From: Amanita rubescens
Taxonomy: Eukaryota > Basidiomycota > Agaricomycetes > Agaricales > Amanitaceae
Reading direction: 5' to 3'
DNA: 64,000 nt
Assembly: GCA_015039365.1 (NCBI GenBank)
Contig: WION01000149.1
Location: forward strand, 59,376 to 123,375
How positions within the stretch are numbered: position 1 is the stretch's first letter; each line of letters opens with the position of its first letter. The position numbers and the translations under genes are program-made. Shown in pieces: positions 1 to 64,000 of this stretch. The notes beneath the pieces are model-generated. The model was not told where the DNA came from, searched no databases, and saw only the letters and a program-made list of their open reading frames with translations.

Positions 1-964
1 ATAGAACTCGGAGGCTCCTCCATCGGCACCACCAAGAAAGGAATCGGACCAGCCTACTCTGCTAAAGCTTCCCGTTCCGGTTTACGAATTCACCACCTAT
101 TCGACCAAGATACTTTTGCTCAAAAGTTTAGGAAAATCGTAGAAGGCCGGTTCAAACGGTATGGATACTTTGAGTTTGACACCGAGGGCGAGATTGAGCG
201 ATACAAGGTTCGAGAGCATATATATACATCCACTTTCACTTAAACTTGCAAACCAGATCCTTGCGCTGCGTCTCAAACCACACATCATCGACTCGGTTTC
301 GTACATCCACTCCGCCATCTCCTCAGGCAAACGTATCCTCGTCGAAGGCGCCAACGCACTCTTACTCGATATCGACTTTGGAACGTACCCCTTCGTCACG
401 TCTTCTTCAACCACCATCGGCGGTGTATGCACCGGACTGGGTATCCCCCCAAAATTCATCAGCAACACTATCGGAGTCGTCAAAGCTTACACAACTCGAG
501 TCGGAGGGGGGCCGTTCCCTACCGAACAGCTAAACGACGTCGGCGTCCACCTCCAAGAAACAGGCAGAGAATACGGAACGACTACAGGCCGACGCAGACG
601 ATGCGGTTGGCTCGACCTTGTCGTGCTCAAACATTCTTGTCTTATCAACGGTTATGACCGGTTCAATCTCACTAAACTGGACGTTCTGGACCAGCTTCCA
701 GAGATTAAAGTTGGTGTACGTTATCTCGTGGAGGGGAAGCCACTGCTTGGGTTTCCGGCGGATTTGGACGTGCTCGAGAAGGTCGAGGTGGAATATGTGA
801 CGATGAAGGGGTGGATGAAGAGTATCGAGAGTGCGAATAAGTATGAAGAGTTGCCTGAGGAGTGTAAGAAGTATGTTGAGTTTGTGGAGGGGGCGTTGGA
901 GGTGCCAATAGAATGGATTGGAGTTGGGCCGGGGAGGGAGAGTATGATTAGACGTGCTGACTAA
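1..964 (+). CDS. ADE12: Adenylosuccinate synthetase, 3' part
   Basis: Adenylosuccinate synthetase joins IMP and aspartate using GTP, the first step from IMP to AMP, in the cytosol. The window starts inside the gene. Exon 1-207 encodes the conserved [17 protein letters not shown] stretch. A 49-nt intron (208-256, ending AACCAG) is followed in phase by an exon running to the TAA at 962-964. Family motifs in order are [53 protein letters not shown] and NLTKLDVLD, ending near GVGPGRES. These match the C-terminal two thirds of fungal Ade12. The intron donor (GTTCGA) is weak, but it is the only join that keeps the frame. The N-terminal GTP-binding part lies outside the window. The next gene begins only 30 nt after the stop on the same strand. 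Identity is secure. Confidence 0.93.
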
Positions 965-993
965 GCTTATGAGTAATAACAATATCTTGAACC

Positions 994-2591
994 ATGACTA
1001 CCAGCACAACGGCTCAGAATCTCGAAGAGGCGTCGACTATAGCGTCCGAGTTTCTCTATAGCATCGATAACTTACCAAACGAAGTCCAATTTCTACTCGC
1101 TGAAATCAAAATACGCGATGTCCGTGCGCAGGAACTTCAACTAGAAATTGACCGAGATTCTGCGAAATACGTTCGACATTCTCTCAAAGCCGCAGCCGCA
1201 GCCTCCGCTGCTACCACTCCATCTACATCTGCCTCATCCTCTGCAACAACTACAAATGCCACATCCACCGCAGCCACAACTCCAACCCCAACCACCAAAG
1301 AACCTCTTATCACGGCTACTTCAATATCCACCCCCACACCTGCCTCCAACGTCCCTACAACCACAACCACAACCACCGCAACGACCAGCCCACCAGTACC
1401 CACCCCAACACCCAACACCCCAACCTCAACCTCAACCTCAACACCACCAACAACCACAACCCCAACCATCACCATAACCACCGCCCCCCTCACAAGTACT
1501 AGTAACACCCCCTCCTCCCCCCTAGCCCTCAAAATCGCCCAAACATACTCCGAAATCCAATCCCTATCCGAAGAAAAACAATTATTAGCTCAACGTCTCA
1601 TCGAATTGATCAACCGTACGAGGTCGAGGCTTGAGTTTGATTTAGGTAGGGTGAGAGTGTTACAGGGGGAATCTGTTGCGGGTGCTGCTGTTGCTGCTGT
1701 TGTCGGAGTTGGGGGTGATTATGTTGGTGGTGGTGTCAGTACTGGTACTGGGGGTGGTGCGTTTGGGATCGGGGGGTTAGGTTCGTTGGGGGGGATTGGG
1801 GGTGCGGGGATTGTAGGGGGTGTTGGTGTTGGCGCTGGTTTGGGAGGAGTGGGGGTGGTAACGGCTGCTGCTGCTGCGAAGCTTAATGGAGTTGGAGGGA
1901 TAGGAGGAGGGACGGGGTTGGAAGGGTTGGGTTCGTTGGGCGCGTTAGGGGGCAGAAACACCGCGATGCATTTGACTGATTCGATTCGGTCTGCGTTGAG
2001 GGTTAGTCCGTCTGGTGCGGGAAGTGTGGGGGCGGGGGCTGGGGGTGTCGAGTCGGGGGGTGCGAATAAACGTGGGTGTCTAGGTTTGTTTTTTTGGGTG
2101 TATCCTAATGTATATTCACAGGTCGGAGAGTGGGGACTTCGGCGTCGATCAAGCTTTCTACGACGCCATCGAGGAGAAGGTCTGCGTCTCCGGCGACGAC
2201 GAGTGCGGTTGCTACGTCGCATACGCACCAACGGTCTCGTCTTTCACGACAAGTTTTGCCTCCTGAAGAGTCGGAGGAGGAAGCCGAGGCAGAAGAAAAT
2301 GCGGAAGAGATGGAAGATGTGGATGCGGAGGAGGACGACAAGATTTATTGTTTCTGTCGCAAGAAGAGTTTTGGTGATGTGAGTCGTTTTTTTTTCTCCT
2401 TCAGCGTGGTCTTGTGTGCTGACGAGGTTTAGATGATTGCGTGCGATAATGAGGGGAATTGTCCATATGAGTGGTTCCACCTTACGTGCGTTGGGTTGAA
2501 ACAACCTACACCCGAGAAATGGTATTGTTCGATATGCACTGCGAATATGTCAAAGGGAGGTTCGGGGACGAGAAAGGGCAGGAAAAAGTAG
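994..2591 (+). CDS. ING-family PHD-finger protein (Yng2-like)
   Basis: ING proteins read H3K4 methylation and belong to histone acetyltransferase or deacetylase complexes in the nucleus. Three exons (994-2071, 2122-2378, 2433-2591) join in phase to about 497 residues. The N-terminus ([18 protein letters not shown], then residues like DRDSAKYVR) is the ING dimerisation helix, and the second helix reads [22 protein letters not shown]. The C-terminus is a PHD finger: [15 protein letters not shown], then [13 protein letters not shown] and [11 protein letters not shown], giving Cys4-His-Cys3. It ends in a basic tail (GTRKGRKK). The two helices are separated by an unusual Thr/Pro/Ser-rich linker of about 110 residues, and a Gly/Val/Ala-rich linker of about 150 residues follows. 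The second intron splits the PHD finger. I cannot say whether this is the NuA4 (Yng2) or the Rpd3 (Pho23) type. Confidence 0.88.
1200..2070 (+). repeat. Strand-skewed low-complexity coding segment
   Basis: Inside the ING gene, about 1200-1530 is almost all C and A on the plus strand (ACC/ACA/CCA codons: Thr, Pro, Ser). About 1680-2070 is almost all G and T (GGN/GTN/GCN codons: Gly, Val, Ala). The two halves have opposite strand composition within one exon and flank the second ING helix. Both stay open in frame, so this is an expanded disordered linker rather than an inserted element. Confidence 0.75.
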
Positions 2592-2865
2592 TGGGAGTTT
2601 ATACAATGTTGACGCCCATAGCTAATACATGGAATTGAAAATTGTACTTGTAGTAGAGAGAGACTTGGAAACGTTGGACGCTCATGTCAAGAAAGGAAGT
2701 TCGTTCCCATGAGCCAACAAGTCTAACCATCTACGGCACAGTGTCAACTTGTGAAATGAAAAGAGCCATGTGGTCCTATCAATGCGGGCTCAGGTTGCTG
2801 TACGGAACAATCGCTCAAGATTTGGCCTCTAATAACCCATCGCGACCCCAGCAGATCCGTATCTT

Positions 2866-5073
2866 ATGGCAACTCGGACGATGAATCGTGGGGATACCGT
2901 GCGGCGCCTGGACACCTCGCGACATTCAGCGCAGCGCCATCGTAAAGGGGACGCTGTGCACTCGGCTCTTGGGGCCCCGGATACCTTCCCCTCAGCACAG
3001 CACTATCATGAAACTCCCCCTAGGGATACCTACGAGCGCAATCACGTTGAGATTCCTCCCATTCGACAGCACGCTCCTCAGACTCCTCTCGTTGAACCTT
3101 TAGTGCAACGTGAAGCGGATACTGTGTACTCGGCTCTTGGGGCCCCGGATACCTTCTACTCAGCACAGCACTATCATGAAACTCCTAGGGATACCTACGA
3201 GCGCAATCACGTTGAGATTCCTCCCATTCGACAGCACGCTCCTCAGACTCCTCTCGTTCAACCTGGTGCATGGGATACATTCCACCCAGCCCAGCAACAT
3301 CATGAGACTCCTGTCATTCAACAGCACGCTCCTGAGCACGAGACGCCTCTGATTCCTGGGTCCACCCACTTTGCACCGCACTATCATAATGAGGATCCTG
3401 CAATTCGACAGCATGTTCCAAACATTCCTCCCGGGGATGCCTTCCACTTAGCCCAGCATCATCACGAGACTCCTCTCATTCGATCACAAGCTCAATATAC
3501 ACATGAGCCGTTTGCAAACGCCCACGATTTCATTATGATGAATCCCGTCTTTAACGATATGGGCACATATAATAATTATTCAGACGAGCCAGGTAAATGT
3601 TATTCAAGCGTTTCTATATCGTGCTGATTCAGGGATACACTAGAATTGGACCGTCTTTGGAAGTACATCTCGGCTGATGCGCTTCATGACTCTTTCGCAC
3701 GTTCTCCTCCACCCAGATGTCATCCTGGAACCCGTGAAACCGTTTTACGGAAAATCTACAGTTGGATCGACCAACCAAATCCGCGCCAGCGTATATTATG
3801 GTTGAATGGCCCTGCTGGAGCAGGAAAAACCGCTGTTGCCCAAACTGTCGCAGAGCACTGCAAGGGACACCAACTTGCGGCTTCTTTCTTTTTCAAACGA
3901 AACACCAAGGACCGCGGTGTCGTGGACCGTCTGTTTCTAACGCTGGCGTGGCAGTTGGCGACGTCCATACCCGAAACACGTCCCTACATCGAATCTGCAC
4001 TGAAGGCAGATCGTCTACTCCATACAAAAGCTATCGACGTTCAATTCGATCAACTATTCGTGCAAGTTTTCCGGAAGCTTCTCCGTGACAAGCCTAACAT
4101 ACGTCTAGAGAAAACACTCGTTATAATAGACGGTGTAGACGAATGTGCCCCCGAACGAGACCAGAGGCACTTCCTGAATCTTATCGGGGATGCATTGGCA
4201 CCTGGTGGCATACCACTACATTTTCTGCTTTCCAGTAGATCAGAATTTCAGATCCGGGAAACATTCGATATGGAAAAAATGGGAAACGCAATATTCGCCA
4301 TTGCATTAGACGATACAGTTGCGCCGAATGATGATATTCGAAGATACCTGGAAGATATATTCCTCGACATCTTCACGAAACGTCAGGTTTCACCTCTCCC
4401 AACCGACGCGGATATCGACTACCTAGTCCTAAAAGCATCCGGCCAATTTATTTATGCATCAACGATCGTCAAATTTATCGACGATGACGATTGTAATCCA
4501 AAGGAACAATTAGCCATTATCTTAAAAAACCTAAAGCTCCGTCCCATCAATTTGTCCTCGCCCTATGCACCGCTGGACGAACTCTACATTCAAGTACTTT
4601 CGCAGCAGCGAGACACGAGGCTGTTGAGAGATATCTTTGTACTCATAATTGCCCTCGGTCGACCAGACTGGGTCTTTATTTGTCGACGTTTGCAAGAGAT
4701 TAAGGAAGACTTGGTGATAAAACTACGTCGGCTGTCTTCACTTTTGCAGATTTCGGATTCGGGTATCGAGACCTATCATCAATCATTACACGACTTCTTC
4801 CTGGACAAGAGCCGTGCAGGGAAATACTACATACATCCTGCGAGAGTGGCGTTGGTACGACTACCACGAAACTCTCGTAGGTTTGTGGAAAAAATTTCAA
4901 TTGTTCGGTCAGAAGTCGGAATAATACGTATTGTGCTGGTTGCGGGGCGGCTGTTATTGGCACCATTGTTCATGGTACCAGGTGTATGCATAGGCCTTGT
5001 CTGTGGCTGCAGCGGACGGTGGCAGTTCAGCCCGACCTGTTTATACATCACTTTCTTGTATCCTATCGGCTAG
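2866..5073 (+). CDS. NACHT-domain NTPase (fungal NLR-like)
   Basis: NACHT NTPases of mushrooms are STAND-type switches linked to non-self recognition and programmed cell death. Exon 2866-3592 and exon 3644-5073 join across a 51-nt intron ending CACTAG, with a branch-like GCTGAT upstream, to give about 718 residues. The first ~240 residues are His/Pro-rich and repetitive (PPIRQHAPQTPL twice). The NACHT core follows: WLNGPAGAGKTAVAQT (Walker A, near residue 300), TLVIIDGVDEC (Walker B, near 408) and FLLSSRSE (sensor-like). The arm region ends at YHQSLHDFFLDKSRAGKYYIHP, the usual end of the winged-helix part in this family. No WD40, ankyrin or TPR repeats follow. The last ~70 residues are hydrophobic and do not resemble relatives. 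A +2 frame here reads WYDYHETL, then WKKFQLFGQKSE before a stop, so a frameshift or missed intron near 4845 is possible. The start at 2866 is a choice; 2881 is also possible. Confidence 0.75.
2955..3275 (+). repeat. Two-copy 168-bp direct repeat in the NACHT gene
   Basis: The segment starting at CTCGGCTCTTGGGGCCCC (2961) recurs 168 bp later (3129) with very few changes through GTTGAGATTCCTCCC and CAGCACGCTCCTCAGACTCC. It duplicates about 50 residues of the His/Pro-rich N-terminal region in frame (168 = 56 codons). Looser copies of the CAGCATCATCATGAGACTCC motif continue to about 3480. Near-identity of the two copies points to a recent tandem duplication. Confidence 0.85.
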
Positions 5074-5243
5074 ATAATCTTCTAATTTGTTCAGCTCGGG
5101 GAAAGAGGCGAGAGAAAACTTCTTAATCACCTCATCATTGTACACTTCTGTAGCCAATTCATCCACAATATGTTAACATAGTAAACTACTAGTACAGATT
5201 CACTGTACTCAACTGTACCCTGTATACCCTGAACCCTGGACCC

Positions 5244-8200
5244 TTACTGACTTAGGCCTATATAATTGTTCATAAGTAATGCATGGCTAGATAGAGTACA
5301 TACCATCAATGTGGGTCACCTGTCCATAGAGTAATGTGACAAAATCTTGATAGCCAGAGTATATAAGGTCTGAAGTAATGTCAGTCTTCAACTTCTGAAC
5401 ATAGCCTTTTTGCTTGTATTGATCCAAGGCTTCTGTGACAGATGGCAGAAATGGTTTGTTGATCCAAAAGGATAGCTTGGCAATGATAAGAATTGCTTGA
5501 AGGTGTAAGCATACTAAATACAGTAAATAAAAAGCAGTTATTTACAAACTAGAACCTGGCAATGAGTAGGCTTGTTGCAATGGCATCAGTTATGTACTAG
5601 CCAAGAAAAAACAGAACAAAAATACCTTGACTAAAAAATTCCTTTTCTCATCTCCAAATATGGAGAAAAGTTCATCCTAGTTATGAGGTAGAGCAAAATA
5701 TCACATGTATCACTGTCAGACCTACACACTAGCAGGCAAATTGACATGAAAATCAATACCTCATGAACCAGCATCACTTACCTAGAAATCAAGGAAAGTG
5801 ATATACATAGGTTAGAGGAATGATCACAGGAGGAGGGAATGGGCTGGCTGAAATGAGATCTTACAAACTATGATAATAATGTAAAAGGGAGATATAGAAA
5901 AGACATGCTAACATACTTACTTTCTGATATACATGGATGATAGGATGTAATAATATATCAAACATTCATTAATTGAGGTACACAGGTGAGTCAGGAAATT
6001 GTAATGTCACTCACTTTCTGTTAGTCATAGGAAAAGATGTAATGAGAACTCCTTTCACCAAATGTGCAATGTCACTCACAAACTGTTGGTCATAGGAACA
6101 GATGTGATGAGACTGCCTTTCACAAATTGTGCAATGTCACTCACAAACTGTTGGTCATAGGAAAAGATATGATGAGACTGCCTTTCACAAAATGTGCAAT
6201 GTCACTCACGGGCTGTTGGTTATAGGAAAAGATATAATGAGACTCTGCCTTTCACAAAATGTGCAATATCATCACTCACTCCCTGTTGGCCATAGGAAAA
6301 GATGTGATGAGACTGCATTTCACAAAATGTATTGAATGTCACCCACTTCCTATTGGTCATAGGAGCAGATGTGATGAGACTACCCTTCACAAAATGTGCA
6401 ATGTCACTCACTTCCTGTTGGTCATAGGGGAAAGATGTGATGAGACTGCCTTTCACAAAATGTGCAATGTCACTCACTGCCTGTTGGTCATAGGAAAAGA
6501 TGTGATGAGAATGCCTTTCACAAAATGTGTGTCACACACTCGCTGTTGGTCATAAGAAAAAATGTGACAAGACTGACTTTCACAAATTGTGCAATGTCAC
6601 TCACTCGCTGTTGGTCATAGGAAAAGATGTGATGACACTGACTTTCACAAATTGTGCAATGTCACTCACTTGCTGTTGGTCATATATAGGAAAAGATGCA
6701 ATGAGACTGGCTTTCCAAAATGTGCAATGTCACTCACAATCTGTTGGTCATAGGAAAAGATGTGATGAGACTGCCTTTCACAAAATGTGCCATGTCACTC
6801 ACAAGCTGTTGGTCATAGGAAAAGATGTGATGAGACTGCCTTTCACAAATTCTGCAATGTCACTCACTCGCTGTTGGTCATAGGAAAAGATATGATGAGA
6901 CTGCCTTTCACAAAATGTGCAATGTCACCCACTCCCTGTTGGTCATAGGAAAAGATGTGAGACTCTGCCTTTCACAAAATGTGCAATGTCACTCACAAAC
7001 TGTTGGTCATAGGAAAAGATGTGATGAGACTACCTTTCACAAGATGTCCAATGTCACCCACTTCCTGTTGGTCATAGGGAAATATGTGATGAGACTGCCT
7101 TTCACAAGATGTGCAATGTCACTCACTTCCTGTTGGTCATAGGGAAAAGATGTGATGAGACTGCCTTTCACAAAATGTGCAATGTAACTCACTCGCTGTT
7201 GGTCATAGGAAAAGATGTGATGAGATGCCTCTCAAAAAATGTGCAATGATGTCACCCACTTGCTGTTGGTCATAGGGAAAGATGTGATGAGACTACCTTT
7301 CCCATAAAGTGCAATGTCACCCACTTCCTGTAGCTCATAGGGAAAAAATACTTTTCAGAACTATTTGCAAAGTTACTCACATACTGTTGGCCATAGGCAA
7401 TATTTTCATCTTTTGAACTACTAAACCAGCATGAGATGCTGCTAACCTTCTATGTTGATGAAAAGATGTAATTTCACTGCTTTTGACAAAACCAGCAATA
7501 TCACTCACAATCTGTAGAACAACAGAATGTGTCCACATTGTCCTGTAGCATGAGTGGCCAGCATTACTCACTTCCTTTTGGAGTGGAATTAGCATCATAA
7601 ATTGGGAAAGAAGAAAACAATGCCACTAACTCTCTTTTGTCATTTGAGTATTTTTATTATGAATTCACATCTCACAAAATGATCACATACATCCTGTTTG
7701 TTTTGGTATGGCTGTGAAGCTTTGAAACATATACTTACTGTCTGTTGTTTTGGGACAAGATGTAATGTGTATAAGCAGACAGAAAGGAAATGTCACTTAC
7801 TTTCTGTTATTAATTCAATGAAATTTGTTGAGACTCTCTTTCAAATTATAGTCTGTCACCAACTTTCTGTTCATTGAGTTATGTCTGATAAGTTGCACAA
7901 ACATGGATGTTGCTTACTTTCTTCTGGCAGGTCAGATGTGGTTGAGGCAGTGTTGTATTACTACTCACTCCCTGTCCACAAGAGACTTGATTGACAACTC
8001 TGATTACAATGATAATAACTCACTTGCTATTGATCATATGATGGACCATGGAATCATTCACCAAAAATCAAAATCAAGTCATGTCACCCACTTCCTGTAG
8101 TAGATTATGGGACAAGACTGCTGATCAAGAAAGGAGGTGTTCCTCACAAACTGTTGCCATGAGACAATATATCAGATCTATGCTAGTTCAATGTCACTTA

Positions 8201-9800
8201 CCCACTGATATCAATACCATCAGACCCTGCCACCAAAAATATGTTGATAACTAACCTGTGCTTCACTCAGTTGCTCATTGGCCATCTGAAGCATTACTAA
8301 TCTCATTTTCATATGAAGGCATGGAGTATCACTACATACCTCCTGATCAACTTTTGTAAGTATTTATCATTCCATATGAAGGCCACCTACCTCCCTGTCC
8401 AACTATTGCCATTTCAATTTTCCTATGCTGACAGTTTGCAGTTTGACAGAAATGCATACCCAGAAATGTGGAAATTTTGAAAAAACTTTGGTAATGAGAT
8501 TTTCCCATAGCTGGTTTTTATGCCTCAGAACATGTCTGAACAATGTCAATGATGTTAGTAAGTGACAAAGATGTGAATGTGACCTCACCGAAGTGCAGAT
8601 TTAACACAAAGATCAAGGTTATTCATCTGTGTTGAAACAAACAGCTGATGTATGCTGTCATCATCTATTGCATCACCAGTTTGCTGAGTTAATTCAGCAC
8701 AATTCTTCTCTGGTAAATCCATGTCTATGAACCAACATTACTCCCATTTTTAGAAGGAAATACTCATCATTCTCACCTTCCAATTGCACATATGCCTTGG
8801 GAGGATACTTGGCATTCAAAACTTTAGGAAGATAAACTTTCTGAAAAGTGATTTCAGCAATTTCCCTGGCTCTCTCCCACTTATCTTCATCCTCATCAGT
8901 TAAGTTGACAAATTCATTGGCTACTTGACCATCAAATTTGGTGAATATAACCACCAAAGGAACTGTACAAGACATATTTACTAGTCAGTACTAGTAGGTT
9001 TTGTGGCAAGTTGGCCAATGGAAAAGAAGCAACAACAGCCAAAGGTAAAACAATTTCTCCAAAACCAACAAGTCACAAGATGAGATACAGTTCAATAGGA
9101 CTTACCTCTGCCTGTCCCTTTATTGAAGAATTCAAGCTCTGCAGATAGAATAGGACGAGGGCTGTCCATGGGTATACAGTACCTAGAGGAAGCCAGGTCA
9201 GACAGTACTGTAAAGGGATAAAGCAAAGTACCAAATTGCATGCAGCTGGTTCTTCAGCTCAGTTTTTGCAGACTTCTTTTCAATGAACTTCCAAGCAATC
9301 TCCAATTCCTCAGTTGAACCAGATTCAAAACCCTTAGAGTCATGGAAGATAAAGTTACTTCCAGGGTATGTAATTTGATGCTCAATATCATGCAGGCCTC
9401 TCTATTATCATTGCATGTGAATGGTACATCCATATATCATTATCCAACTCACCTCAAGTGATGGCATCAAATGAATCACAGACTGTTCAAGCTGATTACC
9501 TGCAAGGAATCAACAGTGAAAGGAAGCACAAACTCAGACCGACTTACTGTCACTGTCATATATGATGGGCTTTGTCCCCTTTTCTACACCACAAACTTTC
9601 TCAAGGATGGTTGTCTTGCCTGCATTAGCCCTCCCAATGACAAGAATGCGAAAGTGTGGGCATAGATAGCGCTCCCTGAGCATTTGAACATGTGTCTCAT
9701 CTGTATCTGATATGTGTCAGTCAAGGATTAGCAATGCTGAGTCACATAGTAAATAAACCAGCCTACTACTCAAAGAATGTGCACCAGTTGTGGCTGCCAT
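5244..9800 (-). CDS. Small P-loop GTPase with ~40 single-codon exons
   Basis: Fungal P-loop GTPase of unknown cellular role. Exons, reading down the minus strand: 9800-9770 (ATG), 9706-9548 (G1: VIGRANAGKTT), 9499-9453, 9401-9232 (G3: FIFHDSKG), 9182-9106, 8962-8777 (G4: VVIFTKFD), 8724-8589 and 8535-8460, ending KVFSKFPHFW. All these joins keep phase. The next real exons are 5676-5626 (DELFSIFGDEKRNFLVK), 5596-5556 (YITDAIATSLLIA), 5513-5304 (LQAILIIAKLSFW, later SGYQDFVTLLYGQ) and 5257-5244 (stop). Between 8460 and 5676 lie a 12-nt exon (8402-8391), a 30-nt exon (8285-8256, MANEQLSEAQ) and 40 exons of exactly 3 nt. Every exon length in this block is a multiple of three, so it links two phase-0 ends. 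That makes about 54 exons and roughly 450 residues. One join, 5556 to 5513, is off by one base in my reading and is unresolved. Confidence 0.72.
5726..8342 (-). other. Chain of 3-nt microexons, AG|NNN|GT
   Basis: On the minus strand every unit reads intron...AG, three bases, GT...intron. Plus-strand start of each triplet and the residue it would add, in transcript order: 8340 E, [30-nt exon], 8202 W, 8148 F, 8092 E, 8024 Q, 7969 G, 7918 K, 7864 K, 7801 K, 7739 T, 7691 D, 7631 R, 7572 E, 7509 I, 7447 K, 7381 Y, 7325 E, 7260 Q, 7193 R, 7127 E, 7062 E, 6997 F, 6933 G, 6868 R, 6803 L, 6738 I, 6670 Q, 6605 R, 6540 R, 6478 A, 6412 E, 6347 E, 6280 G, 6210 P, 6145 F, 6080 F, 6015 K, 5921 K, 5865 F, 5726 C. 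Introns run about 45-91 nt. None of the 40 triplets is a stop. At 5781/5782 a bare AG|GTAAGT site with no exon sits in the last long gap, as in a recursive splice site. Units above 7381 keep only the splice signals; those below are near-identical. Confidence 0.65.
6004..7335 (-). repeat. 65-bp tandem array of intron-like units
   Basis: About 21 units spaced mostly 65 bp (range 62-70). Minus-strand consensus of each unit is GTGAGTGACATTGCACATTT, then TGTGAAAGGCAGTCTCATCA, then CATCTTTTCCTATGACCAACAG, followed by a 3-nt variable position. GTGAGT and CAACAG are strong 5' and 3' splice signals, and CTCATC lies about 25 nt before the 3' end as a possible branch site. The unit body is nearly invariant; the triplet is not. 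The period is not a multiple of three and stops interrupt all frames, so read-through coding is excluded. Confidence 0.9.
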
Positions 9801-10810
9801 GACTGATGTTGTGCTAGGTGTTTGATTAAGGGGGTGGTGGGTACAAGTGAAATCAAACGGTGCGTCTGGGTCGAGAACGTGCAGACTATAACTTGTTCAC
9901 GAGGCTGCACTGCTGACCCCAGGAACCGGGTCATACATATACGGATAACTTCCCCATTCAGCATTGAATGTGGTTACCCCCCGAACCCCGTCTTCCTTCG
10001 AGTCTATTCTAGAGACCCAATATAGACCGTGACGCGTGACGGGCGGTCGCTTAGTACTCCGCTGACCCCAACCACCACCTTCAACTATTGCCGATTCATC
10101 ATAAGCTAACCAAGCCAACAAACATATGAAGGAGATGAGGGCAGAAAACGAACTGCCAACATCTAAGCGAGAAATCATGACATCTTACCAAGTCATGTGG
10201 GCTATATAGTGGAAAACGCCGGAGACGGACAGAAGGTTCAAGCACTTAAGAAGGTACGTTCAACATCCCTTTCTTTATATACCTTGACTGACCCCCATCC
10301 GTGGCAGGCCTTCGAGTCAGACCCTTCATTCAGGCTGCCAACATCCTTGATCCACGCCCAGTGCCCATCCACCCATCTTCCTCGGTTCCCAATCTTATTC
10401 TTCCCACGGAAAACCCGCCGCTGCCATCCTTCTTCCTCTCCTCGTCCGGCACTATCGTGATCTGGGACAAGGTCGAACGATGCAAAAACGAAACCCCTTA
10501 TCTATGTTCTCAAACATGATGCGTAGACCGATTTGTACGCGGCGATCCGAATTACCATAGAAGATGTCAAATACGTCATTGCACCACCCCTCAGCCTACC
10601 CTGGCCAGGGTGTTTTACGTCTCGCTTCGACACTAGATTCACATTGGTATCCTGGTAGGTGTGAAGATGCTCGTTCTCTGAAAACAACTTAACAAAGCGC
10701 CAGGATACCTCTTCTCATTGTCGCGAGTAAGCGTTACTTCTTTTGACTGGGCGTAGCTGATATAGGTAAACGCAAAGCTGTCTTCTTCATCATGACTCTA
10801 GTAAATTTTA
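9801..10810. other. Gene-poor gap, no supported gene
   Basis: Short open frames occur on both strands, for example around 9900-10178 minus and 10300-10519 plus. None shows a domain, a consistent exon chain or low-complexity explanation that I can support. The interval separates the 5' end of the microexon GTPase gene from the decayed sequence that follows and includes that gene's likely promoter. Confidence 0.5.
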
Positions 10811-11385
10811 TCCGGGTGGCATGTACAAACAGAAGATCCGGACGGCGAAGACTGACCGATATTTGGCAAATATCCCCGCTTCTGACTACCTTCGTTAGGG
10901 ATGGAACTGTGTTTTATTTAATGTAAGATACATGCCAACTCGCGTCCTTGTTACTGACGTGTAGAATGACTCAACTAGCCTATTCAGTTCGTAACGTGGA
11001 AGTTCGTTTTGAAATGATGATTAATCATTCGTATTGTAGAGACAATAATCATCGCCATGGTATTATCCGCGTTTGTTCAAGGACCAGCTGCTCCGGTTGC
11101 CAATGCGTGCGTTGCAAGCTGGAAAAATGATTGTCAAATACTAACAATCGTTTTAGATGGATGATAGCAATGTATTCATTCGCAGTACGCCATTAACTCG
11201 ACGTGCATCAAAGACTTCCTAACATTTTTCAGACATCAAGACTTTTACTCAACCTTCGCGAATTTGCTGACCAGTCTGCTGGGTCCGTTGTTAGTTGGGA
11301 GCAAACTTTGTCAATACAAATTCGACCTAGCCAAACGGATGATGAGGACTATGAAAACTCGGAAATACCACTGCAGTGGCGCTAG
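10811..11385 (+). pseudogene. Possible relic of a fungal multi-pass membrane protein
   Basis: Fragments on the plus strand resemble the C-terminal part of the large mushroom membrane-protein family often annotated DUF6533-like. They are LTDIWQISPLLTTFVRDGTV (about 10,852) and, after a plausible GTAAGA...GTGTAG intron, AMVLSAFVQGPAAPVANA (about 11,053) and SRLLLNLREFADQ (about 11,236). The last resembles the SR-x-LLNLRE motif that ends such proteins. Frames shift between fragments and the transmembrane N-terminal half was not found. I regard this as a weak assignment of a decayed copy. No other gene is supported up to about 12,000. Confidence 0.3.
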
Positions 11386-12004
11386 ATAGATGCGTAGGTG
11401 CCGCGTCTACACAGTTGGCCGGGTCTAGAGCACCACCAGGCGATTACCGGCTATAATCAACTGAGATGATTCAGTTAGGATCCTTCCGGCTTGCTCCGCG
11501 CTGCAAACTTGATGCTTCGGTCTGGGTTACCGACGGATGATAATTCGAAAAAAATTTCGAGATAGTATCCTTCTTATCTGAGGCCAAGGTACAAGGGAAC
11601 TTGGAGTTTTCGATTGAAGAGTCAGAGTCGATTTGCATTCGCGATTTGCCACGTACTATAGTTACACAAAAATAGCCTATTAGTATTATGTAATGGATAA
11701 CTTCCCTCTCCAACATCGCTGGGCCGAGATGGTCAACAAACGCATGTGGACCATATCAACATACTGGAAAAGCATGTCCATGGCAGCAGGTGCCGGCAGG
11801 CTGCCAGGTGCGGGTCCATGAAACGCCACTCTGGCTGAGGCTATTGCTTCCGGTGAACACGTATCTCATTCGCAGCCACTGGTACCCGTGTCTCCCATGT
11901 CTCCCTTGCCACGGATCTCGCCCTTCTCGTCATACAGCCAGCACTTCCTGCACCTCTCACGTATTCCGCGTCGCCTGTCCCTTTTCTCCCTGCCGTGTAC
12001 AGGT

Positions 12005-13625
12005 AGAAAAGGTTACATAGCCTACTTGGAACAAGGCCTTGGACCCATGCAGAAGAAACAGTCTACTATCCGGAACGCGAAGGCCATAGACATACTGTTG
12101 ATATGAACCTCTGTCAGCCCCTGATCACGAAATGAGTGAAGATTCACGCACAAACTAAGGAACCAGGGAAGCGATGCGACCGATAGTTGCACATCGGCCG
12201 TTTCAAAACGGGTGTAGTTCATAGGAAGACATCTGGCTGCCAGAGCTTCGAAGACGCGTTGATCGTCCCGTGCATCGATGACCTGTAGAGCATACACGTT
12301 AGCAATAAAGAGAATGGATAAATGGCCACATACAAGTAGTACCGGTAGTAACCTATCACATAGCACCTCTAGAAGCTAAAAATGCCTGCTCTTCCGACAT
12401 ATAACTGCCAATCGCATTTGATAAACGAATCAAAGAGGATAAAAAGGGGAAGAGCATACATCACGATTGCCGCTGCGAGTATGTTCATCGCCTATATATA
12501 TTAAGTTAGTCCATGGTTTCGTAAAAAGGGGAGGAATCAACCTGACCCTACTCCAAGTTCCGGATTCTTGAATGAGTATACCAGCACCCGGCGGAGCGCG
12601 CCTATGACTGATAGCCAGCATATTCGGGTAGACGTAAATCCTTCTCGATATCTTCCGTGCTTGTACTACTTTTGCCCTTGCGTTCTTCTAGCAGCCGATC
12701 GTAGCAGCCAGAACGAAGGAAAATTGATCCAGAAAGAGTTTCCCGTATTTCTCCACGTAGTCTGTTCGGAAGCCCGACTTGAAGCCTTGTACATTGAGGA
12801 TAACGCAACAAAGTCAGGTTGCGGCCGTGAGCTAATGAAAAGAAAGACTGTTTAAAGATAAACGAGATTGTACTTTTCAACCATAGCTTGATCTTTGATG
12901 CTTCTCTGAGTCTGGTTCGAGGTTAGTGAAGAGAGATCTTGCGTTGAGGTGACTACGCACTTTTTGGGATCACCAAGAAACTTGAAGCGAAGACCCAGTC
13001 CGCCGAATAACACGTCTTGACAAAAGTCTTATCTGACCCTTTTGCAGTTCGATTTTCAGCACATCTCGAAGTATGGTGCAAAACGCGTCAGCGGTTGGGC
13101 GTAAAGACGTCAGTTGAACGACCTTAAAGTTTGGTTCGAGTCATGTTTTATTAGTTCCGTGATGGATGCGGCTACGTACGAGTCGCAGTGGACCGTATCA
13201 GGTTAATACGCTGAGCGAGTATATGCGTTCAACGCGACGAATGGTTGCTAACCTGGGTATCGTGAACCGGACGGATTTGCGATCCAACGACGCAAAGGAG
13301 AGGTATAGCGGCATGAGGCCCGCCTATTCAAGTCGCAACGGTAAGCAAAACCATCATCTATGAGCAGCGTTTATAGCTCACGTATGATTCATCCTCTACG
13401 TCTCCCAACGACAAGACGGCGTTGATGTTCATCTTGCCGATGTCATTGGAAGCAGAATCCGTGATGGTTGATGGAGGTATAGATAAATAGATGTGTGTAA
13501 GCTCATCCTTCGTAGGCTCTAAGTTGAAGTTGCGGAGAGCGGTCGAGATCATCGCGGTCTCATGCGTGTCGCTTGCTGATGATGCTGTTGCCTTTTTGGG
13601 AATGGGCGCGTCATGTGGATCATGG
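12005..13625 (-). pseudogene. GRAM-TBC RabGAP pseudogene (Gyp2/TBC1D9-like)
   Basis: Pieces of one protein appear in order down the minus strand: ALRNFNLEPTKDELTHIYLS (13,550), SFASLDRKSVRFTIP and IRRVERIYSLS (GRAM domain, ~13,300), VVQLTSLRPTADAFCTILRD (13,110), LTLLRYPQCTRLQVGLPNRLRG (12,800), LPEYAGYQS, ALRRVL plus YSFKNPELG (12,560), AMNILAAAI (12,480), SEEQAF, LLEVLCDRLLP (12,370), VQLSVASLPWFLSL and FAFRIVDCFFCMGP (12,070). These are the GRAM and TBC blocks of fungal Rab GTPase-activating proteins that act in vesicle traffic. At least five junctions need a single-base shift not explained by introns (for example near 12,380, 12,350 and 12,050), and in-frame stops occur. The sequence ends soon after the TBC domain, so the C-terminal third is lost. 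An active parent gene presumably exists elsewhere. Confidence 0.8.
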
Positions 13626-14277
13626 AAGGCTCAGGACTAGCTACGACATACGATGGAGCATACTAGTTCAAAGAGAGATGGGGAAGAGTAAAGAGCGTCG
13701 GGAACGGGCCTGATGGAAAACCGTGAAGAGTTTGAACCTTTGGCTCACCCAGCATTGCGTAGATTAAAGATTTCGCTCGTCGACAATCTGCCTGCTTGGT
13801 TACATGGAAGCTCGATTTTAAATCTGAGAAGAATAATCGTTAAAAGCTGATAGATTTTGATGTTAGTGCGAATCTGGGGACGAAGCTCCATGTACAAGTC
13901 CTGCGCAGTAGCAGCTTGTTAGCCTTGCTTCGCCACCTTCCTCGCCAGATCGCCGCGCAACCGCTTGCTCCCGACCGGCCTCAATTCGTCACGAAACGTC
14001 GCCGGGTGCGCCGGGAATTCCTGATTCTCCGCCTGAAAAGCACGGTTGTAGCCGGTGGTTGTCTGCTCTCATTTTCTCCGTCAGGCTGATATCTGCGCTC
14101 GCTCAGACTAATACGAGCGCGCCAGCACACCATACGGTGCCGCTTCATTATCATTTTTGCCTCGAATGCCGGCTGGACGGCTGAGGGCTAGACTATATTT
14201 AAAGGAGCGCTATCACGTAATCCTCCAAGCTTCATTGCAGCGCACAGCATGAGACGGCGCTTCACTCACCCCCAATC
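13626..14277 (+). promoter_or_regulatory. Upstream region of GTPase gene 2, TATA-like box
   Basis: No gene is supported here. A TATA-like ACTATATTTAAAGG lies at about 14,189-14,202, some 80 bp before the ATG at 14,278, and is the best promoter candidate. The remainder is GC-rich sequence without open frames of note. Confidence 0.4.
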
Positions 14278-16152
14278 ATGGACCCTGCCCCGATAACGTT
14301 GTCGTCTGTCGCTCCCGCCCAAACAAGCTTTGTACCTCCTACGAACAGACTTGCTGGGGCCTGGGGGTAACGTTATTAAGTTGATCGGTAAATCCAACTG
14401 AATGTATTACAGAAAGTTTCGGATCCTTATCATTGGCCATGTAAGTCTTTTGACGTCCCTACTACATTCTCAGCCCACGAATATCTTTTAACAGTCTGGC
14501 GCGGGGAAGTCGTCTCTTATCAACGCTACATTTCAGGCATCCCTGACGGTATACTTTTAGTTATCTCCACGGTTCTTTCAATCGCTCAAAGGGACTTAGG
14601 ATGTCCAACATGGTCGACTGGCCGATATCAACAGGGAATTTGTTTCACCTCATAACAAGCATCTAACCCTTCACGACTCACAAGGTTATGACCAAGGGAA
14701 CTCGGAGAAATTTGATGTCTTGCAGAGATTTATCACAAAGTATACCAAGAAGGAGCCCGTCTCTGAGAGGCTTCATGCTATCTGGTGCGCTAACCGATGA
14801 CGTGAAGTGCTCACTCTAAATCGCGGTTTCAATAGGTTGTGTATTGCTGTGCCGTTTCCTGGTGACCGGATACTCGAAATAGGCGATGAAAAGATTTTCA
14901 AGTTATATCGATACACAGGTAATCATCCTCGATACAGGTCCTAGCCTAATTTATATATATTTACCATCCCAATAGTGCCAATAGTTGTTGTGTTCACAAA
15001 GTTTGACCTTTACATGGAGAGACTTGAACAAGATGGGCTGAAGTTGGCCGAGATCTTATTCAAGAGAAATTACGACCAGATACTTGAGAATTTAACTGAG
15101 AGCATGGCATGTCAAATACCCTATGCTCTTGTGACAAGTACGTTCGCAACTCAAGTTATTTCTTTGTCATTGACAACTTCATGGAGTTTCGCAACCTGAA
15201 ACTTGGCAGAAACTGGTGGAAATTACGATGCAACGTATAGTAATATCGCAAAAAATTACTGCATCAATATCGTAAGCATTAGGCTCTCCGGGTTAGATTA
15301 GACCTGACGTCATACAGAGTAGGAAAGAAGAGTAAGCCGAACTTGAAGCTTTCTGTCCATGTTCTACATTCTTATACTCATTCATAGGATATTGGAAGAC
15401 AATTTTATCTGGCATACAGTTTCTCCGTTTCAGCCTCCAGCGCCATCTATATGCAATACATAAAGATCTTGTTACCCTCTGGAATATTCGAAATACAGAT
15501 GAGGTATGCAGAAAAAATCGCACACGTGTATACGTATTCATCGTTCTTCATAGTTTCTTAGCGACGCATTTTGTCGCCGGGTAGCATTTCTCTCGGACGG
15601 TTTTACTAATTTTGGAACGCAAAATGGGTGGGTGGGCCGCATATATCTATGATGAGGAGAATTGATTATCATAGCAAGACAAAACAAGATTACTTTAGCG
15701 TCTCTAGCCAACACGTTGACAAATGGTCTTTATCAGAGATTGTAAGTATATGCTCCTATCACACCCAAAGATCCGCTAAATTTCTCGATAGGCCCCAGCA
15801 TATTGGCCTTCTCATGCGCTATGTAGTGGATCTCACGATCATCCTACAAGCTGTGTTCCAACTTACGCTTCAAGATCGATCTGAAGGGGATATGACGTTA
15901 GGGGAACACGTAAACGTCATTTTATATGAATTTCTCTTAAAAAAGAGGACAAGAATTCATAACTCAATCCGGGAATTTGTTAAAACTCAACGCCAGTTTG
16001 CCCGGGATGGTATAGTGGATAAAATGAATGCGTTAATCAAGGAAAACGAAGTGCGACGCCCGTATCTGTGCGACAACTCAGCTAACCAGCTAACTTCATC
16101 ACGCATTCCACGCTACTCCGCAGATGACGAACCACATGCTACTTCAACTTGA
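14278..16152 (+). CDS. Small P-loop GTPase, paralogue
   Basis: Second member of the same fungal GTPase family, in the opposite orientation to the 5.2-9.8 kb gene. Exons I can join: 14278-14366, 14413-14440, 14495-14548, 14600-14784, 14836-14918, 14976-15137, with phases agreeing. G1 is spread over two exons (LIIGH | SGAGKSSLINATFQ), G3 is LHDSQGYD and G4 is VVVFTKFD, preceded by RLHAIWLCIAVP as in the paralogue (QLHAIWYCIP). The C-terminal part includes an exon around 15,390-15,510 (GYWKTILSGIQFLR) and 15,792-16,152 (GLLMRYVVDLTIILQAVFQL, then KKRTRIHNSIREFVKTQ). The joins between 15,140 and 15,700 are not resolved. No 3-nt exon chain was seen here, which makes it a useful comparison for the other gene. 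Function is unknown. Confidence 0.7.
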
Positions 16153-16203
16153 CCAGAAGAAACTTTCTTTTCAATCGCTATTTACCATCCTTAAATTCGA
16201 GGT

Positions 16204-17613
16204 TTGCACTTCCTAGACTGTCACCATATCATCACTCATAGATTCCAGCTATCAACTCACGACCTCTTATGTCCAAATCAGATGGTACTTGACATTATGG
16301 GTGAACTGCTGCAATTCCAGAATTATGGTACAATCATTTCCGAAATGAGCGATCCTTTGGATGTCAAGCTATTACTTGATCTCATCCTCTATGCACGTAC
16401 ACCTCGTTCTCCATTTTGGTGTTATTGCTCATTCCCTGTAGCTACTCCGCAACGATAGCATGTCAAACTCCGGGATTCGAGATGCTAACCGAAAGATCAG
16501 GAGGCTTATGCTTGAACTGATTTCCGAAAAAGATATTCTACCAAGATCTTTATTTATTACCGGCGTCAGAATTGAGAGGGATGCTGCGTCTAGTGCCATT
16601 GGTATGGGTGGCTTTGGAAGAATTTTGAAAGGCGAATACCTTGGACGTCATGTCGCGCTGAAAGTGTTACAAACTGCGCACGGAACCGTTAGTGCAATAC
16701 CGCTCTCTCGTGCTTCTCCCGACATTACTGATTTCTTTTCAAAGAGCTTACTCAGAAAAGACTTCTGTCGTGAAGCTCTAGTATGGCGATCACTCGCGAA
16801 CCCTCACATTCTCCCTCTCCTGGGAGTATTTGAGGAAAGCTCACGCCTATTCCTCGTTTCACCATACATGCCAAACGGAACGTTAGCACAGTGGAGAAAG
16901 AACCAATCACCGCCAGTCAGGGCGGAATTACATAGACTTGTGAGTTTCGATGCTTACCAGAACAGTCCAATAAAATTCCTGATATCTGTCAGATGCTTGA
17001 GGTTGCCAAAGGCGTTCAATATATCCATTCAGAAGGAATTGTGCACGGAAGCTTGAAAGGCGTGGGTGTTATGATATTCTTTCGTTAAGAAGTTCATTTT
17101 CTTTTGTCTAATAGGAAGACGTGCTCCTCGATACCAATTTCCACTGCCAAATTATTGGCTTCGGATCAGCACGACATTGCGATGCTACTGCTCCAGGATC
17201 TGATAGATTGACACTGAACTCTGCCGCCCCAGAGCTACTCGGTGCGTGCGACAAATGCGGTCAGCAAGACTGCAATCAATGTTATGACGACTCGGACCGT
17301 CGTGAGTCCCGGAAAAAGAAAACGACGCGGTCAGACGTATATGCCTTTGGCTGCCTTTATTACATGGTAGGTCAGCCAGCTTACCTAGCACGCTTGGTAG
17401 CGATGACTCGTATAGATATTCTTCAATGTGATACCGTTTCAAGGAATAATGGACGATCGAATTATCTGGCTTTTGACAAACGGAGTGCGTCCGGAGCGAT
17501 TGAAGAGTCCGAGAATGGACGACGGCACTTGGGATCTCATCCAGAGTTGCTGGACAAGCAATCCTTCTAAACGTCCGACGATGGTGGAAATAGTAGAGTA
17601 TCTTGACAGATAA
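16204..17613 (+). CDS. Predicted pseudokinase (TKL-like) with Cys4 insert
   Basis: Protein-kinase fold typical of the large mushroom TKL-like family. The glycine loop is IGMGGFGRILKGEY and the VAIK lysine is present (HVALKVLQ). A 53-nt intron (16940-16992, branch CCTGAT) leads to MLEVAKGVQYIHSEGIVHGS, and further introns lie at about 17059-17114 and 17366-17415. The catalytic loop reads HGSLKG where active relatives have HGDLKG. The metal-binding DFG is GFG (CQIIGFGSAR). Both catalytic aspartates are therefore gone, while APE (SAAPELLG) and the C-lobe (SDVYAFGCL; WDLIQSCWTSNPSKRPTM) are intact. After APE there is an insert with CDKC, four residues, then CNQC. The 5' end is uncertain: exon 16204-16415 probably belongs to it, but its join to the exon containing 16460 breaks frame in my reading. 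A start at 16,460 is the conservative alternative. Confidence 0.7.
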
Positions 17614-18093
17614 ATTCTGCAGCACTGATAATCGATTTTGCTGAACGTCGCAAATCTGAAATATTGAATACAGCATCAAGCCCTTCTGGTAAACGTGACA
17701 GGGAACGTGAGCAATGAATGACATGCTGCTTCGACACTTCGCACGTAGAATATCGGCTTCTTGAGTAATACACGTCTAAGCGGCTGGTGGGGTACAAAAA
17801 GTCGAATTCAGCAGGAGTAGAGGTCGTTTCAAACGATCGTTTCGAGGAATCTGTTTGGCTACTGAAGTACTGACTCCTGCATCTGCTCGTCCCGGTGGCC
17901 TGAGAACGTCTGTGTTATGCAGTTGCTCACATAACATCATCTCCTTCGCCGCCTGCCATGAGACTTGTTGACATGCAGTCCGATATTTTAAAAACAGTTA
18001 GATACACATGCGGGAAAGTATTTACGCACTACCACCACCTAACTAGCATTTAATCGGTTTCCGGGTTGTTAGTATTATGGATCAACATGAGCA
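17614..18093. other. Intergenic, shared 3' flank of the tandem gene family
   Basis: No gene is supported. From about 17,985 the sequence (GGGAAAGTATTTACGCACTA and onward to the stop of the next gene) matches 22,970-23,040, the equivalent flank of the second tandem copy. The duplicated unit therefore includes about 100 bp of 3' flank. Confidence 0.6.
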
Positions 18094-21000
18094 TCATGCG
18101 TAGTCCGACATCCAAGCAGTATGGGGTCCATCTGACAAGCGTTCGAGAGGCCGCATGTGCTGTCTCGTGCTCTGCTCATCGATAGGCAATGGCATGATGA
18201 TGCTGAGCAGGGCCGCAAACTCTTTTGCAATATTTGCTGTGTGCAAGATCCCATACACATCCGGAGAGACACCACGAGCCAATATCGAGTATCGATTGCA
18301 GGAATCAACAGCAAGTCGTGCATCATTGGTCTTTTTCTCTAAGTCTTCGAGAGTATCATTCTGGACGTTCTTTCCTCTGCGATAAGTCTCAAGCTTCTCC
18401 GCAGCCGCTTTCCATGTATCACAAAGGATTCCGAATTCACCGTCAGCAGGGAGTTCTGATGCCGCGCATTTTATCTTCAAGCCATTGTCGTTGTAGCGGG
18501 ATTCATTACCAAGTTCCATGAGTATGACTAGGCGGGGAAGATGTTGGTGGCGATCGCGGTGAACACCAATTGGCCGTATCGCAAGTTCTGCCTGCTTGTC
18601 TTCGGAAACTTTATACTTGACCTGTACCACAACTGCAGAGAGTCGAGAGGGATCAAATTTTGAATCTGGATCGACGGAACCATGATATGAAGGAATTAGA
18701 AAGTCGATTGATTCTTGGGAAAAGAAACATTGAAGTGCTGCGCCACGAGTCCATAGGTTCGCAAGCAGTTCCCTGCGTGTGTACAAATAAGCAGGTCCAC
18801 GTAATGAAGCATTGACCATGTCATACTTACTGTGGTTTCTCAGGGATGGAGTCCTGGGTGCTGATCCAATGCGTAAAATTCACGTGCGCCATGCCAAAGG
18901 CATTGTTAAACTTCGATTGACCAGAACCTGTGAATATGTCTCTTCCGAAAAGTGTATGAAGGAAATAAAGCAGAGGGATAGGTTTCAAGAGATTCCGGCC
19001 ACCACGTGAAGAATGAAGTGGGGCGGCGAAGTCGCGGGCAATGAGGATAAGTATCCGCGCCCCAAGTTCACCCAAAACACCCTTTTCGACGAGTCCCTCG
19101 CCGCATAAATCTCGGCTCAAGGTGTCCAAAACCCGCCGTAGACGGTCCGGTTTTGATGTGTTGTACAATATATCAATACTGCCCATCACGAGGATGGGCT
19201 CTGAAGGCGAGTGTGTGTAGGATGTGTCATCGTTGGTTGAGATCCCAGTGAGAATCCTCATGTGATGCGCAACACTGTGATCTCCGAGTTTTATAGCTTC
19301 TGAAGCACCTGGGGCTGGTTCTAGACAGAGACGCTGTGAGAGTACAGCAAAGACGTGGTCCTTATCTGTGGCTCTAAAAGGCTCCCCATTTCGAAGTTGC
19401 CACGAAGCCAAAGAGATTATCTCGCCTGGTGTTTCTTCAGGTAGAAGTGCACTCCACCTGGTAACTAAATGAGTAGCTGTGGTTTACAGGCGAGATCTAC
19501 GTACATTGGCCTTCCATATTGAGAGATGGACTCGATGGTTTGCATGTCACCCATACTTACGCTTACTTGGGCATTGCTCGTAGCTATCGCTCGTTGGTCA
19601 AAGCCAAGATCAAAATAGGGTGTTAATAATCGAGCCACCTCCGATATGAGTTGCAAACCAGACACTATTGCTTCAATCAGGTATGTGCAAGCAAGCGAAG
19701 CGCAGACTGACGGTTGGTGGGACGAGGGCCATAATAGGATGTGCTCGATTTCGTTGCTATGAAGGTGTACCACATTCTTGTTCGTAGCTGATGCTCCACG
19801 AGAGGCAGAAGAATCCAAAAGTGCGAATCCAATTTGTGTGCTTCGTCGAAATACATTACGCTTATCCTTTTCGCGGGAAGAACAGTGGAAAGAAATTCCG
19901 TCAGTTTATTGATGGCCTCCTTGGCGTAGAGCTCGTAAATCTTGCGAGACATTGTAAAATGTTCAAAAGAGTCGGGGGGTACAGGCTTGCCGTCCTTCGC
20001 TCTGGTAGGATTGTCTTGGGAGGCTTCCACGTCCGATTTCATCTGCCAATATGCTAAGAGCGCTCAACCGAAAGAAAAATGAAACAACTGACCGATTCTG
20101 CTCGTTCGACCACTTTTGTAAAAAACTCTTCTCGGCGATCACGCGCCCCGGTTGGCTCCATAAGCCCATGCCAATACTCGAGTAACTGTGGTCCATCGAG
20201 CCCCTTCTCCTTGCATGCCTCTTGTAGCGTTTCAAGCATCGTTTGATGTGCAGCAGCAAGGAAACAAGCAATGGCAATATACGTGGTGAGGATCAAATTG
20301 TCAGTTTGGGGCAACGCGGAAAAGAACTTCACAACGGGCTTGTCCCCAGGTGGATACCCTGGATCAGTGGACTTGCGAAGACAGATCGGAAGCGCGAAGA
20401 TCTGTTTACCAACCTAGCGGAAATTTGTAGCGTGGCATTGCCAACCGAAACACGGACACACCTCTGTTAGCATGCGCGATTTGCCTGTTCCGGAACTTTG
20501 AACCACGAATATAACTTTAGCTTTGAGAGGTCTCCCAATGCTCCCTTGATGATAAATATCTGCGTGTTCGAGATGCTTGATGAACTCTGTGGCAGAATCT
20601 CCAATGAATTGTTGCGTGTATGCCTTGCCGAGTCCTTTGAGAAATGAGTCAGTGGTCGATCAGATCAGCTGAGCAATCGTACTTTTATCGTGGAGGCTAG
20701 TGTATCGCGCATAAGTATAAAAGGAGAGATAAAGCAAAACGAAGCTTGCATGTTCTCAGCTTGTCCATCGACAAAGAGATCTTCGGCTGGTCTCTGAAGT
20801 TTCGCTGTGCCAGTACCAAATTAAAGTATATCGTCCTCGGGAGCAAGCAAGGCACATACGATGCGTAATCAGGCCCTCCCAATCTCCTTTCTGTACTATA
20901 CTCTTCCATTCCTCGGCCTCGTCGTCATTCAGGCTCTCTACAAGCTCATCAATAGCCTCGAAGCTTGAAAGGTCGATAACTTTCTTTTTCAGAGCCGTCT

Positions 21001-21178
21001 GCGACACTATCCTACAGTAAGAAGAAATAACCGAAAATAACACATTTTGCAGTTCTCCTTTGTCACTTCCAGCGCTGCTTAAGCGACCTGACCAACCCTT
21101 GCGTTTTGAGGCCTGAATCATATGCGTCTTGAACTCGTCCACTAGAGCCTGCATTAGGGGGAGCGAGGAAGAGGACAT
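18094..21178 (-). CDS. CRN-like P-loop NTPase / PD-(D/E)XK protein, copy 1
   Basis: Multi-exon gene of the eukaryotic CRN-type class: a STAND-like P-loop NTPase fused to a restriction-endonuclease-fold domain. Order on the minus strand: N-terminal helical exon from ATG 21,178 (MSSSSLPLMQALVDEF), Walker A QSSGTGKSRMLTE (about 20,480), LPICLRKST, ACFLAAAHQTMLETLQEA, Walker B ISVMYFDEAHKLDSHF (about 19,830), FAVLSQRLCLEP (19,330) and DILYNTSKPDRLRRVLDTL. A last exon begins near 18,790 with the nuclease-like core TRRELLANLWTRGAALQC, SIDFLIPSYHG and AVVVQVKYK. Asp in SIDF and the Q-x-K pair fit a PD-(D/E)XK site. The end is cut short: after SDYA the stop comes about 15 residues earlier than in copies 2 and 3 because of a small deletion near 18,095. 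The upstream start used by copy 2 has also been lost. Whether it is an effector, an immune or a transposon-derived protein cannot be told from sequence. Confidence 0.75.
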
Positions 21179-21364
21179 GGGAAATATCCCTGGAAATAGG
21201 GGGCATCTCGTTGTTAGTAACCGCGCTTTGTCAGCGTGTAGAGACGGCACGTGCTGCAATACCTGCATCCGAGAGCTCATCCGAGTCCCCCTCCGGAAGC
21301 CTAAGAACTCCTCCACATCTCCTTGCTAACCGCCCTACAGAATCGGAATCAGCACGCCATTCAC

Positions 21365-21700
21365 TTACCCACATATTGTCAAACCTACAACGCATCGTAC
21401 ACAAATTATGTGGGGATGAACGATCTTCCCCTCATTTTCATCACCTTCCCGGTTCCCATCTTCCCATTTCCGTTCCTTTTCCTCCTCCTCACCCATTAGC
21501 CAACCCATGTCCGTTCGCCGAACGAACGTCATCCACACAAATCCCTTCACAAACTCAATTGTAGCGTCCACCAGAGCCTCCTCCAACCTTCCGGGCTCGA
21601 CAAATAACTTTTGGAAAGGCGGAGTGTAAATCAACATCTGCAACACGGCATTGGCAAAACATTATTGACCAATCCGCGAGGTCGCATTTGTTGCAGTGGC
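21365..21700 (-). pseudogene. Ubiquitin hydrolase fragment (USP10/Ubp3-like)
   Basis: The minus strand reads CFANAVLQMLIYTPPFQKLF and then GRLEEALVDATIEFVKGFV. This resembles the Cys-box and first helix of the USP catalytic domain (normally GN-x-C-F-A-N). The bases just before the Cys codon are out of frame (an in-frame TAA precedes TGT), and no Asp/His boxes follow downstream. It is a broken fragment of a deubiquitinase gene. Possible upstream remains extend to about 22,800 (a minus-strand open frame with a His/Gln run at 22,490-22,520), but I cannot confirm that they belong to it. Nothing else is supported between 21,700 and 22,960. Confidence 0.5.
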
Positions 21701-23036
21701 AGCTAAACTCCCACCACCGTTCAAAGAGCGATCAAATCGGCTTTGTTCTTTTCGTGTGCGGTGGTACCCGATGAAGATGGCTCGCCGGACATGTACTCGT
21801 GACTGGGAATAGAGGGATAGATATCCCTACGACATTTGATGTCGGGAGGCGTCCCTCTTTGATCCAGAGGCGGACGACGAAGAGTCGGAAGATTTAAGGA
21901 GGAATACCCATGGTTTTTGGGGCGGGACAGGGGAAAGCAGAGTGGTGGTCGTTGCAGTAGATGTAGAGGCTGCCGTTGTGGAGTGCGGAGGTAGTCAAGG
22001 CAGTGCCAGTCGTGGTTGATGTAACCGATTCTTCGTCCAAGATCTCTTCGGCCCCTTTGAGTGGCATCGTACCATTACATACCAGCGACGGCGGACAGAG
22101 GGACATAAGTAGTGGATGTTGCCGGGGACCCAGACACTGGAAGACGTCAAATTGTCTATAACAAAAGTAGCTGAAGAAGGAACGGTTGACAAGTCTGCTG
22201 CGGCAGCAGGCGCCGCGCGACTTGCGGCATGCCGTTTCGCTCTGTCTCGTTTCCGTTTTCCTCGTGCCTTTCCTCTTCAACCACTGCTGTACCCGGTCCT
22301 TTCCTTCGATACTGGCCATTTCTTCGTCAGCCGAACCACATCCGGCGGTGGATGCGCTTGGATAGGTATAATGAATGTTCTGTAGGACATCGGGACCATA
22401 TAGCCCGCGACGATTTTAGCTTTTGCGTTGGCGGTTGCAGTTGAATCTACGTCCTTCTGATGTTCGGGATCTGCGGGCTGCCCCTGCTGGTGTTGGTGTT
22501 GGTGTTGGTGCTGCGGTCGGTGATAAACTGAGGATGTGAAATCGACTCGGCGGATGGCGAAGAGTTTGAGGATTTGAGCAGCGTTTCCCGTGATTTTATC
22601 CAGGTGTGGAAGAAGATACAACTGGGGCGTAAATCGAGTGGTTATTAAAATCTTTTTTTCCCGTCGTTTCGTCGCCCGTTTTGACTGGTAGCAGTCGATG
22701 ACGTGAACTAAGCGGTAGTTGTGGCGGTGACAGGTGGACCGTGGACCATTTTCACGTTCGCGTTCGATATCTGTGGTGGACGCGTCGGCGGAAGGGAACA
22801 TATTTTACTTCAGGAATTTCTCGTCTGAGACGGTGCTGACTCAGACTGAGAGCGGGAGGAGTGGAGAACGTGGAAAAGAGCACGAGGATGTTTGTAGTCG
22901 ATGCCACATTGCCCGACAATGCATGCCACTGGAGCAGAGACAGTTCGATTTTTTTAAATAAAACAGTTACAGGAAAGTATTTACACACTACCACAACCTA
23001 ACTAGCCTCATTACATCGGCTTCCGGGTTGTCAGTA

Positions 23037-26000
23037 TTATGAATCAACATGAGCATCGACATCTTCATTCGGCACAGCGTAGTCCGACATCCAAGCAGTA
23101 TGGGGTCCATCTGACAAGCGTTCAAAAGGCCGCATGTGCTGTCTCGCGCGTTCATCGCCAGGCGACTCTGGCATGATATTACGGAGCAGGGTCCCAAACT
23201 CATTTTCAATTTTTGCTTTGCCCAAGATGCCATACACATACGGAGAGGCACCACGAACCGATATCGAGTATTGATTGCAGAAATTAACAGCAAGTCGTGC
23301 ATCGTTAGTCTTTTTCTCCAAGTCTTCGAGGGTATCCTTCTGGATGTTCTTTTCCCTGCGATAAGTTTCAAGCTTCTCCGCAGCCGCATTCCATGTATCA
23401 CAAAGGATTCCGAATTCACCATCAGCAGTGGGCTCTGGTGCCACGAATTTTATGTCCGAGTCTCTGTCGCCATAGCGGGATCCATCACCAAGTGCCATGA
23501 GTATGACTAAGTAGGGAAGAGGTTGATGACGATCACGGGTAACACCAACTGGACGTATTGCAAGTTTGTCTCCGGCAACTTTATTCTTGACCTGTACCAC
23601 AACTACAGAGAATTGAGAGGGATCAAATTTTGAATCCAGACTGATGGAACCATGATATAAAGGAATTAGAAGGTCGATTGATTCTTGGGAATAGCAACAT
23701 TGAAGCGCTGCGCCACGAGCCCATAAGTTTGCAAGCAGTTCCCTGCGTGTATACAAATAAGTAGGTCTACGAAAAGAAGTGTTTACTATGTCATACTCAC
23801 AGATCCAGTTTCTCGGGGGTGGGATCCCGGGTGCTGATCCAATGCGTGAAATTCACGTGCGCCTTGCAAATGTTGTCAAACTTCAGTTGTTCGGAATAGA
23901 TGAATGTGTCTTTTCCGAAAAGTGTATGAAGGAAATACAGCAGAAGGATGGGCTTCGGGGAATTCTGGCCACATGAAAATGCGGCGGCGAAGTCGCGGGC
24001 AATGAGGAGAAGTGTGCGCGCACCAAGTTCGCCCAAAATACCCTTTTCGATGAGTCCCGCGCCGCATAGATCTCGGCTCAAGGTGTCCAAAACCTGCCGT
24101 AGACGGTCCGCCGGTCGTGACGTGTTATACAATATATCAATACTGGCCATCGCGAGGATGGGCTCTGAAGGCGCGTGCGTGTAGAATCTGTCTTTGCCTG
24201 TCGAGAAGCCGGTGAGAAGCCTCATGTGATGCGCAACACTGCGTTCCGCGAGTCCTATAGCTTCTGGAGCAGCTAGTACCGGATCTAGACAGAGACGCTG
24301 TGAAAGTACAGCAAAGACATGATCCTTATCACTGTCATTGAAATTCCTCCCATTTAGAAGTTTCAAAGAAGCCAAATCGATCATCTCGCCCAGTATTACT
24401 TCAGGCAGATGTGCACTCCACCTGGTAACGAAATGAGCAACTGCGCTTTACAGACGAGGCCTACGTACATTGGCCTTCCATATTGAGAGATAAACTCGAT
24501 GGTTTGCATGTCACCCATACGTACGCTTACTGCCCTGCTATTGGCTATCGCTTGCTGGTCAAAGCCAAGATCAATATAGTAGGGTGGTAATAATCGAGCC
24601 AACTCCGGTTTGGGTCGCAAAGAAACTATTCTTCAGTCAAACATGTCATGCAAGCAAGCGAAGCGACAAACTGACACTTGTTGTCAGGAGGTGCATTATA
24701 GGAGATGCTCGATTTCGTTCCCATGAAGGTGTACCACATTTTTGTTGACGAAAGCTGACGCTGCACGAGACGCAGAAAGATCCGAAGGTGCGAACCCAAT
24801 TCGGGTGCTTCATCGAAGTACATTACGCTTATTCTTTTCGTGGGAAGGACATCGGAAAGAAATTTCATCAGTCTCTTGGTGGCATCCTCAGCATGGAGTT
24901 CGTAACACTGTTGGAAATCGGCGGGTGCCTCGCCGTTCTTCGGATTGTTTTGAAAGGTATCCTTTGCCAATTTCATCTGCCGATATGTTCAGAGCGCTCA
25001 GCCGAAAGAAAAAGAACGACTGACTAAGCTGTCTGCTTGTTCGACCACTTTTGTAAAAAACTTTTCTCGGCGATCACGCGGCCCAGTTGGCTCCATAAGC
25101 CTATGCCAATACCCGAGTAAATGCGGTCCATTGAGCCCCTTTTTGTGTGCCTCCTGCAGGGTTTCAAGCATCGTTTGATGTGCAGCAGCGAGGAAGCAAG
25201 CAATGGCAGTATGCGCATTGGTGTCGCTATTTCCGGGTAACGCGGAAAAGAATTTCACAACGGATTTGTCCCCAGGTGGATAGCCTGGATCATTAGACTG
25301 GCGAAGGCAGATCGGAAGCGTGAATATCTGTTTACCAACCTAGCGGAAATTGTAGCGTAGCATTGCGAACAGAAACATGTACGCACCTCTGTTAGCATGC
25401 GTGATTTCCCTGTTCCAGAACCTTGAACCACGGAGATGGCTTTAGCGTAGAGAGGTTTCTCCTTGTTCGTTTCCTGCTCAATATCAGCCTGTTCGAGATG
25501 CTTGATAAACTTTGTAGCAGAATCTCCAACGAAGTGTTGTGCATATGCCTTGCCGAGTCCTTTGAGAAATGAGTCAATCGTCAATCAGGTTAGCGGAGCA
25601 TCGGTACTTTTATTATCGTAGAGACTAGGAGTGCATGGCGCGTAAGTATAAAAGGAGAAATTAGAAAAATTAAGCTTACATGTCATTAGCTCGTGTATAG
25701 ACAGAGCGATCTCCAGCTGGTTTCTGAAGTTTCGCTGTGACAGTACCAAATTAAATATATCGTCCTCGAAGCGAGCAAAGAACATACGATACGTAATCAG
25801 GCCCACCCAATCCCCTTTCTGTACTATGCTCTTCCATTCCTCGACCTCGTCGTCATTCAAGCTGTCTATAAACTCATCAATAGACTGGGACCCTGAAAGG
25901 TCAATAACGTTCTTTTGCAGAGCCGTCTGCGACACTATCCACCAGTAATTTAAAAGAACCGAAAAAAACACTTCTTGCAACTCTTCATTGTCACTTCCAG

Positions 26001-26175
26001 CCCTGATTAAGCGACGTGACCAATGTTCGCGTTTTGAGGCCCGCATCATCTGCGTCTTGAACTCGTCCACTAGGGCCTGCGATACTGGGGGGAGCGAGGA
26101 CATAAGAGAAGATTGAGAAATATCCCTGGAAATAGGAGGGTGAGGGGTGGGGGCATCAACATCCATGTCCGACAT
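23037..26175 (-). CDS. CRN-like P-loop NTPase / PD-(D/E)XK protein, copy 2
   Basis: Same domain order as its neighbours but clearly the most diverged copy. The start at 26,175 (MSDMDVDAPTPHPPIS) gives about 20 more N-terminal residues than copy 1. Walker A is VVQGSGTGKSRMLTEV (about 25,430), Walker B is ISVMYFDEAPELGSHL (about 24,830), and FAVLSQRLCLDPV and DILYNTSRPADRLRQVL follow. The nuclease-like core is SIDLLIPLYHG and VVVVQVKNKV (about 23,600). Note DEAP in place of the DEAH of the other copies. It ends with NEDVDAHVDS. The glycine-rich Walker A (QGSG) matches what is usual in this class better than the QSSG of copies 1 and 3. All exons look intact. Confidence 0.75.
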
Positions 26176-26550
26176 CGTTGTAACTCAGAGTCTCAGACTA
26201 AGTCGCCTTGCCCGCGCTCAACCGCTTTGTCAGCGGCGCGTCCGCAGACACAGCACGTGCTGCGAACCCCAACCTTGGTTCCGATTATAACCGAGTAGAA
26301 TCGCGACCTTTTGATTAATCATTACAGTGATATCTTGTCCTTTCCGGAATCCTATCCCAGCACTCAAAAATTTTTGCCACTGAATTTGTGCAATCAGTCC
26401 GTTAATTTCTATGGAGACAGGTTTTATTCTTTGTCTTTACGCGATACAGTGACAACGCTATGCATGATGTAGCGATGACATCGTGAATATATCCTAGTAG
26501 CATCAACGATTCCAGCGCGGAAAACTAGCTTTCCCTCGGCTTCCGGGTTG
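26176..26550. other. Spacer between tandem copies 2 and 3
   Basis: Holds the 5' flank of copy 2 (a GCTTTGTCAGCG...CACGTGCTGC block shared with the copy 1 flank at about 21,220) and the 3' flank of copy 3. No separate gene is supported. Confidence 0.5.
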
Positions 26551-29500
26551 TCAGTATGCCATAAATCGACGATCAACAGCATCACCATCTTCGTTCGGCA
26601 CAACGTAGTCCGACATCCAAGCCGTATGGGGTCCATCTGACAAGCGTTCGAGAGGCCGCATATGCTGTCTCGTGCTCTGCTCATCGACAGGCAATGGCAT
26701 GATGATACTGAGTAAGGCCGCAAACTCTTTCGCAATATTTGCTGTGTGCAAGATCCCATACACTTCCGGAGAGACACCACGAGCCAATATCGAGTATCGA
26801 TTGCAGGAATCAACAGCAAGTCGTGCATCATTAGTCTTTTTCTTTAAGTCTTCGAGAGTATCATTCTGGATGTTCTTTCCCCGGCGATAAGTTTCAAGCT
26901 TCTCCGCAGCCGCTTTCCATGTATCATAAAGGATTCCGAATTCACCGTCAGCAGGGGGTTCTGATACCGCGCATTTTACCTTCAAGCCATTGTCGCTGTA
27001 GCGGGATTCATTACCAAGTTCCATGAGTATGACTAGGTGGGGAAGATGGTGTCGATTGCGGTGAACACCAATTGGCCGTATCGCAAGTTCGGCCTGCTTG
27101 TCTTCGGAAACTTTATACTTGACCTGTACCACAACTGCGGAGAGTCGAGAGGGATCAAATTTTGAATCTGAATCGACGGAACCATGATATGAAGGAATTA
27201 GAAAGTCGATTGATTCTTGGGAAAAGAAACATTGAAGTGCTGCGCCACGAGTCCATAGGTTCGCAAGCAGTTCCCTGCGTGTGTACAAATAAGCAGGTCC
27301 ACGTAATGAAGCGTTGACCATGTCATACTTACTGGTTCGGTTTCTCAGGGATGGAGTCCTGGATGCTGATCCAATGCGTAAAATTCACGTGCACCATGCC
27401 AAAGGCATTGTTAAATTTCGATTGATCGGAACCTGTGAATATGTCTCTTCCGAAAAGTGTATGAAGGAAATAAAGCAGAGGGATAGGTTTCAAGAGATTC
27501 CGGCCACCACGTGAAGAATGAAGTGGGGCGGCGAAGTCGCGGGCAATGAGGATAAGTATCCGCGCCCCAAGTTCACCCAAAACACCCTTTTCGACGAGTC
27601 CCTCGCCGCATAGATCTCGGCTCAAGGTGTCCAAAACCCGCCGTAGACGGTCCGGTTTTGATGTGTTGTACAATATATCAATAGTGCCCATCACGAGGAT
27701 GGGCTCTGAAGGCGAGTGCGTGTAGGATGTGTCATCGTTGGTTGAGATCCCAGTGAGAATCCTCATGTGATGCGCAACACTGTGATCTCCGAGTTTTATA
27801 GCTTCCGAAGCACCTGGGACTGGTTCTAGACAGAGACGCTGTGAGAGTACAGCAAAGACGTGGTCCTTATCTGTGGCTCTAAAAGGCTCCCCATTTCGAA
27901 GTTGCCACGAAGCCAAAGAGATTATCTCGCCTGGTGTTTCTTCAGGTAGAAGTGCACTCCACCTGGTAACTAAATGAGTAGCTGTGGTTTACAGGCGAGA
28001 TCTACGTACATTAACCTTCCATATTGAGAGATGAACTTGATGGTTTGCATGTCACCCATACTTACGCTTACTTGCGCATTGCTCGTGGCTATCGCTCGTT
28101 GGTCAAAGCCAAGATCAAAATAGGGTGTTAATAATCGAGCCACCTCCGATATGAGTTGCAAACCAGACACTATTGCTTCAATCAGATATGTGCAAGCAAG
28201 CGAAGCGCAGACTGACTGTTGCCAGTGGGACGAGGGCCATAATAGGATGTGCTCGATTTCGTTGCTATGAAGGTGTACCACATTCTTGTTCGTAGCTGAT
28301 GCTGCACGAAACGCAGAAGAATCCAAAAGTGCGAATCCAATTTGTGTGCTTCGTCGAAATACATCACGCTTATCCTTTTCGCGGGAAGAACACCGGAAAG
28401 AAATTCCGTCAGTTTGTTGATGGCCTCTTTGGCGTGGAGCTCGTAGATCTTGCGAGACATTGTAAAAGGTTCAAAAGAGTCGGGGGGTACAGGCTTGCCG
28501 TCCTTCGCTCTGGTAGGATTGTCTTGGGACGCTTCCACGTCCGATTTCATCTGCCAAGATGCTAAGAGCGCTCAGCCGAAAGAGAAATGAAACAACTGAC
28601 CGATTCTGCTCGTTCGACCACTTTTGTAAAAAACTCTTCTCGGCGATCACGCGCCCCGGTTGGCTCCATAAGCCCATGCCAATACTCGAGTAATTGTGGT
28701 CCATCGAGCCCCTTCTCCTTGCATGCCTCTTGTAGCGTTTCAAGCATCGTTTGATGTGCAGCAGCAAGGAAGCAAGCAATGGCAATATACGTGGTGAGGA
28801 TTAAATTGTCAGTTTTGGGCAACTCGGAAAAGAACTTCACAACGGGCTTGTCCCCAGGCGGATACCCTGGATCAGTGGACTTGCGAAGACAGATCGGAAG
28901 CGCGAAGATCTGTTTACCAACCTAGCGGAGATTTGTAGCGTGGCATTGCTAACCAAAACACGGACACACCTCTGTTAGCATGCGCGATTTGCCTGTTCCA
29001 GAACTTTGAACCACGAATATAACTTTAGCTTTGAGAGGTCTCCCATTGCTCCCTTGATGATTAATATCTGCGTGTTCGAGATGCTTGATGAACTCTGTGG
29101 CAGAATCACCAATGAATTCTTGCATGTATGCCTTGCCGAGTCCTTTGAGAAATGAGTCGGTTGTCGATCAGGTTAGCTGAGCAATCGTACTTTTATCGTG
29201 GAGACTAGGAGTGTATGGCGCATAAGTATAAAAGGAGAGATAAAGCAAAACGAAGCTTGCATATTCTCAGTTTGTCCATTGACAAAGAGATCTTCGGCTG
29301 GTCTCTGAATTTTCGCTGTGCCAGCACCAAATCACAATATATCGTCTTCGGGAGCGAGCAAGGCACATACGATGCGTAATCAGGCCCTCCCAATCTCCTT
29401 TCTGTACTATACTCTTCCATTCCTCGAACTCGTCATCATTCAAGCTCTCTACAAGCTCATCAATATCCTTAAGCGTCGAAAGGTCGATAACGTTCTTTTG

Positions 29501-29680
29501 TAGAGCTGTCTGCGACACTATCAACGAGTAATGAAAAAGAACTAAAGTTAACACATATTGCAGCTTTCTTTTGACACCCCCGGCCCTGATTAAGTGATCT
29601 GACCAATCTTCGGCCTGAATCATCTGCGTCTTGAACTCGTCCACTAGAGCCTGCGGTATGGGGAATGAGGGAGGAGACAT
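26551..29680 (-). CDS. CRN-like P-loop NTPase / PD-(D/E)XK protein, copy 3
   Basis: Nearly identical to copy 1 over most of its length, offset about 8.5 kb. From the start at 29,680 (MSPPSFPIPQALVDEFKTQM) come a helical N-terminus, Walker A QSSGTGKSRMLTE (about 28,980), LPICLRKSTDPGYPPGDK, a conserved helix ACFLAAAHQTMLETLQEA, Walker B ISVMYFDEAHKLDSHF (about 28,350), FAVLSQRLCLEPV, and the last exon TRRELLANLWTRGAALQC with SIDFLIPSYHG and AVVVQVKYK (about 27,130). The C-terminal tail continues past SDYV to DAVDRRFMAY, unlike the truncated copy 1. The N-terminal exon differs more from copy 1 than the rest does: it is 6 residues shorter around QAEDWSDHL. This is the best-preserved of the three. 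Confidence 0.77.
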
Positions 29681-29699
29681 AAGAATGTTGTCTTATGTC

Positions 29700-30173
29700 G
29701 TTGAATAGGGGCGGTTTCGTAACGTAACGCGTTACGCGTTAGTGTTCCTCGATTACATTAGCTTACATAATCATCGCGCATTTCTGACCGCAGTTACTAA
29801 CGTTGGAAGACCCTCTGAAAAGCTTCGCCATTTGGCTAGTACCAGCAACTCGGACAGATGGGACCGCATCTTGAGCATTTGGATGAAGGGCTAGCTTATG
29901 AACGTGAGCCTGATGTGCAGCGCCTCGAGCTTAATGGTTATTCCTGTGTTTCAGTGAAATGTGCATTTCAATGGCATGCATGGGTTACTGTTAGTCGTCT
30001 GATTATGTAGCGCAACGTAAATGCATCAACTATATGATAATCCACCTGCCTGGCACATTCAGAAAGCAGACGCAACGCTATAGTTGCAGGTGAAATCAAG
30101 CGGTATAAAGTTTGAGCATTTCCTATTGGTGTTATTCCGGAATCCTCCCGTTGCCAATGATACATATATTGCA
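29700..30173. other. Intergenic, likely promoter of copy 3
   Basis: No gene is supported. CGTAACGTAACGCGTTACGCGTT at about 29,718-29,740 is a short self-complementary cluster of GTTACG motifs just upstream of the copy 3 start. It could be a regulatory site or chance. Confidence 0.35.
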
Positions 30174-32891
30174 TCATACAGGTGCGTCCCCCTCTAGCCC
30201 AAATATCTGCCATAACAAGTGCACCTGTCCAAACGGTCTCTCGCTCCCGAGCAAAGTAGAAGCGGCCTCATACTTGTTTTCTGAACTCCGCACATGCTCG
30301 CATATAGTTCTATACGCGCGCACCACCCGCTCTAATGCCGCTTGATGAATTTGGGCATGGTACCGTTGCACTGTCAGCTGAGCGAGGCGCGAAGAGTGCA
30401 CAACCTCGGGTCCCGATAGCCACATGGAGAAATGCCGAAGTGCCTTTTGTAGATCAGATGGCTGCATCCCTGGAACATGCGATAATGGTTCCTATTCACG
30501 TGCGTGGCCCAATCAATTTCTTACCACACCAACATCGATTCTCCAACGCTCACCTGATGATGATGTCCCTCGCATATCTCCATCGCCTCTTCAAGGCCTG
30601 CGTCGGACATGATGTTTTCGTACTGATTACAACAGTGCGGCGTTTAACGATTTGCAATACAAGGAAATGAAAGGGAATGGAGAAGATACTTGTACGTACA
30701 TGATCGTTAATAAGGAACGCTACCCTCCCGTCAACAACCCCTTGGATCACTTCTCGCTTTTCCGATGTGAATTGGTATGGCTCTAAAACAGTCTGGGAAG
30801 GTGTCAAGACACGAATTGTTAGATAACCGGGATAGACTAGCTACCTGCAAATATGTCAACGCATTCAAAACATAGACTGGTTGATCCCATTTTGGTCTAT
30901 GCCTCTTCTTGTCTTCACTCATGGAAACAATCGTTTCCAGTACAGGGTCGACCATGATATCCAACTGTTTACGAAATCCTGATACACGTGTTGTTTCATC
31001 TTCATCGCCGAGGAAGGAAGATTGATACACGACCATAATCTCACGCAAGATCTGGCAATGGTCCAAGATTGCTAGAGATGGCGACAGGGACGTATCATCC
31101 AGGTCCTAAACGGGTCAGTACGTCACACAGCCCGAAGAAAGCCGCCTCACGATAGGAACACGAAGTAAGGCACGTCCTTGTGCTTCAATGGAGTCAAAGA
31201 ACACCTTAAATGCAACGTCCGTTATCCTAGACAGGAAGCGTCAGATTTAGGCCCTGCGAGCGAAACGGGGGGACATACTCTTCCAACGTTTTGGAGACAG
31301 TGGCGTCTTCGCCAAGTGTTCGACGCATTGTGACAAGATAAAATTGTACGAGATTTGCAATTTTGTATGAAACGATACTGCTTTCTTGCGAACGGACAGT
31401 TTGTAGGACACGAATCTTTTCATAACGAGGACATGAGTACTTTCACGGACAATATGAGGACGCCATACCTTGAGAGGGTTGCACAGTTTCCCCACTCCAT
31501 AATCCATGAGTTCCCGAATCCATTCTTCTTCCTCGTTTTCGTTAAACTTTCTTACACTGCCAACCATCCTACCATCGCTCTTCACTCCGAACAGAGCTTC
31601 AAGGAACTCTCGCTCCGCTGCTATTGCTTGGTGAACCCAGGCCAGCATATCGCCCACATAGCGCATGGGATCATGAGCATGCAACTCGATCGGACGAGGC
31701 AGCCCAGACGGTCCGCCTCGCGTTAGAGCTGTGGTAAAGGAAGTAAGAAGAGTTGCTTGTCGTGTTTCAGAAAGAATGGAAAGCGCTTCGCTGAAAGCTT
31801 ATCTGTCAAACGAAATGACTCTCCGCAGCCTAAACAATGCGCATACCTAAGTAGCTCGGGCCTTTTCCGCAGCCGCTGAACACACTCGCATAAAGTTGGA
31901 TTCACTTCATATTGAACGTCCCGGCTTAGTTGCCTGAACTCATTAGAGCACCAACGGAAAATTTTCTCATAACCCTGTTCCAGGTGCGATGAAGTAGCCG
32001 CCATGATATCTACGCTAGAAACGTAATGTAAGAAGCAACCCATGAATGGACCATATATGAATTATTCTCACCCAGCCTGTGTGGGCGTCCCGTCATCGCC
32101 CGACATGAGTAACCTGCAGTCGTCTCGTATCCTTTCTGTCTTATCCATAGCAGCGAAGAAACGTGGACCGACGAGGACGTCCCGTTCCGTTATCGCTTCT
32201 AATTCCTCCATCGTGAGGGTGAATCTCTGCAGAAACACTGTCGCGATAAGTTTCTTCGTCTCAGCTTCTTTCCTTTTCGCAACATGAGCAACAGCACGAA
32301 CGAGCAAAAACGCATACACAAACCTTTCTTCCCGTAGCGTGCCTGCACGTTCCAGCAGCTCTTTGCTGGCCTCCTTTGTACGATCGAGGTGACCTTCGGC
32401 ATCATCGCAGCTCGCCCGCATCTGGTCCACATGTCTTTGTAATTCCTCTACTTTCTAGACGGTTCTCTCAGTTAAACGAATAAAGCCGTCATATGCGCAA
32501 CGCTTACTTCATTTACTTCTCCCAAGACTTTCATGAACTGTTGACTACCCTCCGCGAGCTTGTTTTCCATATCTCTGCGAAAATTCTTCCGAGCCTTCGC
32601 CGCCAGTTCGCCTGAGACAACGCCGGAAGGCCCAGATTTCTTCATGATCCCAAATTCGTTGCCATCGGTACCGTCTACGCCAGAATCTGGTGGTTTGTCC
32701 CCGGATGAACTAGTCTGTGAGTAGAACTCGGACAATGTGTGAAGAGCTTCGCGCGTCGCGACATCGTCAAAACTTGTCCCCAGTATTTTGTACAGCCTTA
32801 ACGTGATCGGGTTTCTCCCCTGCGTTGGAGTACTGGATGCATTTTGTCTGTCTGTCGAGGTATGTGACAATGTGGAAGAGGAGGATGGCAT
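30174..32891 (-). CDS. COG6: Conserved oligomeric Golgi complex subunit 6
   Basis: COG6 is a lobe B subunit of the COG tether that holds retrograde vesicles at the Golgi. ATG at 32,891 opens exon 32,891-32,508 (NPITLRLYKILGTSFDDVAT, ending GEVNE). Further exons are 32,454-32,072 (KVEELQRHVDQMRASCDDAE, then ERFVYAFLL), 32,014-31,847 (GYEKIFRWCSNEFRQL), 31,790-31,469 (DPMRYVGDMLAWVHQAIAAE), about 31,425-31,279 (IANLVQFYLVTMRRTLGED), about 31,226-31,153 (ITDVAFKVFFDSIEAQGRAL), about 31,107-30,846, about 30,795-30,702, a short exon near 30,600, and the last to 30,174. The C-terminus reads ALRHFSMWLSGPEVV and LLGSERPFGQVHLLWQIFGL, the typical COG6 end. The phases I checked agree and there are no broken frames, so the gene looks functional. 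About ten exons. Confidence 0.9.
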
Positions 32892-33097
32892 TTTCAAAAA
32901 CTGGCGCCATCAAGACCAATCAACTGATCTAGATCCCCACTAATTACACCAAAAACTGCTGGCACCACTACCGGCACCACTAGTATATCAATTAACTTTA
33001 CAAATAATTGTCCTGCTAGCTACTGTAATGAGTGACGAGATGCAATATAGCGAGTCCATTAAGCAGAATTGTATGAAGTCCGTTGGTTGTGTGTGAA

Positions 33098-35734
33098 TCA
33101 GCTAGTGGCGGTCGTAGTTAGGGCTGTTGGGGTTGTGGATGTTAATACACCAGCCCCTGTGGAACTAGTGGCCGTCGCCACGGTTGTGATTGTTAAAGTG
33201 GGAACCGTCGGAGCTGTGGTTGCGACGGTGGGGACGGAGTTACCAGCGGGACAAGGAGCCGTGGGTGTCACAGCGAATGTTGCACTATATTCATTGAGGT
33301 ACGTGCAACCAGCGATGGTCATTATGCCTCCTCCCGTATCAGCCGTGTCGAACCATCCATCGTAACCCTGGGTCACGCTGCTAGGAATAGAAGTGAAGGT
33401 AGGAACAGGGAGCGTGATGATAGTTGCGGTGTTTGTGTAAGTTGGCAGCAGGGACATGGGGACGTCAATATTCCCGATGCTGGTAGGAGGCCATGGATAC
33501 ATCGACGACGATGACGCAGGAATGGACGAAGGTGTTCCAGTTTGCCAGGGTGAGAACGTGCCGCCGAAAAGCGTTGGAGTATAGCCCACAGATTCGCAAA
33601 ATCCAGAAGCACTCCTCGGATCGCTGGGCATCCAGCCGTTCCTGTAGCCAAGTTGGTATGACCACAACGGCGTTTCAATGTCTCCTGATTGTGCCGCGGC
33701 AATCTAGACATAAGCGCTGCATTCAGCTGCGCCATTCCCCCAATAGCACAATGAACATACCTTCCATGTCCAGAAGTACCAGTCGCCGAATGCGTCCATA
33801 CTGGCCATCACAAAGTCTAGAATACCTTGCTTCATGTCCGAGGTGTAGGTAGACCAGTTGTCGTATTCACTGCAGTTGGGAGTTTGAGCTGGTGCATTAA
33901 CACCATGCAGGAACAGTCCGCAATCATTTGGTGAAGCCGCAAACTCTCCGACAAACGTCACACCAAAAGTCGAACGGCTTTCAAGGAGCTGTCAGGATGT
34001 CGTCTAGTACTGCAATTGACGTCCACTGACCTTGCGTTGGTAGGTCCGCCCCAAGCACTACAAGCTGTAGAAGGCCATTGACCGCCTAGATAACCATTTG
34101 CACCAACAATATCCAAAGGTTGAGGTTGGGATCCGCCAAAAGAGAAATAACTGTGCTTATCCAACATGATGCGGTCTGAACCCTGTAGGAATCCTGCCCA
34201 CTCTGAACCCTTCAGAAAACCGTCATGAATAGCAATATACTGCACGTGGTCAATGACGTTGCCAGATTAATGTCAAACTACTCACCGGTCCTTCCCCAAG
34301 TCCAGTAATATTCCTTATCATATCATGGGCTTGGAGGTAGAAGCTTGTAATCTCGGACACGCCGATGGTATTCACAAGGGCCTCGTTCATAATCCCGAAG
34401 ATCGGAATAAGGTTACGATATTCCGGTTGTGAAATAAATTCGGTCAGGACACGTAGATAATATAACGTCCTTTCAGCGTTGGCAATACCCATGTTCCCGT
34501 ACAAGAAATTCACGGAACCTAGCCTTGATAGAGAAATTCAGTTGTTGGTATAAGCAGTGACGAAAGGAAACTTACCGTCCAGAGTGATTGTAACCGTTTT
34601 GCGACCCTGGAACGGCATGTAAGTCAAGGCAGACCCTTAATCCGTATTTTCTGGCCCAGCCCAAAAAGCGAAGGAAATACCTAGAGTTGGGGGATGAGTG
34701 GTTGGACTTAAGTAAGTCTGAGGCACTCACTTCCACGAAGTCCGAGCTAGGAATGGTTCGTTAAACGGATCTTGTGTCCATGTCTCTACCGCCCAAAACG
34801 CGAGCGGTACCCTGATGAAGTTAAGCCCAGCAGCTATGATACTCCCGTTTCACCGTTATATCCATATATAGACTAGCAGTACATACCAGCCATCTCTGCG
34901 ATATCTTCCTCACTCTTAGAAGAGAATTATTGAGCTCTAATTCATTATGCTGAAAGATGGACAGACTTACGATAAAGGTGTCGTAGTGTTGCTCTAGTTG
35001 GTTGAGACCGCCGTTTGCTGTGTCCGCGGCCATTGCTACACTGAGAGTCCATTCATCTACAGCCGTCGGGTACCTCTGATATATATCAGGAGTAATAAAC
35101 GGCTCGAGGACCAGCCATCCGCCAAGGTTTACACCATAAATACGATCAACGCCCCAGGTCCAAGTTGAGTTCAATGGAGGTGTCCAGGAATTTGGACGAG
35201 CATTATCATTGAATGGATTCTCCGGATCATGAACCCCTACAGGGACGGATTAGTTTTACCACAACCACAATCACAAGGGATCCAACTCAACAATATCCTC
35301 CAAAATTATTCATATAAGTGAACGACGTCCCATTGGCCAAAAGTACCGTAGATCCATTTCCCCCATACTTGAAAGACATTAAAACCTCAAAATTGACGAA
35401 TTGACTCTATACTTACAATTACTCCGTCAGAAGCGGTTGTACCAGGGCCCCCGGAACTCCCTGAAGGATTGCTTGCATCCTCGTGTGTCTTTGGTTTGAG
35501 TATGACGAAATAGACAGGTAGAACCACCGCAAGGACGACCACGACTATTAAAGCGCTAAGAAGGCTGAGATAAACTATGAAACGCTTTCCAGTTGTTTTT
35601 GGCGTGGGTTCAGTCACCGGATCAAAAACTTCGCTTGGAGACTGTTGTTCGCCCAACAAAGGGTCAGATACCCTCGACGAGAGACCATCTTGAGTCCCAA
35701 AGGCCTGAACGGAAGCGGAGGAGGCGAGGGACAT
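33098..35734 (-). CDS. GH5 exo-beta-1,3-glucanase, type II membrane protein
   Basis: Exo-1,3-beta-glucanases of family GH5 (subfamily 9 type) trim cell-wall glucan. The start at 35,734 gives a ~55-residue cytoplasmic tail, then one membrane helix ([20 protein letters not shown], continuing VLPVYFVIL). This indicates a membrane-anchored, outward-facing enzyme. The catalytic domain is split by many small introns: [16 protein letters not shown] (35,110), [18 protein letters not shown] (34,800), [17 protein letters not shown] (34,640), IFGIMNEAL (34,370; acid/base Glu in NEA), [10 protein letters not shown] (34,240), VTFVGEFAA (33,950; nucleophile Glu in GEF) and DWYFWTWK (33,780). It ends in a Thr/Ser/Pro-rich tail ([20 protein letters not shown]) without an obvious GPI signal. 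It is convergent with nothing and sits 200 bp downstream of COG6 on the same strand. It appears intact. Confidence 0.88.
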
Positions 35735-36448
35735 GGGGGACGGGGAGAGAAGCCAGTATGGGAATAAAAAACCTGTTGACGGCCGTAGCCCGTGTTAGCG
35801 TGTAACTTTAACCTGAATATCAGTTATCGCTATGTACTGATTTGGCAATGACATCAAAAATTGTCAGCTTCGCGTACCCGGAGGCGATGCCGAGACTCGA
35901 AAACAAATATCCCACGCCAGTAACGCCAAAAGATTTGCATGCTGAAGCTTGCTGAGTCCTGCTGAGTTGATAAGGTGAGGGTACTATATAACTAGCGCAC
36001 GCGCCAAGATTCTGCATCAGCCTCATGATGTCCAGACATGAAACTATTCGCCACGTGTCGTTCCGGCGCCTGCCGAAGAAATGCTGTACAGTGTCAAGCG
36101 TACCCTAGACCAGGACCTGGGTAACTCCCAGCCTCTAAGTATATATGGGTCGCACTACTACCCTCAGTCTGGGCCGGAGCCAACCAGAAATGCGGATAAT
36201 AGAATTCGAACTCTTGTTCTGAAATTCACACAATCATCCCCAACGAAAACCAGTTTCGCCATTGTGTGCCAAACTGAGCCAAATTTAGCCAAAGTCTGCC
36301 TCACCGCCAAATCACACCGCGTCAATCCGCCAAACTACGCGAAACCTCATGTACTTACCTTCGTTTAAAATCTGAAGCAACATGCTTTAATTTTCCCTGA
36401 AAATAACGCACTTAAGCTTAAGTATAAGCGTGACGCTAACGTTATAGC
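35735..36448. other. Intergenic before the transposase gene
   Basis: Holds the divergent upstream regions of the glucanase and the transposase. A run of related short motifs (GTGCCAAACTGAGCCAAATT, then TAGCCAAAGTCTGCC and CCGCCAAACTACGC) lies at about 36,264-36,340. Such subterminal repeats are common near CMC transposon ends, but I could not define a terminal inverted repeat. Confidence 0.4.
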
Positions 36449-39400
36449 ATGAACTTCGTCAACCGGCATGGAAAATGCAAATGCGATTGCCTCAAGTATT
36501 GCAAAGGTGGAAAACTTGTTTGTTACGAAACCCATCGAAGGCACAAGCCCTATCGAAAAGCTGATCAGGATGCAGCAATCCAGAGGGTGTTACAGCAGAT
36601 TGGCCCGCTTACAATGACGAATAGCTCGAGAGCGAGCAACGAAAAAACGGTGCGTATTATTGGATGTATACTCTACTGCTCTAAGCTAATGATTCTCTCA
36701 GAAGGTTGCGGGGAAATATCGTGCCCCCAAGGGGCCATGTTCAACACGACGCGCTAATAAGGACTGCGAACCTACCACACATTTCGACGATCCCTCGACT
36801 CCGAGTCAAGTTGACCGCGACAAGGACTTGGACTTCCCACCTCCAGTGTCGCCATCGCGTGGAATGAGCCCCATGGATTACATTGACGAACCTATCACTC
36901 ATTTCGACGATCCCTCGAGTCTTGAGTGCGATGTGGACTCCTCTCTCATGGCCTCATCTTCACGAGCAGCAAATATTGACAATAGAGATGAAATCATCCC
37001 GGATCTCAACCCTCCCGAGGATGGCTTACCAGGTCACAGGATGAACAATCACCAAATGGATTTCTCCGACGAGATGGACTCGGAACCACCATTTTTTCAA
37101 GAGGGCGAAGATTTTGTAACATATAATGGCAATGACGATGAGGGTCACGGGGATGGAGTAGGGGGGAATAGTGACGGCGGCGGCGAGGATGACGCAAGGG
37201 AGAATAATGGCAATGACAACGGTGAAGACGGTATAGGGGACGGCAATGATGACGACGGCGAGAATGGTGTAGGGGATGATGGCAACGACGATGAGGGCGA
37301 ATCTGTTGATGATGAATACGACGTCAATGGCATGTCCACCAATATCGACGATGAAATTGAATTCGATATTCGACAAACGAGATCATCTTGCGACAGACTG
37401 ACGCGATCCCAGGAGATGATCGACGCTATCCGAGATGCCCGCTTCAAGGATGACATGGACGACGCAATGATTTCTCGAATGATGAATCCGCCCCGCTCTC
37501 AACCGAATATCACCTATTCGAAACAAATATCTATTAGGGTCTTCGACGAGCTTCGTAATGGCTCACAAGAGATGTACAATGGGATCAGGAAAATCATGGC
37601 GGACCTCCACCCACCCATTCTCCTCGATTCTCACCACATTGTCAAGAAATCTGTGAAGGAAATTACCGGCGTCGAACACATTGAAACTGACATGTGTCCA
37701 AATAGTTGCATAGCGTACACGGGGCCCTTCTCCACCCTAGAGGAATGCCCTTATTGTGCTGAACCACGATACACCCAACCTAGTACGTCAAGGAAACGCA
37801 CCGCTCGGCGACGCTTCTCTACGATCCCGCTTGGACCACAGCTTCAAGCCATGTATAGGTCACCCGAGAGCGCCGACCGCATGAACTACCGCGCGCGAAA
37901 GACGAAAGAAATCATTGATAAGATTCAGCGGAACGGTGGCAAAATTGACATTACTGAATACGAGGATTTCGTGCATGGCCAGGACTATATTGAGGCCGTT
38001 CTAAGAGGCGACATTAAGGAGAATGATGTCGTCTGTGCGCTCTCCATCGATGGTGCGCAGCTCTATCGTGATAAAGAATCGGAGTGCTGGTTCTTTATTT
38101 GGATCATTCTCGATCTCAGCCCGGACCTACGTTATAAAAAAAAGTTCATTCTCCCCGCCGGTTTTGTCCCGGGTCCAACCAAGCCGAAGAACATGGAATC
38201 GTTCTTGCTGCCGAGCCTTCGCCACTTCTCGGCCTTGCAGAAACACGGACTCCCTGTATGGAATGCACGGCGGGATCAAGATATCAATGTTTGTCCATTT
38301 TGGCTGTTTGGAACAGCTGATACTCCTGCCTTGCCTATTCTGAGTGGACTGGTGGGACATGGAGGACGGCTCGGATGTCGTATTTTCTGCGGGGTCCCAG
38401 GGCGGTTAAAGGGTAAAAAGTACTACCCTGCTGCGCTTAAGCCCGACAGGTACAACATCATGGGATCTTCTCATGACGATGTCGATGTTATCAACCTACC
38501 ATCTCCCAGCGTTTCTAAGTATAACAAGGCACTTGTCGAGCTCCTTCAGGCTACGGATGCAAACTACGAACTAGGCCTTCAACCAAATGGGATGCTGCCG
38601 GTACCACGTTGCTTCCCACTTGACATAATGCATCTTTCGTGCCTAAACGTAACCCAACACCTTCTACAGATATGGCGAAATACTATTAACCCAAAGGTTC
38701 CGTCAGACTATGATTTTACTCCCTTAAGCTCGGAACGCGTGTGGAATGAGCATGGAGCTCTCGTGGCATCAGCTACCCCATATCTCCCCTCCTCATTCAA
38801 TCGAACCCCTCGTAATCCCGCGCTGAAATTGACTTCGGGGTACAAGGCATGGGAGTTTATGATATACATCTGGGTCCTAGGTCCCGCGGTTTTCCGGCTT
38901 GTTCTTCCGGACGATCTATGGTCCCACTTCTGCAAGCTGGTCTGCGGAATTCGGATAATCAATCAAAGACGGATCTCATCAGAACAGCTGGCACACGCTC
39001 ATAAGATGATAGTAGAGTGGGAAATGGAGTTTGAATTGAACTACTATCAAAGGAAAGCAGAACTTCTTCATCTGATACGCCCAAGTACACATGCCATTCT
39101 CCACGCGGCGCGAGAAACACATCGATGCGGCCCACTGAATCTCGTAGCGCAATGGGCACTGGAGAATACCGTCGGAAATCTCGGCCGCGAAATACATCAA
39201 CACTCCAACCCATTTTCGAACTTGTCTCAACGTGGCTTGCTACGTGCCCAAATGAACGCACTCTACTCGATTATCCCCGCTCTCAACCCTGCCAAGAAGA
39301 TATCTGAGATAGACGAACCATTAGGGGACCAGTACATCCTATTACATGCGAGAGAATATGTGATGCGATTGCCGCAAGTGGAGGAAGCAGCCGTGAGACG

Positions 39401-40002
39401 ATATCTCACCAAGTGCAACCATCATCTTGCTGCAGGTACCAGTTTCACACTGCGCAAATGGGCGCGTGTACAACTCCCGAATGGTCAAATAGCGCGATCT
39501 GCATGGCAAGAGAAGGAAGAAGAGAAGAAGAAGTATTATAGGAATTCTCGTAATATCAAAGTGCGTCCCATTATTTCGCGCCGTTTTTATGCTAACCGAG
39601 TAGTAGTATAACTTAAATAATCAGGTCGACTTCGCAGAAGTACAGTATTTCTTCCAAGTGCTAGTTAACGTCAACAACAAACTGGTCAAGTTGGCAGCGG
39701 GCGCAATGATCCGAACTTATTCGGATCCTGATCCTGATCTCCTCGCCAGCTCACACGAGACCCTCCGTGTATGTAGGTTTCGAGAAGATGATTTAAGCAT
39801 TATAGACATCAAGACCATCCAAACGGTTGTCGGAATGATACCTTTCCCATTAAAGACTGAAGAGGAGAAGAAGCCGGAACTCAGAGCCAAATTCCACGAC
39901 TGCTTCTACGTCGCAGAGAAGCCGTTCTTCGAGCTTACCATTGAAGGAATCGGAGAATCTGGAACAGAAGAGAATGGAGGATCCAGTGACTCGGAGGCAT
40001 GA
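36449..40002 (+). CDS. CMC-superfamily transposase (Tnp2/Plavaka-like)
   Basis: Three exons (36449-36649, 36702-39560, 39625-40002) join in phase to about 1,145 residues. The N-terminus is a Cys-rich finger (CKCDCLKYCKGGKLVCYE), followed by a long acidic Asp/Gly/Asn region (37,080-37,360). The catalytic core has the features of mushroom Tnp2/Plavaka transposases: VVCALSIDGAQLY (first Asp), SECWFFIWIILDLSPD, FLPSLRHFSALQKHGL-like block at 38,200, ILSGLVGHGGRLGCRIFCGV, CFPLDIMHLSCLNV (D-x-x-H), WEFMIYIWVLGPAVF and RCGPLNLVAQWALENTVG. The C-terminal domain reads FAEVQYFFQVLV and RTYSDPDPDLLASSHETLRV. No stop or frameshift was seen, so the gene may be recently active. Transposases of this class cut and paste DNA using terminal inverted repeats. 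Confidence 0.85.
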
Positions 40003-40105
40003 CGTTCATTGTACGTTTTACGTTTTTACGTCGTGCTTTTAAACTCGATCCGATACATTTACCAGCCCACTTATCCGAAACGCACATAAACATTCTACTG
40101 TGTAC

Positions 40106-40801
40106 ATGGAGCAAGGAAACACACCGAGTAGCGCAGATTCAAGATGGTCTCCCCCATCAATCCATATGACACCAATTTACGAACGTATCAGGGAGCTGAG
40201 GGCCCGTGCCGCGAGAGCACCTTCGACGCCATCGAGCTCGGTGACGGAATCTGATACAGACCCAGTGAGTTTTGATTGAGATAATGATACTACTTTAGTC
40301 AACGAGCCATTGAAACAGGAGGAAAGACCACCAGACTATAACCACCCTATCCTTACAACACCGACATCCCTAGAAAGCATTGTCCCCACACGCGAAACAA
40401 TCTTGAACCTACATTTCCAGAAATTACGAGATTTTGCTGAAGGTCATGGCCATTGGGCATTCCGGGCAGTTCTATACCGCAAATACGTCAAGTTTCTCTA
40501 TCTTAAACCAGTCATGGACCCCGACGCCTTCATCTTCGTAACACGATGCCTCCTTGACCTTGCCGACGTGACCACCTTCCTCACCCTCAGCTTTTGCAAC
40601 TACATGGCGTTGGGGATGAAGAAAATGACAAAATCCAACTTCACCATCACGCATTACTTGAATAGCGTGCGTCGTCAAATTGCCAGAGCAGTCGGATTCA
40701 TCGAGCGTGCTGCAGAAGAGTTGCGCGCTCATAATGAAGAGGAGCGGCAGGGAGAAACTAGTGGCGCGGACGAGCGACGTGATTTTCCAGGACAAGAGTA
40801 G
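40106..40801 (+). CDS. Hypothetical protein, transposon neighbour
   Basis: Exon 40106-40264 and exon 40319-40801 join in phase across a 54-nt GTGAGT...AACAG intron to about 213 residues. The first part is Ser/Pro/Arg-rich. The second is a predicted helical domain (LHFQKLRDFAEGHGHWAF, YVKFLYLKPVMDPDAF, CLLDLADVTTFLTLSFC) ending in a charged tail (ERAAEELRAHNEEERQ). I do not recognise a family. It starts 104 bp after the transposase stop on the same strand, which suggests an accessory gene of the same element. A host gene next to the insertion is the alternative. Confidence 0.6.
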
Positions 40802-41328
40802 AGCTGGAACTACACTAGTAAGCCACTACTCTTGCCCTATACACAGCTTTATTCATTCGACTTCCAGATTTTTTGATACCTGTATTACAATGCATGTGGA
40901 GAACGTTTGGACGAATTAAATTGACAATTGTGTTTGTTCTTTGCGCGCGCGCGTATCCACCAGCCACCTCGATTCCGCCTAGCTCGTTTGCATTTACTTG
41001 AAACTATCTTTGCGCGGTCTTGTTTACAATTACTCATTTGGATTCCTCGTCGAAGCTTCCCGCTGCGCGGCTTTGTTTACCAAACAGATTTGGACTTTGT
41101 CACTCAGTCCCTCCTCGCTTCAACGTCGACTTGCACTACAATCATAATACCAGGTAAGCCTTCGAGTGACTATTCTGTAACGTTTATTCATAGATCGTCG
41201 TCACTCTTCAGCAAAGCAGTTTTACAGAATGACAACAGAATTCGAGCGGTAAGCGATTCGTTTGTATCTAACATTATATCTGAGGAACCTGTACTAGAGA
41301 TCACATGCGTACGCATCTCAGCGTCGCA

Positions 41329-41680
41329 ATGGAAGTCGACACAGTAGAGCAAAGCGTCCTCGTGATGGACGTTGACGTGGGCAAAGGCGACGACGACGAC
41401 GTTGAGATGAAAGATGGTGAAGTTGAAATGAGTAATGGTGGTCATCACGGCGCCGTGGTGCGAAGCATTTGCAACACAAACGAAAGTCAAGTAACACCAG
41501 CGAATGATGGGGACGTCGAGATGAAGGAAGCGAATGTCGAGGAAACAGAAGCGATGGAGGTGGATAACGTTGACAACAATAATGGTGAGTACAGCGAGTA
41601 TAGAGGGATTCGACGACATTGACGACTCTTGGGTCACGAACACAGCGGACAGCGACGACGTTGAAATGTTGGATGGATGA
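41329..41680 (+). CDS. Small acidic hypothetical protein
   Basis: Exon 41329-41584 and exon 41646-41680 join in phase across a 61-nt GTGAGT...ACACAG intron, giving about 96 residues. The sequence is a series of short acidic repeats (MEVDTVEQ, VMDVDVGKGDDDDVEM, GDVEMKEANVEE, EAMEVDNVD, SDDVEMLDG) built on an (E/D)VEM motif. Three upstream methionine-containing segments are possible starts; 41,329 was chosen because the acidic repeat begins there. The function is unknown. It follows the transposase cluster on the same strand. Confidence 0.45.
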
Positions 41681-42136
41681 GTTGATTCAGACTAACCTCT
41701 CCATTCTTGGCTCGCGTACGTTTTCTCAGCCTTGACGTGACTCGGTACCCTTTCCTGACGTGAGTAATAGGCCCACAAAAGATTCACTATTTCGTTTTCC
41801 CCTGCGGTCCCCGATCCACGTACTATATTGTATCAATAGCTTGTATCTATTCAAAATTACGCACACTATGTTACCGCCTCAAAATTTCCGAACTACCGGC
41901 GCTGAAATTTATCCCGTTCTCTCGCTCTCGCAACACCATCTACATTTCTCTTTTTTGAACACACCCTGCCCACTCTGTGATTGATATGACACAGTTCTAG
42001 CCATTTGACGAAAGATTCGGGCCAGGGTCTACTGCGGCGCCACAGAGACGATAAACGATCGGCCGATATTGGTCTATTTTTAGTTCCGACCCACTTGTAC
42101 TCGACCGCCACTTCGCCCCCACGCTCCCTTACTATT

Positions 42137-42450
42137 ATGTCGTCCTCTCTCAATAATATTTCTCTCCAGCAATTACTGAACTCAATAGAAATGTATAATA
42201 CTACCAGCAGCAACACGATAGTAGGTAACGGTACCCAGCAACTTACCCAGGTGAGTTTTTCGTTTCGTTGCATGTTCCAAGTCGTTCTCATACTTACCTC
42301 GTAAAAATTCAGTTTAATATGCCTAATACGCAAGTCGATAATGTTCACGCAATGAATCGTTTGGCTCCGGAGCCATCAACAGATGTATCAACAAACTCCG
42401 CATATAATTCGCAATTTCAAGCATTGTTCGCGCACTTACTCTTACAGTAA
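42137..42450 (+). CDS. Small hypothetical protein, transposon neighbour
   Basis: Exon 42137-42250 and exon 42313-42450 join in phase across a 62-nt intron (GTGAGT...TTCAG) to about 83 residues, rich in Asn, Ser, Gln and Thr (SSSLNNISLQQLLNSIEMY; ending YNSQFQALFAHLLLQ). Amphipathic ends may mediate self-association. No family is recognised. Strong splice signals and preserved phase are the main reasons to call it a gene. Confidence 0.45.
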
Positions 42451-42766
42451 AATCTCGGCATATATATCATTAAATTGATCTCTCAGCTGTATTACACCCT
42501 CAGGAACCAGTCTCTCATGGCGCAAATCCCCCATAATAATATTAATGTATCAAAGTGCGCATATACTTAATATATACGCTAGTTTCAATCAATTCTGACC
42601 TTCATTAGAGTCAAATTAGAAGAAAACCTCGTTTCAAATGGGCGTACGACACCCCAAGTGCGCACCGCGTCTGCTGCGAACAACAGCGCCGCAGATATTC
42701 TCAACAATCGCCGAATATTCTTTGCCTCACTCCTTCCACGCGCTGCAGAAGCCCTTTTCTTGTGTG

Positions 42767-42800
42767 CATAGTGACGGTCCCATATGGGACCGTCACTATG
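42767..42800. repeat. 34-bp perfect palindrome
   Basis: CATAGTGACGGTCCCAT is followed directly by its exact reverse complement. It lies just after the transposon gene cluster and at the sharp change into CAC-rich repeat sequence. Confidence 0.9.
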
Positions 42801-42839
42801 GCTGAGTTTAAAAGGAGCATTTCCTGTAGAGTATCACCA

Positions 42840-44152
42840 CTGAGGCCTCACCACTGCTAGTACTGCCACCTAGTTGCTCATAGGGCTAGGGGGATGACAG
42901 GGATATACCCCCAGATGTTTCCTACCACCTACTACTACTTGTTGAAGGACCACGCAAGCATCAAGTATATATATATGTGAGCTGGAGAGGCAAATGATAT
43001 ATGCAACTGACCCATACCTGCCAATACATACTTGCTGATGGACTTGGCAGGTCCTGCTCATTTTGTGACACTGACTAGTGACATAATATGGTCAATTATA
43101 TAGAATGTATCATACTGCAAGCCATTCTTGCACCCAACCAACACCTCCATATGTATGATGATGTTTCAATACCGCCACCACCACTGCTCCAATACTCAGC
43201 ACAATGACTGCTCCTCAAGTGCTCACAGGGTGGCACTAACCACCTACTATCATATCACCATTGCTGCTACCACCACGGCTACTCTAGTAGACTGTAGTAA
43301 CAGCAACAACAAAGGTTGTACCTACCACTGGCCTAGGGAGCAATGGCCTAGGGATGGCCCACCATTATCACCACCATCATTGGATTTGGTACCATTCCCA
43401 TGCACAAGTGGCTACTGTGTTACTACTATCAGCACTAGTGCAACCACTACAAACTGCCACCACCTGCCACCACTACTGAATTGAAGGGCCTCTATGATTG
43501 AGGATTTATTGTTCCAAGGCTGAAGTGTAATGGACAGTTAATAATACTATGACTACACTAACTACAAATGCAAGTATTTGATGCTGACTTCACTTGAATG
43601 TACATATACATGTTTACCTCTGGAATTCCTCATGAGGAAACCCCTTACAATCACCCTCACCACCACCCACCACCAGCCCTACTACCATCACTACTGGCAT
43701 TACCACTGCTACTTGGTATTACTAGTACTACTACTCACACCATTAGCATGACCAACACCTACTATCAACTGCCAGTACTCTCACCACCACCACCACCACC
43801 ACCACTGCTCACTAGTACTCACTTGTAACAGTTTAAGTTCCCCACTGATGGCCAAGCCCTGTTGAAACAATGAAACCCTGATTGGCTTCCTGCCCCTTCC
43901 TCTTTTGGCTCACCCTTCCTATTTCTGCCATCACTGCATGCCCACCCTGCAATACCCTCTCCTGCACACTCTGTCTCTCATGCATACCCTGTCCCTGTCC
44001 CTATCCCTGTCCCTGGCTCCATTCCACCCCATCTTCCTCACCTGCATACTCTTCCCCTGTCCCTCCACACTTGCCTTGGTCAATGAAGAGGTTCCACTGG
44101 TTATGGATGTGGAGGGAGCATGTGATGTGGTAGTCCTGGATCACTAGTACAG
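42840..44152. repeat. CAC/CCA/TAC-rich repeat sequence
   Basis: Dominated by CACCAC, CTACTAC and TAGTACTAG-like tracts with no codon structure; short open frames on both strands are products of the composition. Similar sequence recurs at about 44,700-44,890, 46,380-47,080 and 52,690-52,920, and in reverse orientation (GTGGTG, GTAGTAG) at 48,320-48,720, 49,200-49,500 and 49,840-49,910. These are diverged copies of one repeat family. Confidence 0.6.
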
Positions 44153-44780
44153 CTTGATGTTGGATGTTCAATCCCGCCGAGTATGGGCGTGGATGTGATG
44201 CGCGTGATGCCTGATGCCGAGGACGTGATGGACGATCAGCGCTTGATGCGCTATATTTAGTACGTTTCTATTCTCGTCTGCAGCGACGCCTAAACGTCGT
44301 TTGCCTTTATATTTTGCCGTTCCCGTTTCCCATACGCTGCGCATATTTTCCCTTATAGTCTAGACGTTGCCAGGTCGCACCTCAGTCGCTTATTGCCACG
44401 ACTGAGGTGAGATCCACGCTATTTGCCTTATTCCTTTCATGTTGCTTATATTACCTGTAGCTATTGTATTGTCTCACAGGTACTATTGATTATAGAGTCG
44501 CTTATTGCCACGACTGAGCTATTGTATTGTCTCACACTTGATTCTCACCCAGCCCCAGCCACCCTAAGTCCTGTTTGCCCTTTCATTCTTGCACCCAGCA
44601 CCCAGCACTCACCCTATGTGTCTACTCTTGCACATGCACTGCATCCCCAGCACCTGGCTCTGGCCATTCTCAGCCTGAATGAAGAAGTGGTGGCCTACAT
44701 CACCAAGTAGTTCTACCATAACTATCACCACTGCCACCACCAGTACTTATCACCATGACCATTGCTGTGTCATGAGTCGC
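43780..44780 (+). repeat. Left arm of a large inverted repeat
   Basis: This segment matches 48,585-49,250 in reverse complement. Shared blocks include the CCAGTACTCTCACCACCACC start, GTTCCACTGG with GGATGTGGAGGGAGCATGTG, TTGATTCTCACCCAGCC, GGCCATTCTCAGCCTGAATG with GGTGGCCTAC, and GTCATGAGTC near the end. This arm is longer because it carries the solo LTR at 44,158-44,536. Confidence 0.7.
44158..44536 (+). mobile_element. Solo LTR of a retrotransposon
   Basis: A 379-bp insertion starts TGTTGGATGTTCAATCCC and ends TTGTCTCACA. It is flanked by a 5-bp direct repeat CTTGA (44,153-44,157 and 44,537-44,541). The uninterrupted site is present in the reverse-complement arm at about 48,938-48,960, which reads AGCTTGATTCTCACCC once joined. 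TG...CA ends, the 5-bp duplication and the empty site together identify an LTR left after recombination. It contains two copies of AGTCGCTTATTGCCACGACT, each able to form a small hairpin. Confidence 0.85.
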
Positions 44781-44904
44781 AGCACTACCACTTCCACTCA
44801 CACAGCCACCACCACTGCTCACAAGTTACCACCACCACTTGTAACTACCACTCACACAATACTTACTAATACCAGCACTGCCAACACTACTTGGCTAATG
44901 TGGG

Positions 44905-46051
44905 TAGGGATTGGCACGGGTCGGCTCAACCCGCGCGGGTCATGTACCCGCACCCGTAGAGGGTACGGGTGGGGGTCTACACTCTGTAGACCCGTGGTCG
45001 AACCCGAACCTGCATCGCGGGTTCGGGTAGGGCACACATACCCGTGCCTATACCCACTCCCGTGTTATTTGCGTGATGCGCCGATAGAGTCTGCATGGCG
45101 CGGCGGAGTTTGCTTGGTGTGGTGGAGTTTGCGTGGTGTGGTGGGGTTTGCATTGGGGCGCGACGTGTTTAAGGCAGCGTTGGTGGGGTGCGGCACGGTG
45201 GGTCACCGGTTGGTGCAGCACAATTGTGGGGGATCCGTGAAGGGTGCAGCATGTTTGCAGGTGGTGGTGGAGGGGTGTGGCAACTTGCAAGGTGGGAAAA
45301 GACGGGTGGAGGGCTGGTGTGGTGCCAGAGGGGCACGACATGTTTAAGGCAGCGTTGGTGGGGTGCGGCACGGTGTGTGGTTGGTGCAGCACGTTTGCGG
45401 GTGGTGGTGGTGGAGGGGTGTGGCAACTTGCAAGGTGGGCAAAGACGGGTGGAGGGCCGTTAGTTCATGAAATGTGGTAGGGCAGATCGTCTCACTGTGT
45501 AACTGTTTCATGGGGGTGCGGCAGGTGTGGTGGATATGTTGGAGGTGCAACAAGGTCATCAAGGGCGGCGGCGAGGTGTAGATTTGTTAGCAAACAAAAA
45601 TAAATATGTATCAGAGGGGGCTTACCCGTGAATGTCCAATCCAACCGCCAGAACCACGGATCTTTCTACCACTTCCTCGTCATCACCATCTTCAGACATT
45701 TTTGGCCGTGGCTGAACTGGGCGGGTGGGTGGCTGAACTTGGTGAGCGGCTGTATTGCTCATTGCAGACGACAGTGGCCGTGACATGTCGCGGTCTCGTT
45801 ATGTGCTTTATACCTGTTTGGCAATGGGCCTGAATCCTCGGCCTCATCATCCACACACTCGATGGTATGCCGCCCCGTTGCATACAACCCGTGTGGGTAC
45901 GGGTACAGGTAAGAGGTCGGGTCTGGGTCCGGGTCAAGTTATCCTCTACCCGCATCCAAACCCATACCCCGGCTACGGGTCTGGGTATATCACGGGGTCC
46001 GGGTCCGGGTATGCACCTGGTCACCCAGGGGTATACCCAGGCCAATCCCTA
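44905..46051. mobile_element. Non-autonomous hAT-type element
   Basis: The 1,147-bp element begins TAGGGATTGGCACGGGT and ends with the inverted counterpart (revcomp TAGGGATTGGCCTGGGT). An 8-bp direct repeat AATGTGGG flanks it (44,897-44,904 and 46,052-46,059). The 8-bp duplication and a terminus fitting YARNG are hAT hallmarks. Removing it restores ACTTGGCTAATGTGGGCCACTG, matching the related uninterrupted copies at 52,921-52,965 and 52,139-52,182. Both ends are lined with degenerate CGGGT/ACCCG repeats and no transposase is encoded inside. Confidence 0.85.
45167..45470 (+). repeat. Direct repeat inside the hAT element
   Basis: A G-rich block starting GTTTAAGGCAGCGTTGGTGG and including GGGGTGTGGCAACTTGCAAG occurs twice, about 175 bp apart (from 45,167 and from 45,342). 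The first copy has extra bases (ATTGTGGGGGATCCGTGAAG). It is strongly strand-skewed (G over C). This is an internal duplication of the non-autonomous element's filler sequence. Confidence 0.8.
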
Positions 46052-46059
46052 AATGTGGG

Positions 46060-47160
46060 CCACTGCTGCGCACGGCATCATGTCCGAGGCCCTTTATTAC
46101 CGTTGCATCATGCTGTCCACAGCATCCCTCACATCCTTCCTCCCTTCACAACAAGTTGCTGTATCTGAAGTTATGAATAGTTTTTTTTTTACACTCTCCT
46201 TACTTTAGTATTTCATAATCGAGGATGAGATGTGTTGCGGGTTTTGTGGCACTCGTCGCTACAAGCTGTATTTGTACATGTTGAGCACCGGAAAATGCTG
46301 GTATCTTAATGGAGCATTATTACAAAAACTTGCGCAGCTCGCCAATTATAAAACCGAGCCTCATTACATTCGGCCTCGGAATAACCACCACCACCACCTT
46401 TGTCCACTGATCAGGAAAAATCCTTCTCTATTGTGGAGGTACAGCTACCTCCCAATATACAACCATCTGCTACCACCACCACACTTCACCACCATCACTA
46501 TTTTATGGAGCAGAATAGATCAAGGCAGTAGTACAGGTCTGGCTACCTCTGGGCCATATCAAAGCTACTGGTGTTCAATTACCTTTCATATAATTAGTGG
46601 TACCTGGACCAGTCAACCCATCACACAGGTCACTACAGGTAAGGGTGTGACAGGTATCCACTAAACCACTGAACCTGCAGTATTCCATAGTATAAGTTAC
46701 CACTGCTGCCAGTACTGAACATGACCATCACTGTTGACAGACTACTAGTAGTACTAGTACTACCACTATCTTACTATACTATTCACTACCTACATCACCA
46801 TCACCACTCACCACCACCAACACTCAACCACCACCAATACTCAACTGCCACCATCACCAACACTCCATCACCACCAATACTCAACTGCCACCATCACCAT
46901 CACCATCACCATCACTACTATCACCAACCACCAGTACCAGTACTACTGCTGCCACTGCTCTGGTTTGGCCCCCCAGCCCAACCCAGACATAGGCTGACAC
47001 CACCAACCACCACATTCCACGGACCACCAGTAGTATTCATTACCCAGTCACTACCACTCATAGGTCACTGGTCACCAGACAGTTGATCCTAGTAGTACTA
47101 CTTGAGAACTGTGGTTCCAAGGCCAAAGCTTAACAAAGGCTTCGGCCTTATCCTTTCACC
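46060..47160. repeat. Repeat mosaic with CAC-rich tract
   Basis: Starts with a short diverged copy of the pogo-like transposase segment (CATGTCCGAGGCC, about 46,079) and contains TCGGCCTCGGAATAAC at about 46,370, a motif repeated at 52,662. A CACCATCACC tract follows to about 47,080. GGACAGTTAA and AGGCCAAAGC near 47,110-47,190 also resemble 43,515-43,545. No gene is supported. Confidence 0.45.
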
Positions 47161-47297
47161 ATCACTGTTCATTTTTGTAATGGACAGTTAAGAGCCAGTA
47201 ATTACCAAGATGTGGCTTGCCATGCAGGAGCAAACACAGCCTTACCTTGGCCTTGGCCACATGCTGCATGAAGTGGCGGCCCATACAGGCCAAGTAA

Positions 47298-47755
47298 GTG
47301 CTGGTGCTGGTGAATTGTGATGGTGAATTGTGATGGTGAATTGTGATGGTGAATTGTGATGGTGAGTGCTGTGATGGTGAGTGCTGGTGCTGGTGAGTGC
47401 TGTGATGGTGAGTGCTGTGATGGTGAGTGCTGGTGCTGGTGAGTGCTGTGATGGTGAGTGCTGTGATGGTGAGTGCTGGTGCTGGTGAGTGCTGTGATGG
47501 TGAGTGCTGGTGCTGGTGAGTGCTGTGATGGTGAGTGCTGGTGCTGGTGAGTGCTGTGATGGTGAGTGCTGGTGCTGGTGAGTGCTGGTGCTGGTGAGAG
47601 CTGTGATGGTGAGTGCTGGTGCTGGTGAGAGCTGTGATGGTGAGGGCTGGTGCTGGTGAGTGCTGGTGCTGGTGAGCGCTGTGATGGTGAGTGCTGGTGC
47701 TGGTGAGTGCTGTGATGGTGAGTGCGGGTGTTGGTGAGTGCGGGTGCTGGTTGTC
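47298..47755. repeat. GTGATGGTGAGTGCTG minisatellite
   Basis: About 460 bp of tandem, irregularly ordered modules: GGTGAGTGCTGTGAT, GGTGAGTGCTGGTGCT, and at the left edge GGTGAATTGTGAT four times. Module order is mixed, as in slippage-driven arrays. Long open frames across it on the minus strand are repeats of His, Ser, Thr and Pro and are not taken as genes. Confidence 0.9.
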
Positions 47756-48584
47756 ATATCCCATTCCAGACTCCACCCAAACTCCATAACCTCGGACTCC
47801 AATGGACACCCTACTATACCCCACATCCATTCCACACTCATATCACATCAGAACATGGCCATAGAACCCCTTGTCGGACTAAGTATATAAGGCTTCACTT
47901 GTACACATACAGTAGTCTGAATATCAACTTGGATTATGCCCCAACTTGTTCTAACACTCCCTGTCTTTCATCATCTACGACCCCATCCAGACCATTCACC
48001 TCCAGACTCCAGCCCCAGACTCCAGCTCCAGACTCCAGAGTGAAGTTCTCCAGAAGTTTAGGCAAGACACACATTAGCATGGCACAGCTTGCACACTAGC
48101 CTTTCCCCACTCAGTCCCAGACCCCATTATACTCTGTCCCAATTAGAATCACTGTCCTTGTGCTGGAAGTTGACTTCTCAGCTATGTCTCAGCTATTGGC
48201 TAATCAGTACCCAGGATATAATAGTCACATAACTGACCCCATAGCTCAGTCAAAAATGGCATATAAAGCCAAACAGATATAAAACCAAAGCCCTCACTTT
48301 TTTCGGCCGGGAATGAGACCCATGAGCAGTGGTGGTGGTAGTGAGTTGGCAGTTGTATGAATAGTGGTGATAGTTGATTGTGAAGAGTGCTGGTGGTGGG
48401 ATGAGTAGTAATGGTAGTCGTACTGATGGTATGCAGGGTATGTACACCCCCAATGTACCCTGATGGACTTTCTTGATCTGTGGACCATGGTGGTGTTAGT
48501 AGTGTTAGCAGTGCTGGTATTATTAGGTAGAGTGTCATGGGAGTGATAGTCACTAGTGGTAGTGGTTGTCAAAGTGGTAGTGGT
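47756..48584. other. No gene; TE-like unique stretch
   Basis: No coding feature is supported. A short CCAGACTCCAGCTCCAGACT repeat lies at about 48,000-48,045. The stretch separates the minisatellite from the right inverted-repeat arm. Confidence 0.4.
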
Positions 48585-49250
48585 GTGACTCATGACACTG
48601 GACCATGGTCATGGGTGGTGGTGAGTCTGGTGGTGGCAGTGGTGATGATGGTAGTCTGTAGAATTGCTTGGTGATGATGGTAGTCTGTAGAATTGCTTGG
48701 TGATGTAGTAGGCCACCATTTCATTCAGGCTGAGAATGGCCAGAGCTGAGTGCTGGGGATGTGGCAGTGCATGTGCAAGAGTAGATAGGGTGAGTCCTAA
48801 GTGCTGGGGGTGCAAGCCTGAGACAGTGGACAGGGGTGGTGGGGGAGGGGGGGCTGGGGGCTGGGACCTAGGATGGTTGAGGCTAGGACCTAGGGTGGCT
48901 AAGGCTGGGACTGAGAGCACAAGTATGGCTGGGCTGGGTGAGAATCAAGCTGCAGTGCCGCACTACCATATCACATGCTCCCTCCACATCCACACCCAGT
49001 GGAACCTCTTCATTGACCAAGGCGAGTTGGAGGGACAGGGGAAGAGTATGCAAGTGAAGACAAGATGGGGTGAATGGAGCTGGGGACAGGGACAGAGCAT
49101 TGCATGAGAGACAGAACATGCAGGAGAGGGTATGGCAGGATGGAACAAAGCCAGAGCTGAGAGGGTTGAAACAGCATGCAGTGTGCAACTTAAAGTGTTA
49201 CAAGTGAGTACTAGTGACTGGTGGTGGTGGTGGTGGTGAGAGTACTGGCA
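48585..49250 (-). repeat. Right arm of the large inverted repeat
   Basis: Reverse complement of 43,780-44,780 without the solo LTR. It keeps the pre-insertion site (GGGTGAGAATCAAGCTGCAG at about 48,938). It has its own 36-bp tandem duplication (TGATGATGGTAGTCTGTAGA plus ATTGCTTGG) at 48,640-48,705. Confidence 0.7.
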
Positions 49251-49507
49251 GTAGGCCCAGATAGACTATAGTAGGACTAGGTCACAGTTGTGGTCATGAT
49301 ATAGTAGTACTAGTGTCAAGTAGTGGTATGCCAATAGTGATGGTAGCCATCTGTTGGCAAAATCAGAGCAGTCACGGTGGTGGTAGGTGATACATCGTAG
49401 TTGTGGTGGAGTCACTGGTGATGGTGAGTACTGTGAGTAGTGGTGGTGGCAGTAAATCATGAGTGAAATGCGGTGGCAGTTATGGTAGTGATACTGTCAG
49501 TAGATGG

Positions 49508-49759
49508 CTGATTGCATCTGACACTGCTGGAACACTGGCTGTCTGATTGTCTGATTGTCTAACCAGCACTGGAACACTAATTGTCTGACAGCTTGATTGT
49601 CTGACATCATCTGACAATGTCTGACAAGTGCCAGATGAGGTGTCAGATGTTGTCAGACAATGTCAGACAATCAGGCTGTCAGACAATTAGTGTTCCAGTG
49701 CTGGTTAGACAATCAGACAATCAGACAGCCAGTGTTCCAGCAGTGTCAGATGCAATCAG
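49508..49759. repeat. 252-bp near-perfect hairpin (fold-back element)
   Basis: Left arm CTGATTGCATCTGACACTGC, GGAACACTGGCTGTCTGATT and on to TCTGACAGCTTGATTGTCTG is matched by its reverse complement, ending CAGTGTCAGATGCAATCAG. Arms are about 110 bp with a short loop near 49,620-49,640. Many TCTGA/CAGAC submotifs recur. No target duplication was found. It may be a MITE or a source of hairpin RNA. Confidence 0.9.
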
Positions 49760-50224
49760 ATGAAATCAGATTTTTCCCCAATTTCCTGATGTCAAGAGGA
49801 CAATAAAAACTCCAAAACCTTAGAAGTCCTTCTCAGTATAGTGGTGGCAGGTGGTGGCAGTTGTAGTGGTAATGGTGGTTGCACTGATAATGGTGGTGGT
49901 GGTCACTCATAGTACTATCATTGATCAGGAATTTGAACAATTTTCAAATATTGTCCATAGCTCCGTGTTCTCATGTCCGACTTACCTCAGTCTTTCTCAG
50001 ACGGGAAAAGGATGTCATAACTACTGTCCTGCAATACCATCACACTTTTTGCATTTGTAGTTCCTAGATGCTGAATGATTCTATGTTCTGACCCGGAATT
50101 TGAACAAAACTGTCACGCTTTGTCACGCTTTGTCATCCCGGGAAATCAAACTCCGCAACGCACGTCACGGTCGAATTCACGTCGAAAACAACGTTGGGTA
50201 TTCTATTCGAGAAAATCAAGGTAT
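49760..50224. other. No gene supported
   Basis: Contains a GTGGTGGCAG-type tract (49,840-49,910) and unique sequence up to the stop of the minus-strand gene that follows. Nothing coding is supported. Confidence 0.4.
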
Positions 50225-52184
50225 CTACATGTTTTGCGGAACGGTATAGTAAAATGTATTATAAGGACTATTTGAATATATCGGGTTATGAAAATAGCCT
50301 TGGAAATTACCATTTAGTTGAGGAACCTGTGATGAATAGTAAGGATTCGGAGTCGTAGCTACAGCATTTCTGGGAGCATGTAGCATATGATTACTGGATG
50401 AGCTTGATGCTTCAGAAGTTGTAGTAGGGCCTTGAACAGATCGGTTCGAACGGCGGAAGAGGCCAGAAAATTGAGGATCTTCTTTTAGCTCGGGATGTGC
50501 TTCAAAGTGATCCTGGATGGCTTTCCGGATGTCCGCTTTCAAAGTCTTGTCTGTAAATGGAACACCGAGAGCGAGAGCAATGTCTTCCAAGTCGTTTTTA
50601 TTTTTACTGGACAGAGAACCCAAGAACAGTTCATTGCGAAGGCACTGAGCTTGTCGCTCTGCTTTCTTTGCATTGCGCCGCTTTGCCCTCTCTTCTTCAA
50701 TACATTTGTTTTCAGCCTTCTTTGCATCCTGGGCTGCGCGACGGGCAAGCGCTTCTGAGCTTGTGAGGATTTCTCTGTGGTCTACATGAACTGAGCGGTT
50801 TCGGCGTTGTAACTGTGCCTCTCTAGCATATTTTTGCCGAGTGGTATGTGCCAGCTGGTTGGCCATGATAATACTCCGAGCCTTGTATCGCGTCCTATCT
50901 CCGAGTAAGATCTCAACAAGATCTAAGGCATCTTTAATTGCAGCTGGATGATCGGCTTCCTGGTCGTGTATTGCTGCTGCGATACAGCCCATCCTTCGAC
51001 GGACTTCCTTGGCTGGCACATGGTCAGCAGAATTAGATCCAGAGTGGCCTATACTGGACAATGCGAGGCTAGATGATGACGAAGCCGATAAGGAGCCTGT
51101 ATTCAGGCCTCTTATGCTTGATGTAGTAAGCGACGGTTGTGCGCTACAGTCCAATAAATCATCTAAAATCCAAAAAGAAAAGTTTACTAGGCTCACCTGT
51201 TAGGCCGCTGTAACGGATGGAATCCTGTTACAGTGTGCAGCATGCTCTGAAGCCTTCCGAAGATGTCCTCCGCCATCCACCTTCGATCCGCTTTCCGTCC
51301 GCTTCCGTCCGCTTTCGATCCGCTTCGATCTGCTCCGCTCCGACGCGCGGGAATTCGTCGGAGTATGTCGGATGCACGGGAATATGTCGGATTATGTCGG
51401 ACCACAAGCGCATGGTAAGCGCATGGTAGTTACTATAAGTACATGTCACATGTAGTCGTATACAATAGCTACGAACGAGAATTGGAGTTCCCTTCCCCTC
51501 AGATCAGCCTTAGCTTAAGTCTGTGCACTATTGTGCATGGCACCTGCAGTGCTGGGTACAACCCAGAGCACATTGCAGTGTTTCACCGCGTAATCTCATC
51601 TCCTGCGATATTCTGGCTCTGAGCATTGAACGCGGGTGGTGCGGTGGTCACATTTGATTCAGCTGAGTTGACTGCGGATGTTTCCGGGAGTGGTGTCGGT
51701 CCAGTCATCACGTTGACAGGACCTGGGGTGTAATCTCCAGGTGCGCAATTACTAGTAGTGGGAGATGCATGTGTAGAATGCATGGCCGAAGTAGAAGGGA
51801 CTTGTGTGCGGGTTCCCATGTCACCAGTGATTAGATAATGGGTACCGTCACCAGCATCCTGACCATCACCGTCATCATCGCCAGTGTTGCCTTCAAGGTC
51901 TATGTCATCATCGGACGAATTCCCGATTTTTTCCAAGCCTTCAAGATTATTCCAGCAGTGAATGCTTGTTCCCGTGCTTTCATGTAGACACTAACGACGT
52001 CAGCACGTGGAAGCCCAAGACCCGTCACTGCAACATATTTCTCAAGCTCCTTCTGCCACACGCGTTGTAACAGTGGCCCAAAGACGCCACTGATGTCTAA
52101 AGGCTGCAGCTTATGTGTCGTCTTTGGTGGTAAGCAATACTTGGTGATGTGGGCCATCGCTTCGCGTGGCATGTCCGAGGCCAC
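50225..52184 (-). pseudogene. Pogo-like transposase gene remnant with SAP-like tail
   Basis: The segment starting at 52,184 reads HITKYCLPPKTTHKLQPLDI, FGPLLQRVWQKELEKYV and AGIILKAWKKSGIRP. This is the end of a DDE transposase of the pogo/Tigger type (the LPP-x-TTH-x-LQPLD block and GIRP motif). An acidic Ser/Thr-rich stretch follows to 51,583. The second part (51,150-50,225) starts after a GTGAGC...TTTTAG intron and contains a basic coiled region (AKKAERQAQCLRNELFLGSL) and a SAP-like motif (DLEDIALALGVPFTDKTLKA, DHFEAHPELKEDPQFSGLF). In mushroom genomes this tail follows pogo transposases. The N-terminal DNA-binding part and the first catalytic Asp are missing, and a 377-bp insertion separates the two halves. 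Confidence 0.65.
51209..51585. mobile_element. LTR-like insertion in the pogo-like gene
   Basis: A 377-bp block reads TGTAACGGATGG...CAGTGTTTCA on the plus strand, with TG...CA ends. It is flanked by a 4-bp direct repeat CCGC (51,205-51,208 and 51,586-51,589). Removing it rejoins the transposase tail and the following intron-bearing part. A TATA-like ACTATAAGTACATG lies inside. A 4-bp duplication is on the short side for an LTR and no empty site is in the window, so this is less certain than the 44-kb LTR. Confidence 0.5.
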
Positions 52185-53276
52185 CTTATTATGTAATAAT
52201 ATGAATGACCTTGTTTAACTAATCTAGTACATGTATTGGTATTTAGTACCAAGTAAGCATGGTACCCAGTTCCCAGCATGCAGATGCAGTGGCTGGATCA
52301 TTGAAATAGGTCAAGTTCATGGGGGTGGTGATTGAGCGGGTGATGGGTCGAAAGCTGCCAAAAGAAGCTGAGCCAATCAGAGCCAGCTCCAAATTTAGGC
52401 GACTCGGCTATGACCGATATCTGCACTGAAGTCTGGAGGGATCATGGCGGTTCACCTGAATCACGGCAGCCCACCCTGGACATGACAGGCAGTGGATCAT
52501 AGTCTGATAATAAATTTTATGTTCATTTTGTTTGATGCAGACCATGATACTTGTACATTCTACTATAGTTTGTTTGTTTCAGAAGGTCTCAGCCATCATC
52601 GGCAGCTTAAAGTGTTACAAAACTCGTCACTAAAAAAACCGATTCCTCCTTTCAGTCGGCCTCGGAATAACTCGATGTTCCTTTCTTTGGCTAATAGAAT
52701 CACAGTAGTACTTACCACCATCATGACAAATGCTTCCACCCACTACTCCTTAGTACTGCCAGTCCTCATCACCACCATCACCACCATCACCACCACCACC
52801 ACCACCCAGTGACTACCACTCACAAGTAACTACCAGCTGGCAGTAGTGAGGCTGCTACTGCCCCCAATGACTTCCATCACAACCGTTGCACCACCACTAG
52901 TACTCTTCACCATCCACTATCACTTGGCGATGTGGGCCACCGCTTTGCGTGGCATGTCTGAGGCCATCCTTTTTTTTGGCTATAATCTATAATGTTAGCG
53001 GACAACGGTGTGAGAAGCTCGTAATACTATACTGGAGGGCACAGGAACATAGTGTGGGGTCTGGGGCATTATGGATCAGCTGTGGTCACTGGTGAAGGTG
53101 GGGCAAGATACCTGATCAGCTCATTACACCAACCAGCGCTTTGTCAGCGTATCCGCTTAGTTGCTGGGAGGCAGGTAGCAACGCCTAGCGGTAACCGCCT
53201 ACCACTAAAAAATGGGTACAGCCGGCGGTACCAATATCATGTGACCATTACACTATGTTAAGTAATAGTGGTGCCT
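52185..53276. other. Transposon debris, no gene
   Basis: Includes TCGGCCTCGGAATAAC (about 52,662), a CACCACCATC tract (52,760-52,810), and at 52,921-52,965 a diverged copy of the pogo-like transposase segment (ACTTGGCGATGTGGGCCACC and onward to GAGGCC). That copy serves as the empty site for the hAT element at 44,905. No open frame is supported. Confidence 0.5.
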
Positions 53277-53993
53277 TATAGTATGGTGTGATGTACACCT
53301 TCTGAGGGGAGATTTGGGTATGGTGTGCTGTACACGATTTGAGGAGAGATTTGAATATGGTGTGTTGTACACCATCTTTGGGTATGGTGTGCTGTACACC
53401 ATTTGAGGAGAGATTTGAAAATGGTGTGTTGTACACCATCTGTGGGGAGATATAGTGTGTTGTACACCATCTGTGGCGAGGTATGGTGTGTTGTACACTG
53501 TCTGAGGGGTATGGTGAGCTGTACACCATCTAGATATGGTGATTTCCACACCAAATTCAGGATTCCATTACCATATTTAGTAACCTATTACCATATTTGG
53601 CAGAAAGAGCTGTATTATAGAAGGATTCATTGCCATATTTGGTAACCTATTACCATATTTGGCAATGCAGAATGGTGATTTGTACACCATTTTTGTATGA
53701 TGTTGGAAACACCATAATACACCTATTACCATATTTGGAAATACACTTGCATTTTCAGAATGGTGATTTGTACACCATATTTTCAATGTATGGTGTTGCT
53801 AACACCATTTCTGACCAATTGGCAACATGGTGAAATATATACCATATTGAACAATAAGGTGATTCTGACACCATCTTTGGAAAGTGAATTGTACACCATA
53901 CTGTAGGGTGTTTTCAACACCATTTTTAATCAATCAGATATGGTGAATTATCCACCATATTAAATGTTATGCATTATGGTGGGTCCAACACCG

Positions 53994-54868
53994 TAAGGCT
54001 CCAACCGTATTATCTATCTACCGTGTATATACAGTAGATACGGTATACGTATACGTATATGTATAGGGTCTGTGGAGGAAAGGCCAAAACATACAGTATA
54101 TGGTTTATTTATACGGTTGTCTCCGGAACAAATACGCCCAAAGAAAGCTGGCCTGCATCGCGTTTCACGGCTGCACGATTCGTGCCTCAGACAGTGCTGA
54201 AGGCTATGGCAATCGACCAGATCAAACTCTCATGCAACATAGACCGTGATTGATGTGTAGTTGGGCAGAATCAGCCCGGCATCGACTGGCATCATCAGGA
54301 GGAGGGCCAACCGGGGAAGGATAATCTATGCCAGCCATTGCCAGACAGCAACGGGCCAACGGTCAGTCCACACACTCCGAAATTTCAAATATGGTGGGCG
54401 AGGTGGACTGGACGATAATCTATTGGTCAACTTATGGAAGGTAAGTGTTATCAGAATTGCATTACTAACTAGTAACTGACCATTTATGCTTCTGTCGTTA
54501 TGTAGAACCTTTCAGGAGTGTTCCCGACCATTGCTTTACTTGCACGCGACATCCTTGCCATACCAGCCACGAGCGTCGCAGTAGAACGGGTGTTTTCCAA
54601 ATCCAGGCATATCTGCACTGATCTTCGTAGCTCTCTCAGGGCTGAAACAGTTCGCGAGGCCCTTTTGACGAAGGTATGGATCCGGAGTGGGCTTCTAGAA
54701 GTCGTCCAGAAGCCAGCAAAGTGCCTAAAGCACAGCTCAGTGGGACTGCCACAATAACCATATATAGATACTGTATAACTGTATTTATATGGTAAATAGA
54801 GTATAATTTACCGTATCCGTATATTTACACCCTCAGGCCTATACATATACTATATGGTTGGAGCCTTA
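53994..54868 (+). mobile_element. Deleted hAT transposon
   Basis: The 875-bp element has ends TAAGGCTCCAACCGTAT and the inverted ATATGGTTGGAGCCTTA. An 8-bp target duplication CAACACCG flanks it exactly (53,986-53,993 and 54,869-54,876). The terminus TAAGG fits the hAT YARNG rule. Inside, only the end of the transposase remains. It inserted into the ATGGTG palindrome array. Confidence 0.9.
54506..54757 (+). pseudogene. hAT transposase C-terminal dimerisation domain
   Basis: After a GTAAGT...GTAG intron the frame reads LSGVFPTIALLARDILAIPA, TSVAVERVFSKSRHIC and REALLTKVWIRSGLL. This is the hAT dimerisation block (P-x-L-A-R-D-I-L-A-I-P-A-T-S-V-x-V-E-R-x-F-S). The catalytic RNase H-like part is absent, so the element cannot move by itself. 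Confidence 0.85.
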
Positions 54869-54885
54869 CAACACCGTTGTGGAAA

Positions 54886-55394
54886 GCATTAAATGTTTTT
54901 CCGAGGCCGAGTGAAACGAAGGCTCGGTCTTATAGCGAGCATTTTTCATCAGTAAGGCTGAGACACGCCGGTATCTTCCGTGAACGGTGACCCTATCAAG
55001 TTTTAGGGGTAGCATTCCTTCAACGAAGTTAGGCCTCGGACATGCCGTGCATCGCAGCGGCCCCGTAACAGACACGTACTGCCACCAAAAAAGAGGAACG
55101 GATGGTCGAAATTCCCTCAGCACGTGACATATCTGATGTGATAGTTTTTCCAAAAACCATCGATCGTACATATCTGGATTCTGCCCTGGTACGTGAGCGC
55201 GTGAGCGCTGTATGCTCGTCTGCTCACCGTCTCATCTATCTAGGGTCTATCTTATCAACGCCAAGGCTTGATTTCCCCACCGTACTCTTTACGAACCGCC
55301 GTCTAACGTTTCCTCTACACCAGTGGTCATGCCGGCGCCTAGCAACCTGGTGATTTAGCCCCCACCACTCCCCGCATTGCCCTGCCGTCCTTGG
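54886..55394. other. No gene supported
   Basis: TTTCCGAGGCCGAGTG at about 54,893 and TTAGGCCTCGGACATGCCG at about 55,028 are inverted copies of a CCGAGGCC motif also seen at 46,082, 46,372, 52,173 and 52,664. They bracket about 150 bp and may be ends of a small element. No coding feature is seen. Confidence 0.35.
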
Positions 55395-56045
55395 TACCTC
55401 AGTACCACCACTGCTCTATTGCTGTTGTCCATGGTTTCTCAGCAGCATTGCTGCCCCGTGGCCTGTGGTTCTCCAACACCGTTCCTCCGCCTCTCGCCCA
55501 CAGTTTTCGTACACCAGCATGCCCATCATTCTTGAGAACTATCCCCCATGCCCTCGTCTGCGGTTTTGTTATACTGGCACCCCCCATGGTTCTTTGGAAC
55601 CATTCGCCATGCCCCCGCCCGCGGTTTTCTGACACTAGCAATGCCATGGTTCTTGCGAACCGTTCGCCCACCCTTGCCCGTGGTTTTCTTACACCAGCAC
55701 CCCCATGGTTCTGTAGAACCAATCATCACGCCCCCACCCACAGTTTTCTTACACCAGCACGCCGTGGTTCTTGAGAACCGTTCGCCATGCCCCCCGGGCC
55801 GCCCGTGGTATTCTTACACTGGCGCCCCATGGTTTTCCAGAAACCATTCTCCACGCCTTCGCCTGTGGTTTTCTTACACCAGTACGTACCCCCGTGGTTT
55901 TCTTACACCAACACCTCCATGGTTTTTTAGAACTGTTCCCCACGACCCGCGGTTTTCTTACACCAGTACCCCCATGGTTTTTTAGAGCCATTTTCCACCC
56001 CCTCGCCCGTGGTTTTCTTACACCGACATCGGCCATTTGGCGTTG
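55395..56045. repeat. ~61-bp minisatellite
   Basis: About ten units carry TGGTTCTTGAGAACC (a palindromic core), CCCCGCCCGTGGTTTTCTTA and CACCAGCACCCCCA. TTTTCTTACACCAG-like marks fall near 55,501, 55,563, 55,625, 55,686, 55,747, 55,811, 55,872, 55,954 and 56,014. Units are 60-65 bp with moderate divergence. Open frames through it on both strands are repeat artefacts. Confidence 0.88.
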
Positions 56046-57782
56046 CATGGGTACACCCGCGATTGTACCCCATCATCATCGGCATTTTTCTCCTCTTCCC
56101 ATTTTGACCATACGTCCCCAACTCTCCGGCACTGCTAGCCGTGCGATCAGGGCGAGCAGCTATTAAGATGCATCATCCACAGCAGCCTCCAGCATTGTTT
56201 CGCTGGTGTTCGTTGCGACAGTGACTATGATATAGTATGACCATTCGGTCAGACACGACCGGGGGCGTCGTATGAACACCTGCTATGCATCCACATCAAC
56301 TCTCCCACCTCATTCTCCACCACGAACATAGCCACCACCCTCTACTCAACCCCCGTCTTCTCCTCTAGCTGTAGCTGCCGTATTCACTTTCAGCATAGCC
56401 AACAGGAAATTTGGCACATCGAGCCCCCCATCAGCTCATTCTCCCCCTGCAGCACCTCCACCAGACGAATCGCTACGCAGTGTCCAAGCTGCGGAAGTCA
56501 CCGTATATCACGTGACTAGTTGGACCGTCAAACCTCAACCACGGACAGCGTTCAAATTAAAGCTTTACGCCCGCCTGCGCGGCACAACCCGCAACATCCT
56601 TGGCCAATATGAAAATGAGGGGGCCTCGGAATTCCAGTTACAATTAGCCCGGGCAAGTGATATTTGCAAGTTATCTGGCATACGCATACACGACTCGGGA
56701 CAAATGCATAATTACTTCTAGTAAACCCGTCAATACCAGCGGCAACTTGTCATCATTGGTGTCAACCACTACATTGGCCTCAAATTTCAAATAAAGTACA
56801 TCCCCTATAGCATCCTCCATATAGATGTGATCTCTGTCGACTCCATATGGGATTTGCGTGTTTTGGTTGAGTAATAAAATAATGCGTGCGTGTCCGTTAC
56901 TTTCACCACTTTCGTCCATCTAACGTCGGGGTGCAGGGCAATGGTCTAGTAATCCATGTGTCAACTGCCATAGATGAACCCACCACGCCTATATTGGTGA
57001 GAGCGGTATGGTCTTTAACAGGAACCGGGACGGCTCGTGCGGACTTCAGACCGTTGTAGATAAGTATACCCATTCGATAAGGGCGCTATTACTAAGCCAG
57101 CAGTCAGCTAAACGTCACAACATTGGTTTCCGCTGCGGTAACGGACTGGAAGATTACTGGTAGTTTGGCTGTAGGTGCCATAAGGTTGTCGCGTACGTGA
57201 GCAACATGGTCGTAGGCTGTTATCCGAGTTGCGTGGAGGAATGGCATGTTCCAAAACAAGAACGAAAGAGAAACGCCTGAGCACGTTCTTATTTATGGAT
57301 TGGTGATAACCCCTCTCTCTCTTTTTGAACAACCGGAGTTTGTGCGGATGGACGTCCTCCTGCCACCGAAGGGGTGATCTAGAGAAAGAGAAGACCTCAC
57401 GAGGCTGATTATATCATTGTTTTATGTATCAGTTCAGCCAAGGCAGTAATATGCAATGAGTCGTAACGTAGAAAGTATTGAAGCCTATTTCCTCCTTTTA
57501 TCCAATTTTATTTATTTAGGGCATATCGAGAAAAGAAACAAACGATGATGATTCACCTCAATTGATATTCATAGTATCCATTTCACGTTTTTTCCCACTT
57601 TTCCTCGCCGAGGTCTTAGCCTGTTTCACGGTGGTGGAGATGGCGCGCTAAGAGAGGAAGAGGCCATGGATGACTGGAGAATATGTGAGCATAAACAGAT
57701 TAATTAGACAAGAAGATATCGTTACCCCAGCATTCCTTTCCCCGGAGCTAGGGGTGAAACGCTGTCAATGACTTTTAAGTGA
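56046..57782. other. Unassigned stretch
   Basis: A minus-strand frame at 56,919-56,690 (IILLLNQNTQIPYGVDRDHI, then DAIGDVLYLKFEANVVVD) has protein-like composition. It shows no recognisable domain, and no flanking exons could be joined. The rest shows nothing I can support as coding. Confidence 0.3.
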
Positions 57783-59217
57783 TTAGCTGAGGACGACTGT
57801 GAAAGAAAACATGAGCATAAATAGGTCGACTAGACAGTCAGAACTCGGTACCTGAGCGGTCCTATCGCTATCCCGGGCGGGCGAGACGGTGTCAAAACCT
57901 CTTAAGCAATTGTTGTTGCTGTCGGATTGAATGCCCTCCTCGTTGGTGGTGTAGTCGTCGATAGAGAGACGTATAGAGCGCTCGTCAATTGGTTCCAGCG
58001 AGGGCATGAGTACTTTCACTCTGTCCGCGTAAATTTGATAAAACTGAGAGGGATCAATGGTCATTAGGTGAACAGAAACGAAGTATGAACCTTTTTCTGC
58101 GAGTAATTTTGATATCCTCGTGAGAACGACTGTTCCGTTGCGCAGTTTATCGTACTCGAGCCAAGGAGGCGTCAGTATCCCATCTTCGTCGACAGTGTTT
58201 CTTTGGACTAGTTTGGCCAGGCTATGGTTGAACAAAGCGCCACCATAATCGGATAGAAGACGGGGATCGTAGTGAGCGCCAAGTTTAATTTCCGAGACTG
58301 GAAGTACACGTCAGCATTATGCAAGCGCTGCATGTCGGATCACGTACCCGAAGGAGTAACAACGGGCACAGGCTCCATGTGCGTTGAGTCGTCCACCGGA
58401 GTAGGTGCTGATACCATGATTCTCGGTTGTTTTCCGTTGCGCCCTCGTCTTTTGGTGCCAGACGATGTAGAGGTTGAAGAAGATGGTACGACGTATTTGG
58501 GGCCCATGTAGACACACATCAAGTCGGCAGCTCTATCCGGATTTGATGGACTTAACCATTCGACCGCTTCGACATTCTGCAGAGGATGGGTTAGCATCAG
58601 ATAAAATAGATTTGAATGCTCGAAGAACCTGATCATTTTCCTGTTCCAGTTGTTCGTCTTCGTGTAAGTGCTAGCGGAAAGTTACTCGGCGGCGGGGTAT
58701 AGCGTGCTTGGCGAAGGCGCGGGAATGGCATCGAGTCGGTGATACCGTCGGCTTGTATTCCAACACATCGAGTTTAGGACAGTTAATTGGTAGTCAAATA
58801 GGTACATCAGTTCCCGCGGAGCGCTGGTGGGAACCTTTATCATAAAAGCATCCTTCACTCACGTGTCATCATTAATGAGATTATAGTTCTATAAGTACAA
58901 ACAAGCATGTTTAGTGAAACACCGCAGACAGAAAAGAAATAAAGACACACGGGAGGGCGTCCAATGTAGTGGTTCCCGGAAGCCTGGTGAGGTGTTCCGA
59001 CGGCACGTGGCGCGATTTCTCCGAAGATCCAAGCGGTGAAAGGAACAATTTTTTCATCGTTTGACTTGAGTTTAAATCCATTCCGCGTGTCCCGTTCAAA
59101 ATCCCGCTTGTATTCGAGATTAATCAGGGCACGGCTCCCCATCTTTCGTACGTTATCGATGAGTCGGTTGTAGTCGCCAGAGGTGACACGATCTAAGTAG
59201 AAGGCAGAGTCGGACAT
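57783..59217 (-). CDS. Hypothetical multi-exon protein
   Basis: From ATG 59,217 the first exon reads SAFYLDRVTSGDYNRLIDNV, RALINLEYKRDFERDTRNGF and VPFTAWIFGEIAPRAVGTPH, ending at a GTGTGT donor near 58,951. Further exons carry NYNLINDDT (58,880), HLHEDEQLEQENDQ (about 58,670-58,630), NVEAVEWLSPSNPDRAADLM with VPSSSTSTSSGTKRRGRNGK (58,580-58,345), and IKLGAHYDPRLLSDYGGALF with NGTVVLTRISKLLAEKGSYF (58,300-57,860). It ends in an acidic segment. Strong splice signals and composition argue for a real gene. I do not recognise a family. The 3' end is either at 57,783 or after one more small intron in that region. The middle exon order near 58,700-58,850 is unresolved. Confidence 0.55.
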
Positions 59218-60480
59218 ATTCGAGAAAGCGGATGGAGTGAGAGGTGTCGCTAGCCTATATATACAGAAGGGCGACAGCAGGAGGACTTCAAAGGAGAATT
59301 AAGACAGACGGGAAGAGCGGCGGGAATACTGTAGAGAGACATGGTGAAGCGTTCGCCGAGAAACCCTATCTGTCGTCGTCGCTAAGATTCCCCTGCACAG
59401 GGGCATCGGCGAAGAAGAGATGAGTGAAAAGCGCAAGACTGTGTGTGCCGCAGCGGGCGGAGAGATTGTGTTTGCGGAATACTGGCTTGCGGTGGCTCCT
59501 GTCTTACACTTGGGCCAATGCAAAGGATCGAAGCGGTAGAGCATGAAAAAAAAGATGTGATCGGCCACGGAGGACCGGGAGTCGAAGCGCTAGGGAAAGA
59601 GCTTAGAGCTCAAACGTATGGGTAGTAGGTTACAGGTACGCAGGTCACATGACCGGCACGTGCTCCGTGCTCAAGCTTTGGCGGACAGGCTATCCTTAGT
59701 CCTAAAACCCTTCACCTTTCAGGTTGCGGGAATTCAAACGGTTCATGCCCATCTCCAGCGTCTCGCGATTCTTCGTCGTAATCCGGACCCGTCCTCAACT
59801 CGACCGCCCACAAGTTTTTCAAGTCGTGTGTCGCAACGAGCGCGAGTAGTTTATCATCGGAAGCCAGGACTCTGCTTCCACTAGTTTACCCAGTCCTTCG
59901 TCCGTACGAACGATCCGAGAATCGAGGCTATCTTGATCTCATCACGCGTGCGAGGGAATTTATAGTATGGACAACAGGCCGGAACAGCTCATTCTGATAT
60001 GCCTCAAGTTGGATGTAGAGCATCGTGAAACGTTTGTGTGGAATTTAAATGGTATGTTCCGTAATCGATCATCTCCCAAATGTTTAACATGTCTTTATAG
60101 ATCCCATCGCTACCCCTGAGCATTTCGCATAGATGCTTGTCGAAGATTACAACCTGTCTACTGGTTCAAATAATGTTCCGCACACCTCCCCATCGATGGT
60201 GTGATACAATGGACAAAAGAATCAGAGACGAAAACAAATGTATACTACGTGGAATTGCAATCACGGGGACATTGCATTTGAGTGCAGTCATAACAGAGTT
60301 TGTGATGTATGTGATATATCTTATGTAAAGAAAATAGTCGTCAAGCAATCTCCTTTTCCACATCGGAAACGACAGAAAAAAATGTCGTCCTTCTTCATCT
60401 TTGGTTTTTTCGCACTGGCAAACAGTGGTCATATGAAATCTTTTACTTTGAAATAGTATCACATCATAGTACGTGGTAAT
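59218..60480. other. Intergenic with a protein-like minus-strand relic
   Basis: Near 59,880-59,700 the minus strand reads DEGLGKLVEAES, then after a one-base shift LASDDKLLALVATHDLKNLW and AVELRTGPDYDEESRD. This looks like a decayed WD-type or other beta-rich protein, but I cannot assign it. The remainder shows no supported gene. Confidence 0.3.
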
Positions 60481-60528
60481 TGATTACATTTTACCGTCGG
60501 AGCGCAGCGCAGGCGGGTCTTGTAGGAC

Positions 60529-61000
60529 TCAATAATTTGATGGTAGAGTCGGTTGAGTCAAGCGAATGTCTTGTGAATATTGCAGAATCTCCATCAGTTT
60601 CTTGTTCCACGCCGTTTCGTGTAAGTCCGAATACAAGGATTTCAAGTATGTGCAGTACAGTACTGCATGTTCCAGCTCGAGTAACTTATATTCTGAGACA
60701 GACACATCATGCTGTAAACATCCAACCAAGAACTTGTTTTCTTTAATTTATCTCATACACCCATGGTTACTAGAGTAGGGAATCACCTTTGGGGTTCATG
60801 GCGTACGGGTACTCGTAGTGTTCTGATTCATCAAATACAACAGGCCCAAAACCTAATCCTTCAGGAACATTAGCAAGCCTTATTTCTGGAGAGGAATTGT
60901 GAGTACTCCTCTAGTTCAGCATGTAAACGGTCAATATGTGCTTCCAAGCCTGCGATGTAGATATTGCGCCTGTGTGGCTCTCTCAAGGTTGATCCAACCA
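60529..61000 (-). pseudogene. bZIP-like coiled-coil gene remnant
   Basis: Fragments run down the minus strand in order. RRNIYIAGLEAHIDRLHAEL (about 60,970) resembles the basic-leucine-zipper-like helix of small fungal transcription factors. PEIRLANVPEGLGFGPVVFD (about 60,880) and LQHDVSVSEYKLLELEHAVL (about 60,720) follow. Stops and a frame change separate the first two, the N-terminal basic region was not found and no complete exon chain could be made. A real gene with introns I have missed is possible. Identity is tentative. Confidence 0.35.
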
Positions 61001-61572
61001 AGGCTTAGCGCTTAGGTACTCGACTCGAACGGAGACAACCTACAGTTCGTTGGAAGAGAAGAGTGCATATGAACCGAGTATAACGCGGCACGAGAAGAGC
61101 GGCGGTCATAAGACAGATCTGGGCTGCCCGAACACTCGTCCCTCGGCCGCCGCACGGCCCACCCCATTTTTCCTGATTTTGCCTTTTATAAGTCTGTTCT
61201 CACTCACAATCCTTCTCTGCGTGATTCTCAATTTGAATATTAGGAAGTGCCGTTATACTAAGCAGAATCGGGGCTCGCAGACCCACTGTTGTCCGTAACT
61301 GTAGTTTGTGGCAGTCAGTAAAAAAGAATAAAATGTAACAAACGTACTTCCCAATTTGTTTATTTTCTACATCAACTGACTTCTGTTTGATGATAAGTTC
61401 CCGAGGCAGCCTAGATGTACTGATCCTTGAAAATCGCAGTTCTACAGACCATTGCTTGAATGAATTTGCAGACCTGAAGTCGTGTAGAGCTGACCCTGGC
61501 GCTTCCTTTTCACGACTGTCACGGTCACCTGCTACTAGCTAGTGTTACCACGCGTTCAAAACCCTCCGCATT
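61001..61572. other. Intergenic, upstream of GEN1
   Basis: No supported gene; contains the presumed promoter of the Rad2-family nuclease gene that follows. Confidence 0.4.
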
Positions 61573-64000
61573 ATGGGTGTAGCAGGGCTTTGGGAGGTAC
61601 GTAGGAAGCACAGTCCAGGACGCTCTGTTGAAAACATCCAGGTACTTAAACCGGCCGTAGAAGTACGCTCCATGACAGAGCTGGCGATCACGGAGGGTTT
61701 TATCGCCAATCCACAGGGACTTCGCGGGTTTCGGATTGGAATAGACGCGAGTATATGGTTCTTTCATGCCGAATACGGGAAGAAGGGCGAAAATCCGGTG
61801 CTCCGCACGCTTTTTTTTCGTTGCGCTACTCTGATGCGGACGACATTCTTGCCATTGTTCGTTTTCGATGGTCCGAAAAGGCCCAACTTCAAACGCGGCA
61901 AAAAGATTAACAAGACCCGTCACCAACTTATTCCCGGTATGAAGGCTATCATTGAGGCTTTTGGATTCGAATGGAGAATGGTGGGTTTCCGTTTCTTTCG
62001 ATTTTCCCCCTTTTTGAGTAGCTTGTAGGCTCCAGCTGAGGCTGAGGCCGAGCTAGCGTATCTCAATAGAGCTGGCATCATTGATGCTGTACTCTCAGAT
62101 GACGTTGATAACTTCCTCTTCGGCGCCACTACCGTAATCCGCAAGTGCGCCTTCCAGCCGCGACGTGATAGTCTGACTCATACCCCTTTCCAGTTTAAGC
62201 AACAATCTTTCTGGTAACAGAGCAAACCCCATCTTGAATAGCGAAGGCAGGGACGACAAGAACCATACAGGGTTGTATCGAGCGTTGACAATTCGCAGCC
62301 ATTCGTCCATTTCACTTACCAGGGGTGGCTTTGTACTTATAGGCCTCTTGTCGGGTGGTGATTACGCTCAAGCCGGTTTACCTGGGTGCGGTATTACCAC
62401 TGCCCACGCGCTCGCACGCTGCGGCTTCGGTGACTCTTTATACGAAGCAGCTACTACCCTACCTGCTGATGCTCTCCCCAATTTTCTGGCCCATTGGCGC
62501 CAAGACTTGCAAGAAGAACTTCGAACGAATTCTCGAGGAATCATAGGTCGTAAGCTGAAGAAACTAGCCAAAGAAGTCCCCAACTCTTTTCCCAACATCG
62601 ACATCCTCCTATCCTACACAAACCCCATAACTTCCGAGAGCCTCGGATGCGCGGCCGAGAAAAATATGAAGCTGACTTGGGGGAAGGAGCCAGATGTTGG
62701 TAAACTGGCAGCTACATGTGAATTCTACTTTGAGTGGGGATACAAAGAAGCGATTATCAAGCGATCTAGGACGCTGCTGTGGCACTCGATCGTACTACGA
62801 ATATTGAGGCGGGCCGTGATCAACGCGGAAACATCTGACTATAGCTCGTCCTCAACTACCATGCCCTCTACACCGCGTAAAGGCAAGGACCGGGCACATC
62901 CTCGCATTATTAATACGCCATCTAAAATGGTTGCGAGGCATTTTGCTTCGATGGGTCTCAACTCGCCAGAGTCTGGTGATGAAGGGCCTCTTATTGTGAA
63001 GATCCACTCTTCGCGAAATCATGCGAGCACGGATGGGCTTTTAGAATATCGTCTCGAAGTGGCACCCGCTCAGCTGGTGCGATTGGCAGAATCAGGCATC
63101 AAGAGAATGAGGGAGCCTTCGCACACGGACGAGTGGACATCCGAGGAGGATGTTGGAGGGGACAATGCCGATTCCGACGCTGGGAAAAAGACCAAGGGAC
63201 TGAAGCCACCTCCGGATCCGACAAGTCATCTGCGGCTGTGGATGCCAGCATGTATGGTGGAAATGGCAGAACCAGAGATCGTCGAAGAGTATAATGAGCG
63301 AAGGTCTAAGAAGGCTTCGAAGGAGAACGGGAAAGCTAGAGAAGAATCAGGCGCTACAAAGCAGTCAAAGAATAAGGTATCAAAGTCCCAGAAACCGTTA
63401 TACGACTCGGACACAGATCAGCAGCTACCCCTTGAAGACATGCTTGCGAAGAGAAAGGCGACGATACAGTCGACTCCTAGCCGTAGAGCCGATGGACGGA
63501 TGGTGCTACCAGCTTTGTTTGAAGAAAGCCAGGAAAGCGGATCCAACGCGTTATTTTCAATGCCCATTTTTATGACACAGTCACGCGCCGAATTCTCCAA
63601 GACAGCCGCCAAATGTGAGAAACGGAGAAAGCCCGGGTTCGGCTATCTATCGTCATCAGATGAAGATGAGCAACCACCATTTCCGATTTCGTTCAACAAG
63701 GAGGACGTGCTCTCGTCGAGCGATACTCATGGCCGGCTAAACACGATGAGACCCACGAAGACGAGTCTGGAGGGTAGTTCATCGCAGACGTCGGATTCCC
63801 AACGACACCAGTCGCCACGGAAATCTCTGAAACGCACTTTGGTAGAAAGCCAAGCACGGTCAACCTCTCCGCGTAAACGAGCTGCTAACGCGAAGGCGGT
63901 CAATACGTCCGTCATCGAGATATCTTCGGACGACTCGGATGATTCCGGCGCTCGTCCGGCTTCTGTCTCTGTGCAACGATCCAGTGTTCCGCCATTGATG
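61573..64000 (+). CDS. GEN1: GEN1/Yen1 Holliday-junction resolvase, 5' part
   Basis: Rad2/XPG-family nuclease that cuts Holliday junctions symmetrically during recombination repair. ATG 61,573 opens MGVAGLW, the N-terminal cap. Introns lie at 61,597-61,641, 61,981-62,028 and about 62,145-62,188. Catalytic acidic residues appear in RIGIDASIWFFHAEY, LFVFDGPKRPNFKRGKK, APAEAEAELAYLN and DAVLSDDVDNFLFGA. The helix-two-turn-helix is GLLSGGDYAQAGLPGCG, followed by AHALARCGFG. A downstream domain of about 200 residues reads EFYFEWGYKEAIIKR with LEYRLEVAPAQLVRLAE, in the position of the GEN1 chromodomain. It is followed by a long disordered tail (EISSDDSDDSGA). The frame is open to the window end, so the 3' end is missing. 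Confidence 0.9.

Follow-up and report, generated by a model that had tools for sequence, protein, structure and literature searches.

A family of GTPase genes in Amanita rubescens very probably carries, in the segment that joins the GTPase part of the protein to its C-terminal part, an array of spliced one-codon exons in which the repeating unit is an intron-codon cassette. The window, the whole stretch of 64,000 nucleotides that was analysed, holds one such gene on the minus strand, and in a curated model this gene reads as a single frame of 461 codons across 52 GT-AG introns. Forty of its exons, from 8342 to 5726, consist of one codon each, flanked by AG and GT, with no stop among the 40 and with E, K, R, Q or D encoded by 23 of them. 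The array also includes an exon of 12 nt (LDRE, 8402-8391) just upstream and one of 30 nt (MANEQLSEAQ, 8285-8256), and at both of its borders the flanking exons are in phase 0, the upstream one at its end and the downstream one at its start. An earlier note on this DNA had proposed about 40 such AG-NNN-GT exons inside a P-loop GTPase gene, with flanking exons in phase 0, internal exons that are multiples of three, and triplets free of stops, 23 of 40 of them encoding these five residues. The curated model bears this out, with internal exons of 3, 12 and 30 nt and a frame that runs from the GTPase exons through the array and the C-terminal exons to a stop. The parts of the gene are the following.

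9800-9770, minus strand: first exon, 31 nt, MAATTGAHSLN, read by eye only; P0003 has AHSLN near its start.
9548-9706, minus strand: ordinary exon with the P-loop (GRANAGKTT).
9499-9453, 9401-9232, 9182-9106, 8962-8777, 8724-8589 and 8535-8460, minus strand: six ordinary exons of the GTPase part, in agreement with P0002.
8391-8402, minus strand: 12-nt exon TTGGACAGGGAG (LDRE); the same place holds VGRD in P0045 and VDRA in P0003.
8340-8342, minus strand: first one-codon exon, GAG (E); in the 22-copy alignment GAG 17, GTG 4, TAG 1.
8256-8285, minus strand: 30-nt exon MANEQLSEAQ; P0045 has MANKQLSEAQ.
7381-8204, minus strand: mostly conserved zone of 15 one-codon exons, W F E Q G K K K T D R E I K Y, at 8204, 8150, 8094, 8026, 7971, 7920, 7866, 7803, 7741, 7693, 7633, 7574, 7511, 7449 and 7383.
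5726-7327, minus strand: hypervariable zone of 24 one-codon exons, EQREEFGRLIQRRAEEGPFFKKFC, at 7327, 7262, 7195, 7129, 7064, 6999, 6935, 6870, 6805, 6740, 6672, 6607, 6542, 6480, 6414, 6349, 6282, 6212, 6147, 6082, 6017, 5923, 5867 and 5728.
5996-7346, minus strand: 65-bp tandem repeat, 20.6 copies, the unit being one intron plus one codon.
5781-5782, minus strand: zero-length site AG/GTAAGT, resembling a ratchet point, between F at 5867 and C at 5728.
5041-5676, minus strand: C-terminal exons 5676-5626 (DELFSIFGDEKRNFLVK), 5570-5546, 5495-5304 and 5147-5041, the last with the stop; P0033, P0039 and P0050 align.

The last ordinary exon of the GTPase part ends with KFPHFW in phase 0. The public model of the window gene, P0002, ends at CVKSALR, before the array, and public gene models of the family stop short because annotation does not place exons of 3 nt. 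With regard to the GTPase domain, PF01926 (MMR_HSR1) scored 16.1-20.7 bits in five relatives scanned, below the curated cut-off of 21.9, and the P-loop is present; some other family members carry the MMR_HSR1 label in the source table. A NACHT/NLR neighbour was rejected as a common partner of the family, the motif being found in two of 84 sources, both of them the window locus, with most loci reaching just 1.5 kb past the exon.

The regularity of the pattern, on which the earlier note had laid most weight, was confirmed by spacing counts and by dinucleotide shuffling. Between 8600 and 5500 on the minus strand, AG-N3-GTRRG occurs 34 times, whereas gaps of 0, 1, 2, 4, 5, 6, 7 and 8 bases between AG and GTRRG give counts of 2, 0, 0, 1, 0, 1, 0 and 0. 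In the same interval and strand AGNNNGT is found 81 times (overlapping matches counted), as against 13.7 ± 3.6, with a maximum of 26, in 500 dinucleotide shuffles. A frame-blind search of the window array that allowed exons of 0-40 nt returned 37 exons of 3 nt out of 42, the rest being three of 0 nt, one of 12 and one of 17; GAG at 8342, the 30-nt exon, AAG at 7449 and TTT at 5867 were missed by this search and were placed by hand in the curated model. When exons of 0-30 nt were allowed in 65 family loci, which overlap and are redundant through haplotypes and overlaps, a length of 3 nt was chosen for 1010 of 1118 exons, with no stop among the 1010, the splice-site weights having been trained in part on the window array. 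The reversed-sequence control of this search also showed a length peak, but at 16 nt (365 of 558), so that a repeat alone can produce regular spacing; the peak at 3 nt appeared on the forward strand only and with higher scores. Furthermore, in L073, where the introns have strongly diverged (pi 0.506), all 41 freely chosen exons were multiples of three, and the same search on the opposite strand gave eight exons with a low score. Across nine arrays there is no stop in 464 codons.

Of 30 upstream loci of the family, 29 showed the array pattern, as did all 30 downstream loci. In the remaining upstream locus, L033, the pattern falls outside the upstream stretch; L033 was rejected as an array-less copy, its array starting further downstream (L069), and L083, the most divergent copy read, shows the pattern in part only. 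The other arrays read to both ends contain about 42 to 84 one-codon exons, compared with 40 in the window, and their 5' part is mostly conserved between copies while the 3' part is hypervariable. The order of triplets in the first zone is common to the paralogues, and the W, F and G of the conserved zone are present in all 22 aligned copies, in which identity is 0.869 in the one-codon columns versus 0.801 in the intron interior. Within the codons of these copies the third position is the most conserved (0.934, against 0.822 and 0.850 at the other two). In ordinary coding DNA the order is the reverse, and this high conservation may be due to splicing. Among the irregular units, TAG is recorded at the first codon in one of the 22 aligned copies, where a direct look did not locate it, and C254 contains a unit of 4 nt (CTTC), which would break the frame if the copy is neither dead nor misassembled. 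A scan of 37 loci detected a zero-length AG/GTRAGT site in 15 (10 of them listed as distinct); the other 22 may be without it or may not fit the exon pattern on which the scan relied.

Splicing of the array codon by codon, as predicted in the earlier note, is supported by sequence comparisons, given that intron-free proteins have the same order of residues (P0021 more weakly), that paralogues share the triplet order of the first zone and that the frame continues to the stop. P0003 matches 11 of 16 residues of the conserved zone and P0045 10 of 16 (P <= 5e-6 by triplet shuffling), these and the other JGI proteins being intron-free and compared as protein rather than as DNA; judging from their uninterrupted frames, the JGI sequences are probably transcripts. 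P0021 matches seven of the 16 residues, and P0039, P0050 and P0033 match 5, 5 and 4, which is weak support for the register, the matches of P0033 and P0050 losing significance once the leading WF is removed; P0033, P0039 and P0050 match the window gene on each side of the variable segment. Beyond the conserved zone P0003 and P0045 could not be matched, P0057 has no WF motif, and P0017, P0062, P0063, P0094 and P0095, also from JGI, cease to align at FPHxW or shortly beyond it and lack the WF motif. P0068 runs from FPHYW almost straight into the C-terminal part. A region search for spliced homologues found none, and the hits listed by a profile search were mainly the same proteins.

These proteins also bear on whether the one-codon exons, although spliced, are skipped at will, giving many in-frame isoforms per gene in the manner of the schistosome micro-exon genes. 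All exons are symmetric, so any subset of them would remain in frame; nevertheless, P0003 and P0045 include the conserved codons and show no gap across these 16 positions, beyond which the transcripts are too few for a judgement, and free skipping is considered unlikely.

In young copies the codons are much more variable than the introns that surround them; this excess, and the array as a feature of the whole family, go beyond the earlier note. Many introns of young arrays consist of one identical 62-mer (41 of 83 in C79), and among the unit pairs of C79 with identical introns the codon differs in 668 of 835, with all three bases different in 364 of 835. In eight arrays whose introns are identical, equivalent to some four independent arrays, per-position pi is 0.31-0.70 in codons versus 0.009-0.040 in introns. 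Between L049 and L050, 8 of 1015 intron bases are different, as against 14 of 17 codons (24 of 51 codon bases); a unit shift was rejected as the source of these differences, the two codon series being no more alike than shuffled ones (edit distance 12 versus 12.2). Between the alleles C769 and C228b, ATC GGA stands against CGA CGA with the introns on both sides unchanged, while the alleles C79 and C667 are set apart by a single CGA unit plus two intron variants, and the codon differences between L062 and L063 come down to an indel of one unit. Conversely, in pairs with older introns the codons have changed no more than the introns (0/48 versus 36/943 in L047/L048; 1/51 versus 25/1023 in L059/L064), and no codon has changed in 11 of 21 close pairs. 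The excess of codon change is confined to young arrays.

Moreover, the array codons are drawn from a small set. Arg is CGA in 38 of 38 cases in young arrays versus 1 of 13 in the ordinary exons of the window gene, A or T is the third base of array codons in 90% of cases for young arrays and 96% for old ones, versus 62-66% in ordinary exons, and the first base of NAA and NGA codons is A in 32, C in 90, G in 140 and T in none. The whole-codon replacement between alleles with unchanged introns, and the unrelated codon series amid near-identical introns, would suit a process in which codons are mutated on purpose, in the style of diversity-generating elements, with the introns spared; the small codon set fits exchange between existing units better, and targeted mutation is improbable. 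Simple duplication of intron-codon units in tandem, with later point mutation and drift, would agree with the 65-bp tandem repeat, with the single-unit indel between alleles and with adjacent identical codons (57 observed versus 39.6 expected in the eight arrays). Because units with identical introns mostly differ in their codon, often in every base, a result that a single mutation rate cannot produce, duplication is rejected as the sole source and has quite a low probability. An introner burst, in which copies of one intron entered a ready-made exon at each of its codon boundaries, would account for identical introns and varied codons, and identical 62-nt introns do occur in arrays on several contigs (in the listed part of 376 matches, all those outside C12 lie on contigs that also bear the GTPase family). 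Such insertion gives no preference for a 3-nt, phase-0 spacing, and the array codon choice, with its A/T third bases and its almost invariable CGA, is unlike that of ordinary exons; on account of this spacing and codon set, insertion into a ready-made exon is rejected as very improbable. Finally, a single long intron (8459-5677), within which intron-like units are tandemly repeated and the triplets are never joined, could explain why P0002 stops before the array and why P0068 passes almost directly from FPHYW to the C-terminal part, and it agrees with the 65-bp repeat over part of the array and with the regular, albeit 16-nt, spacing of the reversed control, but it is extremely improbable given the array residues in P0003 and P0045, the absence of stops from nine arrays and the multiples of three in L073 despite its diverged introns.

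For the array of spliced one-codon exons, the spliceosome would join the exons in order, probably by stepwise recursive splicing in which each step adds one codon and exposes the next 5' splice site, because two introns could hardly be managed at once across an exon of 3 nt. At the DNA level a cassette, made up of an intron and its codon, could be gained, lost or exchanged with the frame intact, the near-identical introns possibly serving as homology arms for gene conversion or unequal crossing-over, and selection would keep the codons diverse and free of stops. We infer that one codon is the unit of variation in the array and that codons travel by this route of exchange; the linkage between intron variants and neighbouring codons expected under exchange was weak, with 3 of 14 tests below 0.05 and none after correction. 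A wider reading is offered tentatively, namely that a genome-wide pool of intron-codon cassettes, inserted, removed or swapped by recombination between identical introns, forms a system of diversification one codon at a time, by which GTPases gain recognition segments without frameshifts and which is read out through dozens of consecutive recursive splicing steps. From the variability, a role in the recognition of self, of a partner or of a parasite may be guessed. If true, dozens of consecutive one-codon exons would mark a lower limit of exon organisation and place a hard, directly testable demand on the spliceosome, and the protein would be varied residue by residue with introns as safe spacers. 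Identical introns with varying codons between them, as in the youngest copies, suggest a means of changing a protein by single amino acids.

By its structure alone, the array would belong with the microexon genes, as a variant, and nothing in the literature searched parallels the codon variation seen between identical introns. In the schistosome micro-exon genes, as the available part of the source describes them, the coding region is made mostly of very small symmetrical exons and the proteins are variable (PMC4350168). The Amanita array shares such exons over most of its coding segment; unlike these genes as described there, its exons are of exactly one codon, about 40-84 in succession, with introns that are sometimes identical, and the variation seen lies in the DNA, between genes and alleles. 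The exons of the aphid bicycle genes have sizes well above one codon. These genes form a fast-evolving protein family with numerous microexons (over 100 in a single gene) and nearly all internal exons in phase 2, and the accessible sections of the source do not describe intron-codon cassettes like those of Amanita (PMC9168663). Exons of 1-3 nt can be spliced, as in the 1-nt exon of Arabidopsis APC11 and in 3-nt microexons (PMC4674806, PMC8831610, PMC7392893); in the portions of these papers at hand they are isolated or paired, whereas those of Amanita stand in long arrays. Introner-like elements are near-identical introns in many places (PMC9860276, PMC4457414, both in part) and are spread over many genes, whereas the Amanita introns were found 3 nt apart within one family, amid an unusual set of codons rather than the ordinary codon usage expected around introns inserted into existing coding sequence. 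Recursive-splicing ratchet points, in the part of the source available, lie within long introns (PMC8605326); the zero-length AG/GTRAGT site kept in several Amanita copies resembles them, with the difference that each Amanita step would add a codon. In fungal NLR and heterokaryon-incompatibility proteins, a hypervariable segment is thought to be kept so by exchange between near-identical repeats. In those proteins each exchanged repeat spans tens of residues, whereas in Amanita the unit would be a single codon.

The earlier note had described about 40 AG/NNN/GT units on the minus strand of the window (8342-5726), and this series of one-codon exons is borne out by pattern counts and by a chain search with free exon length. 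Between 8600 and 5500 on this strand, AG-N3-GTRRG is found 34 times, while spacers of 0, 1, 2, 4, 5, 6, 7 and 8 bases instead of 3 are found 2, 0, 0, 1, 0, 1, 0 and 0 times, respectively. The chain search, which used splice-site preferences only and allowed exons of 0-40 nt, placed 42 exons, of which 37 were of 3 nt. The finished model of the GTPase gene has 53 exons, 52 introns (all GT-AG) and 461 codons plus the stop; in it, GAG at 8342, AAG at 7449, TTT at 5867 and the 30-nt exon MANEQLSEAQ were placed by hand. To this model a first exon was added by eye only.

9800-9770, minus strand: first exon, 31 nt, by eye only

The public model of this gene (P0002, annotated as an Amanita rubescens hypothetical protein) stops before the array. 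Among the best 120 of 2152 matches, no NCBI-named model spans more than 64% of the spliced protein, with the exception of P0068, which spans 92% and has almost nothing between FPHYW and the C-terminal part. At 16.1-20.7 bits in five relatives, below the cut-off of 21.9, the Pfam match to a P-loop GTPase (PF01926) is weak, as are the PDB profile matches (best E 4e-4). The surroundings of the gene in the window contain the following features. The motif of the NACHT neighbour was not found at the other loci examined, which for the most part extend just 1.5 kb beyond the exon.

3646-5073, plus strand: convergent neighbour, a NACHT/NPHP3_N NTPase, NLR-like (PF24883 99.8 bits, PF05729 33.8 bits), whose frame overlaps the GTPase gene end by 33 bases
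18094-27916, minus strand: paired open frames in three related blocks, which look like tandem duplicates of an unnamed family
36828-39611, plus strand: long open frame matching Transposase_21 (tnp2) at 34.4 bits
47297-47751: tandem repeats, periods 31-78 bp
53280-53531: tandem repeats, periods 27-64 bp
55495-55882: tandem repeats, periods 60-119 bp

The VPLVV..QLE exon upstream of the array has at least 150 genome matches, haplotypes included (best 150 of 255 candidates), and the downstream exon also has at least 150 (best 150 of 219). An array reading WFEQGK..D.I.Y or a variant lies within 1.5 kb in 29 of 30 upstream loci, with that of the thirtieth (L033) found further on (L069). All 30 downstream loci also have the array. 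These 60 loci and the further regions analysed correspond to about 50 gene copies when haplotypes are counted separately. A second dense run of AGNNNGTAAG sites (G000, C1:31425-34156), with as many as 37 one-codon candidates in L008, is not tied to a GTPase exon and may belong either to one more member of the family or to a different gene.

With splice-site weights derived from ordinary introns and the window array, and exon length free from 0 to 30 nt, 1010 of the 1118 exons chosen over 65 overlapping loci (L009-L073) are of 3 nt, and these include no stop codon; the counts are not independent, because they come from one assembly with haplotype copies. The opposite strand gave 91 exons (7 of 3 nt) and the reversed sequence 558, with 7 of 3 nt and 365 of 16 nt; repetition alone can thus yield regular spacing, albeit lower-scoring and of a length other than 3 nt. 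Assembly error is conceivable in long identical arrays; separate contigs, however, agree. Arrays read to both ends have 42-84 called exons, the caller having missed some (36 of 40 called in the window) and fused others into 6- or 9-nt calls.

Called exons in arrays read to both ends, by contig
C604: 42
C254: 49
C769: 50
C228b: 50
C1: 71
C667: 83
C79: 84

Divergent copies are under-sampled, with two read. L073, with 77% identity in the exon, has mutually divergent introns (pi 0.506 over 19 units), yet every one of the 41 exons freely chosen in its searched part has a length divisible by three (3 nt in 35, 6 nt in four, 9 nt and 15 nt in one each); its opposite strand gave 8 low-scoring exons. 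In L083, the most divergent of the copies read, 6 of 7 called exons are multiples of three, one being of 12 nt, and by eye one-codon exons are mixed with longer in-frame exons.

The support for splicing comes from genomic DNA and from JGI protein sequences. The contigs behind seven JGI proteins (P0003, P0021, P0033, P0039, P0045, P0050 and P0057) measure 1.4-1.9 kb and are probably transcripts, since the proteins run uninterrupted across the intron positions of the window gene and beyond FPHxW. P0045 reads W-VGRD-E-MANKQLSEAQ-WFEHGKKDTDKQIVYD, against W-LDRE-E-MANEQLSEAQ-WFEQGKKKTDREIKYE predicted for the window, in a gap-free alignment; P0003 is similar here, with one residue fewer ahead of the NEQLSE part. 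Over the 16 codons following MANEQLSEAQ, compared with shuffles, P0003 matches at 11 (shuffled mean 2.0) and P0045 at 10 (1.55), both with P <= 5e-6, followed by P0021 (7/16, P 3e-4), P0039 and P0050 (5/16 each) and P0033 (4/16). In this test the match of P0050 and P0033 is not significant once the leading WF is removed, and P0057, in which the WF motif is absent, was left out. P0033 and P0039 run on into REILPELFSVFG, the counterpart of KKFCDELFSIFG in the window, and P0050 into a close form. Other JGI proteins are uninformative on this point: the alignment is lost at or soon after FPHxW in P0017, P0062, P0063, P0094 and P0095, P0085 stops ahead of FPHxW, and the more distant P0089, P0104 and P0118 have a different sequence in that place.

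The first part of the array is mostly conserved. In an alignment of 22 copies (L011, L015, L016, L021, L024, L029, L033 and L038 were left out of 30 as near-duplicate or unsuitable), its W, F and G are present in 22/22. One-codon columns average 0.869 identity, long exons 0.858, intron interiors 0.801 and splice-site columns 0.943; among codon positions the third is conserved best (0.934), perhaps as an effect of splicing. Beyond the Y codon, the arrays have little codon sequence in common.

In young arrays, the introns are near-identical and the codons differ. A single 62-mer makes up 41 of 83 introns in C79, and a single 62-mer likewise makes up 21-25 introns each in C769, C604, C254, C228b and C228; it is the same one in the four arrays compared. 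Compared between units, young arrays have a per-site diversity of 0.009-0.040 in introns and 0.31-0.70 in codons; in older ones (window, C1, C340, C209, C328) the values are 0.108-0.506 and 0.45-0.77, respectively. Among 835 identical-intron unit pairs in C79, the codon differs in 668, at all three bases in 364. Between related loci of >97% identity (21 of 24 pairs, some overlapping), 35/1101 codon bases have changed against 112/24,209 intron bases, 6 of the 35 stemming from a one-unit indel that was compared in register; the codons are unchanged in 11 of the 21 pairs. In the extreme pair, L049/L050, 8/1015 intron bases differ against 24/51 codon bases, affecting 14/17 codons; the differences beyond the array (9/297) and in the next exon stretch (8/355) both exceed those of the array introns. 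A unit shift was rejected as the source of this codon difference (edit distance 12, shuffled mean 12.2). C769 and C228b read ATC GGA and CGA CGA between unchanged introns, one with a shared marker base; C79 and C667 are one CGA unit and two intron variants apart. C1/C170 have 0/213 codon and 7/4821 intron differences. In pairs with older introns, codons change no faster than introns (L047/L048, 0/48 vs 36/943; L059/L064, 1/51 vs 25/1023; L028/L029, 1/42 vs 24/873). L080 (C254) has a 4-nt unit, CTTC, ahead of the CGA CTA CTA units, in place of the CTT of its relatives, and may therefore be a broken copy or a misassembly.

The 464 codons of nine arrays include no stop, and their NAA and NGA codons begin with A 32, C 90, G 140 and T 0 times, even though one transition would turn CGA into TGA or CAA into TAA. 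CTA is rare, with none listed among the 464; in the L045 and L046 arrays, a CTA codon and the next G form TAG, and an acceptor four bases on could give TGA. Young arrays use 19 codons, with CGA, GGA, GAA, TTT, GAT, CAA and CTT accounting for 139/161, and arginine is CGA in 38/38 cases, against 1/13 in the window gene's ordinary exons and 5/40 in an exon of 19 paralogues. This codon set favours a pool of units over the invasion of a ready-made exon by introns. Adjacent identical codons are in modest excess over eight arrays (57 vs 39.6 expected), falling below 0.05 singly in the window alone (P 0.03), and linkage between intron variants and neighbouring codons is at most weak (3/14 tests <0.05).

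The exchange of units from such a pool via intron homology, together with selection for varied, stop-free codons, could account for the remaining features. As the short introns of fungi are recognised as units, nothing in principle forbids a 3-nt exon. Because spliceosomes on either side of such an exon would collide, the splicing steps probably follow one another. Of the 37 loci scanned, 15 (L073 and L083 among them) have a zero-length AG/GTRAGT site close to the array end, which fits stepwise splicing. Searches of the open PMC library found no mention of consecutive one-codon exons; an even shorter constitutive exon, of 1 nt, has been reported in Arabidopsis (PMC4674806).
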